This document shows, in pieces, positions 1-64,000 of a DNA stretch of 64,000 nt. The notes under the pieces were generated by a model that made no database searches, was not told the origin of the DNA, and worked only from the letters and a program-made list of their open reading frames with translations. Position 1 is the stretch's first letter, and each line of letters starts with the position of its first letter. The stretch is from Lentimicrobium saccharophilum (GTDB taxonomy: Bacteria > Bacteroidota > Bacteroidia > Bacteroidales > Lentimicrobiaceae). The position numbers and the translations under genes were made by a program. The DNA is taken from positions 1 to 64,000 of the forward strand of contig NZ_DF968182.1 in assembly GCF_001192835.1 (NCBI RefSeq), written 5' to 3'.

Positions 1-3000
1 ATCTGCGAAGGCAGCAGCTATAGCATTGATGCAACAGTAACCGATGCAGCCACCATCACCTGGACATCAAGCGGAACAGGTTCATTCAGCAATGCCACCA
101 TTGAAGATCCGACCTACACACCAAGTGCAGCCGATATCCTGAACGGAACAGTAACACTCACACTCACCGTGACCAGTGCTACTGGATGTGTTGATGCCAC
201 TGACTTTATGGTATTGACGATCAACCCGCAGGCCATTGTCAGCGCCGGCGATGATGCCACCATCTGTGAAGGTTCCACCTACACCCTGAGCACCGCCACC
301 GCTACCGATTACACCAGCCTGCTCTGGACTTCAAGCGGCACGGGCACATTTGACGATGCTACCATCCTTGCTGCCACCTACACCCCGAGTGCTGCGGATA
401 TTGCTGCCGGAAGCGTCACCCTGACGCTGACTGCCCAGTCTGCTGCCCCATGTGTATCTGCAACCGATGCCATGGTACTGACGATCAGCCTGCAGGCCAC
501 GGCCGATGCAGGAACCGATGCAACCATCTGCGAAGGATCATCTTACACACTGACAACTGCCTCCGCCACCAATGCTACACTGGTCAACTGGAGCAGCAAT
601 GGTACCGGTTCATTCGACAATGTGAACCTGGTTAATGCTACCTATACCCCAAGTGCAGCCGATATCCTGAACGGATCAGTGATCCTGACCATGACGGTCA
701 CTTCAGCATCACCGTGTGTTGGCGATACAGACCAGATGACCCTGACGATCAACCCGCAGGCCTTAGTAAGCGCCGGAACCGATGCGACCATTTGTGAAGG
801 ATCAACTTATACCCTAAGCACCGCCACCGCTACCGATTACACCAGCCTGCTCTGGACCAGCAGCGGCACAGGTACCTTTGACGATGCTAGCATCCTTGCT
901 GCGACCTACACCCCAAGTGCTGCGGATATTGCCGCCGGAAGCGTCATCCTGACGCTGACTGCCCAGTCTGCCGCCCCGTGTGTATCTGCAACGGATGATA
1001 TAGTACTGACGATCAGCCTGCAGGCCACGGCCGATGCAGGAATCGATGCAACCATCTGTGAATCAGATGGCAGCTACTTTATTTCAGATGCAACGACAAC
1101 AAATGCAGCATCAATCCTTTGGATCACAAGTGGTACCGGTTCATTCAGCAATCCAACAGCTCAGAACCCGATTTATACACCAAGTCAAAATGATATTGAT
1201 GACGGATTTGTATACCTGACCATGACTGCCAATAGTGTTGCCCCTTGTGCAAATGCTATTGACCAGATGACCCTGTTTATCAGCAGAAATGTAGTAGTTA
1301 ATGCTGGAAGTAATGCAAATATTTGTGAAGGGAATTCTTACATTCTGGAGAACGCAACTGCTCAATATGCTTCAAGCATAATGTGGACCACGAGCGGAAC
1401 AGGATATTACACAGATCCCACAATCCTGAATGCTGAATACAATCCTTCAGCGGATGATATTGCTTCAGGCACAGTAATTCTCACTTTAACAGGAACTCCA
1501 TCAGCTCCTTGTTTGCCAGGCTCTGACTTTATGGTACTTACCATTGACCGTCAGGCTGTTGCAAATGCAGGTCCCGATGCCACCATCTGTGGTGCAACGC
1601 CTTACCATTTATCAGGAGCAACTGCAATTAACCATACCTCGGTGATTTGGTCAACTTCTGGTACCGGAAGCTTCAATAGTCCTTTCAGCACTAATCCGGT
1701 GTACACACCAAGTCAAAACGATATTGATGATGGTTCTGTAGTACTTACAATGACTGCAATATCAACGGGTGTTTGTGCAACAGATACGGATGATATGACC
1801 CTGACAATTCTGGCACCGGTAACTGTAAATGCAGGAGAGGATGCATTGATTTGCGAAGGTTCTGTTTATCAGGTTACTACAGCCTCAGCAGTTAATACTA
1901 CCGGAATCCTCTGGACAACAGATGGTACTGGTACATTTGATGATGCTACCATTATAAATCCTGTTTATACTCCAAGTATGGATGACATTGCGTCTGGAAT
2001 AGTTACTCTAACCCTCACCGGAATTGCAAATGCCCCTTGTACTGATGTAACGGATCAAATGGTTATCAACATCAGCAGGCAGACTATTGTTACAGCCGGT
2101 GACGATGCAACTATCTGCGAAGGCTCGTCTTATGAACTTAACGGAGCCACCGCAATTTATCAACAATCTGTCCTGTGGACAAGTAGTGGGTCTGGTTTCT
2201 TCAGCAACGCCGGAGCAGTAAATCCGAGTTATACACCAAGTATTTCTGATATCATTAATGGTTCAGTTATCTTAACCATAACAGGAACATCAAATTCACC
2301 ATGTGCTATAGATCAGGATCAGATGCTGCTTACCATCAGCCGACAGGCTTACGTAAACGCAGGACCTGATGCTGCAACATGCGGGACTGAGCCTTATGCC
2401 ATTGCCGGGGCAACGGCAGGAAACTTTATCAGTTTGCTGTGGACCACTTCAGGTACCGGTTCTTTTAATGATGCTACTCTGCTTAACCCGGTTTACACAC
2501 CAGGAGCCGGTGATCTTGCATTAGGCACAGTAACTCTTACTTTAACTGCACAGTCTGATTCACCATGCGTAACATCAACCGATAGTATGGTGCTTAATGT
2601 AATTCTCGCCGCAACTGCTTCTGCCGGAGATGATGCAACAATTTGTGAGGGTAATCCTTACACATTAAATACTGCTGTTGTATCAAATGCTACAACTGTT
2701 CTCTGGACTACCAGTGGTACAGGTTTCTTTGCAGATCCCACTGTGGTGAATGCTACCTATACACCAAGTGCATCGGATATTCTGAACGGCATAGTGGTTC
2801 TTACTGTTAATGCCTATTCTGCAGCGCCTTGTACAGGAGATTCTGATTCCATGACGCTCTTTATCAATGACCAGGCAACTGTTAGCGCAGGGCCTGATGC
2901 CTCAAGTTGCGGAGCAACTCCATATCTGCTGTCAGGTGCTACGGCTTCAGATTATACGAGTCTGAGCTGGACTACCAGTGGAACCGGTACATTCAGTGAT

Positions 3001-6000
3001 GCAACAGCACTCAATCCTGTTTACACACCGAGTGCAGCCGATGTAGCTTCGGGCTCAGTAGTTCTTACACTTACAGCTACTTCAACAGCACCTTGCGCAA
3101 CAGTAAGCGATGCTATGACACTGACTCTGCCGCAGCAGGCTTCTGCCAATGCCGGCGAAGATGCAACGATTTGCGAAGGTTCAACCTACACCCTGAGCAC
3201 AGCAGTGGCCAGCAATGCCACCGGTGTACTCTGGACAACCAGCGGAACTGGAAGTTATAATAATGCTACCCTTCAGAATCCGACCTACACGCCAAGTGCC
3301 AGCGATATCCTGAACGGTTCGGTAACTCTTACCATGACAGTAACATCTGCAGCCCCATGCGGCAACTCCAGCGACCAGATGGTACTTTCCATCAGTCAGC
3401 AGGCAGTTGTAAACGCAGGACCAGATGCTTCTATCTGTGAAGGAGAAACTCATACCTTAAGCGGGGCAACTGCAACTAATGTAATTGGTGTTCTCTGGAC
3501 AACCAGCGGTACCGGTACTTTCAGCGACCCGACTGCTATTAATCCGGTTTACACACCAAGTCTTACCGATCTTAATAATGGATCTGTTGTACTTACAATT
3601 ACCGGAACTTCAGCGGCACCTTGCGGCAATGTTTCTGACTTTATGGTTCTGACGCTGAGCCGCCAGGCCATCGCCAACGCCGGCCCTGATGCAACCATTT
3701 GTGCAGGAGGCAGCTATACCCTGTCAGGAGCATCGGCATTGTTCGAAACATCAGTATTCTGGACTACATCAGGTACTGGAACTTTCAGCAGCCAGTATAT
3801 GGAAAATCCGACCTATTATCCAAGTCAGAACGATATTGATGATGGTCAGGTTATTCTTTCGATGACTGCTTACTCTGATGGTACATGTCCGTCCTCTACT
3901 GATCAGATGATTCTTACAATCAGCAATACGGTTACAGTTAATGCAGGATCAGATGTTACCATTTGCGAAGGTTCAGTCCACTTGTTGCTTGATGCATCAG
4001 CTACCAATACAACCTCGTTGTTATGGACAACATCAGGAACTGGAACCTTTGATGATCCCACAATACTGAATGCTGTTTATACTCCAAGTCTGACAGATAT
4101 AGTAAACGGAATAGTTGTTCTTACTCTCACAGGTCAGGCTCCGGAACCATGTCAGCCGGTATCTGATGAAATGGTACTTACCATCTACAGGCAAACTAAT
4201 GTAAATGCCGGTGATGATGCAGCCATCTGCGAAGGATCAGTCCACACGCTTAGCGGTGCTTCCGCAGCATTCGCTCAATCGGTACTGTGGACTACCAACG
4301 GTTCAGGAACATTCAGCAATGCAGGGTTGGTAAATACTGTTTATACTCCAAGTGCTGCTGATATACTGAATGGATCCGTTGTACTTACAATTACAGGCTA
4401 TGCTCAGGCTCCTTGCCAGAATTCGCAGGATGCCATGGTTCTTACCATCACGAAACAAGCAATTGTTGATGCCGGAGAGAATGCAAGAATTTGTGAAAAC
4501 GAAACTCTTACATTGTCAGATGCAACTGCAGGCAATGCTGTTTCACTCCTGTGGACAAGCAATGGAGACGGCAGTTTCGACGATGCAACACTCCTGAATG
4601 CCATTTACACACCTGGCACCAACGACATCATCACCGGATCAGTAATGCTTACGCTTACGGCTCAGTCAGCTGGTAATTGTGTGCCGGTATCTGATCAGAT
4701 GATTCTTTGGATCAGTCGTCAGGCAATTGTTACAGCAGGTGATGATGCAAACATCTGCGAAGGAGGTTCATTCACACTCACAGGGGGTTCTGCTCAGTAC
4801 CATTCTTCAGTATACTGGACAACTTCCGGAACCGGAATATTCAATAATCCGAATATTCAGAATCCGGTTTACACTCCAAGTGTGAGCGATATTGCCAATG
4901 GACAGGTGGTTCTTACCATCACTGCTGAATCTGCACAAGGTTGTGCCCCGGCTGTTGATCAGATGGTACTTACCTTCAGCAGGTTGCCTTATGCAACTGC
5001 AGGCCCGGATATGGCAATATGTCAGAATGAACAGTTCACAATCCTGATGGCCACAGCTACTAATTACTCAGAAGTGTTGTGGACAACTACAGGTAGCGGA
5101 ACATTGCTCAATGCAAACACACTCAATCCTACATACATACCTGGTATTAATGAAACGGGATTGGTTGAGTTTACCCTGACAGCAATTGGCGAAGGAGGGT
5201 GCAGTAGTTTGAATTCAACTGACAAGATGCTGCTTACCATTTACGAAAGTGTAGTTGTTGATGCAGGTGAAGATCAGACCATTGCTTTCAATACAAACAC
5301 CATGCTTGAAGTGGTGGCAACGGGTGGTTCGGGAGCATACGCCTTTAACTGGCAGCCTTCATCACTGCTCTATTATGCCAACACCAGCAATCCTGTTACA
5401 CGTAACCTTACCGACCACACCCGGTTCTATATTTTGGTTACCGATCTTGTAACCGGATGTCAGTCAACAGACTCGGTAATGGTATTCCTTGAGGGCATCA
5501 ATTATCCACCTGTTGCAATTGATGATTACGACACTACTGCATTTGAAAAACCAATCACGATCAACATTCTGGCAAATGATTCTGATCCTGAAAACGGAGC
5601 TTTAAGTGTCGGTATCTGTGCAAATCCGGTTAACGGTCTGGTAGTTGTAAATTCAAACGGCACCATTACCTATACACCTTATGCAGGATACAGCGGTGCC
5701 GATTCAATATGCTACCGTATCTGCGATAAGGGTGAGCCGATGCAGTGTGCCGAAGCTATGGTTTACATTCAGGTAATGCCCGAACCTCAGATTGAAGATC
5801 TGGTTATTTACAACGGAGTTTCGCCCAATGGCGACGGAATGAACGATACCTGGAAGATTAAGGGTATAGAAGGGTTCCCCGACAATGAGGTGAAGATATT
5901 CAACCGCTGGGGTACCAAAATCTGGGAAAGCAGAAATTACGACAACGACGGAGTTGCCTGGGATGCCACCAACAAACGTGGCGACAGGGTACCCGATGGC

Positions 6001-6075
6001 ACTTACTATTACATTCTCGAAATCAAGGATGTGAAAACATTCACAGGATGGATTTATGTAAGGAGCGAAGACTGA
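1..6075 (+). CDS. giant T9SS-exported repeat adhesin (SprB-like), 5' end outside window
   Basis: The frame is open from base 1, so the gene starts upstream of the window; the first GTG at 169 is internal. About 20 copies of an ~88-residue Ig-like repeat are visible, each with an ICEG-type start, a WTTSGTG core, a YTPS turn and a conserved Cys pair. One diverged PKD-like unit follows near base 5250, then a cadherin-like module (bases about 5500-5780). The last ~90 residues form a gliding-motility-type C-terminal sorting domain, recognised by SPNGDGMND followed by FNRWG. Such domains direct export by T9SS and cell-surface attachment. Family knowledge suggests a SprB-like filamentous adhesin, used in gliding or attachment. 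The next gene is a PorP/SprF protein, the usual export partner of these adhesins. The 5' repeats are much closer to each other in DNA sequence than the 3' ones. The binding target is unknown. Confidence 0.9.
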   Translation: MCEGSSYSIDATVTDAATITWTSSGTGSFSNATIEDPTYTPSAADILNGTVTLTLTVTSATGCVDATDFMVLTINPQAIVSAGDDATICEGSTYTLSTATATDYTSLLWTSSGTGTFDDATILAATYTPSAADIAAGSVTLTLTAQSAAPCVSATDAMVLTISLQATADAGTDATICEGSSYTLTTASATNATLVNWSSNGTGSFDNVNLVNATYTPSAADILNGSVILTMTVTSASPCVGDTDQMTLTINPQALVSAGTDATICEGSTYTLSTATATDYTSLLWTSSGTGTFDDASILAATYTPSAADIAAGSVILTLTAQSAAPCVSATDDIVLTISLQATADAGIDATICESDGSYFISDATTTNAASILWITSGTGSFSNPTAQNPIYTPSQNDIDDGFVYLTMTANSVAPCANAIDQMTLFISRNVVVNAGSNANICEGNSYILENATAQYASSIMWTTSGTGYYTDPTILNAEYNPSADDIASGTVILTLTGTPSAPCLPGSDFMVLTIDRQAVANAGPDATICGATPYHLSGATAINHTSVIWSTSGTGSFNSPFSTNPVYTPSQNDIDDGSVVLTMTAISTGVCATDTDDMTLTILAPVTVNAGEDALICEGSVYQVTTASAVNTTGILWTTDGTGTFDDATIINPVYTPSMDDIASGIVTLTLTGIANAPCTDVTDQMVINISRQTIVTAGDDATICEGSSYELNGATAIYQQSVLWTSSGSGFFSNAGAVNPSYTPSISDIINGSVILTITGTSNSPCAIDQDQMLLTISRQAYVNAGPDAATCGTEPYAIAGATAGNFISLLWTTSGTGSFNDATLLNPVYTPGAGDLALGTVTLTLTAQSDSPCVTSTDSMVLNVILAATASAGDDATICEGNPYTLNTAVVSNATTVLWTTSGTGFFADPTVVNATYTPSASDILNGIVVLTVNAYSAAPCTGDSDSMTLFINDQATVSAGPDASSCGATPYLLSGATASDYTSLSWTTSGTGTFSDATALNPVYTPSAADVASGSVVLTLTATSTAPCATVSDAMTLTLPQQASANAGEDATICEGSTYTLSTAVASNATGVLWTTSGTGSYNNATLQNPTYTPSASDILNGSVTLTMTVTSAAPCGNSSDQMVLSISQQAVVNAGPDASICEGETHTLSGATATNVIGVLWTTSGTGTFSDPTAINPVYTPSLTDLNNGSVVLTITGTSAAPCGNVSDFMVLTLSRQAIANAGPDATICAGGSYTLSGASALFETSVFWTTSGTGTFSSQYMENPTYYPSQNDIDDGQVILSMTAYSDGTCPSSTDQMILTISNTVTVNAGSDVTICEGSVHLLLDASATNTTSLLWTTSGTGTFDDPTILNAVYTPSLTDIVNGIVVLTLTGQAPEPCQPVSDEMVLTIYRQTNVNAGDDAAICEGSVHTLSGASAAFAQSVLWTTNGSGTFSNAGLVNTVYTPSAADILNGSVVLTITGYAQAPCQNSQDAMVLTITKQAIVDAGENARICENETLTLSDATAGNAVSLLWTSNGDGSFDDATLLNAIYTPGTNDIITGSVMLTLTAQSAGNCVPVSDQMILWISRQAIVTAGDDANICEGGSFTLTGGSAQYHSSVYWTTSGTGIFNNPNIQNPVYTPSVSDIANGQVVLTITAESAQGCAPAVDQMVLTFSRLPYATAGPDMAICQNEQFTILMATATNYSEVLWTTTGSGTLLNANTLNPTYIPGINETGLVEFTLTAIGEGGCSSLNSTDKMLLTIYESVVVDAGEDQTIAFNTNTMLEVVATGGSGAYAFNWQPSSLLYYANTSNPVTRNLTDHTRFYILVTDLVTGCQSTDSVMVFLEGINYPPVAIDDYDTTAFEKPITINILANDSDPENGALSVGICANPVNGLVVVNSNGTITYTPYAGYSGADSICYRICDKGEPMQCAEAMVYIQVMPEPQIEDLVIYNGVSPNGDGMNDTWKIKGIEGFPDNEVKIFNRWGTKIWESRNYDNDGVAWDATNKRGDRVPDGTYYYILEIKDVKTFTGWIYVRSED

Positions 6076-6084
6076 TTCTGAAAA

Positions 6085-7020
6085 ATGAAAAAACAAAGTA
6101 CTATGAAAAAGTTAACCGGTCTAATTTTCCTGTTCTTCAGTATCACGGCATTCGCCCAACAGGATCCGCTTTTCAGCCAGTATATGTTTAACAAGCTGGC
6201 ACTGAACCCGGCTTATGCAGGTAGTCATGAAATGCTCACCATTGATATGCTTAACCGCTATCAATGGGTGGGCATTGATGGTGCGCCGCGCACATTTACA
6301 GTAGGAGCACATATGCCCACCCGAAACTTTAAAGTCGGACTGGGTATATACGCTTATCAGGATGTGCTGGGGCCAACCAAAAACCAGGGGTTGATGGCCA
6401 CTTATGCTTATCGCCTGCTCATGGGTAAAAGTATTTTGTCTTTCGGGCTGCAGGCCGGATTCAAATATTTTGATTTTGACTGGCGGCAGATCAATGTTGA
6501 AGACCCTGATTTTACTTTTACTCCTGAGGAATTTCAGCGGTTTACCCCTGATGCCAATTTCGGAATTTATTATCAGAATAACCGGTTTTTTGCCGGAGTA
6601 TCTTCAAAACAATTGTTTCAGAATGAATACGGTATGGTGCAGGTGGATGGAAAAACCACCTACACCAAACTGCTTCGCCACTTTTATGGCCTGGCAGGCG
6701 GGGCTATACCAATAGACGAAAAAATTGTTTTCAGGCCCTCTGTATTGGCTAAATTTGTAAAAAATGCCCCTCTGCAGGTTGATGTTAATGCCAGTGTGCT
6801 TTTTGATAATATCTTCTGGATCGGAATGTCATACAGAACTGAAAAGGCACTGGTTTTCATGACAGAGTTCAGAATTTCGGAAAAGTTCAGGGTAGGATAT
6901 TCCTATGATTATTATCTGAATGAGATTCTTCCACATAACAAAGGTTCGCATGAATTCAGACTCGGCTTCGACCTCGACATTTACAAAGAGAGAATGCTTA
7001 CGCCACGTTTCTTTTTTTGA
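6085..7020 (+). CDS. PorP/SprF family type IX secretion outer-membrane protein
   Basis: A 311-residue protein with a signal peptide (core MKKLTGLIFLF, cleavage after AFAQ) and the family opening QDPLFSQYMFN followed by NPAYAGS, diagnostic of PorP/SprF. The rest alternates in short hydrophobic and aromatic strands and ends in an aromatic residue, as expected of an outer-membrane beta-barrel. Known members bind the T9SS ring or help export and anchor a specific type-B cargo. It starts 9 bases after the adhesin stop and is surely co-transcribed, so the adhesin is its likely substrate. ATG 6085 is the nearest start; ATG 6103 gives a more typical signal peptide and is equally possible. Confidence 0.92.
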   Translation: MKKQSTMKKLTGLIFLFFSITAFAQQDPLFSQYMFNKLALNPAYAGSHEMLTIDMLNRYQWVGIDGAPRTFTVGAHMPTRNFKVGLGIYAYQDVLGPTKNQGLMATYAYRLLMGKSILSFGLQAGFKYFDFDWRQINVEDPDFTFTPEEFQRFTPDANFGIYYQNNRFFAGVSSKQLFQNEYGMVQVDGKTTYTKLLRHFYGLAGGAIPIDEKIVFRPSVLAKFVKNAPLQVDVNASVLFDNIFWIGMSYRTEKALVFMTEFRISEKFRVGYSYDYYLNEILPHNKGSHEFRLGFDLDIYKERMLTPRFFF

Positions 7021-7079
7021 TTCTGTAACAATATTTCAGAGTGAACCAGACCGGATATCAGCGCTTAATTAAAGGTAAG

Positions 7080-9470
7080 ATGAAGAAAATAACAATTCTG
7101 CTTTCGGTAATTCTGCTGGCAACAGCCTCAGAAAGCTTTGCCCAGATAAAAAAGGCCAACCGTAACTTTAACCTTTATAAATACTCCAAGGCAATTCCTT
7201 TGTATCAAAAGGCAACAAGGAGTAAAAAAGATGAAGTGAGGAAAGAGGCAACCCTCAGGCTGGCCGATTGTTACCGGTTTGTCAATAATGCCGAAGAGGC
7301 CAGATCCTGGTATCTGAGAGCTACCGAATTCAGCAACATCGACCCGGTCAATTACTTCTATCTTGGACAAGCATACCGGACCTTACAGGAGTACGCACTT
7401 GCGCAGGAGGCTTTTCTTAAATATGCTTCCCTTCAACCCGATGATCCCCGTGGTGAGGCATATGCCAGGTTTTGCGGATTGATGGAAGAATGGCAGCAAT
7501 TCCCGCCAACTTCCGAGATCAGAAATGTTAAAAACCTTAACTCCAGGTACTCAGATTTTGGACCTGCCTTCTTCGAAAACGGATTGGTTTATACCTCGGA
7601 TAGAAACCCTAGCTTACTCGAAAATAAAAGATACGGCTGGACCAACTTCAATTATTTGAATCTTTACCAGGCAGAACCTAAATTCTTCAAAGATTATTGG
7701 CGCGACATGAACGAGCCGGTTTCCATGTCGTCAAAGTTTAATCAAACGTTTCACGATGGACCAGCTTTCTTTACACCCGACAACAAATCAATCTACCTTA
7801 CCCGAACCAAAGTAGAAAAAGTAAGAAAGGAAGGTAATAGTGTACTCACGTACATGCTCAAGATTTATTATTCATCTCTTGAAGACAAGATTGATTATAA
7901 AGCTTTTCCGCACAACAGCGATGGTTACTCAACCGGACATCCAACCGCGAGCAAAGACGGTAAAACAATGATTTTTGCCTCTGATATGCCCGGAGGGAAA
8001 GGCGGATCAGACTTATACTTGTCTGAACTAACAGGCGGATCATGGTCAACCCCGGTAAGTCTGGGTAAACAAATCAACACTTTTGGCAATGAAGTTTTTC
8101 CGACTCTGGTAAATGACACGTTACTTTATTTTGCTTCTGACGGCTTGCCCGGATATGGTGGCCTTGACCTCTATGTTTGCCGGTTTGCTGATGGTCAGTG
8201 GTCGGAACCCGAAAACCTTCACACCCCAATAAATTCATCTTACGACGACTTTTCCATTGCAGTTGCACCTGATATGAAATCGGGGTTCTTCAGTTCGAAC
8301 CGCCCCGGGGGAGAAGGAAACGATGATATTTACGCTTTCAGGAATACACGGCCTCCTGTTAAAACAACTCCTGTTAAACCAGTTGTAAAGCCGGTTATGC
8401 TGGCCATGAAAGGAATGGTAAAAGACAAAACAACAGGAAAGCCATCTGAAAAAGCCAAAGTTTTTGTACTCAACACCAAAACCAACAAAGTCAAAGTTCT
8501 TGAAACCGATCCCGAAGGGCAGTTTACCATGCCTGCCGAAAAGAATATACTTTATATAGCCAAGGCTGTTAAGCCCGGATATATTGACGATTGCCTGAAT
8601 TTCAGGATTGAAAACAGCGATACAGCCGGCCTTTATGAGGTACCCAGAGCTCTTATGCTCGACAAGCTTGAGGTGAATAAATCATTCAGGGTTGAAAATA
8701 TTTATTATGATCTCGACAAATGGTTCATTCGCGAAGATGCCAGACCTGCACTGGATAACCTGGTTGAAATCATGAAAAAATACCCGATTACTGCTGAACT
8801 TTCATCGCATACCGACAGCCGGGCCAGCCAGGCCTATAATGATGAGCTATCACAAAAACGTGCTGAAGCTGCAGTCCGTTACATTGTGCTTCAGGGTGTG
8901 GATCCTTCAAGGATTATTGCCAAAGGATACGGAGAAAACAGACTGGTAAACGGATGCTCTGACGGGGTAAGCTGCACCGAGGAAGAACATCAGGCAAACC
9001 GCCGCACAGAATTTAAAATCTTAAGTATTCAGCCTCAGATTTCAGACGATGGCTTTAACCCCGATACATTTACATCCGGCGATGAGGTTGATGTTTATCT
9101 TTTCGATCCTGAATTCTTCCGTAAGTGTTTTAGCACCCAGCCTTCGCTTCGGACAAGTGTTTCGAATACAGTAAAAGAGGTAGAAACTGCCGTTCAGGTG
9201 GCTTCTTTAACAGCACTTACACAAGAAGATATTGAGGCTTGTTATGGTATACAACTGGCTGAAGTAGGCAATATCTTGCCGGTAAATGACCCCTGGTTTA
9301 AAGGGATAAGTGACATTAAAATTTACAAATCGGGCAGACTGAATAAATATGTTGCCGGATGTTATCCTGATCGTGCAACTGCTTTAAAAACAATGAGCGA
9401 AATAGTATCAATGGGATTTAAGGATGCTTATATTGTCAGGATCGAAAAAGGTAAAGTAATCATAGATTAG
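7080..9470 (+). CDS. OmpA-family envelope protein with TPR, PD40-like propeller and SPOR-like C-terminus
   Basis: The start chosen is ATG 7080, giving signal peptide MKKITILLSVILLATA; an upstream in-frame GTG at 7041 adds 13 residues without a signal. Domains in order: TPR-like helices (about residues 20-145), a PD40/WD40-like propeller (about 155-430) with repeated SxDG and FASD motifs, a carboxypeptidase-regulatory-like beta domain (about 450-540), an OmpA peptidoglycan-binding domain (about 545-665, with HTDSR and NRRTEF), and a final ~75 residues resembling a SPOR domain. PorE-type proteins of similar build tether the T9SS to peptidoglycan. It lies 59 bases after porP in the same operon, so it probably anchors the adhesin export machinery. 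The SPOR-like assignment is my inference. Confidence 0.88.
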   Translation: MKKITILLSVILLATASESFAQIKKANRNFNLYKYSKAIPLYQKATRSKKDEVRKEATLRLADCYRFVNNAEEARSWYLRATEFSNIDPVNYFYLGQAYRTLQEYALAQEAFLKYASLQPDDPRGEAYARFCGLMEEWQQFPPTSEIRNVKNLNSRYSDFGPAFFENGLVYTSDRNPSLLENKRYGWTNFNYLNLYQAEPKFFKDYWRDMNEPVSMSSKFNQTFHDGPAFFTPDNKSIYLTRTKVEKVRKEGNSVLTYMLKIYYSSLEDKIDYKAFPHNSDGYSTGHPTASKDGKTMIFASDMPGGKGGSDLYLSELTGGSWSTPVSLGKQINTFGNEVFPTLVNDTLLYFASDGLPGYGGLDLYVCRFADGQWSEPENLHTPINSSYDDFSIAVAPDMKSGFFSSNRPGGEGNDDIYAFRNTRPPVKTTPVKPVVKPVMLAMKGMVKDKTTGKPSEKAKVFVLNTKTNKVKVLETDPEGQFTMPAEKNILYIAKAVKPGYIDDCLNFRIENSDTAGLYEVPRALMLDKLEVNKSFRVENIYYDLDKWFIREDARPALDNLVEIMKKYPITAELSSHTDSRASQAYNDELSQKRAEAAVRYIVLQGVDPSRIIAKGYGENRLVNGCSDGVSCTEEEHQANRRTEFKILSIQPQISDDGFNPDTFTSGDEVDVYLFDPEFFRKCFSTQPSLRTSVSNTVKEVETAVQVASLTALTQEDIEACYGIQLAEVGNILPVNDPWFKGISDIKIYKSGRLNKYVAGCYPDRATALKTMSEIVSMGFKDAYIVRIEKGKVIID

Positions 9471-9573
9471 TATTTAATAAAAGTGAAAGTTATAAACACA
9501 AACAGGTTTTCCATTTATGCACTGTATTGATATAGGCATGATCTGCAGATTCAATGGAAGGTAGAACTTTTTT

Positions 9574-9604
9574 CTGAATTGTCGCATTGAAATAGACAAT
9601 TCAG
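9574..9604. other. perfect 10-bp stem-loop between convergent genes
   Basis: CTGAATTGTC and its exact complement GACAATTCAG are separated by 11 bases. It lies between the 3' ends of the OmpA-like gene (+) and lspA (-). No long U-run follows on either strand, so it may be a weak terminator or an mRNA 3'-end protecting hairpin. Confidence 0.5.
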
Positions 9605-9668
9605 TACAGGTTGGATTCCGGAGATGGCAGTTTTTTGTAAATTTATCTGTTCCCGGATGCTATAAAGA

Positions 9669-10325
9669 TTACGGCTGAATCTCAGCGTTCTCAGCACTTT
9701 CTTCCACCGCTGCCGTTTCGGATTTTTCAGCGGTATGGAAGAATTTGTTCTGAAAAATGATCAAAAGCAACACGCCTATGGTAATGGAAGAATCGGCAAT
9801 ATTAAACACAGGTCTGAAGAAGACAAACTCGTTGCCACCCAGCAAGGGCACCCACGAAGGATAATATCCCTGAATAATGGGGAAATAAAGCATATCCACC
9901 ACCTTACCATGCAGGAATGTGGCATATCCGCCTTCGGTGGGCAGGAAGCGCGCCACCTCAAAATAGTTGCTGCTGCTGAAGAGCATGCCGTAGAAAGCAC
10001 TGTCGATCATATTGCCCATGGCGCCGGCCAATACCAGCGATAGACTGACCAGCAATCCGGTGTGGACCTCCTTGCGGGTGATTTTCCAGAGGTAATAAAA
10101 GATGCCTATAATGGCGATGATCCGGAAGATGCTCAGGGCCAGTTTGCCGTATTCGCCGGCAAATTCAAGCCCGAACGCCATGCCTGGGTTTTCGGTAAAA
10201 TGGATAATAAACCAATCTCCCAGGACTTTATACTCCTGGCCAAGGCTCATGTTGGTTTTTATCCAGAATTTTACAGACTGGTCAATAAGCAGGATGATTC
10301 CTACGATGGTCAGCGGTTTTTTCAA
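9669..10325 (-). CDS. lspA: lipoprotein signal peptidase (signal peptidase II)
   Basis: An inner-membrane aspartyl protease that removes signal peptides from diacylglyceryl-prolipoproteins. Four hydrophobic segments are visible. The family motifs are present in order: DQ..K near the N-terminus, NPGMAFG, GNMID, KVVDML and FNIADSS. The aspartates of the last two form the catalytic dyad. At 218 residues it is longer than the ~160-residue enterobacterial enzyme because of an inserted loop between the second and third motifs and an acidic tail, as is common in Bacteroidota. It is the last gene of the ileS - dksA-like - lspA operon, 114 bases after the previous gene. Several lipoproteins in this window would be substrates. 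Confidence 0.96.
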   Translation of the reverse strand: MKKPLTIVGIILLIDQSVKFWIKTNMSLGQEYKVLGDWFIIHFTENPGMAFGLEFAGEYGKLALSIFRIIAIIGIFYYLWKITRKEVHTGLLVSLSLVLAGAMGNMIDSAFYGMLFSSSNYFEVARFLPTEGGYATFLHGKVVDMLYFPIIQGYYPSWVPLLGGNEFVFFRPVFNIADSSITIGVLLLIIFQNKFFHTAEKSETAAVEESAENAEIQP

Positions 10326-10439
10326 GGCTTAACGGATTTTCATGCTGACAGGTTGGTGGCTTCCGGCGTTTACCGGCAAACCCAATCCCGGGCAGGTTAT
10401 TTTGCTGAAGTAAATGCCGGAAAACATGAAATGCGCAGC

Positions 10440-10844
10440 TTACTTGGGCTGGTTCAGTTTGGCTTCGATGCTCAGGGTGGCATGCGGAACAATGCGCAGG
10501 CGTTCTTTGGAAATCAGCTTCCCGGTGACCCTGCAGATGCCGTAGGTTTTGTTTTCGATACGGATCAGCGCGTTTTCCAGCGCTTTGATAAACTTATCCT
10601 GACGGGCAGCCAGCTTGCTGTTTTCTTCCTTTGAATTCACCTGGTAACCTTCTTCCAGCACCTTGAAGGTAGGGGAGGTATCGCTGATGTCGTGCTCATT
10701 GCTGTTGGCAAAGGCTTCAGTCAGCATTTTGAGGTCTTTACGGGCTTTTTCCAGTTTAGCCAGGATGATCTGGCGGAATTCCTCCAGTTCTTCGTCTGAA
10801 TACCGGTTTTTTACATTTTCATCCTGTGTTTCTTGTTTTTTCAT
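10440..10844 (-). CDS. DksA/TraR-family regulator lacking the zinc-finger cysteines
   Basis: A 134-residue protein: a charged, largely alpha-helical N-terminal two thirds (coiled-coil-like) followed by a DksA-type C-terminus (YGICRVTGKLI, then LRIVPHAT). DksA proteins enter the RNA polymerase secondary channel and tune stable-RNA promoters with ppGpp. Of the four Cys expected in the zinc finger only one (C104) remains, as in many Bacteroidota homologues, so zinc binding is unlikely. It lies 41 bases after ileS and before lspA, the order commonly seen in this phylum. Family assignment is firm; its regulatory targets are not visible. Confidence 0.9.
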   Translation of the reverse strand: MKKQETQDENVKNRYSDEELEEFRQIILAKLEKARKDLKMLTEAFANSNEHDISDTSPTFKVLEEGYQVNSKEENSKLAARQDKFIKALENALIRIENKTYGICRVTGKLISKERLRIVPHATLSIEAKLNQPK

Positions 10845-10885
10845 GGCCTTGGTGGTTTTTGGTTCAAAGTCCTGTTGTCTGCCTC

Positions 10886-13800
10886 TCAGCTGATGCGTTC
10901 CACGCTGATTGCTGCCTGCAGGTCGTCGGCGAGTTCAACAACAATGCGTTTCTCTTTATCTATCGAAACAACATGTACAAGTGAGTCCGCCAGGGTCTCT
11001 GAACAAATATACGAATAATTATTACTCAGGGCTGTGGTAAGCCCGTTGTTTTTCTCGATTTCGAGCCTGATTTTATCGGTTACCTCGAAGTCTTTTTCCT
11101 TGCGGATATTCTGGATGCGGTTGACCAGTTCACGGGCCAATCCTTCGTCCCTGAGCTGATCAGTGATGGTAACGTCGAGGGCAACGGTTAAATTGCCTTC
11201 GGTGGCCACCACCCATCCGGGAATATCCTCGGTGATGACCTCAGCATCTCCGGCAATCAGGCTGACCTGTTCACCCTCAATGCTCAGGGTCAGGGCCTGA
11301 TGCGTTTCATAGGCATTGATTTCATCCTGTCCGGCAGCGGAGAGCGCCGCGGCAATTTGTTTCATCAGTTTGCCGTAACGGGGTCCCAGCGCCTTGAAGT
11401 TGGGTTTGATTTTCTTTACCAGGATGCCGCTTCCGGAGATGTATTCTATATCCTTGATGTTAACTTCGGAAAGAATCAGGTTTTTCACGGCATCGATCTG
11501 TTCTTTCTGGTGTGCACCGCTCACGGGGATCATAATCCGGCTCAGCGGCTGACGGACCCTGATGCGGTGCTGCTTCCGGAGCGAGAGCACCATGCTCGAG
11601 ATGCGCTGGGCCAGCTGCATGCGCTCTTCCAGTCCCTTGTCGATCTGGCTCTGATCGGCAGTGCTGAAGTCGGCCAGATGAACCGAGGTGGCCCGGTTGC
11701 GCCCGGTGATGCCGTTAAGGTCGGTAAACAGCCGCTCGCTGAAGAAAGGTGCAATGGGTGCCGATAGTATTGCCACGGTTTCAAGGCATTTATACAACGT
11801 CTGGTATGCCGAAATCTTGTCGGTTGAATACTCGCCCTTCCAGAAACGGCGGCGCGAAAGCCTTACATACCAGTTGCTGAGGTGCTCATCCACAAAATCG
11901 GCAATTGCACGCCCGGCCTTGGTCGGCTCGTAGTCGTCGTAATATCCGTCAACGGCGCTGATCAGGCTGTTCAGTTCCGACAGTATCCAGCGGTCAATTT
12001 CGGGGCGTTCATGCAGCTCAACTTCCGGCTCGGCATAGGTAAAGCCGTCGATGTTGGCGTAAAGCGCAAAGAAGCTGTAGGTGTTGTAAAGCGTTCCGAA
12101 GAATTTCCGCTGTACTTCGGCCACCCCTTCCAGGTCGAACTTAAGGTTGTCCCAAGGCTGGGCGTTGGTGATCATGTACCATCGGGTGGCATCGGGGCCG
12201 TATTTCTCGATGGTGTCGAAGGGATCAACAGCATTGCCCAGCCGTTTCGACATCTTGTTCCCGCTTTTGTCGAGCACAAGCCCGTTTGAAACCACCGTTT
12301 TGAACGATACCGAATCGAAGACCATGGTTGCAATGGCGTGGAGGGTAAAGAACCATCCGCGGGTCTGGTCAACGCCTTCCGCGATAAAATCGGCCGGGAA
12401 ATAGCGGTCGAGGGTTTCCTTGTTTTCGAAAGGATAGTGAAACTGTGCAAAAGGCATGGCGCCGGAATCGAACCATACATCAATCAGGTCGGTTTCGCGG
12501 TGCATGGGTTTGCCTGACGGCGATACCAGCACGATGTCGTCGGCGTAAGGCCGGTGAAGGTCGAAGGTGTTGTAGTTTTCTTCCGAGTTGTCGCCGGGGA
12601 TATAGGCCGCCAGCGGGTTTTCCTTCATAAATCCGGCAGCCACCGATTTCTCAATCTCCGCCTTGAGCTGAGCCACCGATGAGATGCAGCGTTCTTCCGA
12701 TTTGTCTTCACTCACCCAGATGGGCAGAGGGGTTCCCCAGTAGCGCGAACGGCTGAGGTTCCAGTCAACCAGGTTTTCGAGCCAGTTGCCAAAGCGGCCG
12801 GTGCCGGTAGCCTCAGGCTTCCAGTTGATGGTTCTGTTCAGCGAAAGCATCTCGTCGCGGTAAGCGGTGGTGCGGATAAACCAGCTGTCGAGCGGGTAAT
12901 AGAGGATGGGCTTGTCCGTCCTCCAGCAATGCGGATAGGAGTGCTCGTATTTCTCCGTTTTGAAGGCCCGGTTTTCTTTTTTCAGCTTGACGATGATGTC
13001 GATATCAACGTTGTCTTCCTTGCCGGGATCATAGTCTGGCGCATATTCAGCCTTGACGTAACGGCCCGCGAATTCGCCCATCTCTTCCGTAAAGCGGCCC
13101 TGACGGTCGACCAGCGTAAGCGATCCTATGCCGTTTTGTTTCCCCGCCTTAAAGTCATCGGCGCCAAAGCTGGGCGCAATGTGCACGATACCGGTACCGT
13201 CCTCGGTAGTAACGAAATCGCCGGTAACCACGCGGAAGGCATCGCCTTCGGCGGGCTGGGCATACGGAAGCAGTTGCTCATAGCGGATTCCCTCAAGTTC
13301 ACTGCCTTTGTGGCTGCCGCAGACTTCAAACGGGATGGCTTTCTGACCGGCTTCATAATCTGCCAGTTTCAGCTCCGCATTCTTTTCGGGGAAATATTTC
13401 CCGAAAAGGTCTTTTGCAAGGATTACCGTGATGGGCAGGCTGGTATAGGGATTGAAGGTTTTCACCTTCAGGTACTCAATGTCTTTCCCGACGGCAAGGG
13501 CGGTATTGCTGGGCAATGTCCAGGGGGTGGTGGTCCATGCCAGGAAGAAGAGCTCTCCGTGAATATCGCTGAACAGCTTTTCAGATAGGGCGTTGCTGAT
13601 TACTTTAAACTGTGCCACAACCGTATTGTCCTTCACGTTGCGGTAGCAGCCGGGCTGGTTCAACTCATGGGTGCTGAGGCCCGTGCCGGCTGCAGGGGAG
13701 AATGGCTGTATGGTATAGCCCTTGTAAAGCAGCCCTTTTTCATAAAGCTTTGAAAGCAGGTACCATACCGATTCAATATACTTGTTGTCGAAGGTGATGT

Positions 13801-14245
13801 ACGGATGATCCAGGTCCACCCAATAGCCGATGCGGCGGGTAAGGTCGTCCCACATATCCTTGTACTTCATCACCTCCTTGCGGCAGGCTTTGTTGTATTC
13901 GTCCACCGAAATCTTTTTCCCGATATCTTCCTTGGTGATGCCCAGGGTTTTTTCAACGGCTATCTCGATGGGCAGCCCGTGGGTGTCCCAGCCGGCTTTG
14001 CGGTTCACCAGGAAACCCTTCATGGTTTTGTAACGGCAGAAAATATCCTTGATGGCGCGGGCCATCACATGGTGAATGCCGGGAGTTCCGTTGGCAGAGG
14101 GCGGTCCTTCGTAAAAAATGTAGGGACGGCTCTCTTTGCGGATTTCCAGACTTTGCTTAAACACATTTTCTTCTTCCCACCTGTTCAGCACTTCCTTGCT
14201 GATGGAGGTGAGGTTAAGTTGCTTGTATTCAGGATATTTCTTCAT
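10886..14245 (-). CDS. ileS: isoleucyl-tRNA synthetase
   Basis: Charges tRNA-Ile with isoleucine in the cytoplasm. The HIGH-equivalent signature is at about residues 56-60 (PGIHHV) and the KMSKR loop at 664-668. The CP1 editing domain lies between, and the tRNA-binding anticodon domain follows. At 1119 residues it is of the long class typical of Bacteroidota and eukaryote-like IleRS. It is the first gene of the operon with the dksA-like gene and lspA. A TAATTTTG box lies about 40 bases before the ATG (14285-14292). Confidence 0.97.
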   Translation of the reverse strand: MKKYPEYKQLNLTSISKEVLNRWEEENVFKQSLEIRKESRPYIFYEGPPSANGTPGIHHVMARAIKDIFCRYKTMKGFLVNRKAGWDTHGLPIEIAVEKTLGITKEDIGKKISVDEYNKACRKEVMKYKDMWDDLTRRIGYWVDLDHPYITFDNKYIESVWYLLSKLYEKGLLYKGYTIQPFSPAAGTGLSTHELNQPGCYRNVKDNTVVAQFKVISNALSEKLFSDIHGELFFLAWTTTPWTLPSNTALAVGKDIEYLKVKTFNPYTSLPITVILAKDLFGKYFPEKNAELKLADYEAGQKAIPFEVCGSHKGSELEGIRYEQLLPYAQPAEGDAFRVVTGDFVTTEDGTGIVHIAPSFGADDFKAGKQNGIGSLTLVDRQGRFTEEMGEFAGRYVKAEYAPDYDPGKEDNVDIDIIVKLKKENRAFKTEKYEHSYPHCWRTDKPILYYPLDSWFIRTTAYRDEMLSLNRTINWKPEATGTGRFGNWLENLVDWNLSRSRYWGTPLPIWVSEDKSEERCISSVAQLKAEIEKSVAAGFMKENPLAAYIPGDNSEENYNTFDLHRPYADDIVLVSPSGKPMHRETDLIDVWFDSGAMPFAQFHYPFENKETLDRYFPADFIAEGVDQTRGWFFTLHAIATMVFDSVSFKTVVSNGLVLDKSGNKMSKRLGNAVDPFDTIEKYGPDATRWYMITNAQPWDNLKFDLEGVAEVQRKFFGTLYNTYSFFALYANIDGFTYAEPEVELHERPEIDRWILSELNSLISAVDGYYDDYEPTKAGRAIADFVDEHLSNWYVRLSRRRFWKGEYSTDKISAYQTLYKCLETVAILSAPIAPFFSERLFTDLNGITGRNRATSVHLADFSTADQSQIDKGLEERMQLAQRISSMVLSLRKQHRIRVRQPLSRIMIPVSGAHQKEQIDAVKNLILSEVNIKDIEYISGSGILVKKIKPNFKALGPRYGKLMKQIAAALSAAGQDEINAYETHQALTLSIEGEQVSLIAGDAEVITEDIPGWVVATEGNLTVALDVTITDQLRDEGLARELVNRIQNIRKEKDFEVTDKIRLEIEKNNGLTTALSNNYSYICSETLADSLVHVVSIDKEKRIVVELADDLQAAISVERIS

Positions 14246-14284
14246 TAATTTAAAAGTAGTTACAGGCTATTCCCAAAAGAGGGG

Positions 14285-14292
14285 CAAAATTA
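14285..14292 (-). promoter_or_regulatory. -7 box of the ileS operon promoter
   Basis: Minus-strand TAATTTTG matches the Bacteroidota sigma -7 consensus TAnnTTTG, about 40 bases before the ileS ATG. No convincing -33 TTTG is seen. Confidence 0.5.
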
Positions 14293-14423
14293 GGAAAAAT
14301 CCTGATATTAAAGCGGATGAATGGTTTTATTTTGAAAGACAATGGCAATCAACGGGTATTTCGTTATTTGATATGCAGTAGCTAAGATGTACTTTGTAAT
14401 CCGAAGTGTAATTTATAGAATAG

Positions 14424-14495
14424 TTACACAGAGATTCACAGAGGGTTATGTTCTTCTCTGCCTTACTCCGTGATGCCCCGGGGAATTCCGTGTAA
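14424..14495. repeat. REP-like imperfect palindrome
   Basis: The ends TTACACAGAGATTC and GAATTCCGTGTAA are near-complementary, and the interior carries further ACAGAG/CTCTG complementarity. The 'cacagag' wording resembles dispersed palindromic repeats common in Bacteroidota intergenic DNA (general impression, not searched). Confidence 0.45.
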
Positions 14496-14849
14496 ATGCT
14501 TATTGCGTTAATATCCAACAAGATACTATTTGGTGGATTGGTTTTTAACCCATGCTGATAGTTTCTTTCATTACAATTATTGGATTTTGTACGGCCAAAC
14601 GAAAATCGGGATGGCGAAAAACCGGCACCTCATTTAGCGAATAATCCCAATCAACCGGACAAGGCTGAGATTGTCATTACCAGCAAGTACATGGCAAAAC
14701 AATAGTAATGATCCTGAATTCTGAAGATCAGCCCGGAAATTTCCTGATTTATTTTCAGGAGGTTGCATTCTTCAGCACAGATCAGCATGTGCTGTTTCAC
14801 AGGATATATCCTGAAGAGAAGCACCCCGGCTTTTTTAAGGATGTCAGAG

Positions 14850-16667
14850 CTACGGCAGATTGATAATTTCGATGCCCGTATTGACAGCGTTTTCGTTCGA
14901 TTTACTCAGGGATATGATCTTATTTCCGTCCCTGATAATAAAAACCGGGAACCCGCGGGTCAGTATTTCATTTTCTCGTATCAATGAAGGATAGTACCCG
15001 ATCTGGATTGATTTACGGTTACTGGTGGCGGCATAAATCACGGATCCGTCATCATTGAAAGCAAAATCCGAAAACTTCAGCGTTCCGTGCTGAAGTTGTC
15101 CTTTATATTCCATCGAACTGTTTGCATAATAAACAGCACCCGAGTTTGATGTGATGGAATATTCCCCGCTTGGCGAAATCCTGAAAATATTCGCATTCAG
15201 GGGGTAATCTCCATGGTAGGGATCGTCCTGATGCATTTCAAACATGCCATTGTCTGTCAGTTTAAAATATTCCATATCCGTCGGGCTGACGCTGGTGGAT
15301 ATCGATATTATTTCATTTTTACCCGGGATCATTCTCAACCTGTCCCCGTCAAAATCGCCATTCCCGTCAATATTGATTCCGGTGCTTCTCATGTAGGTTC
15401 TGACGGGTTGTTCCCACCAGGGAGAGGGAAAAACAGAGGCAATTACATGGCCCAGTCCGTTGATCACAACGCTTTTTGTAGAAAGTCCGGTACTGATGGA
15501 TGTGGTCTGTCTCAAATCATCGGCACTGTAGACATAAATCCAGCCATCATTGCTGGGGGCATAAATTTCCACACCGAAACCGTTATCTCCGATATCACAA
15601 TATCCGATGTTGCCCTGAAGGGTGGTCTCCGTAACCACCTGCATATTGATATAATCGAACTTTATAAGTTTCTGCCCGCCCTGGTTGACAAGGTATATGT
15701 ATGGTTGTGTCGGGTGCTTCAGCATATCGGAAGCCTGAAAGTTGAAAATGTATCCACTGGGTGAATCCACCACCTCAATATTGCTGTTTCTTGAGTTTTC
15801 ATCCGAATTGGTTACCCTGATGTAGTAGCTTACCTGAAATTCAAGGGGAGGGGTCAGGTCAGTGTAGGTTGTCTGGTTTTTGTCCGTCAGGGTACTGATA
15901 AGTTCGAAATTTTCGCCCGAATAATTGGTTTGTGACCGGTATACTTCATATTTCAGAAAATCTGATTGCTGATATTCTGTCCATGTAAGTATAACCGTTC
16001 CTTCATTTTTTACGGGTTGCAGCAGCGTGACAGCTCCCGGAGCCAGGGTGCTTACGTTTAAGGTGGCGGTTGAAGTATAATCTTCCGAATCCGTTGCGGT
16101 CAGGGTAATCTTATGCAGTCCCCTCGAAAGCGAAGCTGTTGAGAATGAGACATTCCCACTCTCATCCGGAGAATCGGAATTAAGAATGCCATCCAGATCA
16201 CTTTCCCATTTTACATCTATTTCTGCATGGGGTGTTTTATCATCCTCAATCACGGCACTAAAGGTGATTGCTTCGCCATGTGTAAATTCTGCGGGCACAC
16301 CTGGCAGGATAATATCTATGGTCGGGGCCAGACCGACATATATTCCCGCGATTATATTGATTCGTACTTCAGAAAGTTCATCGGCTTTAACTTTCACTAC
16401 AGATTTTCCGGAACCGACATTCTCCAGGTTTGCATAAATCTCGTAACTTCCTGCATCGAGTCCGGTAAGGAGCACCGAGCCAAATTCATCGGTTACTCCC
16501 TGTTTCGATGCAGGATTTGTATATATTTCTGCCCCTGCTGATAACTGATAGCCGTTAATGGTTACGATAACATTCAGGTCTCCTTTTTCGACAGGGTCCT
16601 GATCATCTTTTTTGCATGAGATCATTGAAAACGCCAATACCAGAAAGGATAAAAGGATTCTTTTCAT
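14850..16667 (-). CDS. surface lipoprotein with Ig/FN3 domains and a propeller-like C-terminus
   Basis: 605 residues. The N-terminus is a lipoprotein signal (MKRILLSFLVLAFSMISC, lipid-modified Cys 18) followed by KKDD. Domains by eye: a carboxypeptidase-regulatory-like beta sandwich (about 30-105), a PKD/Ig-like domain (about 110-205), a fibronectin type III-like domain (about 210-300) and a C-terminal ~300-residue beta-rich region with repeated 'Y-x-A/V' blades. No catalytic motif is evident. A carbohydrate- or protein-binding surface role is plausible but unproven. It stands alone between ileS and the peptide transporter. Confidence 0.75.
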   Translation of the reverse strand: MKRILLSFLVLAFSMISCKKDDQDPVEKGDLNVIVTINGYQLSAGAEIYTNPASKQGVTDEFGSVLLTGLDAGSYEIYANLENVGSGKSVVKVKADELSEVRINIIAGIYVGLAPTIDIILPGVPAEFTHGEAITFSAVIEDDKTPHAEIDVKWESDLDGILNSDSPDESGNVSFSTASLSRGLHKITLTATDSEDYTSTATLNVSTLAPGAVTLLQPVKNEGTVILTWTEYQQSDFLKYEVYRSQTNYSGENFELISTLTDKNQTTYTDLTPPLEFQVSYYIRVTNSDENSRNSNIEVVDSPSGYIFNFQASDMLKHPTQPYIYLVNQGGQKLIKFDYINMQVVTETTLQGNIGYCDIGDNGFGVEIYAPSNDGWIYVYSADDLRQTTSISTGLSTKSVVINGLGHVIASVFPSPWWEQPVRTYMRSTGINIDGNGDFDGDRLRMIPGKNEIISISTSVSPTDMEYFKLTDNGMFEMHQDDPYHGDYPLNANIFRISPSGEYSITSNSGAVYYANSSMEYKGQLQHGTLKFSDFAFNDDGSVIYAATSNRKSIQIGYYPSLIRENEILTRGFPVFIIRDGNKIISLSKSNENAVNTGIEIINLP

Positions 16668-16745
16668 AAATAGATATGTATTAAGTAATTATAAATAGTT
16701 TATCCGTTGACGATACTTTAAAATTTTATCGATTACAGCTTCCGG

Positions 16746-16753
16746 CAAATATA
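16746..16753 (-). promoter_or_regulatory. -7 box for the surface lipoprotein gene
   Basis: Minus-strand TATATTTG fits TAnnTTTG and lies about 80 bases before the ATG at 16667. The -33 element is not clear. Confidence 0.4.
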
Positions 16754-17051
16754 TAAAGTTTTCAGGTGAATATTATGCATGTAAAATATATTTAATTTTT
16801 AAATCATTTTTATAGTTTATTCATTCAAATTATTCATTCAGCGTATTTACCGAATTCCGTTGCCGGTTACTGAAAGTTTCACATGTTTTAAAGAATTATG
16901 AGTTTATTTTCATTTCGGATATCGGAATTGTGATAAAATGTTTTGAGTAGAATTCATTTTTAAATGAGTTGTCCTAATGCGCCTGAGACAATGTTCATGA
17001 TTCGCAAACTGTTTCTGTTAACTGAATCATAATTTCACAATCCGAAATCCT

Positions 17052-17059
17052 TAAATTTG
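17052..17059 (+). promoter_or_regulatory. -7 box for the OPT transporter gene
   Basis: TAAATTTG matches TAnnTTTG and lies 31 bases before the ATG at 17091. A TTTC at 17033 is a weak -33 candidate with short spacing. Confidence 0.5.
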
Positions 17060-17090
17060 CGGATCAAACTTTCAGCAAACCTGTAAACTA

Positions 17091-19082
17091 ATGGATATGG
17101 ACGAGCACAAACCAGAAATCAAAGGCTTACCTGAAAATGCCTACAGCGAATTGAAGCCGGGCGAAGAGTACAAACCGGTGATGTCTCCTCAGAAGGTCTA
17201 CCCTGAAGTAAACCTGCGTTCGGTATTGCTTGGCCTGCTGATGGCCGTGATCTTTTCAGCCGCAGCCGCTTACCTGGGGCTGAAAATCGGGCAGGTGTTC
17301 GAAGCTGCCATCCCCATTGCCATTATTGCGGTGGGTTTATCCGCCGCATCCAAAAGAAAGAATGCGCTGGGCGAGAATGTGATTATCCAGTCGATAGGCG
17401 CCAGCTCGGGCGTGATTGTTGCCGGCGCCATCTTTACGCTGCCGGCGCTTTATATCCTTAACCTGGAAGCCCACTTTTACCAGGTATTTCTCTCTTCGCT
17501 GCTTGGCGGATTTCTGGGAATTCTGTTCCTGATCCCTTTCCGTAAATATTTTGTGTCGGATATGCATGGCAAGTATCCCTTTCCGGAAGCCACCGCCACC
17601 ACCGAGGTACTTGTTTCGGGCGAAAAGGGGGGAAGCCAGGCCCGGCTGCTGCTTGTTGCGGGGCTGATCGGCGGAATCTACGATTTTATCATTGCCACTT
17701 TCGGATGGTGGAGCGAAGTGTTTACCACCCGCGTGATTCCGGCCGGCGAGATGATCGCCGATAAGTTCAAGATTGTATTTAAAATGAATGTGGGTGCCGC
17801 CGTTATGGGCCTTGGCTACATCATAGGACTGAAGTATGCCGCCATCATCACCGCCGGGTCTTTTGTGGGATGGTATGTGATTATCCCGGTGATTTCGCAT
17901 TTTGCCGAGGGTCAAACCCTGGCCGTAGGCGCCAATGTTACCGCACTGATCAGCCAGATGTCGCCCGAAGAGATATTCCGCAATTACGTCAGGCATATTG
18001 GCATCGGCGGGATTGCCATGGCCGGCATCATCGGCATTATCCGCTCAAGCGGAATCATTAAAAGTGCTTTCGGGCTCGCGGTGAAGGAACTGTCGGGTAA
18101 GCAGGCGGTAAGCGCCAACAATAAACGCACCCAGCGCGACCTGCCGATGAAAATCATTCTTGGCGGTATTCTGCTCACCACCGTGGTAATATTTGTCTTC
18201 TTTATGTTCGGAGTGGTCAATAACCTTTCACAGGCGCTGATCGCCCTTGCCATCGTGATGGTGATTGCCTTTCTGTTTACCACCGTTGCCGCCAACGCCA
18301 TTGCCATTGTGGGAACCAACCCGGTTTCGGGCATGACGCTGATGACGCTGATCATCACCTCGCTGGTGCTTGTCTGGGCCGGCTTGTCGGGAACCGCCGG
18401 TATGGTGGCCGCGCTGATCATCGGAGGAGTGGTATGTACGGCGCTTTCCATGGCCGGGGGCTTTATCACCGACCTTAAAATCGGTTACTGGCTGGGCTCA
18501 TCGCCCTACAAACAACAGACCTGGAAGTTTATGGGAACCCTGGTGTCGGCTGCGACCGTTGGTGGTGTAATCATGATTCTGAATGAGACTTACGGCTTTA
18601 CCGGTGAAAATGCGCTGGTTGCCCCCCAGGCCAATGCCATGGCCGCCGTCATCGAGCCGATGATGTCGGGTAAGGCTGCACCCTGGATGCTCTATGCAGC
18701 CGGCGCTTTCCTTTCGCTGATCCTTACCATGATCGGCGTACCGGCCCTGGCTTTTGCGCTTGGAATGTTTATCCCGCTCGAACTCAATACGCCCCTGCTG
18801 GTGGGCGGCATCATCGCCTGGGTTGTGACTACCCGTTCGAAGGACGCAAAACTCAATCAGGCGCGCAAGGAACGCGGTACCCTCATCGCTTCCGGATTTA
18901 TCGCCGGCGGTGCACTGATGGGCGTGGTAAGCGCCATGCTCAAATTCGGAGGCATCAATTATGTGAACGCTGAATGGTTTGAATCAAACGCCGCGGAAGC
19001 CCTTGCCCTGCTTATGTTTGTCGTGATCTGCGGTTATGTGGTCTGGGAGTCGCTCCGGGCTAAACCGGAGACAGAAGCATAA
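17091..19082 (+). CDS. OPT-family oligopeptide transporter
   Basis: 663 residues with about 15 strongly hydrophobic segments. The N-terminal segment (LRSVLLGLLMAVIFSAAAAY, then GLKIGQVFEAAIP) and the FPEATATTEVL motif are typical of bacterial oligopeptide transporter (OPT) family members. These are secondary carriers that import small peptides or metal chelates across the inner membrane. Peptidase T follows 98 bases downstream on the same strand, so this transporter probably feeds imported peptides to it. The exact substrate cannot be told from sequence. Confidence 0.93.
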   Translation: MDMDEHKPEIKGLPENAYSELKPGEEYKPVMSPQKVYPEVNLRSVLLGLLMAVIFSAAAAYLGLKIGQVFEAAIPIAIIAVGLSAASKRKNALGENVIIQSIGASSGVIVAGAIFTLPALYILNLEAHFYQVFLSSLLGGFLGILFLIPFRKYFVSDMHGKYPFPEATATTEVLVSGEKGGSQARLLLVAGLIGGIYDFIIATFGWWSEVFTTRVIPAGEMIADKFKIVFKMNVGAAVMGLGYIIGLKYAAIITAGSFVGWYVIIPVISHFAEGQTLAVGANVTALISQMSPEEIFRNYVRHIGIGGIAMAGIIGIIRSSGIIKSAFGLAVKELSGKQAVSANNKRTQRDLPMKIILGGILLTTVVIFVFFMFGVVNNLSQALIALAIVMVIAFLFTTVAANAIAIVGTNPVSGMTLMTLIITSLVLVWAGLSGTAGMVAALIIGGVVCTALSMAGGFITDLKIGYWLGSSPYKQQTWKFMGTLVSAATVGGVIMILNETYGFTGENALVAPQANAMAAVIEPMMSGKAAPWMLYAAGAFLSLILTMIGVPALAFALGMFIPLELNTPLLVGGIIAWVVTTRSKDAKLNQARKERGTLIASGFIAGGALMGVVSAMLKFGGINYVNAEWFESNAAEALALLMFVVICGYVVWESLRAKPETEA

Positions 19083-19180
19083 TCCGGATGTTCAATGGCG
19101 GGGGAAGGCCGGACTAAATACATTTTATTCTGCACTTCCTGGTCAGTTTGTTTGTTTTCAATGAAATTAAAAAAACTACT

Positions 19181-20404
19181 ATGAAAGAGATCATAAAAGA
19201 ACGGTTCCTGCGGTATGTAGGTGTCGATACCCAAAGTGATGACAACTCCTCAACTTGTCCGAGTACGGCCAAACAACTGGTTTTACTCAGAATGCTGCAT
19301 GATGAGCTGAAAGGATTCGGGCTTGCCGATGTTACCATGGATGAAAACGGCTATGTGATGGCCACCCTGCCTGCCAATAACGGCAAAACAGGCCCTGCCA
19401 TCGGCTTTGTCGCCCATGTGGATACCAGTCCCGATATGCCCGGTGATAACATCAAACCCGGCATTATTGATGACTGGGACGGGAAGGATATCGTGCTCAA
19501 CAGCGGGCTGGGCATTGTGCTTTCTCCCGCTGATTTTCCCGAGATGAAGCAGTATGCCGGGCAAACCCTGATTGTGACCGACGGGACCACCCTGCTTGGC
19601 GCGGATGATAAGGCTGGCATCACGGAAATCATGACCGCGGTGGAGTACCTGGTGAATCATCCCGAAATAAAGCACGGACCTGTTAAGATAGGCTTTACGC
19701 CCGATGAGGAGATCGGACGCGGCGTGGATCACTTTGATGTAAAGAAGTTTGCAGCCCAGTGGGCCTATACGCTTGACGGAGGCGAAATCGGGGAACTGGA
19801 GTTTGAGAACTTCAACGCCGCTTATGCTAAAATTTCTATCCAGGGTCGTAATATCCATCCGGGATATGCCAAAGGCAAAATGCAGAATGCCCTGCTGATG
19901 GCAACGGAGTTCAATGCATTGCTTCCCGTTTTCGACCGGCCTGAGTTTACGCAGGATTACGAGGGCTTTTTCCACCTGATGAAAATGGAAGGATCGGTGG
20001 AAAAATCCATGATCCAGTACATTATCCGCGATCATGACAGGGCCTTGTTTGAGCAGCGCAAGGTAACCATGAAACAATGCGCTGACTTTATGAACCAGCG
20101 TTACGGGGAAGGGTGTTTCACCCTTGAAATGAAGGATCAGTACTACAATATGCGCGAAAAGGTGGAACCTGAGTATCATATTGTGGAGACCGCCCGTCTG
20201 GCGATGGAGGCAGTGGGGGTAAAACCCAAAATCAAGCCCATCCGCGGGGGCACCGACGGATCCCGCCTCAGCTATATGGGCCTGCTTTGTCCCAATATCT
20301 TTGCGGGTGGGCATAACTTCCACGGCAAGTTTGAATTTGTCCCGCTCGAATCAATGGAAAAAGCAACCGAGGTGATTCTGAAGATTGTGGAGCTTAATGC
20401 CTGA
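19181..20404 (+). CDS. pepT: peptidase T (aminotripeptidase)
   Basis: A cytoplasmic M20-family zinc peptidase that removes the N-terminal residue of tripeptides. The ATG at 19181 is used; a TTG at 19148 would add a non-conserved leader. Metal-site motifs are intact: HVDTSPD, GADDKAG, TPDEEIG, the TLDGGEIG block, RGGTDGS, and the C-terminal GGHNFHG. At 407 residues it is full length. It follows the OPT transporter and likely forms a peptide-uptake-and-cleavage unit with it. Confidence 0.96.
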
Positions 20405-20516
20405 ATGGAGGGACGGTTTGATTTCGGATTTTTGATTTCGGAATTCGGAATTCGGATTTTGGGCATTTGTGTGATGACTGGTATGGGCTTTTCAAATTAG
20501 ATGAGATGAGGGACGC

Positions 20517-20536
20517 CCCTTCGACTTCGCTCAGGG
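20517..20536. repeat. REP-like short repeat
   Basis: A block beginning CCCTTCGACTTCG and ending CTCAGGG. The outer CCCT/AGGG pairs. I recognise the wording as a dispersed intergenic repeat in this phylum, from memory only. Confidence 0.35.
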
Positions 20537-20803
20537 ACCGGGGCGAGGGACGAGGGGTTGTACCGGATTCATTAGTTTTCGAAGCAACTGACAAGGAGAC
20601 GGGGAGACAAGGGGAGTAGACATTACCTACGGTGAGCTCATTTCTGTGAGTTGGTCCGCGTCTTATTTTCTGACGCGGACTTCCACAGTTCTACTTGAAC
20701 AGGAAAATCCACCGGATATATGGGGGTCCGCAATCCAAAATCCGAAATCTCTCGTTATCCGGCTATCGCCGTCTCACGAGACAAGCGCAATCTGCAATCC
20801 GCA

Positions 20804-20920
20804 ATGAAGAAGAAGCATTTCACCATCCCCATCTTCGTACCTGAGCTGGCCTGCCCCAACCGCTGCGTGTTCTGCAATCAGCACAGTATTTCGGGTTGTG
20901 AGTAACAGCCGGAGTTAGTT
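20804..20920 (+). pseudogene. 5' remnant of the radical SAM gene (second copy)
   Basis: ATG at 20804 opens 33 codons ending at a TAA (20903-20905). Apart from two extra Lys codons, residues match the first 31 of the intact radical SAM protein at 31720, including the CxxxCxxC cluster (CPNRCVFC). The nucleotide differences through the SISGC codons are third-base synonymous changes. Similarity runs on weakly to ACAGCCGGA (about 20920) and stops. The synonymous pattern suggests a once-functional diverged homologue rather than a fresh duplication. It pairs with the 3' remnant at 34361. Confidence 0.85.
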
Positions 20921-20984
20921 CGCTTCTTAACATCTGTGGACAGGCTTTCAGTAATGTTTAAAGTTTATCATTAGATTAATGTGA

Positions 20985-21755
20985 TTAATTCTCATTAACC
21001 CCATCAATTAAGTTTTCGATTTTTCTAATATTTAATAAGGGTATTTTAAAACTGAATTCTTTTCCATCCTTTTCAAGAATTGCCAATCTTTTCCTTCGAT
21101 TGACCCTTACCAACCAGGTTACATTAATAATGATCGAACGACTAATGCGACAGAAAAGATGTTTGGGTAGCATTTCATCTAATTTTCCAATATTAATAGT
21201 AATTAATTCAGATTTTTTCTCTCCCAGAAATACTTCTGAATAATTCCAATCAGCCTGAATGTAAATGATATCTTCCGGAGAAAGCATATAAAAACCGGAA
21301 TGAGTATTGAACTTTAGTTTATTAGCATGCATTATCGTTTTTTCAAGTAATGCATGAAAGGCAGAAATTGGTTCCGGTCGTTTTGCCTTGTCAAGAAATC
21401 GGATAAGTGCATTTTGCAGGTCGAAAGGACTCACAGGCTTCAATAAATAGTCGAGCGCAGAAAAACGGATAGCATCTATAGCAAACCGGTCATAAGCTGT
21501 TACAAATATGACTTCTGTCTGCAGGCCCTCTTTCAGAAGGTCTCGTAAAACTTCAAAACCATCTTTTTCAGGCATTTGAATATCAAGGAAAATTAAATCT
21601 GGTTTTAATAGCCTGACTTTATCTGTAGCATGATCCGGGTTATCGATAGAACCAACAACCTTAATGAAATTATAATCCTTCAACAACACTTTAAGATTGT
21701 CTATAGCGTCTTTATCATCATCTATTATCAGCGCTTTTTTCACAGAGCTATTCAT
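20985..21755 (-). CDS. LytTR-family response regulator
   Basis: 256 residues. The receiver domain (1-120) has the acidic pocket (IIDDD), phospho-acceptor D58 (FLDIQMP), the T of VTAYD and K of LLKPVSP. A linker follows, and residues about 155-250 are a LytTR DNA-binding domain (DIIYIQADWNYSEVF, FCRISRSIIINV). Such regulators bind paired direct repeats upstream of target genes. It lies 7 bases after the sensor kinase gene in one operon, so the two form a two-component pair. Targets are unknown; the adjacent LamG genes are candidates by position. Confidence 0.94.
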   Translation of the reverse strand: MNSSVKKALIIDDDKDAIDNLKVLLKDYNFIKVVGSIDNPDHATDKVRLLKPDLIFLDIQMPEKDGFEVLRDLLKEGLQTEVIFVTAYDRFAIDAIRFSALDYLLKPVSPFDLQNALIRFLDKAKRPEPISAFHALLEKTIMHANKLKFNTHSGFYMLSPEDIIYIQADWNYSEVFLGEKKSELITINIGKLDEMLPKHLFCRISRSIIINVTWLVRVNRRKRLAILEKDGKEFSFKIPLLNIRKIENLIDGVNEN

Positions 21756-21762
21756 ATCGGAT

Positions 21763-23871
21763 TTAGTTTAATTGGATTTCAAGTTTAACGCAAGTTCCGG
21801 CGGCCTGACCTGATTCTAAAAATAAATCCTCAACATTTCCATCAATTTTACGTTTGGTGAGTTTTGTGAATAAATCAAAATACTGCCGGGTTAAACGGTT
21901 GCCCATATGTGTAGATAGAGAGTATAAGTTACTGGATGCATTGCGGCCAACACCGTTATCTTGGACCTCAATGACAAGATGATTATTATTTGTTGTCACT
22001 GTTATAAGTATTTCACCAAACGTCTTCAATGGGGCAATGCCATGTTTGACCGCATTCTCAACAGCTGTCTGAATGCACATTTTTGGGATTTCAACCTCAT
22101 TATTAACACTTTCAGAAATAGCGATTGAATAATTGAATTTATTCTTAAACCTCAGTTGTTCCATTCTCAGATAATTTTCTGTAAATGCCAGTTCGTCTTT
22201 TAACGGGCAGGTAAACTGATCTGCGGTCAGGAGTAAATGGCGGTATAGGCTGGAGAATTGCAACAGATGTTCGGCAGCACTTTCAGATTCGTTATTTCTG
22301 ATTGAATGAATAATGGAATTAATTGCATTAAGTGTAAAGTGCGGGTCTAGCTGATTTTTTATAATCTTCATCTGAAGTTCAGAAATTCTCTTCTCCATAA
22401 TTCTTTTGCTTTCAATTTGGTAACGCTGAATTCGGAGTAATAGCCATGTAAAAGCAAGAAATCCAAAGTAAATCCCAAAAGTGATTAACCATCTTGAGTA
22501 GAAAATCGGATTTATCCCATATGTAAGCAGAGAGGTGTTCAGATGATCCCAGATAACAAGTTCCGGTAGTTCTTCCCCGTTATTTTTAAGTGAGAAACGC
22601 AGACTGCCAGAATTCAGAGAAAGATCAATTAATGCCGGCTGTTTGAGATTGTTGCGCAATATTATAAGTTTTCCCGACTCAGAATCATACGAGATAATTT
22701 CATTCAATCCATCATTATCGAGGTCGAAAGATTCAACTTGTCCTATATTGACCTCCATTTCTTTTTCAGTTATATTAAATTCTTGATCAATAATTAATAA
22801 CTCCTTTTTGTTCTTCTTTATAAAAGCAATGTAAGGTTTCCCTTTAGCTGAAAAGAAGAAAATGTTATTAAATCCATTAAATGGTATATCAGGAAGATAT
22901 TTCTCCCTGGTTATTTTTCCGTTCTTTTCTAATATGCATATTTTGGAATCATTACTTGGAGGTGTGGACCTTATATAAAATCCTGCCTGGCTAAATGAGA
23001 GATTATTTTCAAAAATAAATGGGTAAATATGAGAATAGGCCCCTTTAAATTCTTTAGGTTCGAAGAGGAAATTAAGTTTTCTGTCAAGCACCATAAGCCA
23101 GGCACTCCGGTCATGGTATCTGAAAGAAGTATCAGCAATATTATCAGAGGCATGCCCTTGAATCAGAATTTCATTTTTCCCGTCACCGGTTATGTCTTTC
23201 TGAATAATTCTGGTCATACTCATACCGAGAAAAGGGGATGATAAAACCACCCTGTTATTAATGTCATAAGCAAAGATATTTCTTGGAGTTAAGGAAAAGC
23301 CTGAATTTACAGCAAAAATTAATTCATTATAGCCATCGTTGTTAAGGTCATCCATTGCGGCTTTAAGAATAGCTGCTTCATACCGTCCTTTTCGAAAGCC
23401 AACTCTTGATATAAAGACATTTTTGAAACCGGGCTTGTTATTGTCTATATCGTATATGCAATGAAGCATAATGCTATCATGGTTCAGGGAGAAGATGTAA
23501 AGTTCCTTTTTACTATTCTTGTTATAATCGCCGATAATCAGGTAGTCGTTTGTTTTCGTCAATGGTTTTCCTTCAAAATTCCATTGATTCATTTTACCGG
23601 TTATTGCTTCATAAACTACTATAGAAAAAATGTCCGCTGTATCATCTTTAATGGAAATTCTGTCACTGTAGCCATCTCCTGAAATATCGGCATAAACTTC
23701 GAGATCGAGAGTATTTCTGATTATTTTGGCAACACTGATTTTATATTTAGGAACAGTTGGGAAAACCAGAATCAGAATTAAAATTGTGATAATTAGGGAA
23801 ATTACATAAGGGTTAAAGAGTATAACCCATCGCTTACGCCAATCATGAATCAAAATTTTCGTGAAGGCCAT
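21763..23871 (-). CDS. LytS-type sensor histidine kinase with FG-GAP/VCBS-like sensor domain
   Basis: 702 residues. One membrane segment at about 20-40, a large extracytoplasmic region (about 45-465) with repeated calcium-loop-like motifs of the D-x-N/D-x-DG type (DISGDGYSD, DLNNDGYNE, DITGDGKNE, DLDNDGLNE) that indicate an integrin-alpha-like FG-GAP/VCBS beta-propeller, a second membrane segment (about 472-490), a short coiled coil, then a His_kinase domain with phospho-acceptor H511 (QLDPHFTLN) and a HATPase (VENAVKHG, VQDNGVGR). It should sense an extracellular ligand and phosphorylate the downstream LytTR regulator. The propeller sensor is unusual for LytS kinases, which more often carry multi-pass or YXYXY-type inputs. 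Confidence 0.9.
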   Translation of the reverse strand: MAFTKILIHDWRKRWVILFNPYVISLIITILILILVFPTVPKYKISVAKIIRNTLDLEVYADISGDGYSDRISIKDDTADIFSIVVYEAITGKMNQWNFEGKPLTKTNDYLIIGDYNKNSKKELYIFSLNHDSIMLHCIYDIDNNKPGFKNVFISRVGFRKGRYEAAILKAAMDDLNNDGYNELIFAVNSGFSLTPRNIFAYDINNRVVLSSPFLGMSMTRIIQKDITGDGKNEILIQGHASDNIADTSFRYHDRSAWLMVLDRKLNFLFEPKEFKGAYSHIYPFIFENNLSFSQAGFYIRSTPPSNDSKICILEKNGKITREKYLPDIPFNGFNNIFFFSAKGKPYIAFIKKNKKELLIIDQEFNITEKEMEVNIGQVESFDLDNDGLNEIISYDSESGKLIILRNNLKQPALIDLSLNSGSLRFSLKNNGEELPELVIWDHLNTSLLTYGINPIFYSRWLITFGIYFGFLAFTWLLLRIQRYQIESKRIMEKRISELQMKIIKNQLDPHFTLNAINSIIHSIRNNESESAAEHLLQFSSLYRHLLLTADQFTCPLKDELAFTENYLRMEQLRFKNKFNYSIAISESVNNEVEIPKMCIQTAVENAVKHGIAPLKTFGEILITVTTNNNHLVIEVQDNGVGRNASSNLYSLSTHMGNRLTRQYFDLFTKLTKRKIDGNVEDLFLESGQAAGTCVKLEIQLN

Positions 23872-24205
23872 CTATGGAATGTTTTATACTAAATTAAGAA
23901 GATTATTAGACACATGATAAAAAATTGAAGCCTATTTTTGACACATTGGCGTATAAAATATTTCATTAAAGAAAATAGTGAGGAAGTAGTAAAAGACGAA
24001 GTTTCAGTTTTATAAACAAAAACTATACGTTGCTCAAATGATATGCTAAGTTACATCAATGAATCACTTATCTTGTAAATCATATCATGAGGCGTTATAA
24101 TATTGTAAGTATTCTGGCAGGAGATATGCTGGAAAATTTGAATATAAACAGTTTGTTGAAGATAAAGCAATCGGATTTATTTATTAAACCTAATTAATTA
24201 GAATT
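23872..24205. other. AT-rich divergent intergenic region, 334 bp
   Basis: It lies between the divergent kinase and LamG genes. A TATTTTTG at 23933-23940 (+) is a possible -7 box, which would leave a leader of about 260 bases. Nothing else is seen. Confidence 0.5.
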
Positions 24206-25798
24206 ATGAAAACAACCTGTGTGTTAATTTTATTCGCTCTCATGAATTTTTGTGAGATTGCATTTTGTCAGATTCCAGCCAATGGACTCGTTTGTTATTA
24301 TCCATTTAATGGTGATGCTAGCGATAATAGTGGAAATAGCAATAATGGCACTGTCCATGGAGCTACTTTGACCACCGACAGGTTCGGGAACCAGAATAGT
24401 GCATATGGCTTCAATGGCATATCTGACTATATTGTAATTGGGAATTCAGAAACCTTCCCACAAGATGCAATTACAATTTGCTTCTGGTTGAATAGAGAAA
24501 GTATAATTCCTGTAGGTCTGGAAAATTACATCTCAAAAGAGCACGCCTTTCAATCTTATGAATACCCAAACAGCAAACTAGCCAGTGGCCTTTATAAAGG
24601 AACGCCGGGGTCCTGGTCTAGCTATGAAAGCACTGTTTCTCTTCAAAATAATTCAGAATGGGTGTTTTATGCCTTTTCGTTCGACAATTTTACCCATATG
24701 GGTAATATTTATATCAATGGTTTGTTGGATTCAACATTTACAGAGTACAGTCAGGAAGCTATTGTCCGGGAATCTACATACCCTATGTATATTGGAAGAA
24801 ATGGGAGTTCTGAAGTATATTTTATTAATGGAAAAATGGATGATATTCGCATATATAATCGTGCGTTAACCCACACGGAAATCTTAAGTTTAAAGAATGA
24901 AGGCCTAGGTTGCCTTACTGCATTCTATCCATTTAATGGCAATGCAGATGATAACAGTGGAAATAACAATAACGGCACAGTTCATGGAGCTACTTTAACC
25001 ACCGACCGTTTCGGAATCCCAAATAGTGCATATAGATTCAATGGGATGTCTGATTATATAATAGTTGAAAATTCAGTAACCTTTCCACAAGATGCAATTA
25101 CGATTTGTTTTTGGTTGAATAGAGAAAGCATAATTCCAGTAGGTCTGGAAAATTACATCTCAAAAGAGTACGCCTTCCAATCTTATGAATACCCAAACAG
25201 CAAACTAGCCAGTGGTCTTTTTACAGGTACTCCAGGCTTTTGGTCAAGCTATGAAAGTACTTCCACACTACAAAACAATTCAGACTGGGTATTTTATTCT
25301 TTTACATTTGACAATCAGACACATGCGGGAAATATATATATTAATGGTTTGCTGGATTCAACATTTATTGAGCAAAGTCCGGATGCTATTGTGAGAACTT
25401 CTTCTTCCCCATTATACATTGGAAGAAACGGGAGTTCTGAAGTATATTTTATTAACGGCAAACTGGATGATATCAGAATATATAGTTGTGCTCTGAATGC
25501 TGATGATGTTTATTCATTGTATGAGGATTCAAGCACTGGAGTTGTTGCTTTACCTGAGAAATCAAATTTAAAGATATTTCCAAATCCGGCAAATGAAATG
25601 ATAACAGTCTGTGCAGATCCTCCATTCTATTCAGGGGGATATCGCATTTGTAATATGCTTGGAGGTGTTGTTTCGTCAGGTAACCTTCCCCAAAATGAAT
25701 ACCTGCATATTGATATATCAAATTTAAATCCAGGTGTTTACGTAATATATCTTTACCACAATAACTATGTGACTGTTAGTAAGTTTACCAAAAACTGA
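24206..25798 (+). CDS. T9SS-exported protein with two tandem LamG domains
   Basis: 530 residues: signal peptide ending AFCQ, two LamG/concanavalin-like domains (about 25-230 and 235-440), and a ~75-residue type A T9SS sorting domain (FPNPANEM, then YVIYLY and VSKF). The two LamG units are near-identical over 627-bp-offset stretches, so the gene arose by a recent internal duplication. LamG domains bind glycans or proteins; no enzyme motif is present. The protein is predicted to be exported and anchored or released at the cell surface. It precedes a larger LamG protein whose first LamG is clearly related. Confidence 0.88.
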   Translation: MKTTCVLILFALMNFCEIAFCQIPANGLVCYYPFNGDASDNSGNSNNGTVHGATLTTDRFGNQNSAYGFNGISDYIVIGNSETFPQDAITICFWLNRESIIPVGLENYISKEHAFQSYEYPNSKLASGLYKGTPGSWSSYESTVSLQNNSEWVFYAFSFDNFTHMGNIYINGLLDSTFTEYSQEAIVRESTYPMYIGRNGSSEVYFINGKMDDIRIYNRALTHTEILSLKNEGLGCLTAFYPFNGNADDNSGNNNNGTVHGATLTTDRFGIPNSAYRFNGMSDYIIVENSVTFPQDAITICFWLNRESIIPVGLENYISKEYAFQSYEYPNSKLASGLFTGTPGFWSSYESTSTLQNNSDWVFYSFTFDNQTHAGNIYINGLLDSTFIEQSPDAIVRTSSSPLYIGRNGSSEVYFINGKLDDIRIYSCALNADDVYSLYEDSSTGVVALPEKSNLKIFPNPANEMITVCADPPFYSGGYRICNMLGGVVSSGNLPQNEYLHIDISNLNPGVYVIYLYHNNYVTVSKFTKN

Positions 25799-25843
25799 TT
25801 CTGAGAAAATTTTAAGCAGAAGAGCATCTATAAACAGACAACC

Positions 25844-25906
25844 ATGAAGATCAAATCTTTTACTTACCTGATGCTGTTATTGATTTCCGCTCAATTTTTC
25901 GTTTGA
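25844..25906 (+). pseudogene. orphan signal-peptide ORF, probable gene remnant
   Basis: ATG 25844 opens 20 codons (MKIKSFTYLMLLLISAQFF...) that look like a complete Sec signal peptide, then TGA at 25904. No continuation of a mature protein is seen in the other frames before the next gene's own signal peptide at 25972. Most likely the remnant of a gene whose body was replaced; a short leader peptide is an alternative. Confidence 0.4.
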
Positions 25907-25971
25907 AATCTCAAACCCCTTATCAACGACTCTATACTTTCAAAATGAATGTTTATGCAAAATTAAATAAT

Positions 25972-28900
25972 ATGAAAATGAAATATATTATTATTACAGT
26001 GATACTTGCACTTGCCTGTCAAATTTATGCTCAGGTGCCAACAAACGGCTTGGTAGCCTACTACCCTCTTAATGGTAATGCGATTGATGCCAGTGGGAAT
26101 GGAAACAATGGTACAATAAACGGAGGAGTAACATCTACAACTGACCGGTTTGGGATTACAAACATGGCAATGCAATTTAATGGATATAATGGATACATCT
26201 TAGTTAATAGTTCAACGTCTTTTCCTTCAACTGCAATTACAACTGCTTTCTGGTTGAATCGAAAAGGTCTAGTAGCAAATGGATTGGAGAATTACATTTG
26301 TAAAGAACATGCATTTTCCACATATATTTATCCAAATGCCGAAATTGTGTCACAGGTATGGAAAGGATCGGCTGGCCAATGGACTGAATGGACAGCAGGA
26401 TCATACACAGTACCAATGGATAACGAGTGGATTTTTTACGCATCCACTTTTGATAACTTCACTAAAATCGTGCGTATTTATATTAATGGAGGGCTGGTTA
26501 ATACTATTAATGAAACAAATCCTAATGCAATAGTTCGTACCTCAAGTTCACCATTATATATTGGCAGGAATGGGTCCAGCAGTGTATACTTTATTAAAGG
26601 TGTTCTAGATGATTTAAGATTATATAACAGGGCTCTTAGTAGCATTGAAATTCAGCAACTTTACAATGAACAATCATATAATAGCCTGAATTCTGGATTA
26701 GTCGCTCACTACCCCTTTGATAATAATTTCCTTGATTATTCTGAGAATGGTTATGATGGGACCCAAAGCGGCGGCGTTTCTTTTACAAGTGATCATTTGC
26801 TGCAACAAAATGGTGCAGCATCATTTGATGGACAAAATGATCAGGTAAATATTACACCATCAGGTGATTTGCTAAATTATTGCGCTGGGAATCACTCTTA
26901 TTCGGCATGGATAAAGTTGAATTCTGTTCCGGCTGTACCTAAGTTTGTCGTAGATGCAAGCGGTGTTGGTACAGGTGGAGATCAAAGAGGAATTAATTTT
27001 TCAGGCAACAACTATCCGGGATTCAAATGGGTAACTACAACAAGCTCATATACTGTATACTCGACTCAGCCACTTACGCCTGGAGTCTGGTATCACATTG
27101 CCGGAAAGCTTGAAGGAAATACCGGAAAAATATATGTGAATGGGGTTTTAAAAGGTACATTATCTTCAACAGGAACTCCCACATCAATCTTCAATTTTAA
27201 AATTGGAAATATCTCCGGTGGTGGAACGGGGAATGGGTTTTTTAATGGGAATATAGACGATTTGCGTGTCTATAAAAGAGCGCTCAGCGAGGCTGAAATA
27301 CGTAATTTGGCACAAGCAAATATTCCGCTTTCAGTAGGGTTTATAATTTCAGATATGGAACCTTCTGTAAATGAGGCAATACAACTGACGGTTCAGTCTG
27401 AAGGAAACCCACCCCCAAACAAATGGACCTGGAATTTTGGAGATAATACACCCATTCAAATAATCAATACACCTGCTTCTCCCGATATTTCTCATACATA
27501 TTCACAGACTGGCCTCAAAGAAATTAAACTCACTGTTGAAAATGGAACCGGGATAAGTTTGTCTATGTCTCAAACGGTTCAGGTTTCTTCTAATAATAAA
27601 GGAATTGATCTTGAGATTATTGAAACCGGAGGGACAAATGATGTTGCTTTTTTAGGTTATTTTTACGAATGGAGGTCCTGTTCTTGGTGTTTACAACCTC
27701 ATTTTGTAAGAAAAATATTTCCTGTTGAAATAGTTGGCGGAAAAAGGATGGCTTATATCAATGAATTTGAGGATGCCTCAACCTACATTTATAATAAACT
27801 AATTTCTGATTTCAATGACACAATATATCTGTATGATGCAACTTATAAACAATTAGGACACATTGCTTTTCAGTATGATCACTCATTGCAGGGGGAATCG
27901 CCTCGAAATGCTATTATCTTTTTTCATAATGACAATGAAATGAAAGTTAATCCAGAAAATACAAACAAACCGTTTTTCCCCTATTCGACTGCAAGCCCAG
28001 AGTATAAGTCAGGATGGAATTATTACAAAATTGATGAGTACCCGGTTTCAATGTTGATTCCACCAAATAATTCTTTTCCGTCAAGCTATAATAAGCCTCC
28101 TGTTATACTTGTTCAAGGCGTTAGCGGAACGTATAGTTACTCTACAAATCCAAATGCAGACTTTACTCAAAATGATGTATCTTACTGGTATACAACACCC
28201 CGACTTTTGAATGAAAAAGCACATTATGACGCGTGGCAATACTATTATCCATATGATACCGATATTGAACATTTGGGGATTGGTTTAAAACCAGCTATCG
28301 ATTCATTGAAAGCTAAATATAATCAAAAGATTCGGATTGTGACACATAGTATGGGTGGCCTGGTTACAATAAAATATCTGACTAAATATTCAAATAATCC
28401 GAATTATGATAGCAGAGAAATGATTGAAAAAGTTCTTTTTACAGCACCTCCAATGCACGGATCCTATTCTGCTAACCGTCTATATAGGACTGCAATGGGA
28501 ACACTTGTTGAATATTTTGCGAATAAAGATAAACAAGCACCGGCATACAGGGATTTGAGTCTTGGCAGTAAGTTTGTGGAAGAACTAAATTCAGGAGATT
28601 GGACAAGTTTGATTGATCTTAATGGCAACGATACCCTTTCAGACGACTATTTTGCATTATTGGGAACAACAGAAAAATATCATTCTTCTTCATCTGTTCA
28701 CGAAGAGTCTTATAAACACAGTGATGGAGTTGTTTCGATAAGCAGTGCTTCGCTTTTAGATCACGGCATTGGTTTTGCAACAATTCATGGCAACCATGAT
28801 GACTGTAATCATGGTCAGAGTAAAAACAAAAAGAAATATAATATTGGCCTCCCCGATCTTATTCCTGAAATTATCGATTCATATTTCTTTGATCCGGCAG

Positions 28901-31347
28901 AAACATTTTATTCAAAGTTACAGGCAGAAACAAATGTTAGAGCAGTTGTGAAAGCCGACATGTCTGTATTTAAACCTTCCGGAGCAACACTTGCCACTTT
29001 AAATAATTCTTCCTATCCAACAGGGGAGCAAGACGTTAATTATCAAAAAGGCCTTCTGTTATTAAACATTGGTTCAAGTTCAAATCCTATTACAATTGCC
29101 AACATATATACAACAAGATATAATGAAACAGATGGAATTCTGAAATTGTATCCATCTGGGAGTTATTTATTATCCGAATATGGATATACAGATATAGGTT
29201 TTTTTGTCAACAATAGTTTCAATGATAAAGAAAATGTCTATTATTTTCGAGGTGTTTTCAACAATACCACGGAACGTGGTTGTGCAATATATCTTTCTAA
29301 AGTTAAAAATACTATCAAATTGATGGACTTTTCTGGTAATCCTATTCCTGGAATGTCAAATACAATAGATGATTTTAAATATTGTTACTCAAATACTTTA
29401 ACATTGGGAACAAGTGGTTCAAGGCAGAACAATCTTATTACAAACAATCGAACAGATACTAAATTCTCTACGTTATTTGAAACTGGAGCTATTCCGTCTG
29501 ATAACATTAGCACATCCTATTTTATTGATGACCAGACTTCGTTGGTAAAATTTGAATTGTCAAGTAAAGAATTGGATAATTCCACATTTCCATTGAATAT
29601 TAAATTACAAATACCGGACGGCACTATCATTGACAGTAGTTATGCTGGTGGAAATTTATTATATGATTCACTTTCGGGATCTTATGAAATGAGTATTGCA
29701 GATCCGATGTTTGGCAAATGGAAGATATGGGCTGAGTCAAATCAACCAGGTATCGACACTATAAGCTACGCTGCATTTGCTTATTTAAAGTCAGATATAT
29801 ATGCTTATCTGATCAATGATACAAGTATTGTTAATGTTGGTGATTATTTTAATATTGAAGCAGGTTTACAGTTGGAGAACCTTAATCTTTCAGATAGTCT
29901 CAATGTTTGGGCAACCATCACTCAGCCAGAAGGCGATACCTCAATTTACAACCTCAGTTCAAGTATTACAGCCATCGATACAGCATTTAAGTTTATATAT
30001 CCTTTTCAAACTGATACTTCGGGATACTATACTATCAAATTAAATTTTGAAGGAGTCTATAATGGTTACCGTTTTGAGCGTGTTCTCTTTCATCAGTTTG
30101 GAGCTGCAGATACAACAATCGTATTAAAATTGCCTGATATAACGCTTCGTCAAAATCACTCTTCATCAGAAATCAGATTAAGGGAATATGCTTATAATTA
30201 TACCTGTCCTTATGATTCATTGCTTTTCGAAACTTCAGCAATTTCTTCGAACATTGGCCCGAATGCATTCCTGTCATATTTAAATGATACGACATGGACA
30301 CATTATTTCAATTCAAGTCTATCTGATACGGGGTCAGTTGTGATTCAATACACTATGCTTCTTCCTGACAATAATATCATTTATGATACAATTCTGATAC
30401 ATGTTGTTTTACCTGATTTGGCAATAATAAATGATTCAGTAAACCAATTGGCTGTCTGCTCTGATTCCGCATTAGTGGCTTCATTTCAGTTAAAAAACCA
30501 GGGTAATACCTATTCAAATGCACTTTCAGTCAAATACTTTTTATCATCAGATCTGACCATCAATTCTTCAGACTTATGCTTGAAAGACAGAGTAATATAT
30601 TTTCTGGAAAGAGATTCATTAGTAAATATATCTGATTCTATATTAATACCTTCTTTTATCAACGAGGGTTTGTGGAATTTGATTATTGCAGTGGATCCGG
30701 ATGGGTTCATAAAAGAAGTCAATGACAGTACGAACAATGTTGCCATTCTGCCGCTAACTATTCAAAAATTATCAACACTGAATGTAAAACTATATCTTGA
30801 AGGACTATACAATGCGCCAAACGGGAGTATGAATCAGGCTCATGATGAGGATGGTCCGGAATTTCAGGGTTTAGTTGCTGACCTGGTAACAATTAGATTG
30901 GCAAACGCGCTTCCTCCTTACGCAATAGTTAAAACATTTGAAGATGTTGAAATAGGAACCAATGGGATAGCCTCTGTAGTCATTCCGCAGGACTTAACAG
31001 GAATTTATTACATTGTAATAAATCACAGAAACAGCATTGAGACGTGGAGTGCAATCCCTGTTACATTGAATTCTCCATCAATTAATTACGACTTTACAAC
31101 AGATTCATTTAAAGCTTATGGAAATAATATGAGATTAATCGGGATAAACAATGTTCTCTTCACCGGAGATGTTACCCAGGATGGTGTCGTGGATATTGCA
31201 GATATGACCCAGGTTGATAACGATTCAGCCGTTTTTATGTCAGGTTATTTAGTAACTGATATTAACGGTGATGGAATTGTAGATACTGCTGATATGAGCT
31301 ATATTGATAATAATTCTTTCGGATTTGTTGGTCGAATAATCCCATAG
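25972..31347 (+). CDS. giant secreted LamG / PKD / lipase-like hydrolase / CARDB / dockerin-like protein
   Basis: Start ATG 25972 (or 25978) gives signal peptide MKYIIITVILALACQIYAQ; upstream TTG 25903 would bury it. About 1791 residues. By eye, in order: LamG (about 20-215), a second LamG-like domain (about 230-435), a PKD-like domain (about 440-540), an alpha/beta hydrolase/lipase region (about 690-960) with nucleophile elbow THSMGG (Ser ~793), a Lys/Ser-rich middle of unclear fold, a CARDB-like domain (about 1490-1600), and a C-terminal pair of calcium loops (DVTQDGVVDIADM, DINGDGIVDTADM) resembling type I dockerin. It is probably an extracellular esterase or lipase; the substrate is unknown. 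There is no classical T9SS CTD; the dockerin-like end may play that role. Confidence 0.82.
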   Translation: MKMKYIIITVILALACQIYAQVPTNGLVAYYPLNGNAIDASGNGNNGTINGGVTSTTDRFGITNMAMQFNGYNGYILVNSSTSFPSTAITTAFWLNRKGLVANGLENYICKEHAFSTYIYPNAEIVSQVWKGSAGQWTEWTAGSYTVPMDNEWIFYASTFDNFTKIVRIYINGGLVNTINETNPNAIVRTSSSPLYIGRNGSSSVYFIKGVLDDLRLYNRALSSIEIQQLYNEQSYNSLNSGLVAHYPFDNNFLDYSENGYDGTQSGGVSFTSDHLLQQNGAASFDGQNDQVNITPSGDLLNYCAGNHSYSAWIKLNSVPAVPKFVVDASGVGTGGDQRGINFSGNNYPGFKWVTTTSSYTVYSTQPLTPGVWYHIAGKLEGNTGKIYVNGVLKGTLSSTGTPTSIFNFKIGNISGGGTGNGFFNGNIDDLRVYKRALSEAEIRNLAQANIPLSVGFIISDMEPSVNEAIQLTVQSEGNPPPNKWTWNFGDNTPIQIINTPASPDISHTYSQTGLKEIKLTVENGTGISLSMSQTVQVSSNNKGIDLEIIETGGTNDVAFLGYFYEWRSCSWCLQPHFVRKIFPVEIVGGKRMAYINEFEDASTYIYNKLISDFNDTIYLYDATYKQLGHIAFQYDHSLQGESPRNAIIFFHNDNEMKVNPENTNKPFFPYSTASPEYKSGWNYYKIDEYPVSMLIPPNNSFPSSYNKPPVILVQGVSGTYSYSTNPNADFTQNDVSYWYTTPRLLNEKAHYDAWQYYYPYDTDIEHLGIGLKPAIDSLKAKYNQKIRIVTHSMGGLVTIKYLTKYSNNPNYDSREMIEKVLFTAPPMHGSYSANRLYRTAMGTLVEYFANKDKQAPAYRDLSLGSKFVEELNSGDWTSLIDLNGNDTLSDDYFALLGTTEKYHSSSSVHEESYKHSDGVVSISSASLLDHGIGFATIHGNHDDCNHGQSKNKKKYNIGLPDLIPEIIDSYFFDPAETFYSKLQAETNVRAVVKADMSVFKPSGATLATLNNSSYPTGEQDVNYQKGLLLLNIGSSSNPITIANIYTTRYNETDGILKLYPSGSYLLSEYGYTDIGFFVNNSFNDKENVYYFRGVFNNTTERGCAIYLSKVKNTIKLMDFSGNPIPGMSNTIDDFKYCYSNTLTLGTSGSRQNNLITNNRTDTKFSTLFETGAIPSDNISTSYFIDDQTSLVKFELSSKELDNSTFPLNIKLQIPDGTIIDSSYAGGNLLYDSLSGSYEMSIADPMFGKWKIWAESNQPGIDTISYAAFAYLKSDIYAYLINDTSIVNVGDYFNIEAGLQLENLNLSDSLNVWATITQPEGDTSIYNLSSSITAIDTAFKFIYPFQTDTSGYYTIKLNFEGVYNGYRFERVLFHQFGAADTTIVLKLPDITLRQNHSSSEIRLREYAYNYTCPYDSLLFETSAISSNIGPNAFLSYLNDTTWTHYFNSSLSDTGSVVIQYTMLLPDNNIIYDTILIHVVLPDLAIINDSVNQLAVCSDSALVASFQLKNQGNTYSNALSVKYFLSSDLTINSSDLCLKDRVIYFLERDSLVNISDSILIPSFINEGLWNLIIAVDPDGFIKEVNDSTNNVAILPLTIQKLSTLNVKLYLEGLYNAPNGSMNQAHDEDGPEFQGLVADLVTIRLANALPPYAIVKTFEDVEIGTNGIASVVIPQDLTGIYYIVINHRNSIETWSAIPVTLNSPSINYDFTTDSFKAYGNNMRLIGINNVLFTGDVTQDGVVDIADMTQVDNDSAVFMSGYLVTDINGDGIVDTADMSYIDNNSFGFVGRIIP

Positions 31348-31719
31348 TGCTTTTAATCACTATTGTCTGGATATGTTGGAATTTCCGGCTTTTATTATGT
31401 AAATTAATAATATTCAGTATATTATAAGGTATTTTTTTTAATTTCATAAGTATACCCGCTTTTTAAAATAAGGCTAACAGTACATTTTTATAAATGTTAA
31501 TTCAAAAAATTAAAAAGTATGATATCATTTTTGGTGCAGTCTGCCTCCCGGCTGTATATGAGGTTGGCGGCACCTACAAGTAAAACAAAAATTGTATTAA
31601 TTGTGTTTTTCAGCAAGCTCATAAGCAGACAAGTCTCACCAAAATCTGTTTCTTTCATAATTGACGTCATAAGCGTATTTGCGTGAGATTGTGACTGCTG
31701 TGTGTATTACCTTTGCCCC
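31348..31719. other. AT-rich intergenic region, 372 bp
   Basis: No gene is seen. Its right end holds the radical SAM promoter. It separates the low-GC surface-protein genes from the intact radical SAM gene. Confidence 0.55.
31708..31715 (+). promoter_or_regulatory. -7 box directly before the radical SAM ATG
   Basis: TACCTTTG fits TAnnTTTG and ends 4 bases before the ATG at 31720. Transcription would begin at or near the start codon, implying a leaderless mRNA. TTTG at 31678 is a long-spaced -33 candidate. Confidence 0.45.
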
Positions 31720-33414
31720 ATGAAGCATTTCACCATCCCCATCTTCGTACCTGAGCTGGCTTGCCCCAACCGCTGCGTATTCTGCAACCAGCACAGTATT
31801 TCGGGCTGCCATAAACAGCCGGAACCGGATGAGGTGCGTGAAATCATTCTGCAGCACCTGAAAACAATCCCTGAAAAGGATTCGCACATCGAAATCGGAT
31901 TCTTTGGTGGTAGCTTCACCGGGATTGAGCCGGAGTTGCAGGCATTGTATCTGGATGTTGCCCGAAGTTTCATGTCTTCAGGCCGCATCCACGGTATCCG
32001 CCTCAGTACCCGGCCCGACTATATTGACGCAGATGCATTGAAGCTGCTGAAGTCATACGGAGTCACCACCATTGAGCTCGGGGCACAGTCGCTCGACGAT
32101 GAGGTGCTGATGCTTTCGGGGCGCGGGCATACGGTCCGGGATGTGGAGAAAGCATCGGCCTTGATCCGCGAAGCCGGATTTAAGCTGGGCCTCCAGATGA
32201 TGACCAGCCTTCCCGGCGATACTCCTGAAAAGGCCATGGAGACCGCCCGGCGTATTGTTGAGCTTGGAGCCGTCTGCACGCGCATATATCCAACCCTGGT
32301 CATCAGGGGGACAGAACTGGAAAAGCGCTGGCGGAATGGTGACTACCAGCCACAAACCCTGGATGAAGCAGTGGAACTTACCGCCCGTTTACTGGAGATC
32401 TTCCGCGAAGCCGGCGTGGAGGTAATCCGTGTGGGATTGCACCCTTCGGAGGATCTGCTGGGAGGAAACGACCTGCTGGCCGGTCCTTTTCATCCTAATT
32501 TCCGGGAACTGGCCGAAACCTTAATCTGGAAACGGAAACTTCAGCCTCTGCCTGAGCTGCACCCTGCCGGCGGCAGCATCCGTATTCCCGTCCCCGCCGG
32601 TGAAATGCGCTATGCAACCGGATTTGCCTCATCAAACCGTGAAATGCTCGAAACACATTTCAGCCGGGTGGAATTTTACGAGGAGGAAGTAACTTTTCAT
32701 AAAAAACCGCTGATTCTTACTGATAAAAGGACGCCCCTGCCGGTTAAAAATGCACTGAGGAACCGTGGCAGGCTGGTATTGTTAAGCACGGAGAACATGG
32801 TGTATAAGTCCATCAGCGGGCATCCGGATATTTTTCTTTGCGCCGGACAGGAAGCCGTTGTTATGGCTCCTGGCATACCTGAAGAAATTAAAAATGCCCT
32901 TTCAATACATGGCATACCGGTAATCCGTGGCAGTGCAGATCCGGGGAAAACCTATCCCGCATCCGCCCGCTACAACGCGGTAATCACACCGGAATACATT
33001 ATCCACAACCTGAAAATCACAGATCCGGTAATTGCGGAAACCTTTAAAAAGCGCAAGCAACTTCATGTAAACCAGGGGTATACCCGGTGTAATTTACTTG
33101 CACTGGATAACGACCGCTTTATAACCTCCGACCGGGGCATAGAAAAAGTGTTGGTAAAGGAAGGGAAACCGGTGTTATATGCTGATCCTGCTCCGGTCAG
33201 GCTGCATGGGCAAAAACACGGATTTTTCCCGGGTTGCTGCGGAATACTGGATCGTGAAGTCTTAATAACCGGAAGCCTGAAATATCATCCTCAGGGAGAG
33301 GAGATCAGATCATTTATCGGATCGGCCGGATACTCCGTTCAGGAATTGTATGATGGTCCGCTGACGGATGTCGGAGGGATTTTTATGTTAAAATCCACTC
33401 ATTTCAGGCAGTAA
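31720..33414 (+). CDS. Elp3-like radical SAM protein with a C-terminal GME-fold-like domain
   Basis: ATG 31720 is used (a GTG at 31702 would lie upstream of the promoter box). 564 residues. The N-terminal ~300 residues form a radical SAM TIM barrel with the [4Fe-4S] cluster motif CPNRCVFC, an IGFFGGSFTG motif and HPS/ED segments typical of COG1243/Elp3-like enzymes, but no GNAT acetyltransferase domain follows. The last ~260 residues are a different domain (GYTRCN, ITSDRGIEK, HGFFPGCCG) that resembles the DUF6873 GME-fold family (guanidino-group-modifying-enzyme fold) from memory; this is inference. The reaction is unknown. Partial copies of its ends lie at 20804 and 34361. Confidence 0.8.
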   Translation: MKHFTIPIFVPELACPNRCVFCNQHSISGCHKQPEPDEVREIILQHLKTIPEKDSHIEIGFFGGSFTGIEPELQALYLDVARSFMSSGRIHGIRLSTRPDYIDADALKLLKSYGVTTIELGAQSLDDEVLMLSGRGHTVRDVEKASALIREAGFKLGLQMMTSLPGDTPEKAMETARRIVELGAVCTRIYPTLVIRGTELEKRWRNGDYQPQTLDEAVELTARLLEIFREAGVEVIRVGLHPSEDLLGGNDLLAGPFHPNFRELAETLIWKRKLQPLPELHPAGGSIRIPVPAGEMRYATGFASSNREMLETHFSRVEFYEEEVTFHKKPLILTDKRTPLPVKNALRNRGRLVLLSTENMVYKSISGHPDIFLCAGQEAVVMAPGIPEEIKNALSIHGIPVIRGSADPGKTYPASARYNAVITPEYIIHNLKITDPVIAETFKKRKQLHVNQGYTRCNLLALDNDRFITSDRGIEKVLVKEGKPVLYADPAPVRLHGQKHGFFPGCCGILDREVLITGSLKYHPQGEEIRSFIGSAGYSVQELYDGPLTDVGGIFMLKSTHFRQ

Positions 33415-34472
33415 TTGTAAAAACAGAAACCATTGATTGTAATTGTGGGAATTTGTAAATGGTGGAATGTGCCAATATGGAAATGAAGTAAATCTGATGT
33501 GCTCTTTTCCCGGCAAAGTAGCCTGGGGAAATTGTACCCTATTGTGCCCTATTGTGCCTATTGTGGTGAAAAGCAACTTACCACATTCTCTTAATCTACT
33601 AAAAAATAACCACAGTAGGCACATTAGAACACAATAGATTCATGCATTAACATAAAGTTGATTAGATTTCATAGTCTTGAATCATTAAATTCTGAATTTT
33701 CTAAACCCATTCTATTCCCGGTAAAGTAGCCGGGGGAAATTGTACCCTATTGTGCCCTATTGTGCCTATTGTGGTGAAAAGCAACTTACCACATTCTCTT
33801 AATCTACTAAAAAATAACCACAGTAGGCACATTAGAACACAATAGATTCATGCATTAACATAAAGTTGATTAGATTTCATAGTCTTGAATCATTAATTTC
33901 TGAATTTTCTAACCCATTCTATTCCCGGTAAAGTAGCCGGGGGAAATTGTACCCTATTGTGCCCTATTGTGCCTATTGTGGTGAAAAGCAACTTACCACA
34001 TTCTCTTAATCTACTAAAAATAACCACAGTAGGCACATTAGAACACATTAGGTCATGCATTAACTTAAAGTTGATTAGATTTCATAGTCTTGAATCATTA
34101 ATTTCTGAATTTTCTAACCCATTCTATTCCCGGTAAAGTAGCCGGGGGAAATTGTACCCTATTGTGCCCTATTGTGCCTATTGTGGTGAAAAGCAACTTA
34201 CCACATTCTCTTAATCTACTAAAAATAACCACAGTAGGCACATTAGAACACATTAGGCTCATCCATTAACTTAAAGTTGATTAGATTTCATAGTCTTGAA
34301 TCATTGAATGCTGAATTTCCTGAACATGGGGTATTGCGGACGTCTCGTCCGGGCTTTAAAAGATCAGGGTATTTTTTAAAGCGGGCGGGTATTTTGTCCT
34401 GGAATTATATGATAGTCCGCTGGTGGATATCGGAGGGCTTTTGCTCCTTAAACCGGGTCCCGGACTTAAGTG
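33415..34472. other. long intergenic region occupied by the tandem repeat
   Basis: Apart from the repeat array and the radical SAM 3' remnant, only ~90 bases of featureless sequence follow the radical SAM stop. The 33475-33505 stretch resembles the unit flank weakly. Confidence 0.6.
33503..34325. repeat. four tandem copies of a ~206-bp structured repeat
   Basis: ATTGTACCCT recurs at 33531, 33739, 33946 and 34151, giving periods of 208, 207 and 205 bases. Copies 2-4 are almost identical and copy 1 differs mainly at its left edge. Each unit holds a long imperfect hairpin with 29-bp arms (unit 1: 33539-33567 and 33609-33637, 25 of 29 paired) and a ~41-base loop, preceded by a small CCCGG/CCGGG stem. 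No ORF spans the units. Not a CRISPR array: the whole unit is conserved, with no spacers. Confidence 0.92.
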
Positions 34473-34485
34473 TCAGGATTTATAA
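34361..34485 (+). pseudogene. 3' remnant of the radical SAM gene (second copy), frameshifted
   Basis: Translating from about 34378 gives GYFVLELYDSPLVDIGG then LLLLKPG and a TAA at 34483. This matches the last residues of the intact gene (GYSVQELYDGPLTDVGG...ML K). A base change shifts the frame just upstream (near 34370-34385), where RSGYF aligns with RSFIG. The copy is more diverged than the 5' remnant, with amino-acid changes. It overlaps the convergent 161-residue gene by 13 bases. Confidence 0.8.
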
Positions 34486-34958
34486 ATCAGCATGCGGGCA
34501 ATGGCTGCCAGCAGGTCCACCTGATCGAGATCCTTGATTAACTCGCTGATTTTGCTTACTTTGTCATCATCCGGCTGATCGGAAGTAATAATCTGTGCAA
34601 TCTCCCGTGCCTGCTTACCGGTAATAAAATCTTCCAGCCCCAGCAGATTGTGGCTGCCGGAAGGGTCGCGTTTTACCGGCGGGCCGAATGCTTCAAGTTC
34701 GGCAATGACGGCTTCCAGCACCTCGCGTCCCATTTTACGGCATGCATCTATCTGAGAGATTTTTCCTGTGGCATCGCGCAGCGACCAGGAGCTGAAATCG
34801 GGTTGTATCGAACGTATCATCTCCACTTTTTGGGAATTTTCCCCGAAAATCCTCCCCAGTATCATCATGGCATTGGTTTTCCAGGATTGAAGGTCAAAAG
34901 GTTTCTGATCGAGACGGGCGATCAGATCGCGAAGCAGGATAATTTCATTGGTTGACAT
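34473..34958 (-). CDS. conserved-looking hypothetical protein, 161 residues
   Basis: A soluble, mostly helical protein with no signal peptide or membrane segment. Visible features: a WKxxAMMILGRIFGE segment in the first 40 residues, a DFSSWSLRDATG motif near residue 55 and a Leu-rich C-terminus. I do not recognise the family. It stands alone, convergent with the radical SAM 3' remnant and divergent from dnaG. Confidence 0.6.
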   Translation of the reverse strand: MSTNEIILLRDLIARLDQKPFDLQSWKTNAMMILGRIFGENSQKVEMIRSIQPDFSSWSLRDATGKISQIDACRKMGREVLEAVIAELEAFGPPVKRDPSGSHNLLGLEDFITGKQAREIAQIITSDQPDDDKVSKISELIKDLDQVDLLAAIARMLIYKS

Positions 34959-35120
34959 GATACGGGACGTTTGGAAAAGATGATGTAAAAATCCATAGCG
35001 CTAAGATAGCGATTAAATCTTAAAGATTGCGGGTTTGGCACATAGCGTTTTTCCGTACTAAAGAAAATATGCCTGCCTGCACATCCCACTGTTTTCTCTT
35101 CGCATATTCCCTCCTTTTTG

Positions 35121-35128
35121 TACATTTG
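35121..35128 (+). promoter_or_regulatory. -7 box for dnaG
   Basis: TACATTTG fits TAnnTTTG and lies 28 bases before the TTG start at 35156. Confidence 0.5.
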
Positions 35129-35155
35129 ATGTTTCTCATTCTTTAATTCAATTCA

Positions 35156-37108
35156 TTGATTCCCAGGGATACCATACAAAGCATTCTGGATGCCGCCCGC
35201 ATCGAAGAGGTGGTGGGAGACTTCGTGCAACTGAAACGGCGCGGGGTTAACCTGTTGGGACTTTGTCCGTTTCATAACGAGAAAACCCCTTCATTCACGG
35301 TCTCCCCGGCCAAAGGGATTTTTAAATGTTTTGGTTGCGGTAAGGCCGGCAATGCCGTGAACTTCGTGATGGAACACGAAAAATATTCCTATCCCGAAGC
35401 GCTGCGTTACCTTGCCAGCAAATATGGCATTGAGGTTGAAGAACAGGAGCCTACACCGGAAGAGAAACAGCAGGATACCGACCGCGACAGCCTGTTCAGC
35501 CTCAACGACTTTGCCAGAAAGTTTTATGTAAATACCTTGTTCGAAACGGAAGAGGGTAAGGCCATCGGGCTGAGCTATTTCCTGGAAAGGGGATTCCGCG
35601 AAGATATCATCAGGAAGTTTCAGCTTGGTTTTTCGCCCACCGCCTGGGATACATTTACAAAAACCGCCCTGCAGAACGGGTATTCCGAAAAATACCTTGT
35701 CGATTCGGGCCTGACCATCAGCAAGGACGGCAAGCACTACGACCGCTTCCGCGAAAGGGTGATGTTTCCCATCCACAACCTCACCGGGAAGGTGATCGGC
35801 TTTGGCGGGCGCATCCTCACTTCCGACAAAACCAAACCCAAGTATGTAAATTCACCGGAATCGGAAGTTTACAACAAGTCGAAGAGCCTTTATGGCATCT
35901 GGCTGGCCCGCAATTCCATCGTGGCCCGCGACAATTGCTTCCTGGTTGAGGGATATACCGACGTGATTTCGCTGCATCAGTCGGGTATCGAAAATGTGGT
36001 CGCCTCCTCAGGAACCTCGCTCACAACCGATCAGATACGCCTGATCAGTAAGTTTACCCGAAACATTACCATCCTTTATGATGGAGATCCTGCCGGGATC
36101 AAAGCCTCGTTCAGGGGGATTGATATGATCCTGGAACAGGGGATGAATGTGAAGGTGGTGCTTTTCCCGGATGGAGAAGACCCGGATTCTTACGCGCGCA
36201 AGCACAGCTCTTCCGATCTGGAAGGGTTTATTTCCAACAATTCGGATGATTTCATCGCGTTCAAGACCAGACTGTTGTTGGATGAAACGCAAAACGATCC
36301 CGTTAAAAAAGCCAGACTGATCCACGAAATCATCCATACCATCAGCCTGATTCCGGATCCGATCATCCGGCCGCTGTTCATCAGGGAATGCGCCGAAATC
36401 ATGCAGATTGCCGAGCAAACGCTGATGAATGAGCTGAATAAACTGCTCAGGAAAAAAAAGCTTAAAGGTTATGAGGGTGAGTCGCAGGAGCAGATTCCGG
36501 AGCCGGTAATTATTGCGCCCCCTCAGGAACTGGCACCCGATATCACTGATTGCAGCGCCCAGGAGCTGGATGTGATCAGGATGTTGCTTTTATACGGATC
36601 AAAAGAAATCAAAATCAGGTTGCAATCCGATGATCCTGAATTGAATGAATATTTCAGGACATCGGTTGCCGCTTTTATCTGTAATGATATCCGGGCCAGC
36701 CAGATCACCTTTGATTTGGCTTTATATCAGGCAGTATTTGACGCCTTTGCCCGGGGAGTGGATACAGATGCCTTACCTGACGAACGGTTTTTTACCATGC
36801 ATGCCGATCCGGATATTGTAAAGCTGGCCATTGACCTGCTGAGCCAGAAATATGAACTGAGCCCCGGCTGGGAAGAGATCAAGATTTATGTGCCTGCCGA
36901 AACGGATGGCCTGGATGAAACCGTTCCCCGGGCCGTGCTTTCATTGATGCACAGGAAACTCTCCGCCCTGATCCAGATCAACCAGAAAGAGATGAAAGAA
37001 CTGGACACCATGAGCGAGGCCTGGGCCGATCATCTGTCAAGGGATATCTATCTGAAAAAAGCCCGGAATGATATCAGCCGGAGACTTGGCCGCATCCTGA
37101 ATGGTTAG
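35156..37108 (+). CDS. dnaG: DNA primase
   Basis: Synthesises RNA primers at the replication fork. The start is TTG 35156, giving MIPRDTIQSILDAARIEEVV, which matches the usual N-terminus of the family; there is no upstream ATG in frame. CHC2 zinc finger: C37, H40, C58, C61. TOPRIM core with EGYTDV and the DGDPAG acidic cluster follows, then a C-terminal helicase-interaction region ending at residue 650. Full length. Confidence 0.97.
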   Translation: MIPRDTIQSILDAARIEEVVGDFVQLKRRGVNLLGLCPFHNEKTPSFTVSPAKGIFKCFGCGKAGNAVNFVMEHEKYSYPEALRYLASKYGIEVEEQEPTPEEKQQDTDRDSLFSLNDFARKFYVNTLFETEEGKAIGLSYFLERGFREDIIRKFQLGFSPTAWDTFTKTALQNGYSEKYLVDSGLTISKDGKHYDRFRERVMFPIHNLTGKVIGFGGRILTSDKTKPKYVNSPESEVYNKSKSLYGIWLARNSIVARDNCFLVEGYTDVISLHQSGIENVVASSGTSLTTDQIRLISKFTRNITILYDGDPAGIKASFRGIDMILEQGMNVKVVLFPDGEDPDSYARKHSSSDLEGFISNNSDDFIAFKTRLLLDETQNDPVKKARLIHEIIHTISLIPDPIIRPLFIRECAEIMQIAEQTLMNELNKLLRKKKLKGYEGESQEQIPEPVIIAPPQELAPDITDCSAQELDVIRMLLLYGSKEIKIRLQSDDPELNEYFRTSVAAFICNDIRASQITFDLALYQAVFDAFARGVDTDALPDERFFTMHADPDIVKLAIDLLSQKYELSPGWEEIKIYVPAETDGLDETVPRAVLSLMHRKLSALIQINQKEMKELDTMSEAWADHLSRDIYLKKARNDISRRLGRILNG

Positions 37109-37167
37109 GATTTCTGAAACTTTAATGATTTTGATTTGTTTATGCTGGTGACTTAAACATTAAACAA

Positions 37168-37380
37168 ATGAAAAAGAATATTGGAAATACCGATAAACTG
37201 ATCCGGCTGGTGCTGGCCCTTGTGGTGGCCGTTCTTTACTTTCTTAATGTAATCAGCGGCACACTTGCCATAGTGCTTGGCGTTTTTGCTTTGGTTATGG
37301 TGCTTACAAGCCTGATGAACTTCTGCGGATTGTATGCCATCTTCGGCTGTTCAACCTGCAAAAACGAGGGGAAAAAGTAG
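37168..37380 (+). CDS. DUF2892-type small membrane protein
   Basis: 70 residues with two hydrophobic helices (about 13-30 and 32-50) and a short Cys-containing tail (GCSTCKNEGK). The N-terminal MKKNIGNTDKLIR and the helix pair match the DUF2892/YgaP-like family, whose members sit in the inner membrane. Function is unknown. The strong terminator hairpin follows 30 bases later. Confidence 0.85.
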   Translation: MKKNIGNTDKLIRLVLALVVAVLYFLNVISGTLAIVLGVFALVMVLTSLMNFCGLYAIFGCSTCKNEGKK

Positions 37381-37410
37381 TTTTTATCCCTTATACCTCC
37401 ATCAGCGGAT

Positions 37411-37467
37411 AAAAAAAAAGGCCTGCCTGCAGCATTACTGCAGGCAGGCTTTTGGTTTTTTATTTTT
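37411..37467. terminator. bidirectional rho-independent-type terminator
   Basis: A perfect 12-bp stem (GCCTGCCTGCAG / CTGCAGGCAGGC, 37421-37432 and 37438-37449) with a 5-base loop, preceded by nine A and followed by T-rich TTTTGGTTTTTT. It separates the convergent DUF2892 (+) and yceI-like (-) genes and should act both ways. Confidence 0.9.
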
Positions 37468-37505
37468 CAGGGAAAAGTCACGCAGTACCCTGCAAACCGG
37501 CGAAA

Positions 37506-38060
37506 TTATTTCGCAAGTTTTTCAAGCGTCACATCTACGTCAATCTGTATGCTTTTGGCAATGTTGTTGGCAACAGCGGCAGGAACTTTAATGCCGTAAT
37601 CGGCCAGCAGCACATTGAATGTGGACTTTCCGGTGACTTTTCCGTCCCTGATCTCCAGGGTCCCTTTTTCAGAAATCTTTTTGGTAATCCCCTTGATGGT
37701 GAGGTCGCCTTCAACGTTGACCGGATAAACTCCGTTTTTGTCGAACGGGACGTCTTTGATATTTGACACTTTTCCGGTAAAGGTTGCATTGGGAAACTTA
37801 TCTGATTCCACATAATTCTCATTGAAGTGCTCCTGCATCAGGGCTTTTTCAAATTGAAATGATTTCATCAGCACCCGGAAAACAAAATCGCCCGTTTGCT
37901 GATCAAGGGCGCTGTTTACCTGCCGGTTGTGCGCTTCAATATCCTCCATGGGCGTGGAGGAGAAAAAGCGGATATGGCCGTTTTTGGTGATGTACTTCTG
38001 GGCATTGACGCTGGTCAGGGAAAGGATGGTCAATAGGAATAGGGCTGTTAACTGTTTCAT
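37506..38060 (-). CDS. YceI-family periplasmic lipid-binding protein
   Basis: Start ATG 38060 gives signal peptide MKQLTALFLLTILSLTSVNA; an earlier start at 38138 would push the signal inside. The mature ~165 residues form a YceI-like lipocalin-type barrel (GHIRFFSSTPMEDIEA, PNATFTGKVS, VTGKSTFNV). YceI proteins bind isoprenoid lipids. It lies 52 bases after the OB-fold gene in the same operon. Confidence 0.9.
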   Translation of the reverse strand: MKQLTALFLLTILSLTSVNAQKYITKNGHIRFFSSTPMEDIEAHNRQVNSALDQQTGDFVFRVLMKSFQFEKALMQEHFNENYVESDKFPNATFTGKVSNIKDVPFDKNGVYPVNVEGDLTIKGITKKISEKGTLEIRDGKVTGKSTFNVLLADYGIKVPAAVANNIAKSIQIDVDVTLEKLAK

Positions 38061-38112
38061 GATGGTTGTTGTTTTTGTGAAAGCTTGTTGATCAGGCCGT
38101 GCCGGTAAGGTT

Positions 38113-38550
38113 TTATTCAACGAGGCTGCAATGTTCAAGGATTACGTCGGTTTCGTTGTAACCGGTGCAAAAACCTTTGATGGTAAGGGTTGTTCCCGGC
38201 GCCTGGCTGATGATTTTGTCCTTTGATGCAGGCAGCATGGTGAAGCGGATTCCTTCGCTGCCAAACATACCCTCGTCAATTTCGAATACTGCCACCGTGA
38301 GTGAATCGTTCTGCTCCACCGACGTAAGCGTGCCGGTGACTGCAATTACCTTACCGTTATAAATTCCGGAGGCAGCAGCCTGATCCGTCCTGAATTCCTC
38401 AAACAGGGTCAGTGCGTCAACCGTGAACTCAGATTCAGCTTTTGCATAATCCTTATGGGGTTTGTTGTAAACAAAGAAATAAACCAGTATTCCTGCGATG
38501 ATGCCTGCAAGTGCGAGGGCACCCGCCGCGATAAGTAATTTTCTTTTCAT
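38113..38550 (-). CDS. membrane-anchored OB-fold (tRNA_anti-like) protein
   Basis: 145 residues: N-terminal membrane anchor (about 5-27) and a C-terminal OB-fold-like domain (about 60-140) with VTGTLTSVEQ and TIKGFCTGY, typical of the tRNA_anti-like family in Bacteroidota. It is not expected to bind tRNA. First gene of the operon with the yceI-like gene; its role is unknown. Confidence 0.8.
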   Translation of the reverse strand: MKRKLLIAAGALALAGIIAGILVYFFVYNKPHKDYAKAESEFTVDALTLFEEFRTDQAAASGIYNGKVIAVTGTLTSVEQNDSLTVAVFEIDEGMFGSEGIRFTMLPASKDKIISQAPGTTLTIKGFCTGYNETDVILEHCSLVE

Positions 38551-39241
38551 TTTGAGGATTTTAGGTGAATAAATCCGGTAATACCCTAAAAACTGATCAA
38601 AAAAACAACTGGTACGATTGTTTTAGTCAAGCCTGATAATTTAGTTTTCAGACAAGTTGCTTTTTGCCTCAGATCATTAATTTCATTAGGAAAACCGGGA
38701 TGTGCAATCTTGTAAGGATTCTTATCTTTCAAAGGATAAGTACCCGTTTATTTCAGCCTGTCTGAGTCAGTTGAGAAAGTATACCAAGCCCGGAATGTTA
38801 ATGTTTATCAACAAACTTACAGGGAAGATGTTTATCCCACGGAAAAATCATTGATGATCGTCTTATTTACATCAGGGATAAATACGGCCAACAGCCTTTT
38901 CAGAGGAAAATTTAAAAACTTTCCCTGATAGGAATAATTTTCAGAATGCTTATAGGATGCGGGTAGTTTATTATATGATGTGCTGATAATATTTTTACCA
39001 TCCCGATGGTTATCGGGACACGAAGACTCAGAAGAACACAAAATTATTGCAGGAAAAGAGATCCCGGATACTTATAAAAAGTTTGATCACTAATCAGCTA
39101 TTCCATTTTTCAGGAGTCAAAAACTGAGATAATTCTTTTGTGTGTTTTTGTGCTTCCGCGCTTTGGTGGCTTCTTTTAAATGCCAAAGTCGCCATAGTAT
39201 ATCCAGCATATTAATTAAGGATTTGCCCTCGGATGCCGCAA
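38551..39241. other. intergenic region, 691 bp, with repeat fragments
   Basis: No gene is seen. It holds a TCCCGAT-GGTT-ATCGGGA hairpin (39001-39018 region) and, at about 39138-39175, a 'TTTTGTGTGTTTTTGTGC...GGTGGC' stretch of the kind scattered in Bacteroidota intergenic DNA. Much of it looks like decayed non-coding sequence. Confidence 0.55.
39001..39018. repeat. short perfect palindromic hairpin
   Basis: TCCCGAT and ATCGGGA flank a 4-base loop. The same TCCCGATA-like wording is common as an intergenic hairpin in Bacteroidota (general impression). Confidence 0.4.
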
Positions 39242-41833
39242 TCAGAGCTTACCCCCAAGAACTGCGGTCTTTCGGAATTGTTTAACCTTCCCTCCCAGGT
39301 TGAATACTTCCACATGAATGATATAAATCCCGATGGGGGCCTTCTCCCTTTCATCGGTAATGCCATCCCACATAAACTGATTGCCGGTACCGGCAGGCTC
39401 ATTCCTGACCAACAGCCTCACCGTCCTGCCATTGCTGTCGAAAATGCGGATGGTTACTGAATAACCCGGTTCTGTGAAATTGCAGACTATGCTCAACTGG
39501 TCATTATAGCCATCATTATCGGGAGAAAATATTTCCGGACTGATCAGCACTTCATCCCCTGACTCAGGAGCCTTCATAAATTGCGAATTCTGGTAAGCCG
39601 GGGTGGCAAATCCCACATTCTGGGCAGCAGAATGCCAGTTGCCCGGTTCAGCGGCTGGCCGGTCGAAATTCACCCGTTCAAGCGAAACTCCGTCGGTGGT
39701 GTTCAGCAGGGCAAAATGCATGCTGCTGTTATAGGTAAATTCATCCAGAATAATTTCCCACGGGGTGAGCAGCACAACGGTACCCAGGTCGTTGGCGTAA
39801 GACGGGAATGAAGACATACTTACAAATCCGCCCGGATTCGGGGTGAAGTATTCCGCTCTTACAAGGTCAGGGTCTTTGGTGAGTACAAGGTACTCCCCCG
39901 GAAACATCAGCCTGCCGTCGGGCGCGGTTTCATTCACCGAAGTAAGTTCCCCGGTGGTTTTGTCCCTGGTGGCCAGCCAGATGCTTTTCAGGTCGATAAC
40001 TTTCTGCGAGCGGTTGTAAATCTCTACAAATTCAGTTCCCGTTGACCGCGGATCAGACAATACTTCATTGATGATCACATCCGCGCTGTCGGGCAGTGAC
40101 GGAAATGCAAACCGGGCGTTAAGGGTGGTCGTTGTTTCGTTTCCGGCGCAATCCGCAATGCCTGCCGTAACCTCAAGGGAATAAATAATCCCTTCTTCAA
40201 AAACATGGTCAAAACTAAGCCCGACCGAACGGTAAGCCGGAGGATACAGGTTGACGGCGAGGGGTGTGCCAACGCCCTGGTCAACCAGATAAATTGCCGG
40301 TGAAACCAGGCTCAGGCTGTCCATGGATTCGGTAAAGAATACCCTCACGGAGGAGGGCCCCGTAATGCTGATCTTTTCTATAGATGGTACCGAATTGTCG
40401 GGGTTGGATGCGTTGACGGAATTGACCGTTCCGGGTGTTCCACCCGCCGGATTGATGCTTGCCCTCCAGTTTTCGCTTGCCCCGCAAGGATTGCCGGGAT
40501 CAATCATTTCGAGCGACCAGCCGCCGTTTTTTTTCACCGCATCGCGGTACCAGCCGTCGGTATAACTTACCTGATGAACAACAGCTCCGGTTTTTTCCCT
40601 AAGCACCAATGTTGCGCCCGTGTTGGAGAGGCTGATACTGGAAAAGCCAAATACATCTCCAAATGGCTGGAGTTGCGGCACGGCATCTTCAGAGGTCAGG
40701 ATAAGAAATGATTTTGGTTCTATCACTTTCCTCGGGAGGGTGCGTTTGGTTGATCCGATGGACAAGACCCAGTTTTCGAGCTGAACCGGCATTTCGCTGC
40801 GGTTGTAAATCTCCAGGTATTCAAAATTGGGTAAACCAACGGGAGGGTCAGGATCGGCCATGATTTCGCTGATTACCACATCGTAAGGCTGAACCGTGTA
40901 ATAGGCAAACGGACGGGTGACCGTTTCAATCGTGTTTCCCGCCAGGTCTTTCACATTGTTAACCGTCAGATTATAAAGCGTGCCCTCGCTGAACGCGGTT
41001 GCGAACATCAGGTGAACCAGCGATTTCTGAGTAATGTCGCGGCCGGCAGCCATAGGCGCTCCGATTCCCTGATCTGCAAAATAGTTCAATGTATTGGTCG
41101 CCGAGGGTTCATCCACACTTTCGCTGAAGTACAGATCAATGCGGTTTTGGTCAAGCACTTCCACCGATAGCAACTGAGGCGGTGTCTGGTCGACAATGGG
41201 TGATCCGGCATATATATCATCAAAGTAGAACCGGGTCGCGTTACTGGAGGTGTATTTGCAAAAGAAACCGAAATGGGTGTAATTCTGCCAGACCTGATCT
41301 TCTCCGGATCCCTCGGGCTGATAGTCCTCACCGCCTGCCGGATCGGCAAAAACGCTCCATTCGCCATCTTCGGTTCTTACCACGCGGATGCTGATCGCGA
41401 AAGCGGTTGCAATAAGCCCGTTTGTGCCTCTGGTGATCAGAAATTCAGCGGTACCGCCTTGTCTGTAAAGTTCAATGGCGTCGGCCGAACCTCCTTCGCC
41501 CAGTTTCAGGAAATAACCGTTGAGTGGTTCTTTAAGATTCTGCTGGTCAGCAACCAGGTAAATCCGCGCATTGTTGTTGTCGCTCGGGCTAAAATTCAGC
41601 CTTACCCACATGCGCCATTCAATCAGCCCCTCAAGGCTCACGGGTGTGGAAAGATGTGAAATGCCTTCACCGGAAGCATTCAACTGTAATTGCTGGCTTG
41701 AATTTATGATAAACCGTTCTGTATCGCCACTCCATGCCGGGTTTTCGGAAAAATCGCCGTCTGAAAAATTTTCGGAAAGTTGGGCAAAAGCGAAAGCCGG
41801 AAACAATATCAGGATAAATATTACGCTTTTCAT
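39242..41833 (-). CDS. T9SS-type surface protein with lamin-tail (LTD) domains
   Basis: 863 residues: signal peptide ending AFAQ, a LamG-like N-terminal region (about 20-200), an SbsA Ig-like domain (about 210-310), a lamin-tail domain (about 320-440, VVISEIMADP and EYLEIYN), a second Ig-like domain (about 475-575), a second lamin-tail domain (about 585-700, VIINEVLSDP and EFVEIYN), and a final FlgD-like Ig CTD (FSPDNDGYND, then GIYIIHV) typical of T9SS cargo. Such proteins are cell-surface or released; no enzyme motif is apparent. A TACCTTTA box (minus, 41857-41864) is a one-mismatch -7 candidate. Confidence 0.85.
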   Translation of the reverse strand: MKSVIFILILFPAFAFAQLSENFSDGDFSENPAWSGDTERFIINSSQQLQLNASGEGISHLSTPVSLEGLIEWRMWVRLNFSPSDNNNARIYLVADQQNLKEPLNGYFLKLGEGGSADAIELYRQGGTAEFLITRGTNGLIATAFAISIRVVRTEDGEWSVFADPAGGEDYQPEGSGEDQVWQNYTHFGFFCKYTSSNATRFYFDDIYAGSPIVDQTPPQLLSVEVLDQNRIDLYFSESVDEPSATNTLNYFADQGIGAPMAAGRDITQKSLVHLMFATAFSEGTLYNLTVNNVKDLAGNTIETVTRPFAYYTVQPYDVVISEIMADPDPPVGLPNFEYLEIYNRSEMPVQLENWVLSIGSTKRTLPRKVIEPKSFLILTSEDAVPQLQPFGDVFGFSSISLSNTGATLVLREKTGAVVHQVSYTDGWYRDAVKKNGGWSLEMIDPGNPCGASENWRASINPAGGTPGTVNSVNASNPDNSVPSIEKISITGPSSVRVFFTESMDSLSLVSPAIYLVDQGVGTPLAVNLYPPAYRSVGLSFDHVFEEGIIYSLEVTAGIADCAGNETTTTLNARFAFPSLPDSADVIINEVLSDPRSTGTEFVEIYNRSQKVIDLKSIWLATRDKTTGELTSVNETAPDGRLMFPGEYLVLTKDPDLVRAEYFTPNPGGFVSMSSFPSYANDLGTVVLLTPWEIILDEFTYNSSMHFALLNTTDGVSLERVNFDRPAAEPGNWHSAAQNVGFATPAYQNSQFMKAPESGDEVLISPEIFSPDNDGYNDQLSIVCNFTEPGYSVTIRIFDSNGRTVRLLVRNEPAGTGNQFMWDGITDEREKAPIGIYIIHVEVFNLGGKVKQFRKTAVLGGKL

Positions 41834-41952
41834 TATAAATGATCAGTTTTAATGGATAAAGGTATGTAAATATTATTACCATTTAAAGACTGAATAAAAA
41901 ATTGCGCCCAATGTGTTTTACGATTCCATCATCCTGAGGTTGAACAGGGGGC

Positions 41953-41986
41953 TTTGATCAATATGAACTTATTAATCGTATTTTTG
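41953..41986 (+). promoter_or_regulatory. asd promoter with both boxes
   Basis: TTTG at 41953-41956 and TATTTTTG at 41979-41986, 22 bases apart, fit the Bacteroidota -33/-7 pattern. Transcription would start near 41993, about 30 bases before the asd ATG. Confidence 0.6.
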
Positions 41987-42023
41987 CACTCCTTGATTTT
42001 TGTAAAGATAATTCTGGTTTAAG

Positions 42024-43031
42024 ATGAAAATTGCATTGGTTGGCGCCACCGGACTGGTTGGAAGTGTGATGATTAAAGTACTCGAAGAAGGGAAATATAT
42101 CCCCCTGACTTCCATAACGGACTTTATTCCTGTTGCTTCCGAAAAATCAATCGGGAAAGAACTGAAGTTTAACAACAGGAAATATAAGGTTGTAACTGCG
42201 GCTGAAGCCATTGCCCGTAAGCCGGAAATCGCGTTATTTTCAGCCGGGGCCGCCACCTCACGTGAACTTGCACCGCTTTTCACCGGAGCCGGGTGTTTTG
42301 TCATAGACAATTCATCGGCATGGAGAATGGAAAAGGATATCCCGCTGGTTGTCCCGGAGGTGAACGGCCATGTGATTACCGGCAGCCAGAAGATTATCGC
42401 CAACCCCAACTGCTCCACCATTCAGCTGGTCGCCGTGCTGGCGCCGCTCCACCGCAAATATGGCATCCGCCGTGTGGTGGTTTCAACCTATCAGAGTGTG
42501 ACAGGCACCGGCGCAAAGGCGGTGCAGCAGCTTCAGAACGAGCGCCAGGGGATCAACGGCAGCCGGGTATATCCGCACCCCATCGACCTGAACATCTTCC
42601 CTCACGGCGGTACTTTTCTGCCCAACGGCTATACCACCGAAGAAGTCAAACTGCTTGAAGAAACCCGCAAGATTATGCAGGCCCCTGAAGTCAGGATTAC
42701 GGCTACCGTGGTCAGGGTGCCGGTTTTCGGAGGCCATTCGGAGTCCGTGAATATTGAATTTGAAAAGCCCTTCGAGCTGGATGAAATCAATAAAGTGATC
42801 TCTTCATCGAAAGGCGTAATCCTTCAGGACGACACTGACCGGGCCGTTTATCCCATGCCCAAATATGCCGAGGGCCGGGATGAAATATTTGTGGGCAGGG
42901 TGCGCCGCGACGAGACCATTCAGAACGGCCTGAATATGTGGATCGTTGCGGATAACCTGCGCAAAGGCGCGGCCACCAACGCGGTTCAGATTGCCGGACT
43001 GCTGATAGACAAAGAAATCCTAACCTTCTGA
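42024..43031 (+). CDS. asd: aspartate-semialdehyde dehydrogenase
   Basis: Reduces aspartyl phosphate to aspartate semialdehyde in the threonine/lysine/diaminopimelate pathway. The NADP-binding GATGLVG motif is at 7-13 and the catalytic Cys is C130 (NPNCSTIQ). Full length at 335 residues. Followed 7 bases later by ribF, so likely co-transcribed. Confidence 0.96.
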   Translation: MKIALVGATGLVGSVMIKVLEEGKYIPLTSITDFIPVASEKSIGKELKFNNRKYKVVTAAEAIARKPEIALFSAGAATSRELAPLFTGAGCFVIDNSSAWRMEKDIPLVVPEVNGHVITGSQKIIANPNCSTIQLVAVLAPLHRKYGIRRVVVSTYQSVTGTGAKAVQQLQNERQGINGSRVYPHPIDLNIFPHGGTFLPNGYTTEEVKLLEETRKIMQAPEVRITATVVRVPVFGGHSESVNIEFEKPFELDEINKVISSSKGVILQDDTDRAVYPMPKYAEGRDEIFVGRVRRDETIQNGLNMWIVADNLRKGAATNAVQIAGLLIDKEILTF

Positions 43032-43038
43032 TCCGATA

Positions 43039-43962
43039 GTGGAAATTATCACCGATATTTCTCAGCCTTTGGCACTTCCCCGACCGGTGGTTACCATCGG
43101 TACTTTCGACGGGGTGCACCGGGGCCATCAGGCAATTCTCCATAAAATGAAGGAGATCGCTGCCGGATGTAACGGGAGTCCGGTGGTGGTTACGTTTCAT
43201 CCGCATCCCCGTCTGGTGTTAGGGCAGCACGTTTATCTGCTCAGTACCCGTGAGGAAAAACGCGTCGCCTTTGCAGAATCGGGCGTAGCGCACCTGATCG
43301 AAATTCCTTTTACCAGGGAATTTGCGAAACTTTCGGCGGAAGAGTTCATTCAACTGATTGCGCAAAAAATCAGACCCGAAGTACTGGTTATTGGTTACGA
43401 TCATGGCTTCGGCCGCGACCGCAGCGGAAGTATAGAACATCTTTTTCACTTTGGGAATACGCTGGGGTTTAAGGTGGTACAGGTGGAAGAACTTATTGTT
43501 GACCGGCACCATGTAAGCTCATCCGTTATACGCTGGCTTTTGCAGGAAGGCGATGCCGGCGAGGCCGCCCGCCTGCTGGGAAGGGAGTATTCCATTTCCG
43601 GACAGGTGATCAGGGGCAACCAGATCGGGAAACTGATCGGATATCCCACAGCAAATCTTTACGTGGACGACCCGGACAAGCTGATCCCCTCAATGGGCGT
43701 GTACGCCTCCAGGGTAATCTGCCGGGGGAAATTGTATAACGGCATGACCAATATCGGTATGCGGCCGACCATCAACGCGCATAAACTCACGATCGAAACA
43801 AATATTTTCGGCTTCGATGATGACATCTATTACGAAACCATCACCGTGAAACTGGTAAAACGGATCAGGAACGAGAAAAAATTCGGAAACCTGGATATCC
43901 TGAAAAACCAGCTCAGGAACGACCAGCAAACCGCGCTTGAAATTCTGGGCGGCTCTGTCTGA
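43039..43962 (+). CDS. ribF: bifunctional riboflavin kinase / FAD synthetase
   Basis: Makes FMN and FAD from riboflavin. The FAD-synthetase nucleotidyltransferase domain has GTFDGVHRGH (21-30), and the C-terminal riboflavin kinase domain begins at about residue 185 with GYPTANL. Start is GTG 43039, since no in-frame ATG precedes the conserved N-terminus. The gene is 307 residues, full length. Confidence 0.96.
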   Translation: MEIITDISQPLALPRPVVTIGTFDGVHRGHQAILHKMKEIAAGCNGSPVVVTFHPHPRLVLGQHVYLLSTREEKRVAFAESGVAHLIEIPFTREFAKLSAEEFIQLIAQKIRPEVLVIGYDHGFGRDRSGSIEHLFHFGNTLGFKVVQVEELIVDRHHVSSSVIRWLLQEGDAGEAARLLGREYSISGQVIRGNQIGKLIGYPTANLYVDDPDKLIPSMGVYASRVICRGKLYNGMTNIGMRPTINAHKLTIETNIFGFDDDIYYETITVKLVKRIRNEKKFGNLDILKNQLRNDQQTALEILGGSV

Positions 43963-43986
43963 TGGTGCAGACTACATTGTGTTAAG

Positions 43987-44457
43987 TTATTTCTTCTCCC
44001 GCTTCTTCACATACAGGCCGATATCCACCAGCCCCGGGATACCCATTTTGGGAATAAGATTTTCAAACTCAACGGTGTAAGTGCCGGTTTCATGAAAGTA
44101 AAAACCCGGCCACAGGGTCACTTCCACATCCCAGAGATCGCCGGCCACGCTTCCGGTAAACCGGTCACTTTCATCTTTTAACCTGATGTCTTTTTCCAGA
44201 ATACGCTCTTCTCCCGAAGGTGTGGTGAGTATGATATTTACCGGGAGGTTCGGGTAGGGATACTGAGTTATATGCCTGATGGTAAATACAATATCGCCTT
44301 CGGTACCGGCATCTTCCACCGGTATTTCAAACTTCACCTTGTCGAACCTTTCCCAGGTATATTTGTCAAATTTATGGTATTCCTCATAAATTCTGCCGGG
44401 CCGGCATCCGGTGAGCAGGGTGATTGCCAGAAGAAAAGCTGAAAGTGTTCTGAACAT
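43987..44457 (-). CDS. gldH: gliding-motility lipoprotein GldH
   Basis: 156 residues with a lipoprotein signal (MFRTLSAFLLAITLLTGC, Cys 18), then a beta-rich domain with YEEYHKF, WERFDKVKFEI and NLPVNIILTTPSGEE, as in GldH. GldH is one of the Gld proteins needed for T9SS-linked gliding in flavobacteria, and is also found in non-gliding Bacteroidota. Convergent with ribF, divergent from the RNase H gene. A minus-strand TATTTTTG (44479-44486) is its likely -7 box. Confidence 0.9.
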   Translation of the reverse strand: MFRTLSAFLLAITLLTGCRPGRIYEEYHKFDKYTWERFDKVKFEIPVEDAGTEGDIVFTIRHITQYPYPNLPVNIILTTPSGEERILEKDIRLKDESDRFTGSVAGDLWDVEVTLWPGFYFHETGTYTVEFENLIPKMGIPGLVDIGLYVKKREKK

Positions 44458-44478
44458 GGGGTTTATCGCTGATTTTTA

Positions 44479-44486
44479 CAAAAATA
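44479..44486 (-). promoter_or_regulatory. -7 box for gldH
   Basis: Minus-strand TATTTTTG fits TAnnTTTG, 22 bases before the gldH ATG. Confidence 0.5.
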
Positions 44487-44508
44487 CGAAATTAGCGGCT
44501 GATGTTCG

Positions 44509-44516
44509 TACTTTTG
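44509..44516 (+). promoter_or_regulatory. -7 box for the RNase H gene
   Basis: TACTTTTG lies 27 bases before the ATG at 44544. An in-frame ATG at 44502 lies upstream of this box, so the box supports 44544 as the true start. Confidence 0.5.
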
Positions 44517-44543
44517 CAGTTCAGGCACAAAAAGGATAAGCGG

Positions 44544-45167
44544 ATGGCCGGAAAACAAAAGTTTTATGTGGTTTGGAGCGGAAGGGAAAAGGGGATTTTC
44601 CGGACCTGGGCGGAGTGTGAGCTTCAGGTAAAGGGATTTGAAACCGCCAGGTATAAATCCTATGAAACGGAAAAGGAGGCGGTTGAAGCATTCCGCAGCG
44701 GGCCGCCGGCCTTCAGCAGAAAACCATTCGTAAAAGCTTCATTGCCGGATAGCGGCAAGGGACCCATCATGGCCAGTATTTCCGTTGACGCCGCCTGCTC
44801 CGGCAATCCGGGGGTGATGGAATACCAGGGGGTGGAAACATCCACCGGCAGGTTGCTGTTTCACCAGGGGCCCTTCCCCGAAGGGACCGTCAATATCGGC
44901 GAGTTTCTGGCCATCGTGCACGGGCTGGGCTACCTGAAACAGCGGAACCTGAAAATCCCGGTTTACAGTGATTCGAAAACCGCGCTGAAGTGGGTGAAGG
45001 ATAAAAAATCCAATACAAAGCTGGAGCTGAACAAAAAAAACGCCGACCTGATGTTTTTGCTGAGGCGCGCCGAAACCTGGCTTCAGCAAAACTCATGGGA
45101 AAACCCCGTGCTCAAATGGGATACGGCCCACTGGGGAGAGATACCGGCAGATTTCGGGAGAAAATAG
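44544..45167 (+). CDS. ribonuclease H with viroplasmin-like N-terminal domain
   Basis: 207 residues from ATG 44544 (chosen over 44502, which lies upstream of the promoter box). The first ~50 residues (KFYVVWSGREKGIFRTW...) are a viroplasmin/RNase HI hybrid-binding domain. The catalytic domain has D82 (SVDAACSGN), E120 (NIGEFLA), D143 (VYSDSKTA) and D203 (IPADFGRK). It cleaves RNA of RNA-DNA hybrids in the cytoplasm. Confidence 0.93.
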   Translation: MAGKQKFYVVWSGREKGIFRTWAECELQVKGFETARYKSYETEKEAVEAFRSGPPAFSRKPFVKASLPDSGKGPIMASISVDAACSGNPGVMEYQGVETSTGRLLFHQGPFPEGTVNIGEFLAIVHGLGYLKQRNLKIPVYSDSKTALKWVKDKKSNTKLELNKKNADLMFLLRRAETWLQQNSWENPVLKWDTAHWGEIPADFGRK

Positions 45168-45194
45168 ACGATCTGATAATACTGAAGATTTCGG

Positions 45195-45284
45195 GATTGA
45201 CCTGATCGATTATTGTATAGTGGCCTGGTTTAGTCCGGAATATTCAGTTTACGCTGGCGGAGTCGTCTACTCGATCAGGCAATC
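45195..45284. repeat. inverted repeat at the left edge of the accessory cassette
   Basis: GATTGACCTGATCGA (45195-45209) and TCGATCAGGCAATC (45271-45284) are complementary except for one extra base, with a 61-base loop. It lies between RNase H and the truncated DUF1016 gene. Confidence 0.5.
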
Positions 45285-45307
45285 GTATTTATTTACTAAT
45301 TATCACT

Positions 45308-45658
45308 TCATTCCATTTCTTCAATGGTTTTACACCTTGAAAAAATCAGCAGATTGTTTGTCCAGCTAATTTCTCTCACCAGTGGTGAGAGTTTTGGAAA
45401 GTCTTTGTAAGTCTCGTAAAACTGCTTCATTCTCCAAATATTTTTGTCGGAGAATCCTTTTATTTCTGGTTCTTGTTTCTGTATGAAATTGGCTAATTCT
45501 GTTACTACAGAGTCGCCCCATTCTGATTGTTCAATTTTTTTGCTGATATATTCTCCTGTGTTCCAATAGAGGTTTATAAGTTCAGCGTTTACGGCTTTTA
45601 TGGCATTAGTGCGAGATTGTTTTATTAGCTGAATTATGTCTGTAAAACGATTGTCCAT
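45308..45658 (-). pseudogene. truncated DUF1016 (YhcG-like PD-(D/E)XK nuclease) gene, N-terminal part
   Basis: ATG 45658 (the TTG at 45679 adds 7 non-conserved residues) gives 116 residues that match the DUF1016 N-terminal helical domain: INLYWNTGEYIS, RNIWRMKQFYETY-like KNIWRMKQFYETY, and SWTNNLLIFSRCKT. The usual C-terminal nuclease domain is absent; a stop at 45308 cuts the reading frame just after TIEEM. Full-length members (~340 residues) are defence- or toxin-island nucleases. This is a broken remnant at the cassette border. Confidence 0.8.
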
Positions 45659-45732
45659 GTATATATTTTTATGCTTCAAATTTATGCTTTTTCAATCGTG
45701 ATTCTCTTTTGGAACCGGTTTTCTGCCATTAA

Positions 45733-45865
45733 TGCTAACGGTTGGCGGTATGGTTAGTTGCCGATTACGAAGCACTTACCTATCAAGTTACAACTACTTT
45801 TGATACGAGTTGTGCCGCACGAATACGCACTGCACCGGCAATTAACTATACCGCATGTTGGCAAC
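45733..45865. repeat. attC-like imperfect inverted repeat
   Basis: The left arm (45733-45763, GCTAACGGTTGG then CGGTATGGTTAGTTGCCG) is complementary to the right arm (45836-45865, CGGCAATTAACTATACCGC then ATGTTGGCAAC). About 20 consecutive positions pair with two mismatches, and the loop holds a further ACAACT/AGTTGT stem. The outer ends (GCTAAC, GTTGGC) resemble, but do not strictly match, integron attC core boxes (RYYYAAC/GTTRRRY). Confidence 0.65.
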
Positions 45866-46103
45866 TGGTGTTCATTCATATCCGTCTGTATTTCATTTAT
45901 ATAGCTTTTATTTTCTTGTCATTGTCAATCTGCACCTACCTATCTGCGAAGAACAAATTTATTTTGTTTTTTTGAGCGTGGGCAATCCTTAAACCGTCCT
46001 GAAAGGCGGTTACGTGGGCAGGAAAGTCGGAAGCTCTTTTGCAAGCCTTTGGTTTGAGCGTTCGCTCGTGTGGGCTTGCAAATGTGCTTACGACTGTGCG
46101 TTG
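45857..46103 (+). repeat. left flanking element of the defence cassette
   Basis: It begins GTTGGCAAC (45857), contains AAATTTATTTTGTTTTTTTG at about 45956 and ends in a stem-loop: GTCGGAAGCTCTTTTGCAAGCC pairs with GGCTTGCAAATGTGCTTACGAC (19 of 22 positions). A diverged copy in inverted orientation lies at 55013-55254 with the same parts in the same order and similar spacing. Confidence 0.75.
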
Positions 46104-46111
46104 GCTCTTCA

Positions 46112-47617
46112 TTAGTTCAATTCTGTTTTCAGTGTATTAATTACTGTTAAGGCACTTTGAATTTCGGCTGTAATTTCATGCTTATTTACATCGTGATGAC
46201 TTAAAGGATTTAGAACCAAAGTAATCAAATGGTCAATCGCTGTTGTCGTTGCAGGAGTTAATCCACATGCTGGAGTGACTGTTTTGTATTTCTTAACTGC
46301 ATTCCAGAATGTATCTGTTTTCATTTTTGAAGTATCCGCATTGAACAATACTGGAACTTTTCCAAAACAGTATCTTTTTAAAATAAACTCAAATGCTGAA
46401 CGCAAATAAACACCTGCTGCTTTATTGTCGCCATTGTCAAAATATGATTGTGCTTTATCTATGTAATGTTGAATATGAGAGCTATCCTTTATTTCGTGAA
46501 TTATTGGTATTTCAAACCCTTGTGCAGACCGTCTCGCATAAAACTCATAGCTTTTCCAAGTCGAATTATTGTGCAAATAACTTGATTTTATAAACTCATA
46601 CCAAGGTTTATCATAAGTAGTTATAAAAACTTGATAAGCTGCAAAATCCGAATCTAAGATTTTAAGCAAGGGTAAACGGTTGCTTATGTCTAAACCAATA
46701 AATATATCGTCAAGAAAAAGTATTTTACATGGAATACCTTGGATATGCCGTTTTACCATTCCCAAATAAATTGAAATGGCAATGGCTGAAAGTCTTGCTT
46801 CGTTTAGGAAAACATGAGGTTTGGGAATTGTTTTGCCCAAATATTTTATGCTAATCCTTACATGGTTGCGTTCATAAGTGCTATAATCCGCATTAACTTT
46901 TGTACTTGTGTAACGCAATTCTATTTCAATATTATGACCGAACTTATCAAGTATCGGTTGGGCAAATCTTAAAATATTTTCGGGACTTCCAGCCTGAAAT
47001 AGTTTCGAAAACGCTGTATTGAATGCCAACAAAGCAGCATCTACATCGGATTTTTTCTTTGTGATGTTGTATGCAGTACCTTCAAGTGGTTTTGCAACAG
47101 CTTTTTCAAAATCAGTCCATAACTCGCCAAGTTCTTTGTTACCAGTAATGGCAACGCTTTTAAAATGCTTTAAAACGCCTTTAACCAATAAATCAAACAA
47201 ATCAATTTCATCGTTTTTCTTTATGTGATGAATGTCTAAAAGATGTTTGTAGGTTAAAAAGCTTTTGAGCTTTATTGCATCACGAATACTGGTATCACCT
47301 GTGGCATATGTGTTTTTTGTTGTTTTCGTAACCGAATATTCTTTGCCTGTTGGTGTTGTATTGCCATCCTTATCTGGATTGAAAAACACTTTTATATATC
47401 CATTGCCTTTGTTTGCCTCTTCAATAAAAATGTTTTCGGTTTCATCGTAATTGAAATCCTCAATTGATGATTGAAAAAAGTCTTTTAAGGCATAGTAAAG
47501 AGAACTTTTGCCACTACCATTTTCTCCATAAACAAAAAGGTTTTTACCATCAACGGCTATTTCTTTAGTACCATAAAAAGCTTTATAATCACGGATTTCT
47601 ATTTTCTTGATTTTCAT
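46112..47617 (-). CDS. AAA/ABC-type ATPase of the defence operon
   Basis: 501 residues. The Walker A loop GENGSGKSS (31-39), the ABC-like signature region LNEARLSAIAISIYL (281-295) and the Walker B KILFLDDIFIGLD (298-310) identify a RecF/SMC/OLD-like nucleotide-binding protein. The C-terminal ~110 residues (LRSAFEFILKRY..., NPLSHHD) are helical, possibly HEPN-like, an inference without a clear RxxxxH. It overlaps the small nuclease-like gene by 4 bases (start/stop overlap) and is the last gene of the five-gene operon. It probably powers or senses, coupling to the helicase and methylase. No known textbook R-M system has such a subunit. Confidence 0.8.
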   Translation of the reverse strand: MKIKKIEIRDYKAFYGTKEIAVDGKNLFVYGENGSGKSSLYYALKDFFQSSIEDFNYDETENIFIEEANKGNGYIKVFFNPDKDGNTTPTGKEYSVTKTTKNTYATGDTSIRDAIKLKSFLTYKHLLDIHHIKKNDEIDLFDLLVKGVLKHFKSVAITGNKELGELWTDFEKAVAKPLEGTAYNITKKKSDVDAALLAFNTAFSKLFQAGSPENILRFAQPILDKFGHNIEIELRYTSTKVNADYSTYERNHVRISIKYLGKTIPKPHVFLNEARLSAIAISIYLGMVKRHIQGIPCKILFLDDIFIGLDISNRLPLLKILDSDFAAYQVFITTYDKPWYEFIKSSYLHNNSTWKSYEFYARRSAQGFEIPIIHEIKDSSHIQHYIDKAQSYFDNGDNKAAGVYLRSAFEFILKRYCFGKVPVLFNADTSKMKTDTFWNAVKKYKTVTPACGLTPATTTAIDHLITLVLNPLSHHDVNKHEITAEIQSALTVINTLKTELN

Positions 47618-48027
47618 TTTAGTTGGTTCCAGTTATTTTTATAATCTATGGCTGAATTGCGAAGCATAGAAAGGTTTATACCTTTTCGGTTTCCTTTTGG
47701 GTTTTGATATAGAAAATCTTTCACTTTATTGTGTGGGATTACAAACATTTCAGGAACTACCGAAATTTCATCCATTTTATTTAAGAACGATAGAAATACA
47801 ATGAAATGATTCGGCTTGTCGGCTTTCTCATTTACATTATCTAAAGGAAATAAGGTTGTGCCTTGTAAGCCTTTTACATCAATAGTTAGTTGCTTCTCAT
47901 CATTTAGGTTGAGAATAATATCAATACCTTTTTTGTTGCCAAGGGTAATGTAAGCATCAAAGCCCAAGCGGTAAAGAGTAGCAAGTACATAATACTCTGA
48001 AGCTAAATTGGTATTATAACCTTTCAT
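47614..48027 (-). CDS. small PD-(D/E)XK-like protein of the defence operon
   Basis: 137 residues with the spacing of a PD-(D/E)XK nuclease core: E11 in an N-terminal helix (ASEYYVLATLYRLG), D36 (NKKGIDII) and D50-V-K52 (LTIDVKG). A basic and aromatic C-terminus follows. It overlaps both neighbours by 4 bases (methylase end and ATPase start), so it is translationally coupled. It could be the restriction nuclease of the system or a Holliday-junction-resolvase-like subunit. Assignment rests on motif pattern only. Confidence 0.7.
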   Translation of the reverse strand: MKGYNTNLASEYYVLATLYRLGFDAYITLGNKKGIDIILNLNDEKQLTIDVKGLQGTTLFPLDNVNEKADKPNHFIVFLSFLNKMDEISVVPEMFVIPHNKVKDFLYQNPKGNRKGINLSMLRNSAIDYKNNWNQLK

Positions 48028-51000
48028 TTCAACGCCTCCTTAATTATCCTAACCTCCTCAATGCTATCCAATGTTTCCAAGTTATTGCGTACAGGGTGGT
48101 TTGGGTCGTACAAACGTTCAAACTCGCTTTGTATCACTGCCAGTTTTTCTTCTTCGCTCATGCTGTCGGTTATGGGCTTTAAATCGCAAAGGTGTTTGAG
48201 GATTTCTTTGTTAGCGGATTTGAGTTCGGTGGGGAAGTAAAGTTCATAAATAATTCCATTCAAAACAGTAGAAAAAAATGTAAACAGTACTGTTTCATTA
48301 ATTGCGTGAATATAATCTACAACTAAATCAATTTTAGAATTAATACTTTTGTCAATTATAGCAATAGGCAATTCTCTAAGTTCATTTAATTTGATATGTA
48401 AACCGCTTGAATAAACATTAGAGTACCAAACATTTAATAGTTCAGAATTTAAAATTGAAAGTATATATTCAAATGAATATTGTTCTAATTTGTAAATTGA
48501 ATTTAACGTATCGTTAGTTAAGTATCTACTATTATCAATTGCAGCTTCTATACCTTTAGCGACATCCTTAATAACTATTTTTTTTTCTGTTATAAAATAT
48601 TCTAATCTCCTTGGTCCAGCACCTTTTTTCTCACTCATTAATTCTGGTTTATACCAGAGCCACTTATTTGCATATTTAATTTTCCAGCGAGAAACATCCT
48701 TACCTCGAATTAAACGATAAGAATCATTATCTCTTTTTGAATCAGATATAAATCTTAAATCATCACTGGTTTTAATACCTAATGTAAAATGGGCAATAGA
48801 GCCAAGTTTAATTACAGGTATTGAAAATGTAAACTGCTGGTCAAATGAAAATGGAAAACTTGGCAATTTTCTTATATTGGAGTACTTCAATTTATTGGGA
48901 AGAACAACAAATCTAGTATCTATAAGTAAATGCATTGGTATTTCGTTTTCTTTTACCGACTCTTTTTTAAAACCAAAAATTACTGGAGTTACTGTTGCAT
49001 CAAATACATTTCCATTGCATTTAACTAAGTCAATAATTTTTGTGTTTTCAACTAAAAATTTTCTAAAATTCAAAAAACTATCTATTCCAAGCCAACTATT
49101 TGAAACAATAAAATATAGAGTGCCATTTGCCCTACAAATGCCATATCCTTTTTCAGTAAAAAAAGAATATAAGTCTGATTTGTTTCTTGCTACCTGATAT
49201 TTTGTTTTTAAAAATTTTCTAATTCCTTCATCTTTAATATTTGCAATATTTACATATGGCGGATTCCCAATTACCACATCAAAACCACCCTTTTCATGCC
49301 ACACCTCTGAAAAAAACAATTTAAAATCGAAGTCTATTTTATAACCTGCAAATCGCTCAATAGAATCAAGCAATTCCCTTATCTTGGTATTTATCTGCTT
49401 TCTTAATTCCTTCTTTTTTGTTTCGTTTGTTTCATTATAAAAAAGTGGTTTTAAATCCTCTATTTCCTTTTGCTTCTCCAAATCGGGAAAAACATCAGCA
49501 GGCATTCCAATCAATGAGTTGCCACAAACAATTTTGTAATCGAGGTTTGGCAAGGTTTCAATGGGTTCAAAATCGTCTTCATCCACTACAAGAGACAGCC
49601 ATAATCGTAAACGTGCAATATCAATAGCCGAGGCATCAATATCAACACCGTAAATACTTTCTTGTATAATGTGGCGTTTCAGTCGATATATGTAACGGCT
49701 TTCGCTTAGTTCATCTCCGTTGTTTTCGCCCTTTATCGCTTTCAGCTTTTCTGCTAAATACTTAGGGCTTAAATGTGGCTTTATTACTAAATGTGCATTA
49801 ACCAGTTCGTGTAATAATCCCACTGGGAAAGCACCCGAACCAATGGCTGGGTCGCAAATTTTTATTTCGGTAAGCTTTTTATCAATCAGGTCGGCATGTT
49901 GGCGTATGCTTTCAGGCAATATAAATTTGTAATCGGGTGTTTCCTTTCCTTTGTTTACCACACGCTGGTCATGTTCTAATGCAAAATGCCCGTTTCGGAT
50001 AAAGTGTTCAATATCAATTTTAGGAACTTTTATACCCTGATGCGAAAGGTTTATGGAGTGCTGTCCTTTCTTCCCTGCGTTACCGAACATATTGGTTTGG
50101 CTATCGCCAATTTCCTGAAATGTTTCGGTGTAATTGTTCAGCGAATTGTCGAGGTAGTGTATCAAGCTTTCCTGACACATGTAATGCACAATTTCCCTTG
50201 GGGTATAAAAAGCTCCTTTGCTTTTGCGTTCGGTTATTTCGAGCATGTTTTCGAAAACCTTACCCAACATTTCAGGGTCAACGGCAACCTCTTTATCAAG
50301 CGGTTCATCTTCTTTTATGGTAAAGTTGTAACGGTCGAACACGTCAAGAATACCTGTACCCGTATCACCAGATTTGTTTTTATCCGTGTTTCGGAAAATA
50401 GTTTCCGGAATGGAAATATTAGCGTTTCTCCAGTCGTATTCTGCCTCAAACAAACCTCCATTGAGGAACGGAATACGGCAATCGAATTTAGCGTAATACG
50501 AGTTTTCATTGTCTCGCTCTTTTGCCAAGGCTTCGTAAAACAAGTATTGCAAATAATCTTTAAAGAAGTTTTTTTTTTCGTTTTTCGATGTGTCAAACAA
50601 TTGTTGCATAAAGCGTTTTTCGCCGTTGCCCCAGGTTTTATCCTTTGGCACACCCAGCCAGCCTTTTTTCTGCAAGAAATATAAGAAAACTATTTGCCCC
50701 AACAGCTTTTTGGTAAAGCGGGAAGTATCAATGTTTGATTTTACCAATTCGTTTTGAATAGCGGCATCGTTTTCGAAATGCTCATACAGTTTTACAAACA
50801 AATCTTTGTATTGGCTAAAGAACTCATCGGTAACTTTTTCAATACTAAAAGCACTCTCAATTTCTTCGATGGTGGCGTTGCTGCTTACATTTTGCAATAA
50901 GGGCAACAATTGGTTTTTGGCTGTATATGCCTTTTCGTATTTACCTACCAAAAACGAGTATCGTTTGGCAGGCGTAAACTCTTTTCGGGTTTTTACTTTT

Positions 51001-51416
51001 CCTTTTTCTTCATCAACAAAGGCTTGATGTTCGAGTTTAATGAACGAGAAACGCCAGTCGGCACCTTCGTCTTGTTTTGAATAAAAAGCAACAAGGGCAT
51101 AATCCTTCTCGAATTTCACCAAGTGTTTAATTACAAAATTCCGCAAAGCGGTTCGTGCCCTTTCGAGTTTCAAAACACTTTTTACTTCTACAATCAGAAT
51201 GTCGAGGGCTTCACCGTCGGGGTCAATGTATTTGCCAATTCGCTTGTAAGTGTTTACATGCTCTTTGTAATCGTCCCAAATATATTGACCGCTGTAACTG
51301 TTGCTTTTGGGTTCAACATCGTTCAAAAAGTTTTTGGCAAACAGTTCAAAACGGGTTTCATCAAAAGCTTGATTGAATGTTGACTCTATGAGGTTGGTAG
51401 CAGTATTTTTATCCAT
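48024..51416 (-). CDS. Eco57I-type N6-adenine DNA methylase
   Basis: 1130 residues. Methylase motif I CDPAIGSGAF (521-530) and catalytic motif IV NPPY (718-721) identify an N6-adenine methyltransferase of the Eco57I/Type IIG class. An N-terminal ~390-residue region carries LDILIVEVKS (71-80), which could be a D...ExK nuclease core (D72, E77, K79), but the spacing is short and this is uncertain. A C-terminal region (about 840-1030) with RGKDV and the TaqI-like block is the likely DNA-recognition domain. It starts 2 bases after the helicase stop and is followed by a 4-base overlap with the nuclease-like gene. Confidence 0.9.
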   Translation of the reverse strand: MDKNTATNLIESTFNQAFDETRFELFAKNFLNDVEPKSNSYSGQYIWDDYKEHVNTYKRIGKYIDPDGEALDILIVEVKSVLKLERARTALRNFVIKHLVKFEKDYALVAFYSKQDEGADWRFSFIKLEHQAFVDEEKGKVKTRKEFTPAKRYSFLVGKYEKAYTAKNQLLPLLQNVSSNATIEEIESAFSIEKVTDEFFSQYKDLFVKLYEHFENDAAIQNELVKSNIDTSRFTKKLLGQIVFLYFLQKKGWLGVPKDKTWGNGEKRFMQQLFDTSKNEKKNFFKDYLQYLFYEALAKERDNENSYYAKFDCRIPFLNGGLFEAEYDWRNANISIPETIFRNTDKNKSGDTGTGILDVFDRYNFTIKEDEPLDKEVAVDPEMLGKVFENMLEITERKSKGAFYTPREIVHYMCQESLIHYLDNSLNNYTETFQEIGDSQTNMFGNAGKKGQHSINLSHQGIKVPKIDIEHFIRNGHFALEHDQRVVNKGKETPDYKFILPESIRQHADLIDKKLTEIKICDPAIGSGAFPVGLLHELVNAHLVIKPHLSPKYLAEKLKAIKGENNGDELSESRYIYRLKRHIIQESIYGVDIDASAIDIARLRLWLSLVVDEDDFEPIETLPNLDYKIVCGNSLIGMPADVFPDLEKQKEIEDLKPLFYNETNETKKKELRKQINTKIRELLDSIERFAGYKIDFDFKLFFSEVWHEKGGFDVVIGNPPYVNIANIKDEGIRKFLKTKYQVARNKSDLYSFFTEKGYGICRANGTLYFIVSNSWLGIDSFLNFRKFLVENTKIIDLVKCNGNVFDATVTPVIFGFKKESVKENEIPMHLLIDTRFVVLPNKLKYSNIRKLPSFPFSFDQQFTFSIPVIKLGSIAHFTLGIKTSDDLRFISDSKRDNDSYRLIRGKDVSRWKIKYANKWLWYKPELMSEKKGAGPRRLEYFITEKKIVIKDVAKGIEAAIDNSRYLTNDTLNSIYKLEQYSFEYILSILNSELLNVWYSNVYSSGLHIKLNELRELPIAIIDKSINSKIDLVVDYIHAINETVLFTFFSTVLNGIIYELYFPTELKSANKEILKHLCDLKPITDSMSEEEKLAVIQSEFERLYDPNHPVRNNLETLDSIEEVRIIKEALK

Positions 51417-51418
51417 AA

Positions 51419-54400
51419 CTATTTAATAAGATAACCAGACAATATTACTTCACGGCGTTGAAAAGATTTATTTGAACCAATGGTTTCGATGGCAACTGAG
51501 CGGATGTGTTTACGCAAAATATGCAGCACATCCATTGGGTCTATTGTTTTTTCAAGTTCTTTCTTAATATCTTGAGCTGTTCGTTTTGCAATGGTTCCGT
51601 TCAACAACATATTTTTTACACCTTCAATAAATTCTTCATCCGTATCGGTAAATGTTTTACAATTTTTAAACACCTTGTCTTTTAGCCTGTTTTCGATATA
51701 TTTTGCATTCGATCGACCGCCCGATGCTTCCGAAGGTTCGATTCCAATAGTTGAATCCAGCTCAAAACGGGCTTTATTGGTTTGCAATAAATGAAAATAA
51801 TCTTCCGGGATTTTGGCTCGTTTGGTTAGTGGTGTACATTCCAGATTATGCACTGCATCGAAAAAAGTAATCTCAGTAGAATTACCATTATTATTTTGAT
51901 AAAACTTCTTTAGTTTGCCAATTCTAAAAAAGGTAAACAGTTGATTGGCTTCAAGTTCTGTTTTCACAAATCCAGAACGTGCCTTTTTAGGTAATTCTTT
52001 TATTTTTTTGAAAAAGTCCGGGTTTTTATCCCGAATGTCACGCATTAATTCCAAGTATTTTAATTCAGAATCGCCTTCTTCGCCTTCACCAGTGTAGGCT
52101 TGTTTGTTGTTCAGAGTATTGAATAATTCCTGACTTCCAATTTCTTCACCATCGGTAAGGTATTTAGCATCTTCGCCCAAAATATCGTGAAACATTTGGA
52201 TTTTGTTGGTAATATTTATTTCCAATCCTAAATGTTCATCGGAATGGGTAGTTGGAAAGAAGTTAAAAATATGCACCGTCGGAAATTGAGAACCCAAACG
52301 ATTTACACGACCCGCTCGTTGCAAAACTCTTGTTGGATTCCAAGGCAAGTCGTAATTAATAATTACATTCGAGCGGTGCAAGTTAATACCTTCCGCCAAT
52401 ACATCTGTGGCAATCAGAATCCTCAAATCGTCCGATTTTTCCTTTCGGTTCGGGTCGAAATTGTCTTTTATTAAATCGCGCGAAATGGCATGATTTGAAG
52501 TCAGTGTTTTATTTGTATGTCGTCCGCCAATGCTCGAATAGAACATAACCTGATTTGGAAATTCTTCGATAAGTGCATTGTATAAATAATCGCCCGTTTC
52601 TTTTGATTCAGTAAAAACAACAAGTTTATTTTTCTTTAGTGCTTTGTTCGTTTTCAATTCAGCAATGAACTGTTCTAATTTAGGGTCTTGGTCAACTTTA
52701 GCCCAAAGAGCTTTTATATCCTTTAGAACTTGCAAATCAAATTCCAGTTTTTCAACGAACTCTTTTCTAAAATCTTTTGAATCGTACTTGCTCGCTTTAT
52801 CTTCGTCAACAAGACTTTCCAGTTTTTCAAAATCGTCATTATCGAGTAAGTCATAAACATTTACTTTTTTGCTAATGTATACCGTACCATTTTTGTACAT
52901 CTCAATAAAACGGTCGTAAGAATCAATAAAACGGTCTACACTTTGGCGAAAAGCATAGAAACTACTTTCGAGCCGTTTCACCAGAATGCCTTTCATAAAA
53001 CCACCAACGTTACGTTGTTGTTGCTTTTCGAATTCACTTAAAACTTTATTCCCAACATAATAAAGCAAAGGTGTATATCGGGCGTAAGTAAAAGAATGTA
53101 AATATTTTATGGTGTCATTAAAAATACCTTCAAGCTTTCCTTCGTATTTGTAAATTATTTGTTGTGGATTGTCCACTTCGGGAAATACCAAACCTTGTTT
53201 TTCCATGTCGCCTTTAAAGAACTTCACAACATCGGTACGTGTACGGCGAACCATTACATAACGTAGTATGCTGTTTTTAATCTCATTCGATACTTCTTTA
53301 ATGAGGGTTTTATATTGTGGGTCAGTTTTCTCAACCTTTTTAAGGTTGGTCTTTAATCCGTTAAAGAATTTCTCCAGATTTGGTACGCCTGGAATTGTTG
53401 AGTTCTTGGGTGCCTGAAAAAGTTTAATTTGAGCAAATATATCATCAACAGTATTATTTAACGGAGTTGCAGTTACCAAAATAACTTTTTTACCCCTGCA
53501 AATATCCAATAGATTAGCATACGATTGTGTGTTCTCGTTTCTAAAACGGTGGGCTTCATCAACCACAATATAATCAAAACGTTCCAATCCTCGTTTAATA
53601 ATATGTTCCAGTTTGCCTAATGATTCCACTTCAAAACTACGAACTCCGAAATCGAAAAGAGAATCTTTCCAGTAGTCTTTTAACACAGGTGGGCAAACAA
53701 TTAAAGTGCGTCCTTGTAGTTGTTGAAGCAACAAAGCAGTTATAAAAGTTTTGCCTAAACCCACTACATCAGCTAAAAACACACCGTTATATGTTTCCAA
53801 TATTTTTTTTGCCTGAATTGCAGCCTGACTTTGGTATTTAAGTTTCATAAAACCATCAGGTAAAAATGGGTCGAATTCATCTGCAAGGTTTATATCTTCT
53901 TCAAGGTATTCGTATATCAGTTTTAAATACAATTCATAAGGCGTAATTGCATCATTTAGCCAAGTCTTTTTGGTTATGGTATCAATGAAATCGTCCGAAA
54001 TATCAACCGATTCTTTCCAAAGTGTATTGAATTGATTTTCGGCAAATTTAACGTCCATTTTCTTTCGCAATTCCACGTTAAATTCACGATTTGCAATAAA
54101 TCCAGATTCAGAAAAATTACTTGAACCCGTAATTACGAAGCCATAATCTCTATCATCGGGGTAAAATCTGCCAATATAAACCTTAGCATGAATGTTTTTT
54201 GACGGATAAGCTCGGATTTCTAACTTCTTCCCATTTCCGCCATTTGATTTATCCTGTTCTTGATTTTCAAGTTCGGTCTTTAAAAACTCAATGAATTTTT
54301 TAATCCCAATTTCCAGATGATTGTCATTCTCGTTGCTTGTTTCAATTTCAGTTTTCAGGTTTTGTTGAAATTGTTTTTTAGTTCTTTGATGCGATTCAAA

Positions 54401-54667
54401 ATCAAGCATTCCCAATTGCTCATGATACTGCATAATATCATAAGTTTCACGGTCAACATTAAGCCCAACTAATATTCGAATCTTCTCAACTGGTTCTAAT
54501 GATTCATAGAGTTGATAGAATCCACTTGTACGGAAATAGCCAACAAGTACATCAAATAATTGTGTGTCTTTAAGAGTAGCTTTGAAGCGACTTAAAAGAC
54601 TTTGACCTTCTTCGTTAGTGAAAAAGGTTAAATCGGAATGGTCTATATGTGTTGTATTTTCTGCCAT
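51419..54667 (-). CDS. PLD-domain SNF2-type helicase of the defence operon
   Basis: 1082 residues. The N-terminal PLD-like nuclease domain has one HxK motif (H160, K162; NIHAKVYIGR) followed by GSSNFSESG (181-189), so it would act as a dimer. The helicase core is complete: Walker A GLGKT (303-307), DEAH (370-373), TATP (399-402), motif V ATDVLAEGINL (753-763) and motif VI QRAGRVNRLG (783-792). Such a protein can translocate on DNA and cut; in this operon it likely provides the motor and perhaps the nuclease. It starts 7 bases after the XRE gene. No DUF1998 or HsdS is present. Confidence 0.92.
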   Translation of the reverse strand: MAENTTHIDHSDLTFFTNEEGQSLLSRFKATLKDTQLFDVLVGYFRTSGFYQLYESLEPVEKIRILVGLNVDRETYDIMQYHEQLGMLDFESHQRTKKQFQQNLKTEIETSNENDNHLEIGIKKFIEFLKTELENQEQDKSNGGNGKKLEIRAYPSKNIHAKVYIGRFYPDDRDYGFVITGSSNFSESGFIANREFNVELRKKMDVKFAENQFNTLWKESVDISDDFIDTITKKTWLNDAITPYELYLKLIYEYLEEDINLADEFDPFLPDGFMKLKYQSQAAIQAKKILETYNGVFLADVVGLGKTFITALLLQQLQGRTLIVCPPVLKDYWKDSLFDFGVRSFEVESLGKLEHIIKRGLERFDYIVVDEAHRFRNENTQSYANLLDICRGKKVILVTATPLNNTVDDIFAQIKLFQAPKNSTIPGVPNLEKFFNGLKTNLKKVEKTDPQYKTLIKEVSNEIKNSILRYVMVRRTRTDVVKFFKGDMEKQGLVFPEVDNPQQIIYKYEGKLEGIFNDTIKYLHSFTYARYTPLLYYVGNKVLSEFEKQQQRNVGGFMKGILVKRLESSFYAFRQSVDRFIDSYDRFIEMYKNGTVYISKKVNVYDLLDNDDFEKLESLVDEDKASKYDSKDFRKEFVEKLEFDLQVLKDIKALWAKVDQDPKLEQFIAELKTNKALKKNKLVVFTESKETGDYLYNALIEEFPNQVMFYSSIGGRHTNKTLTSNHAISRDLIKDNFDPNRKEKSDDLRILIATDVLAEGINLHRSNVIINYDLPWNPTRVLQRAGRVNRLGSQFPTVHIFNFFPTTHSDEHLGLEINITNKIQMFHDILGEDAKYLTDGEEIGSQELFNTLNNKQAYTGEGEEGDSELKYLELMRDIRDKNPDFFKKIKELPKKARSGFVKTELEANQLFTFFRIGKLKKFYQNNNGNSTEITFFDAVHNLECTPLTKRAKIPEDYFHLLQTNKARFELDSTIGIEPSEASGGRSNAKYIENRLKDKVFKNCKTFTDTDEEFIEGVKNMLLNGTIAKRTAQDIKKELEKTIDPMDVLHILRKHIRSVAIETIGSNKSFQRREVILSGYLIK

Positions 54668-54674
54668 GCAATAA

Positions 54675-54956
54675 TTACTTAATCAATTTGAGGGTTTCGT
54701 TTAATCCATCTTCTAAATACTTCAAATCTCCCAAATCATTAAGAATCAAAAATTTTATGTAAGTAATTTGGATTTCTTTCTCAGTTTTATCAAGAGTTTC
54801 AGCAAGCACAGGAATCATTTCAGAAGTTGGTTTTCTTTCGTTTCGCTCAATCTTACTTAAAACTGAAGTGTCAATATCAAGAGCAGCAGCAACTTTTCTT
54901 AAAGGCAATTGCTTGTCTTCCCTCAATTTTCTGATATATTCTCCAAATATTTTCAT
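54675..54956 (-). CDS. XRE-family HTH regulator, probable controller (C-protein-like) of the defence operon
   Basis: 93 residues. An XRE helix-turn-helix domain (about 5-60: YIRKLREDK, PLRKVAAAL, VLSKIERNERKP) followed by a short Leu-rich helix for dimerisation. As the first gene of the operon, 7 bases before the helicase, it resembles controller proteins that delay restriction until DNA is modified. A perfect palindrome at the predicted start of transcription (54974-54985) fits autoregulation. Confidence 0.85.
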   Translation of the reverse strand: MKIFGEYIRKLREDKQLPLRKVAAALDIDTSVLSKIERNERKPTSEMIPVLAETLDKTEKEIQITYIKFLILNDLGDLKYLEDGLNETLKLIK

Positions 54957-54973
54957 TTTGACGTATTCAATTT

Positions 54974-54993
54974 GACAAATTTGTCCAAAGATA
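54974..54993 (-). promoter_or_regulatory. defence-operon promoter with palindromic operator
   Basis: Minus-strand TATCTTTG (54986-54993) fits TAnnTTTG. Immediately downstream lies the perfect 12-bp palindrome GACAAATTTGTC (54974-54985), covering the predicted start, 18 bases before the XRE ATG. This is where an autoregulatory XRE dimer would be expected to bind. Confidence 0.6.
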
Positions 54994-55012
54994 CTAAACT
55001 TTCCAAATTAGC

Positions 55013-55254
55013 AGTGGCGCGTGGGGAAAAAACAGCTCTTTTGCAAATTTAGGTCGTGCGTTGGCTTGTGCGATTTGCAAATGTGCTGTTTTGTGGGCGG
55101 GGTTTCTTTCTTCTTTTTTATGCGGGGGGAAGAAAAAAACAAAATAAATTTCCATCAAATTTGCACTGTGCTATCAAAAAGCAAAATCCTTTCTATTTTC
55201 AATTTATCACTATCGTATCAGTCTGTCGTCTGTCTTTTTACACTTGTTGCCAAC
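55013..55254 (-). repeat. right flanking element of the defence cassette (inverted copy)
   Basis: Read on the minus strand it begins GTTGGCAAC (55254-55246), then AAATTTATTTTGTTTTTTTC, then a stem-loop (AAAACAGC...TTTGCAAAT pairs with ATTTGCAAA...GCTGTTTT, 18 of 20). The order matches the left element at 45857-46103, so the operon is bracketed by diverged inverted copies. Confidence 0.75.
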
Positions 55255-55360
55255 GAGTGCATACCCGCGACTAATCCAGGAAATTTAACCGGCGCTTAAG
55301 ATTAGGCTTAACTTATTGTCATTCAAGACTAAATTCAAAAGATCACTGACGTTATCTCAT

Positions 55361-55376
55361 TTTTAAACGTTTAAAA
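55361..55376. repeat. 16-bp perfect palindrome
   Basis: TTTTAAACGTTTAAAA is its own reverse complement. Role unknown; possibly a protein-binding site. Confidence 0.5.
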
Positions 55377-55759
55377 GCGCTTGGAATTACTAAATTATAT
55401 ACGCAACTCAGGCCCAAATGTATAACATTAAAGAAAAATATGCAACAGGCAAAAGGATTGAAGCGGTATATTCTGCTTCTCCGCTAAAGCTGAAATTAAA
55501 AGCCCCGGACTGTTTACTTTTTTGGGAAACAATCCGGTATCGGGGCGAAGATTAGCCCGTTTAATTATCCCGGGAAACCGGTAAAAGCCACTTGAACCAC
55601 AGGAATTTTAATCTTTTCTGTAATGGTGATCGCGTGAAATTTTTTGCGGATAAAAAGCAGAAACTAAGTCAGGAACTGAAAAGTTTGAGTCAGGTAATAG
55701 TATAAATAAAGAAAACCTCTGTTATATGCTTGTTATAAAGCACTTACAGAGGTCTTTCG

Positions 55760-55843
55760 TACCCCGGGCCGGGATCGAACCGGCACGAGCTCACACTCAT
55801 TGGTTTTTGAGACCAACGCGTCTACCAATTCCGCCACCGGGGC
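55760..55843 (-). tRNA. tRNA-Leu (anticodon CAA)
   Basis: On the minus strand: acceptor stem GCCCCGG/CCGGGGT (G1-U72 wobble), D-arm, anticodon stem-loop TTGGT-CTCAAAA-ACCAA giving anticodon CAA (decodes UUG), a long variable arm, and the T-arm CCGGTTCGATCCCGG. No encoded CCA. A type II tRNA of 84 nt. A TACCTTTG box (55855-55862) lies just upstream. Confidence 0.96.
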
Positions 55844-56175
55844 AAAAGGGCACGCAAAGGTAAGAAAAGTTATTGATTCCGGTGCGAATTTTTCATACCA
55901 TCGGATCGGATACTTTTTGCCAGGGGCTCCACTTAAGTTTTGCGGGAAAAGGGTGCCCGGGGAGCGATTCTGCCGGTTTGGAGGATCGTTGGGGCTCTGG
56001 TTCTTGTCAGAAAATTCTAACCGGTAACAGGCGGGAATGCCGGAACATGCTGCAGGCGCCCTGCCGGTAATTCCTGTTGATCTCTTGCCGGAATTGCTTA
56101 TCTTGCTGCCACGTTCCGGTGATGCCGGCAGGAATAAAGTCTGTTCCGGTTAATTGGAAAATTAAAACTGATATC
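55844..56175. other. intergenic region, 332 bp, between tRNA-Leu and the galactanase gene
   Basis: It contains the tRNA promoter and a GC-rich stretch with no clear gene. No strong promoter motif precedes the galactanase. Confidence 0.5.
55855..55862 (-). promoter_or_regulatory. -7 box for tRNA-Leu
   Basis: Minus-strand TACCTTTG fits TAnnTTTG, about 12 bases before the mature 5' end. Confidence 0.5.
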
Positions 56176-57609
56176 ATGAAAAGACTCAAGCTGATTGTTT
56201 TAATTTTTGCCCTTGTGCTGGCAGCCTGCAATTCCGGTCGCCTAAAGGAGCAGTCAACAGATTTTTCGTCCTTTTTCCGGGTAGCAACCGGTAAGCCGGT
56301 TACCCTGGTGCTGGCCTGTTACAAAACCACCCTGCGCGCCGGTCATGGCGAGGAAACCCGCGTCAGGGTGAGCGTGGCCGACAGCCTCGACCGGGAAATC
56401 TCGGATGCGGAACTTTCATTCCGGATTTCGGTCACCGGGGATGCGAACCTGCTGGATGCCGGCCGCAACGAGATGAACCCTTTCAGCCGGGCTGATACCC
56501 TTACCGTATGGGAGGCTTCGCTGAACAGGGGCGTATGCGAATTTGTGCTGATCGCGGGCAATACCCCCGGAAAGTTTACCGTTGAAGCCAGCACGGAAGG
56601 GCTGTGGCCGGCTTCACACGAAATCCACCTGCTGCCGGCAAGTTTTCAGCTGATGCAGCCTGCCATTCTTCCGCTTCCGCCCTCTCCCCACATACACCCC
56701 CCGATGATCGGTGCCGATATCTCGTTTCTCCCTCAGCTTGAAGATGAAGGGATGAAGTTTTATGACAAAGGCGTTGAAACGGATGCCATTGAATTGCTGA
56801 AGAACCATGGATTTAACTATATCCGCCTGCGTATTTTTGTGAATCCGGAGCATGAAAAGGGCTATTCTCCGGGCAAAGGTTACTGCGGAAATGATCAGAC
56901 GCTTGCCATGGCCAGGCGGGTGAAAGCGGCCGGGTTAAACCTGCTGCTTGATTTTCATTACAGCGATTACTGGGCCGATCCCCAGCAGCAATACAAACCT
57001 TCGGCATGGGAAGGGCAGGACTTTGAAACCCTGCAAAGAAGTTTGCGTGACTACACCGCGATGGTGCTCTCGGGCCTGAAGGCCCAGGGCACGCTTCCGC
57101 AGATGGTGCAGGTGGGCAACGAGATCAACCATGGCATTGTATGGCCCGAGGGTCATATCGGTAACCCGGATCAGCTGGCCTCACTGCTGAAAGCAGGCGT
57201 GGCAGCCTGCCGCGAAGCCGATCCTTCCATGCCCGTGATGATGCATCTGGCGTTGGGAGGACAAACGGAAGAAGCCGTTTTCTGGTTTGACAATATGCTT
57301 GCCCGCGGGGTGGACTTTGACGTGATCGGACTTTCGTACTATCCCCGCTGGCACGGCACCCCCGAAGACCTCTCACGCACCATGCATACACTTGCGGAGC
57401 GCTATGGCAAGGATGTCAACGTCGCGGAATACAGCGCCTTCAAGAAGGAAATTCACGATCTTGTATTCAGCCTGCCCGGCGGCAGGGGACAGGGCGCCTG
57501 CATCTGGGAGCCACTCAACACCTGGAGGCGGCTGTTTGATGACAAAGGAAACGCGCTGGATGAAATCCGTATATATGACAACCTTGCTGCCCGCTACCTG
57601 AGGCGATGA
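56176..57609 (+). CDS. GH53 endo-beta-1,4-galactanase lipoprotein
   Basis: Start ATG 56176 gives lipoprotein signal MKRLKLIVLIFALVLAAC (Cys 18); upstream ATG 56077 would hide it. Residues about 40-170 are an Ig-like beta domain; the rest is a GH53 barrel opening with IGADISFLPQLE and RLRIFVNPE, DFHYSDYWADPQ. Acid/base E316 (VGNEINHG) and nucleophile E418 (VAEYSAF) are both present. It would cleave arabinogalactan or pectic galactan at the cell surface. It stands alone, with no SusC/D pair nearby. Confidence 0.94.
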   Translation: MKRLKLIVLIFALVLAACNSGRLKEQSTDFSSFFRVATGKPVTLVLACYKTTLRAGHGEETRVRVSVADSLDREISDAELSFRISVTGDANLLDAGRNEMNPFSRADTLTVWEASLNRGVCEFVLIAGNTPGKFTVEASTEGLWPASHEIHLLPASFQLMQPAILPLPPSPHIHPPMIGADISFLPQLEDEGMKFYDKGVETDAIELLKNHGFNYIRLRIFVNPEHEKGYSPGKGYCGNDQTLAMARRVKAAGLNLLLDFHYSDYWADPQQQYKPSAWEGQDFETLQRSLRDYTAMVLSGLKAQGTLPQMVQVGNEINHGIVWPEGHIGNPDQLASLLKAGVAACREADPSMPVMMHLALGGQTEEAVFWFDNMLARGVDFDVIGLSYYPRWHGTPEDLSRTMHTLAERYGKDVNVAEYSAFKKEIHDLVFSLPGGRGQGACIWEPLNTWRRLFDDKGNALDEIRIYDNLAARYLRR

Positions 57610-57655
57610 TCTCCGGTTCTTCCGGCCTGTCCGGCGACGCTGGCGGTTTTTTACC

Positions 57656-57663
57656 TAATTTTG
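57656..57663 (+). promoter_or_regulatory. -7 box for the S41 peptidase gene
   Basis: TAATTTTG fits TAnnTTTG and lies 27 bases before the ATG at 57691. Confidence 0.5.
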
Positions 57664-57690
57664 CAAACCGCTTAACGAACGAAATGAACC

Positions 57691-59316
57691 ATGTATAACA
57701 ACAAAAGATCAGCGATATACCTGCCAATAGCCTTTGCCCTGGTGCTTGTAGCCGGAATTTTCCTGGGCGCTTCCCTGGTAAAGGTCAATTCAACCGATCA
57801 GAACCTGATTCAACGTATCCACAACCGAAATTTTGACCCGGTTGACAATGTCATCACATACATTCAACAGGAATACGTTGATTCGGTGGATGTATACAAA
57901 CTCAGACAATCGGCCATTACGGGCATGCTTTCCGATCTGGACCCTCACTCAAGTTTTATCACAGCCGAAGAGTTTAACGAGGTAAACGATCCGCTGCTGG
58001 GTAGTTTTGACGGCATAGGGGTGCAGTTCAGGATGGAGAACGATACGGTTTACATCATCAACGCCATTGCCGGCGGCCCTTCCGAAAAAGCCGGAATTCT
58101 GGCCGGCGACCGCATAGTAAATGTTGACGGGGAGGTGATCGCCGGGGTGAAGATGTCGACGAATGAAGTGATGAAGCGCCTGAAAGGCGAACGGGGCACC
58201 CGGGTAAACGTCAGTGTTTTCCGGAGAGGGTTTAAGGAACTCATTCCATTTACGATAACGCGTGATGTCATCCCGACCTACAGCGTCGATATCTCATTTA
58301 TGCCCGAGCCAGGTATCGGATATATCAAATTATCCAAATTTTCAGCCACCACAACCGAAGAGCTGACAAAGGCGCTTCTCGGATTGAAAAATGAGGGAAT
58401 GGAAAGCCTGATTCTTGACCTGAGGGGGAATTCAGGAGGTTACCTTCAGACGGCCATCACGGTTTCGGATGAATTTCTGGGAGAAGGGAAGCTGATTGTT
58501 TATACGAGCGGGTATAACCGGCCGGCCCAGTATGCCCATGCAAGCGGGAAAGGAATATTTGAAAAGGGCAGCCTGGTTGTACTGATTGATGAAGGTTCGG
58601 CTTCATCCAGCGAAATTCTGGCCGGCGCCATTCAGGACAACGACCGGGGACTGATCATCGGTCGCCGCTCATTCGGAAAGGGGCTTGTACAGGAGCAGCT
58701 ATCGCTTCCCGACGGCTCAGCCATCCGGCTGACGGTAGCACGTTACTACACGCCCACAGGAAGAAGCATTCAGAAACCCTATAAAAACGGTCACACGGAA
58801 GAGTACGAGGAAGAATTGTATAACCGGATGATCAGCGGGCAGCTTGAAAGCGCCGACAGCATCCACTTTAATGATTCTCTGAGATATACTACCCCCGGAG
58901 GTCGCGTGGTTTATGGTGGCGGCGGTATCATGCCGGATATCTTTATCCCGGTTGAGAAAAATGAGAATTACCGCTATTACAATGAACTGCTTGGCAAAGG
59001 GCTGGTTTACCAGTTCACCTTTGATTATACCGATAATAACAGGCCGGGATTAAAGAAATTCAGGACTTTTGAGGAGTTTGACCGGAATTTTAACATTACT
59101 CCGGATCTTTTTAACAGAATGATAAGATTTGCTTCAGAAAAAGGTGTTGAACCTGATCAAAAGGGCATTGCCTTTGTCCGTGAAGAACTGGAGAACCTGA
59201 TGAAGGCGCTGATTGCCCGAAACCTTTTTGATGAAAAGGGATTCTATCCTGTTTATCTGCGTACGGATAAAACCTACCACAAAGCGGTTGAAGAGATCAG
59301 GAAACAACAACAGTAA
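57691..59316 (+). CDS. S41-family C-terminal processing peptidase
   Basis: 541 residues: an N-terminal signal anchor (about 8-30), a PDZ domain (about 85-170) and the S41 catalytic core with the Ser305 nucleophile (GSASSSE) and Lys330 general base (FGKG). Such Tsp/Prc/CtpA-like proteases trim or degrade periplasmic proteins by recognising C-termini. Convergent with glmS. Confidence 0.95.
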   Translation: MYNNKRSAIYLPIAFALVLVAGIFLGASLVKVNSTDQNLIQRIHNRNFDPVDNVITYIQQEYVDSVDVYKLRQSAITGMLSDLDPHSSFITAEEFNEVNDPLLGSFDGIGVQFRMENDTVYIINAIAGGPSEKAGILAGDRIVNVDGEVIAGVKMSTNEVMKRLKGERGTRVNVSVFRRGFKELIPFTITRDVIPTYSVDISFMPEPGIGYIKLSKFSATTTEELTKALLGLKNEGMESLILDLRGNSGGYLQTAITVSDEFLGEGKLIVYTSGYNRPAQYAHASGKGIFEKGSLVVLIDEGSASSSEILAGAIQDNDRGLIIGRRSFGKGLVQEQLSLPDGSAIRLTVARYYTPTGRSIQKPYKNGHTEEYEEELYNRMISGQLESADSIHFNDSLRYTTPGGRVVYGGGGIMPDIFIPVEKNENYRYYNELLGKGLVYQFTFDYTDNNRPGLKKFRTFEEFDRNFNITPDLFNRMIRFASEKGVEPDQKGIAFVREELENLMKALIARNLFDEKGFYPVYLRTDKTYHKAVEEIRKQQQ

Positions 59317-59419
59317 CGTCGGTCGCGACCCGGGGCCTGACTTTTCCGGGAGAAAATGATTTCAGTTCAGAAAAAATCGTCTTTGCTGAATGATTTTCAG
59401 CAGATGGCTTCAGCCGCAA

Positions 59420-61258
59420 TTACTCTACGGTAACGCTTTTGGCGAGGTTCCGGGGCTGATCCACGTTGCATCCGCGCATCACCGCTATATGGTACGACAA
59501 CAGCTGAAGCGGAATGGTTGCGATAAGGGGAACAAGCATCTCCTCGGTTTCGGGGACTTCAATGATGTGGTCTGCCAGGGCTTTCACGGTTTCGTCGCCT
59601 TCGGTGACAATGGCAATGATCTTGCCTTTCCGGGCTTTCACTTCCTGAATGTTCGACACCACCTTTTCATAGGTCCCCTTGTTGGTGGCAACCACAACCA
59701 CCGGCATCTCTTCATCGATCAGCGCGATGGGCCCATGTTTCATTTCCGCGGCCGGATAACCTTCGGCATGGATATAGGAGATCTCTTTCAGTTTGAGCGC
59801 GCCCTCCATGGCAACAGGGAAGTTATAGCCCCTGCCCAGGTAAAGGGCGTTTCTTACATCCTTGAATACTGTGGCAATCTCTATGATTTTATCGTTAACT
59901 TTCAGGGTTTCCTCCACCTTGCCGGGAATGTCATCCAGTTCATGAAGAAGTTGGTTGAACCTCGATTTGGAGATTGTCCCTTTGCTGTCGGCAAGCATCA
60001 GCGCCATCAGCGTAAGCAGGGTAACCTGTGCGGTGAATGCCTTTGTGGAGGCAACGCCGATTTCGGGGCCTGCATGGGTATACGATCCTGCATGTGTGGC
60101 CCTGGCTATGGATGATCCGACTACATTGCAGACGCCGATGATGGTTGCACCTTTCGATTTTGCCAGTTCGATGGCGGCAAGGGTATCGGCGGTTTCACCT
60201 GACTGTGAGATGGCAATTACAACGTCGTCTTCGTAGATAACCGGATTCCGGTATCTGAACTCCGAAGCATATTCTACCTCAACGGGGATGCGTGCCAGCT
60301 CCTCAAAAAGATATTCCCCGACCAGTCCGGCATGCCACGAGGTGCCGCAGGCAATGATAATGATGCGTTTGGCATTCACCAGTTTCTGCTGATAGTCGAT
60401 GATACCTCCCAGCAGCACAATGCCTTCACGGGCTTTCAGGCGGCCCCGCATACTGTCGCGGATCGACCGGGGCTGCTCGTAGATTTCCTTCAGCATAAAA
60501 TGATCAAACCCTTCTTTCTCCAGCGCGCTGAGGTTGATCTCCAGGGTCTGGATATACGGGGTTTTCTCGATATTGGTAATGGTCTTGATTTTTATCTCCT
60601 TATTGCGGTGAAGTATGGCAATTTCTTCGTCGTTCAGGTAAACCACCTCGCGGGTATACTCCACAATAGGTGTGGCATCCGAAGCAACAAAAAATTCATT
60701 TTCACCGATACCGACAACCAGCGGGCTTCCCTTGCGGGCGGCGATCAGCGTATCAGGGTCATTTTTATCAATGATTACAATGGCATAAGCGCCTACTACC
60801 TGGTTAAGCGCGATCTGAACAGCTTCGGCCAGACTTACTTTTTCATTGATTTCAATGTCTTCTATCAGGTGAATCAGCACTTCGGTGTCTGTTTCACTCT
60901 CAAAACGGAATCCCCTGTTTATCAGTTCATTTTTAAGCGGAGCATAGTTTTCTATAATTCCATTGTGAATGATGGCCAGATTCCTGGAATAGGAAAAATG
61001 GGGATGGGCATTCACATCGTTCGGCTCTCCGTGTGTCGCCCAGCGGGTATGGGCGATACCTATATTCCCCGAAAGGTCTTTATCTTTAACAGCTTCTTCC
61101 AAAGCTGCTACTTTACCTTTACACTTATATAACTTAAGATCACTGTTGAGCACAGCAACCCCGGCACTGTCGTATCCGCGGTATTCAAGCCGGTGTAATC
61201 CCTTGATCAGAATCGGATATGCCTGCCTCGGGCCAATATAAGCAACTATTCCACACAT
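59420..61258 (-). CDS. glmS: glutamine-fructose-6-phosphate aminotransferase
   Basis: Makes glucosamine-6-phosphate for peptidoglycan and LPS. The N-terminal glutaminase domain starts MCGIVAYIG with catalytic Cys2, and HTRWATHG follows; two SIS sugar-isomerase domains follow (SQSGETADT, ACGTSWHAG) and the conserved end NLAKSVTVE. 612 residues, full length. Downstream of the DUF4270 gene with a 325-base gap holding its own promoter candidate. Confidence 0.97.
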   Translation of the reverse strand: MCGIVAYIGPRQAYPILIKGLHRLEYRGYDSAGVAVLNSDLKLYKCKGKVAALEEAVKDKDLSGNIGIAHTRWATHGEPNDVNAHPHFSYSRNLAIIHNGIIENYAPLKNELINRGFRFESETDTEVLIHLIEDIEINEKVSLAEAVQIALNQVVGAYAIVIIDKNDPDTLIAARKGSPLVVGIGENEFFVASDATPIVEYTREVVYLNDEEIAILHRNKEIKIKTITNIEKTPYIQTLEINLSALEKEGFDHFMLKEIYEQPRSIRDSMRGRLKAREGIVLLGGIIDYQQKLVNAKRIIIIACGTSWHAGLVGEYLFEELARIPVEVEYASEFRYRNPVIYEDDVVIAISQSGETADTLAAIELAKSKGATIIGVCNVVGSSIARATHAGSYTHAGPEIGVASTKAFTAQVTLLTLMALMLADSKGTISKSRFNQLLHELDDIPGKVEETLKVNDKIIEIATVFKDVRNALYLGRGYNFPVAMEGALKLKEISYIHAEGYPAAEMKHGPIALIDEEMPVVVVATNKGTYEKVVSNIQEVKARKGKIIAIVTEGDETVKALADHIIEVPETEEMLVPLIATIPLQLLSYHIAVMRGCNVDQPRNLAKSVTVE

Positions 61259-61583
61259 AATTCCTGTTTTAATTTCATTAAATCATAACGACCTGGTCAA
61301 TGATACTTAATCAAATTGTTCATCGAAAGTAATCTGTTGAAACATTGATCATAAAGAGACCGGATCAGGTATCACTTTCGACGGTTTCTATTTATAAACA
61401 GCGTTTGGTCCCTGTGGTTTTACTAAGAACACCCTGGCCATTCTTTTTGCATGCGTTCAGGGATGCATGCTTCTGGTTAACGGAAGCAGGTACAAAGGTA
61501 CTGCTTTAAAAAGAACAAATTCAGAAACCGGCCCTGAAATCTGTATACGAATGAGTAATTAAGAAATTTTAAAATGTAGCGTA
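61259..61583. other. glmS leader and intergenic region, 325 bp
   Basis: Between DUF4270 (upstream) and glmS. Holds the glmS promoter and a small TGCTTC/GAAGCA hairpin next to it (about 61469-61489). No ribozyme of the Firmicutes glmS type is recognised. Confidence 0.5.
61493..61500 (-). promoter_or_regulatory. glmS -7 box
   Basis: Minus-strand TACCTTTG (TAnnTTTG); CAAA at 61516-61519 gives a -33 TTTG with a short 15-base spacer. It implies a leader of about 228 bases before the glmS ATG, longer than neighbours. Confidence 0.45.
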
Positions 61584-62927
61584 TTACTCAACAAGGGTAT
61601 AATAGATCACGAGTTTAACCCGGTTGTTGCTACTGGCCGGGCCTTTGATAACCGCCCGGTTTGCGGTAAGGGAGGAACCGGCAATCACCATCATCAATCC
61701 GTGATCTTCCGCTTCCGGGTATCGCATTCTGTCCTGTACATATTTGGTGAGCCTGAAGCGGTATTCACTGTTGTTGATATATTTACCTCCGAAATAGGCC
61801 GAACCTATGTTTTCGTCGGGCAAAACAACATACGCCCCGGTGCTGCTCAGCGCCCTGATGGCAAGCTGTGTGGGCGGAGGCAGGCTGGATCCGGGATCGT
61901 CATTGGTAAATATCAGCAATGCTTCATTTACTGCAATCCGTGCGTTTTCCGGGATATTTTTAAGGTAAGGAATTCTCAGTTTTACTTTTGTTCCCGCCAT
62001 TGCCTGCAGAAAAATACGGTTAGCTCCTGCTGTGGTATCTCCGGCGAGTTGCTGAAGAAGTTCCGGATCAGCCCCCGAATAATTAAAATGTTCGTAATTA
62101 TTGAAACGGGCACAGGAGGCGTTGATGGGAAGCCTGATGGAGGTTGTGTCGGTATCGTTGTGATAATGGATGGTTATCCTGGAAAGGTCATCCACCAGGT
62201 CGAATGAGAGAATGGAGCCTGTTGCGGTAGTGGTGAAAGGATCCACGGTGATGTGCAGGCCTTTAAAAACCTCAAGGAAATAAGCATTTGACGAAAGGGT
62301 TTCTTCGCCGGCAGTCATGATCTTTTCAGCAAATGCCTGGGTGAGCGTGATCCGCAGGTGCGGGGCAACAAAGGCACCATCGACCGAATCTGCCTCTACC
62401 AGATTGGGAACAAAAACAGCTTCGCCGATCTGCTGGGGAATCACCGGAACGGTATTATGAGAGTAATAAGAGGAATCAACATTGATAGAGTCGGCAAGCT
62501 CGAAAACCCTTACCGTGTGTTGCGACAAAGAATCGCCGTAAATTCCTGAATATTTCAGGGTAAGCACAATGGAATCTGCAACGGGATTTTCCCCAAAGGT
62601 AACATTGTTTGTCGGCAAACGGAATTGTGTATAAATTGATGCCAGCACATTCCCGAATACAGGATCATTCATATAGCCCAAAAGGTTTGCCGACAGCTCG
62701 TCTGTGCGCAGCGAATCTTCCCTTACCGTATAGGCGATAATGGTTGAAGTGTCGGTAAAGCTCAGGTTGAGATAATCGCTGTCGGGTAAAAGATCTATCC
62801 CGATCAGGTCGGGTTCTTTGTTGCAGGAGGTGATTGACAGCGCGAAAATTATGGCCAGAATGGCCCGGTTGAAGCTGAGTTTGTGCACGTTAAAATCTGA
62901 TTGAAGAAGTATTGACAAGCAATGCAA
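61584..62927 (-). CDS. DUF4270 lipoprotein
   Basis: 447 residues from ATG 62927; GTG 62888 gives a shorter lipoprotein signal (MHKLSFNRAILAIIFALSITSC) and is as likely. After the lipid-modified Cys the sequence begins NKEPDLIGIDLLPDSD, a DUF4270 hallmark; the rest is beta-rich without catalytic motifs. In Bacteroidota this gene sits beside the glycogen-synthase-like gene, as here (9 bases apart), so the two are linked, but its function is not known. Confidence 0.88.
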   Translation of the reverse strand: MHCLSILLQSDFNVHKLSFNRAILAIIFALSITSCNKEPDLIGIDLLPDSDYLNLSFTDTSTIIAYTVREDSLRTDELSANLLGYMNDPVFGNVLASIYTQFRLPTNNVTFGENPVADSIVLTLKYSGIYGDSLSQHTVRVFELADSINVDSSYYSHNTVPVIPQQIGEAVFVPNLVEADSVDGAFVAPHLRITLTQAFAEKIMTAGEETLSSNAYFLEVFKGLHITVDPFTTTATGSILSFDLVDDLSRITIHYHNDTDTTSIRLPINASCARFNNYEHFNYSGADPELLQQLAGDTTAGANRIFLQAMAGTKVKLRIPYLKNIPENARIAVNEALLIFTNDDPGSSLPPPTQLAIRALSSTGAYVVLPDENIGSAYFGGKYINNSEYRFRLTKYVQDRMRYPEAEDHGLMMVIAGSSLTANRAVIKGPASSNNRVKLVIYYTLVE

Positions 62928-62936
62928 GATTAAGGT

Positions 62937-63764
62937 TTATTCAGATGCTGCAGGCTGGCTGCTTATGATTTTATCATAAAAAATGTTATAAGCGTCAATA
63001 AACCTGTCAAGCGGCTGATACGGCAGCATTGGTTTCCCGGTCTCGTTGATGTAATCAAGCAGCTCGGCATTAACGGTTTCACTGCCGACGATAACACCGT
63101 CAGAAAAATCGATGGCCGTTTTCATTACATTAACGTAAGTGGGCTTCTTATAGTGTTTGAGATCTTTGTTTGTTATTCCGTCAAGCTTGATTTTATTGCC
63201 CGAATCCTTGTTCCAGGCTTCTTCAAAATCATCGTCGTAGATTGACATCACCACCCTGGTGTCGCTGAATAGCGGGTTATCACGGTAGGCGCGCTTGATG
63301 TAGAGCGGCACAAGGCTGGTCATCCAGCCGTGGCAGTGGATAAGATCAGGGGCCCAGCCAAGCTTCTTAACGGTCTCTATCACCCCGCGAGAAAAAAATA
63401 CGGCACGCTCGTCATTGTCTTTGTAAAACTTGTTGTTCTTGTCGCGGAACATGAACTTCCGCTGAAAATAATCCTCATTATCAATAAAATAAATCTGCAT
63501 CCTGGCCGATTGTATGGATGCAACCTTAATGATAAGCGGATGGTCTGTATCGTCAATGATCAGGTTCATACCCGAAAGACGGATTACTTCATGCAGCTGA
63601 TTTCTGCGTTCGTTGATATGCCCGAACCTGGGCATAAATGTGCGGATTTCGCGTCCCCTCTCCTGAATTCCCTGAGGAAGATGCCTGCCGATATAACCCA
63701 TCTGACTGTCTCTCAGATAAGGTATAATTTCCTGAGAAACAAACAGTATCCTCGCTTTTTCCAT
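62937..63764 (-). CDS. single-domain glycogen/starch-synthase-like protein
   Basis: Start ATG 63764 (MEKARILFVSQE) is used because the ATG at 63806 lies upstream of the promoter box at 63795. The protein matches only the N-terminal GT5 half of glycogen synthase (SQEIIPYLRDSQMGYIGRHLP, DLIHCHGWMT). The C-terminal GT-B half with the donor-binding site is missing, so at 275 residues it is about half-length. Bacteroidota commonly carry this short form. It may be regulatory rather than a full synthase. Confidence 0.88.
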   Translation of the reverse strand: MEKARILFVSQEIIPYLRDSQMGYIGRHLPQGIQERGREIRTFMPRFGHINERRNQLHEVIRLSGMNLIIDDTDHPLIIKVASIQSARMQIYFIDNEDYFQRKFMFRDKNNKFYKDNDERAVFFSRGVIETVKKLGWAPDLIHCHGWMTSLVPLYIKRAYRDNPLFSDTRVVMSIYDDDFEEAWNKDSGNKIKLDGITNKDLKHYKKPTYVNVMKTAIDFSDGVIVGSETVNAELLDYINETGKPMLPYQPLDRFIDAYNIFYDKIISSQPAASE

Positions 63765-63794
63765 AATAGAACCTGTTATTGTCGAAATAATGTG

Positions 63795-63802
63795 CAAAAT
63801 TA
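63795..63802 (-). promoter_or_regulatory. -7 box for the glycogen-synthase-like/DUF4270 operon
   Basis: Minus-strand TAATTTTG fits TAnnTTTG, 30 bases before the ATG at 63764, which supports that start over 63806. From here to the end of the window (194 bases) no gene is seen. Confidence 0.5.
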
Positions 63803-64000
63803 GCAAATTAAATCCAATCTTTTATTTTTAACTTATTATTATTCACTTGTTAATCAGCGCAAAACAAGACTACAGCCATGATACTTAACGTTTATCTCAA
63901 TTTTTATTGATTGATTTTCAGTTAGATATTAATTTATCTTCCCTGGCTGCCTGAATTTTATAATACTACATTTTGTATATGATTAGCGCAATCGTTTGCG

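Follow-up and report, generated by a model that had tools for sequence, protein, structure and literature searches.

Operon organization and genomic setting

What kind of defence system is encoded by five closely packed genes in the genome of Lentimicrobium saccharophilum, and did they arrive there as one unit? Throughout, the window is the whole 64,000-nucleotide stretch of DNA that was analysed. An ORF listing of the window reproduced the five open reading frames with the coordinates and spacings (7, 2, -4 and -4) reported in an earlier note made from the sequence alone, and its description of a compact defence-type operon, with all genes on one strand, is supported. The genes and the remnant adjoining them are as follows.

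54675..54956, minus strand: gene 1, small XRE-type HTH protein (93 aa)
51419..54667, minus strand: gene 2, PLD nuclease domain fused to a SNF2-type helicase/translocase, core (1082 aa)
48024..51416, minus strand: gene 3, Eco57I-type N6-adenine methylase with a TaqI_C recognition domain, core (1130 aa)
47614..48027, minus strand: gene 4, PD-(D/E)XK-like protein, best explained as accessory cargo (137 aa)
46112..47617, minus strand: gene 5, Rad50/RecF-type ABC ATPase, HEPN domain predicted at its C-terminus (501 aa)
45308..45679, minus strand: truncated DUF1016 gene adjoining the operon, N-terminal domain only (DUF1016_N, 1.2e-32), best explained as a cargo remnant

The operon lies within a low-GC block, with 2-kb means of 0.33-0.38 as compared to 0.44-0.53 on either side. 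By comparison with a same-genus genome, the inserted block runs from about 45197 to about 55232-55246. Most of the earlier domain calls (HTH_3, PLDc_2 with SNF2/Helicase_C, Eco57I) stand. However, two domains had been missed, TaqI_C in gene 3 and, in gene 5, a predicted HEPN (RNase) domain, and their presence changes the mechanism that can be proposed.

The restriction-modification core

Gene 2 matches the Pfam families PLDc_2, SNF2-rel_dom and Helicase_C. The PLD residues H160, K162 and GSSN181-184 are found in all 79 ungapped alignment rows and E195 in 78 of them, while the Walker A and DEAH residues are present in 80/80 rows. Gene 3 carries an Eco57I methylase domain (Pfam, 1.6e-38) followed by TaqI_C (5.7e-19), a combination of methylase and recognition domain shared with Type IIG enzymes. 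Within its methylase motifs, the DPAxGSG residues are near-invariant and NPPY/W is present in 62/62 ungapped rows. The earlier remark that the operon has no HsdS is correct for a separate subunit, but the recognition domain is built into gene 3. Thus the lack of HsdS does not mean a lack of specificity.

The methylase lies next downstream of the helicase, on the same strand, in 73 of the 76 testable helicase loci, and this gene pair is conserved on its own across many phyla. The core that is conserved consists of two genes, for a PLD-SNF2 helicase and, after it, an Eco57I-type methylase that contains its own TaqI-like recognition domain. A gene 5-type third gene follows the core in 9 of 38 testable loci and is absent from the 29 others, each core locus offering 2.5 kb to look at. 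Since most core loci lack gene 5, the core functions without it. The loci with gene 5 form a clade-linked subset: its presence is clustered on the helicase tree, with 6 changes compared to about 17 after shuffling. Fifteen loci were also fetched around gene 5 matches. Genes 2, 3 and 5 occur together in 11 of these, and gene 5 lies directly 3′ of the methylase in 14. Among the 15, all five genes are found only in genome G303, the closest relative, where gene 4 is interrupted. The five genes had been described as one unit, a view to be given up if they did not co-occur in other genomes; the check was run, and the view does not survive it.

Genes 1 and 4

Gene 1 (HTH_3, Pfam, 3.6e-10) has homologues immediately 5′ of the helicase in loci L033 (51%) and L034 (97%), and also in L054, L055, L056 and L064. 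It is a probable regulator of the operon.

Gene 4 gave no match in Pfam (E 0.1), PADLOC (1e-3) or NCBIfam (0.01), and the PD-(D/E)XK-like pattern common to its relatives was judged by eye from the sequence. Such relatives occur in 10 of 395 genomes, the source genome counted, and the core is missing from all 8 gene 4 neighbourhoods outside the window and G303. Gene 4 as an essential nuclease was rejected on these grounds and because it is interrupted in the closest relative. A Type I operon around the 67% gene 4 homologue of locus L138 proved to be a wrong assignment, the neighbour being an AAA_21/AAA_15 ATPase. Among the 17 inserts scanned, 15 encode Bro-N, Schlafen, DUF1016, Fic, RhuM or AbiEii proteins, and complete DUF1016 genes adjoin the core in L036, L042 and L089. 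PrrC/RloC-type proteins are described in restriction-modification operons with RhuM- or Fic-like genes (PMC3710099). The best explanation for gene 4 and the DUF1016 remnant is that they are optional cargo.

Gene 5 combines an ABC ATPase with a predicted HEPN domain

Gene 5 had been called an AAA ATPase. An ATPase it is, of the Rad50/RecF ABC type (residues 1 to about 378), and it carries a predicted HEPN domain at residues about 376-501. The solved structures matched in a profile search were for the most part Rad50 and SMC heads, along with a few ABC transporters and a single designed protein. The whole-protein fold search matched residues 1-381 only, as a SMC/Rad50/RecF-type ABC ATPase, and the C-terminal domain was therefore modelled separately (pLDDT 84). 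HEPN proteins ranked first in the structure comparison of this model, with 2hsb at a Z of 13.2 (rmsd 2.2, 113 aligned), where values under about 13 can be due to chance for helical bundles. Foldseek alone gave a weak result (best E 0.07), and neither PrrC nor RloC was among the matches listed in the fold and structure searches. DUF4145, a HEPN family (PMC3710099), matches 2 of 12 gene 5-family members (best 6.5e-4). The predicted C-terminal domain has the HEPN fold.

Across 23 C-terminal domains of the family, the only invariant residues are R, E, N and H, which correspond to R406, E410 and H474, the putative triad, together with N470. Arg-x3-Glu and His are present in 23/23 members, and Ser precedes His in 21/23. 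The same Arg-x3-Glu...(Ser)His arrangement, in a C-terminal HEPN RNase-type domain attached to an ABC ATPase and encoded with a restriction-modification system, characterizes PrrC (with EcoprrI) and RloC, in which every triad residue is reported to be required (PMC2610378). Unlike these proteins, the gene 5 family has a longer Glu-to-His spacing (56-68 residues, and 114 in L046) than the 36-52 given for RloC (PMC2610378). It also lacks the CxxC zinc hook in 23/23 members (374-646 aa long, with C-x-C in one), and gene 5 remains under the cut-off of the Pfam family AAA_13 (PF13166; 13.2 bits, cut-off 36). No invariant Arg of the HEPN Rx4-6H motif was found 4-6 residues before the His in these C-terminal domains; N-x3-H is invariant, and in some members an Arg lies 8-9 residues ahead of the His. 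By analogy with PrrC, the gene 5 protein probably cuts RNA and stops the infected cell if restriction fails.

Proposed mechanism

We propose, with a probability of about 0.5, that the locus encodes an ATP-dependent two-protein restriction-modification system and that a suicide RNase, the product of the third gene, guards it as PrrC guards EcoprrI. The C-terminal domain of gene 3 would recognise a target sequence, and the conserved methylase motifs suggest that adenine is methylated there in host DNA. On unmodified phage DNA, gene 3 and the SNF2 translocase would act jointly and the fused PLD domain would cut. The ABC-HEPN protein would be a separate effector, its HEPN site being restrained both by the ATPase head and through binding to the restriction proteins. 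Inhibition or evasion of restriction by the phage would free the HEPN domain, which may then cleave RNA, most likely tRNA, so that translation stops. The gene of PrrC, the model for these last steps, is described as lying within a Type IC operon, and its product as kept within the complex (PMC3874165). In EcoprrI the partner is HsdMSR, whereas here it is a PLD-SNF2 helicase with a one-chain methylase/recognition protein. RNase-guarded restriction is thus predicted to pair also with a quite different restriction core.

Alternatively, gene 5 could belong to the restriction complex as a true subunit. It would then be a clamp for DNA scanning or loading, a role proposed for CxC-ABC/Pbe systems, and its HEPN domain would bind RNA or protein and not kill. 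SMC/Rad50/RecF-type ABC heads bind DNA, and the clustered distribution of gene 5 on the helicase tree, as opposed to a scattered one, is consistent with such a role. Moreover, CxC-ABC systems join a HKD-SF2 helicase to an ABC ATPase and at times to a methylase (PMC10853773). These systems, like PbeABCD, resemble the present locus in that combination, but the zinc-hook coiled coil of about 400 residues is missing here and the methylase is of the Eco57I type. Against this, most core loci lack gene 5, and an active site would be expected to retain the invariant R, E, N and H set. We consider this alternative unlikely.

Less likely again is that gene 3 acts by itself as a Type IIG restriction enzyme, the PLD-helicase and the ABC-HEPN protein being independent of it or helpers, for instance in degradation after the first cut. 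Residues 1-821 of gene 3 match the PADLOC Type IIG REase_MTase profile (7.9e-209), and the window protein has an N-terminal E77-x-K79 signature. However, E77 is present in 16/63 relatives and K79 in 35/63, compared to 78-79 of 79 for the PLD residues of gene 2, which makes gene 3 a weak candidate for the main nuclease. The pairing of genes 2 and 3 in nearly all helicase loci also argues against a self-contained enzyme.

Finally, it is very improbable that the locus descends, by loss of partners, from DISARM class 1 or the Hma/DUF499 BREX-related systems: gene 2 matches DrmD (4.7e-40) and HmaA (7.9e-29), gene 3 matches DrmMI (3.7e-30) and PglX (1.2e-24) in PADLOC, and a HKD-SNF2 helicase occurs with a N6-methylase in Type-2 BR systems (PMC12839542), but these matches are partial in coverage and far under the curated cut-offs (DrmD, 153.5 bits against 610), the five genes give no DUF499 or DUF1998 match (Pfam, E 0.1), and the dyad is conserved alone in many phyla.

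Comparison with known systems

With the PADLOC 2023 profiles, the proteins being scored singly, no match was found to a named system made up of these components, and no description of the present gene arrangement was found in the literature searched. The earlier judgement that the locus is not a canonical Type I, BREX or DISARM system is borne out, the defining components being missing or under the cut-offs. With DISARM class 1 the locus has in common a SNF2 helicase (DrmD) and an adenine methylase (DrmMI) that are distantly homologous, but its five genes include neither DrmA nor DrmB (DUF1998). For BREX, genes 1-5 gave no PglZ or BrxC match (Pfam 0.1, NCBIfam 0.01) and the PglX-type match reached 93.2 bits against 500. 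Type I is rejected as the recognition domain is fused to the methylase and the helicase carries a PLD domain, with no separate HsdM, HsdS or HsdR. Type ISP enzymes (LlaGI, LlaBIII) show the same order of nuclease, SF2 translocase, gamma N6-methylase and recognition domain, but in a single chain with an N-terminal Mrr-like nuclease; here there are two chains and PLD replaces Mrr.

The helicase-methylase-ATPase loci mentioned in the earlier note correspond to Hma. The Hma ATPase is reported to be a DUF499 protein (PMC8565338, PMC12839542). With an ABC-HEPN ATPase in its place and no DUF3780 among the genes, Hma is rejected, despite the common helicase, methylase and ATPase. SauUSI, CglI and NgoAVII also combine a PLD nuclease with a SF2 helicase-like ATPase, but SauUSI is a Type IV enzyme with a SRA reader, and in CglI and NgoAVII R and H are separate chains and a B3 domain is present.

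attC-like palindromes and possible cassette mobility

Three features at the edges of the operon bear on its arrival at this site.

45732..45868, plus strand: imperfect palindrome of attC-like type, located 3′ of the operon (model R1, 139 bits; fold z -2.97)
55232..55256, no strand assigned: junction at the 5′ side of the putative cassette, with the TGTTGCCAACG box at its end, where homology to G303 stops and chromosomal homology to G398 and G407 begins
55252..55445, plus strand: possible insertion-site sequence, common to the end of another palindrome cluster (84.6% to C1:2819194-2819388 of the same genome)

The attC-like palindromes show strong covariation, with 17 of 25 stem pairs compensatory over 14 copies, and 95.7% of cells are paired compared to 72.5% after shuffling. 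A model search found at least 41 of them in the source genome. Twenty lie on the same strand in one array (C1:1948-1998 kb) beside a tyrosine recombinase of 603 aa, which has homologues in G303 and G198. Folded single-strand sites in arrays are a feature shared with integrons. The homology between the window and G303 ends exactly at 55246, where G303 has a palindrome, and chromosomal homology in the same-genus genomes begins at 55232 (G398) and 55243 (G407). Because attC-like palindromes lie at the operon edges, the operon may travel as a single large cassette of integron type, some 9.5 kb long; judging from these boundaries, that is probably how it moved. The sequence at 55252-55445, considered as a candidate attI site, is common to the end of one other palindrome cluster and not to the recombinase-side array.

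The likeness to integrons extends to the uniform orientation of the structured palindromes, to most genes being on one strand and to the adjacent recombinase. Unlike an integron integrase, this recombinase scores 215 bits against a cut-off of 265 and leaves the model stretch 182-241 unaligned; the additional domain of IntI, given as a defining feature of integron integrases (PMC9668308), is not found in it. A pattern scan for the attC consensus (RYYYAAC/GTTRRRY) found no site, the end boxes departing from it, and the size of the cassette, some 9.5 kb and five genes, is a further difference.

The palindromes could be repeats of another kind, the operon having reached a tRNA-adjacent hot spot by another route. 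Consistent with this reading are the score of the recombinase, the unmatched consensus, and the presence of a palindrome in only 5 of 43 loci (the window, L033, L034, L045 and L054) in a search that took in part of the fetched loci. In addition, G398 has other genes at the same site, and no palindrome was found in that stretch. Against it stand the same-orientation array with its adjoining recombinase, the break in homology exactly at a palindrome, and genome G198, in which 10 of 13 recombinases adjoin palindrome clusters. This alternative is a serious one, if short of probable. No long direct repeat was found across the island edges, where the 20 largest repeat families listed are all short.

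With the same reserve, we suggest as a tentative overall picture a widespread two-gene PLD-SNF2/Eco57I restriction-modification class, joined by an ABC-HEPN suicide effector and spread in Bacteroidota as a single five-gene cassette, some 9.5 kb long, by a system resembling integrons, with attC-like palindromes and an IntI/Xer-related tyrosine recombinase without the IntI-specific domain. Cassettes with attC-like ends would then be a possible vehicle for a whole multi-gene defence operon. Very few integrons are reported from Bacteroidota in one account (PMC9024848), perhaps because the recombinase described here falls outside the integrase definition in common use. Already on record are integrons from this phylum and cassettes that carry restriction or methylation genes (PMC8618304).

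Some counts and distances speak against a general mobility of such cassettes, in addition to the 5 of 43 loci and the G398 stretch: the palindromes were found in 8 of 18 genomes, a sample chosen for carrying a relative of an operon gene, and lie 4.7 kb (L045) and 5.6 kb (L054) from the last core gene. In phage records, helicase matches occur in 3 of 50,697 at E 1e-20, none covering more than 80% of the query. Plasmid records contain helicase matches in 3 cases at E 1e-80 and gene 5 matches in 7 at E 1e-5, 3 of these over 80%.

The operon and its conserved core

The earlier note had placed five co-directional ORFs in a row, with gaps or overlaps of 7, 2, -4 and -4 bases, and an ORF listing of the window bore this out. 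Domains of the five products were assigned with Pfam, PADLOC and NCBIfam.

54675-54956, minus strand: gene 1, XRE-type HTH protein
51419-54667, minus strand: gene 2, PLD and SNF2 helicase
48024-51416, minus strand: gene 3, Eco57I methylase with a TaqI_C recognition domain (PADLOC Type IIG match, 7.9e-209)
47614-48027, minus strand: gene 4, 137-aa PD-(D/E)XK-like protein, unclassified in all three databases
46112-47617, minus strand: gene 5, SMC/Rad50-like ABC ATPase

The operon sits within a block of low GC, with a tRNA-Leu gene at 55759-55843. A second low-GC block occupies 22000-32000 of the window (2-kb means 0.34-0.38).

A helicase profile scan of named genomes revealed at least 563 stretches encoding relatives. 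The best 80 formed our locus set, which favours close relatives; all locus sets used here are biased towards relatives of the window operon. The methylase gene stands next downstream of the helicase gene, on the same strand, in 73 of the 76 loci with at least 300 bases downstream, within 120 bases in 51 and beyond an insert in 22. The exceptions are L081, L082 and L116, the last two with less than 600 bases visible. Gene 5 is present in 9 of the 38 loci that extend 2.5 kb or more past the methylase gene (11/80 overall), including loci from Planctomycetota (L078), Aminicenantes (L084) and KSB1 (L094). On a helicase tree of 52 rows, 23 of them with gene 5 (11 found via gene 5), the gene 5 label requires 6 changes, compared to about 17 when shuffled. 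Sequence comparison thus identifies genes 2 and 3 as the core, since 73/76 loci pair them while 9/38 carry gene 5, and the tree marks gene 5 as a clade-linked third part.

Judged by the helicase, the closest named relatives belong to Bacteroidota. A search of 395 Bacteroidota genomes (E 1e-3) gave gene 5 matches in 26, several being short SMC/RecF-like stretches in long ORFs. Outside the window, 16 loci reached E 2.3e-9 or lower, and the neighbourhoods of 15 were fetched. The order helicase-methylase-gene 5 is found in 11 of these 15, including L037 and L047 with only pieces of gene 5; in 3 further loci the contig ends inside the methylase gene, and L040 holds only remnants of gene 5. One of the 11 is a second, diverged operon copy in the same assembly, devoid of gene 4 (L033, contig C2:736500-756400, at 9888-18838 of the locus); its genes 2, 3 and 5 are 33-37% identical to those of the window. 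Among 18 other genomes of the genus, only G396 encodes a protein related to gene 2 over nearly its whole length (38%). On a Nostoc plasmid, gene 5 lies behind a protein with a TaqI-like domain, and the section inspected carries no helicase annotation.

Genes 2 and 3

In the helicase alignment, H160, K162, GSSN and E195 of the gene 2 PLD site are near-invariant. The site is devoid of the Asp of the classic HKD motif and in this respect resembles BfiI. The methylase motifs of gene 3 are also near-invariant, unlike the E-x-K of its N-terminal region. Cutting would be carried out by the PLD-helicase, because its PLD residues are near-invariant and the gene 3 E-x-K is variable; recognition and marking would fall to gene 3. 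Together they would constitute a functionally split Type ISP-like enzyme, outside Type ISP proper as defined in PMC3874165. Just past the variable E-x-K, residues 84-88 of gene 3 form a conserved L/I-E/D-R-A-R stretch (E85 in 46, R86 in 47 and R88 in 58 of 63 rows). One guess is that it contacts the helicase.

Gene 5 resembles PrrC-type proteins

A fold search matched residues 1-381 of gene 5 to SMC, Rad50 and RecF heads. A model of the final 126 residues, built from 22 rows, shows five helices (pLDDT 84). VIA-align ranked HEPN structures first, with 2hsb at Z 13.2 (rmsd 2.2, 113 aligned), close to the value of about 13 below which scores for helical bundles may be due to chance. 4nqf, 1ufb, 2q00, 1o3u, Csm6, sacsin HEPN and HEPN-MNT toxins followed; a designed protein came 22nd (Z 9.2), with unrelated helical proteins appearing at rank 36 and beyond (Z ≤7.3). 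Foldseek gave a weak result (best E 0.07), and 2 of 12 members matched DUF4145, a HEPN family. Only R406, E410, N470 and H474 are invariant in 23 C-terminal domains, and a Ser directly precedes the His in 21. In RloC, according to PMC2610378, the motif is Arg-x3-Glu-x36-52-His, frequently with Ser before His, and every residue is needed. The Glu-to-His spacing is longer in the gene 5 family (56-68, and 114 in L046). Gene 5 scores below the cut-off of the Pfam AAA_13 model, and the family members lack the CxxC hook. The modelled architecture is PrrC-like; because of these three differences, membership of the PrrC family is not proven.

Accessory genes

Inserts were scanned in 17 of the 22 insert-bearing loci, one ORF per locus. 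They encode Bro-N (5), Schlafen AlbA_2 (5) and DUF1016 (2) proteins, and in single cases Fic, RhuM, AbiEii, ATPase_2 and an IS200-like transposase. A truncated DUF1016 gene adjoins the operon in the window. Some of the downstream genes scanned encode AAA_13 (L101), McrBC (L049), Schlafen (L085) and RhuM (L120); others encode HSP70, DUF2254, DUF3800, UvrD, histidyl-tRNA-synthetase-like and aminotransferase proteins, and several of those scanned had no domain match. According to PMC3710099, R-M operons that encode PrrC/RloC-type proteins are frequent and also contain RhuM-like or Fic/Doc-like genes in many cases; in its account such proteins are often found together with these genes.

Gene 4 is accessory. 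Homologues occur in 10/395 genomes, including this one and G303, whose helicase is 97% identical to gene 2 and whose gene 4 is interrupted by about 235 extra bases (L034, about 14490-14720). The core is absent from the eight gene 4 neighbourhoods outside the window and G303; an Eco57I-type methylase is nevertheless present in one of them, L139, and PLD and helicase occur as separate genes in another, L142.

AttC-like palindromes and the operon as a possible cassette

An imperfect, attC-like palindrome is located 3′ of the operon (45732-45868, fold z -2.97). Across 14 copies, 95.7% of cells pair, compared to 72.5% after shuffling and no more than 47.8% with slid partners, the structure being derived from the same alignment that scored it; 17/25 stem pairs show compensatory changes. 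The genome holds at least 41 palindromes (model search, rough E 1e-3), a lower bound from scoring 150 of 636 candidates; G198, G428 and G303 have 33, 8 and 5. Those of the window's genome include groups at C1:1948-1998 kb, C1:1504-1516 kb, C1:2804-2819 kb and C2:318 kb (parts in loci L164-L166 and L174-L176). The first contains 20 on one strand, with most ORFs on the opposite strand in the three stretches read, and adjoins a gene for a 603-aa tyrosine recombinase. This protein scores 215 bits against the integron integrase model (cut-off 265), with model positions 182-241 unaligned. No relative of it was found near the second and third groups (E 1e-20). Of the 13 such recombinases in G198, 10 have a cluster of at least three palindromes no more than 10 kb away, a proximity equalled in 0/20000 random placements and 55/20000 circular shifts. 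Palindromes often adjoin tyrosine recombinases scoring under the integron integrase cut-off, and the family may constitute a non-canonical integron system in Bacteroidota.

G303 has a homologue of the recombinase (38%) in line with two palindromes and the operon, and a partial palindrome about 0.2 kb beyond gene 5. In the second copy, L033, a palindrome lies 3′ of the operon at 0.95 kb from gene 5; in L045 and L054 the distance to the last core gene is 4.7 and 5.6 kb. The six full palindromes close to operon copies in the loci searched all share one orientation with respect to the operon. Upstream, window-G303 homology ends at window position 55246, the exact site of a G303 palindrome. The same chromosomal site holds other genes and two palindromes in G407, and about 1.4 kb of other genes, with no palindrome found, in G398. 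These sequence boundaries suggest that the operon is a single large cassette inserted at a hot spot. Two mutually similar hairpins at the operon edges (46025-46095 and 55029-55092; arms 87% and 90% complementary) fall within the putative cassette.
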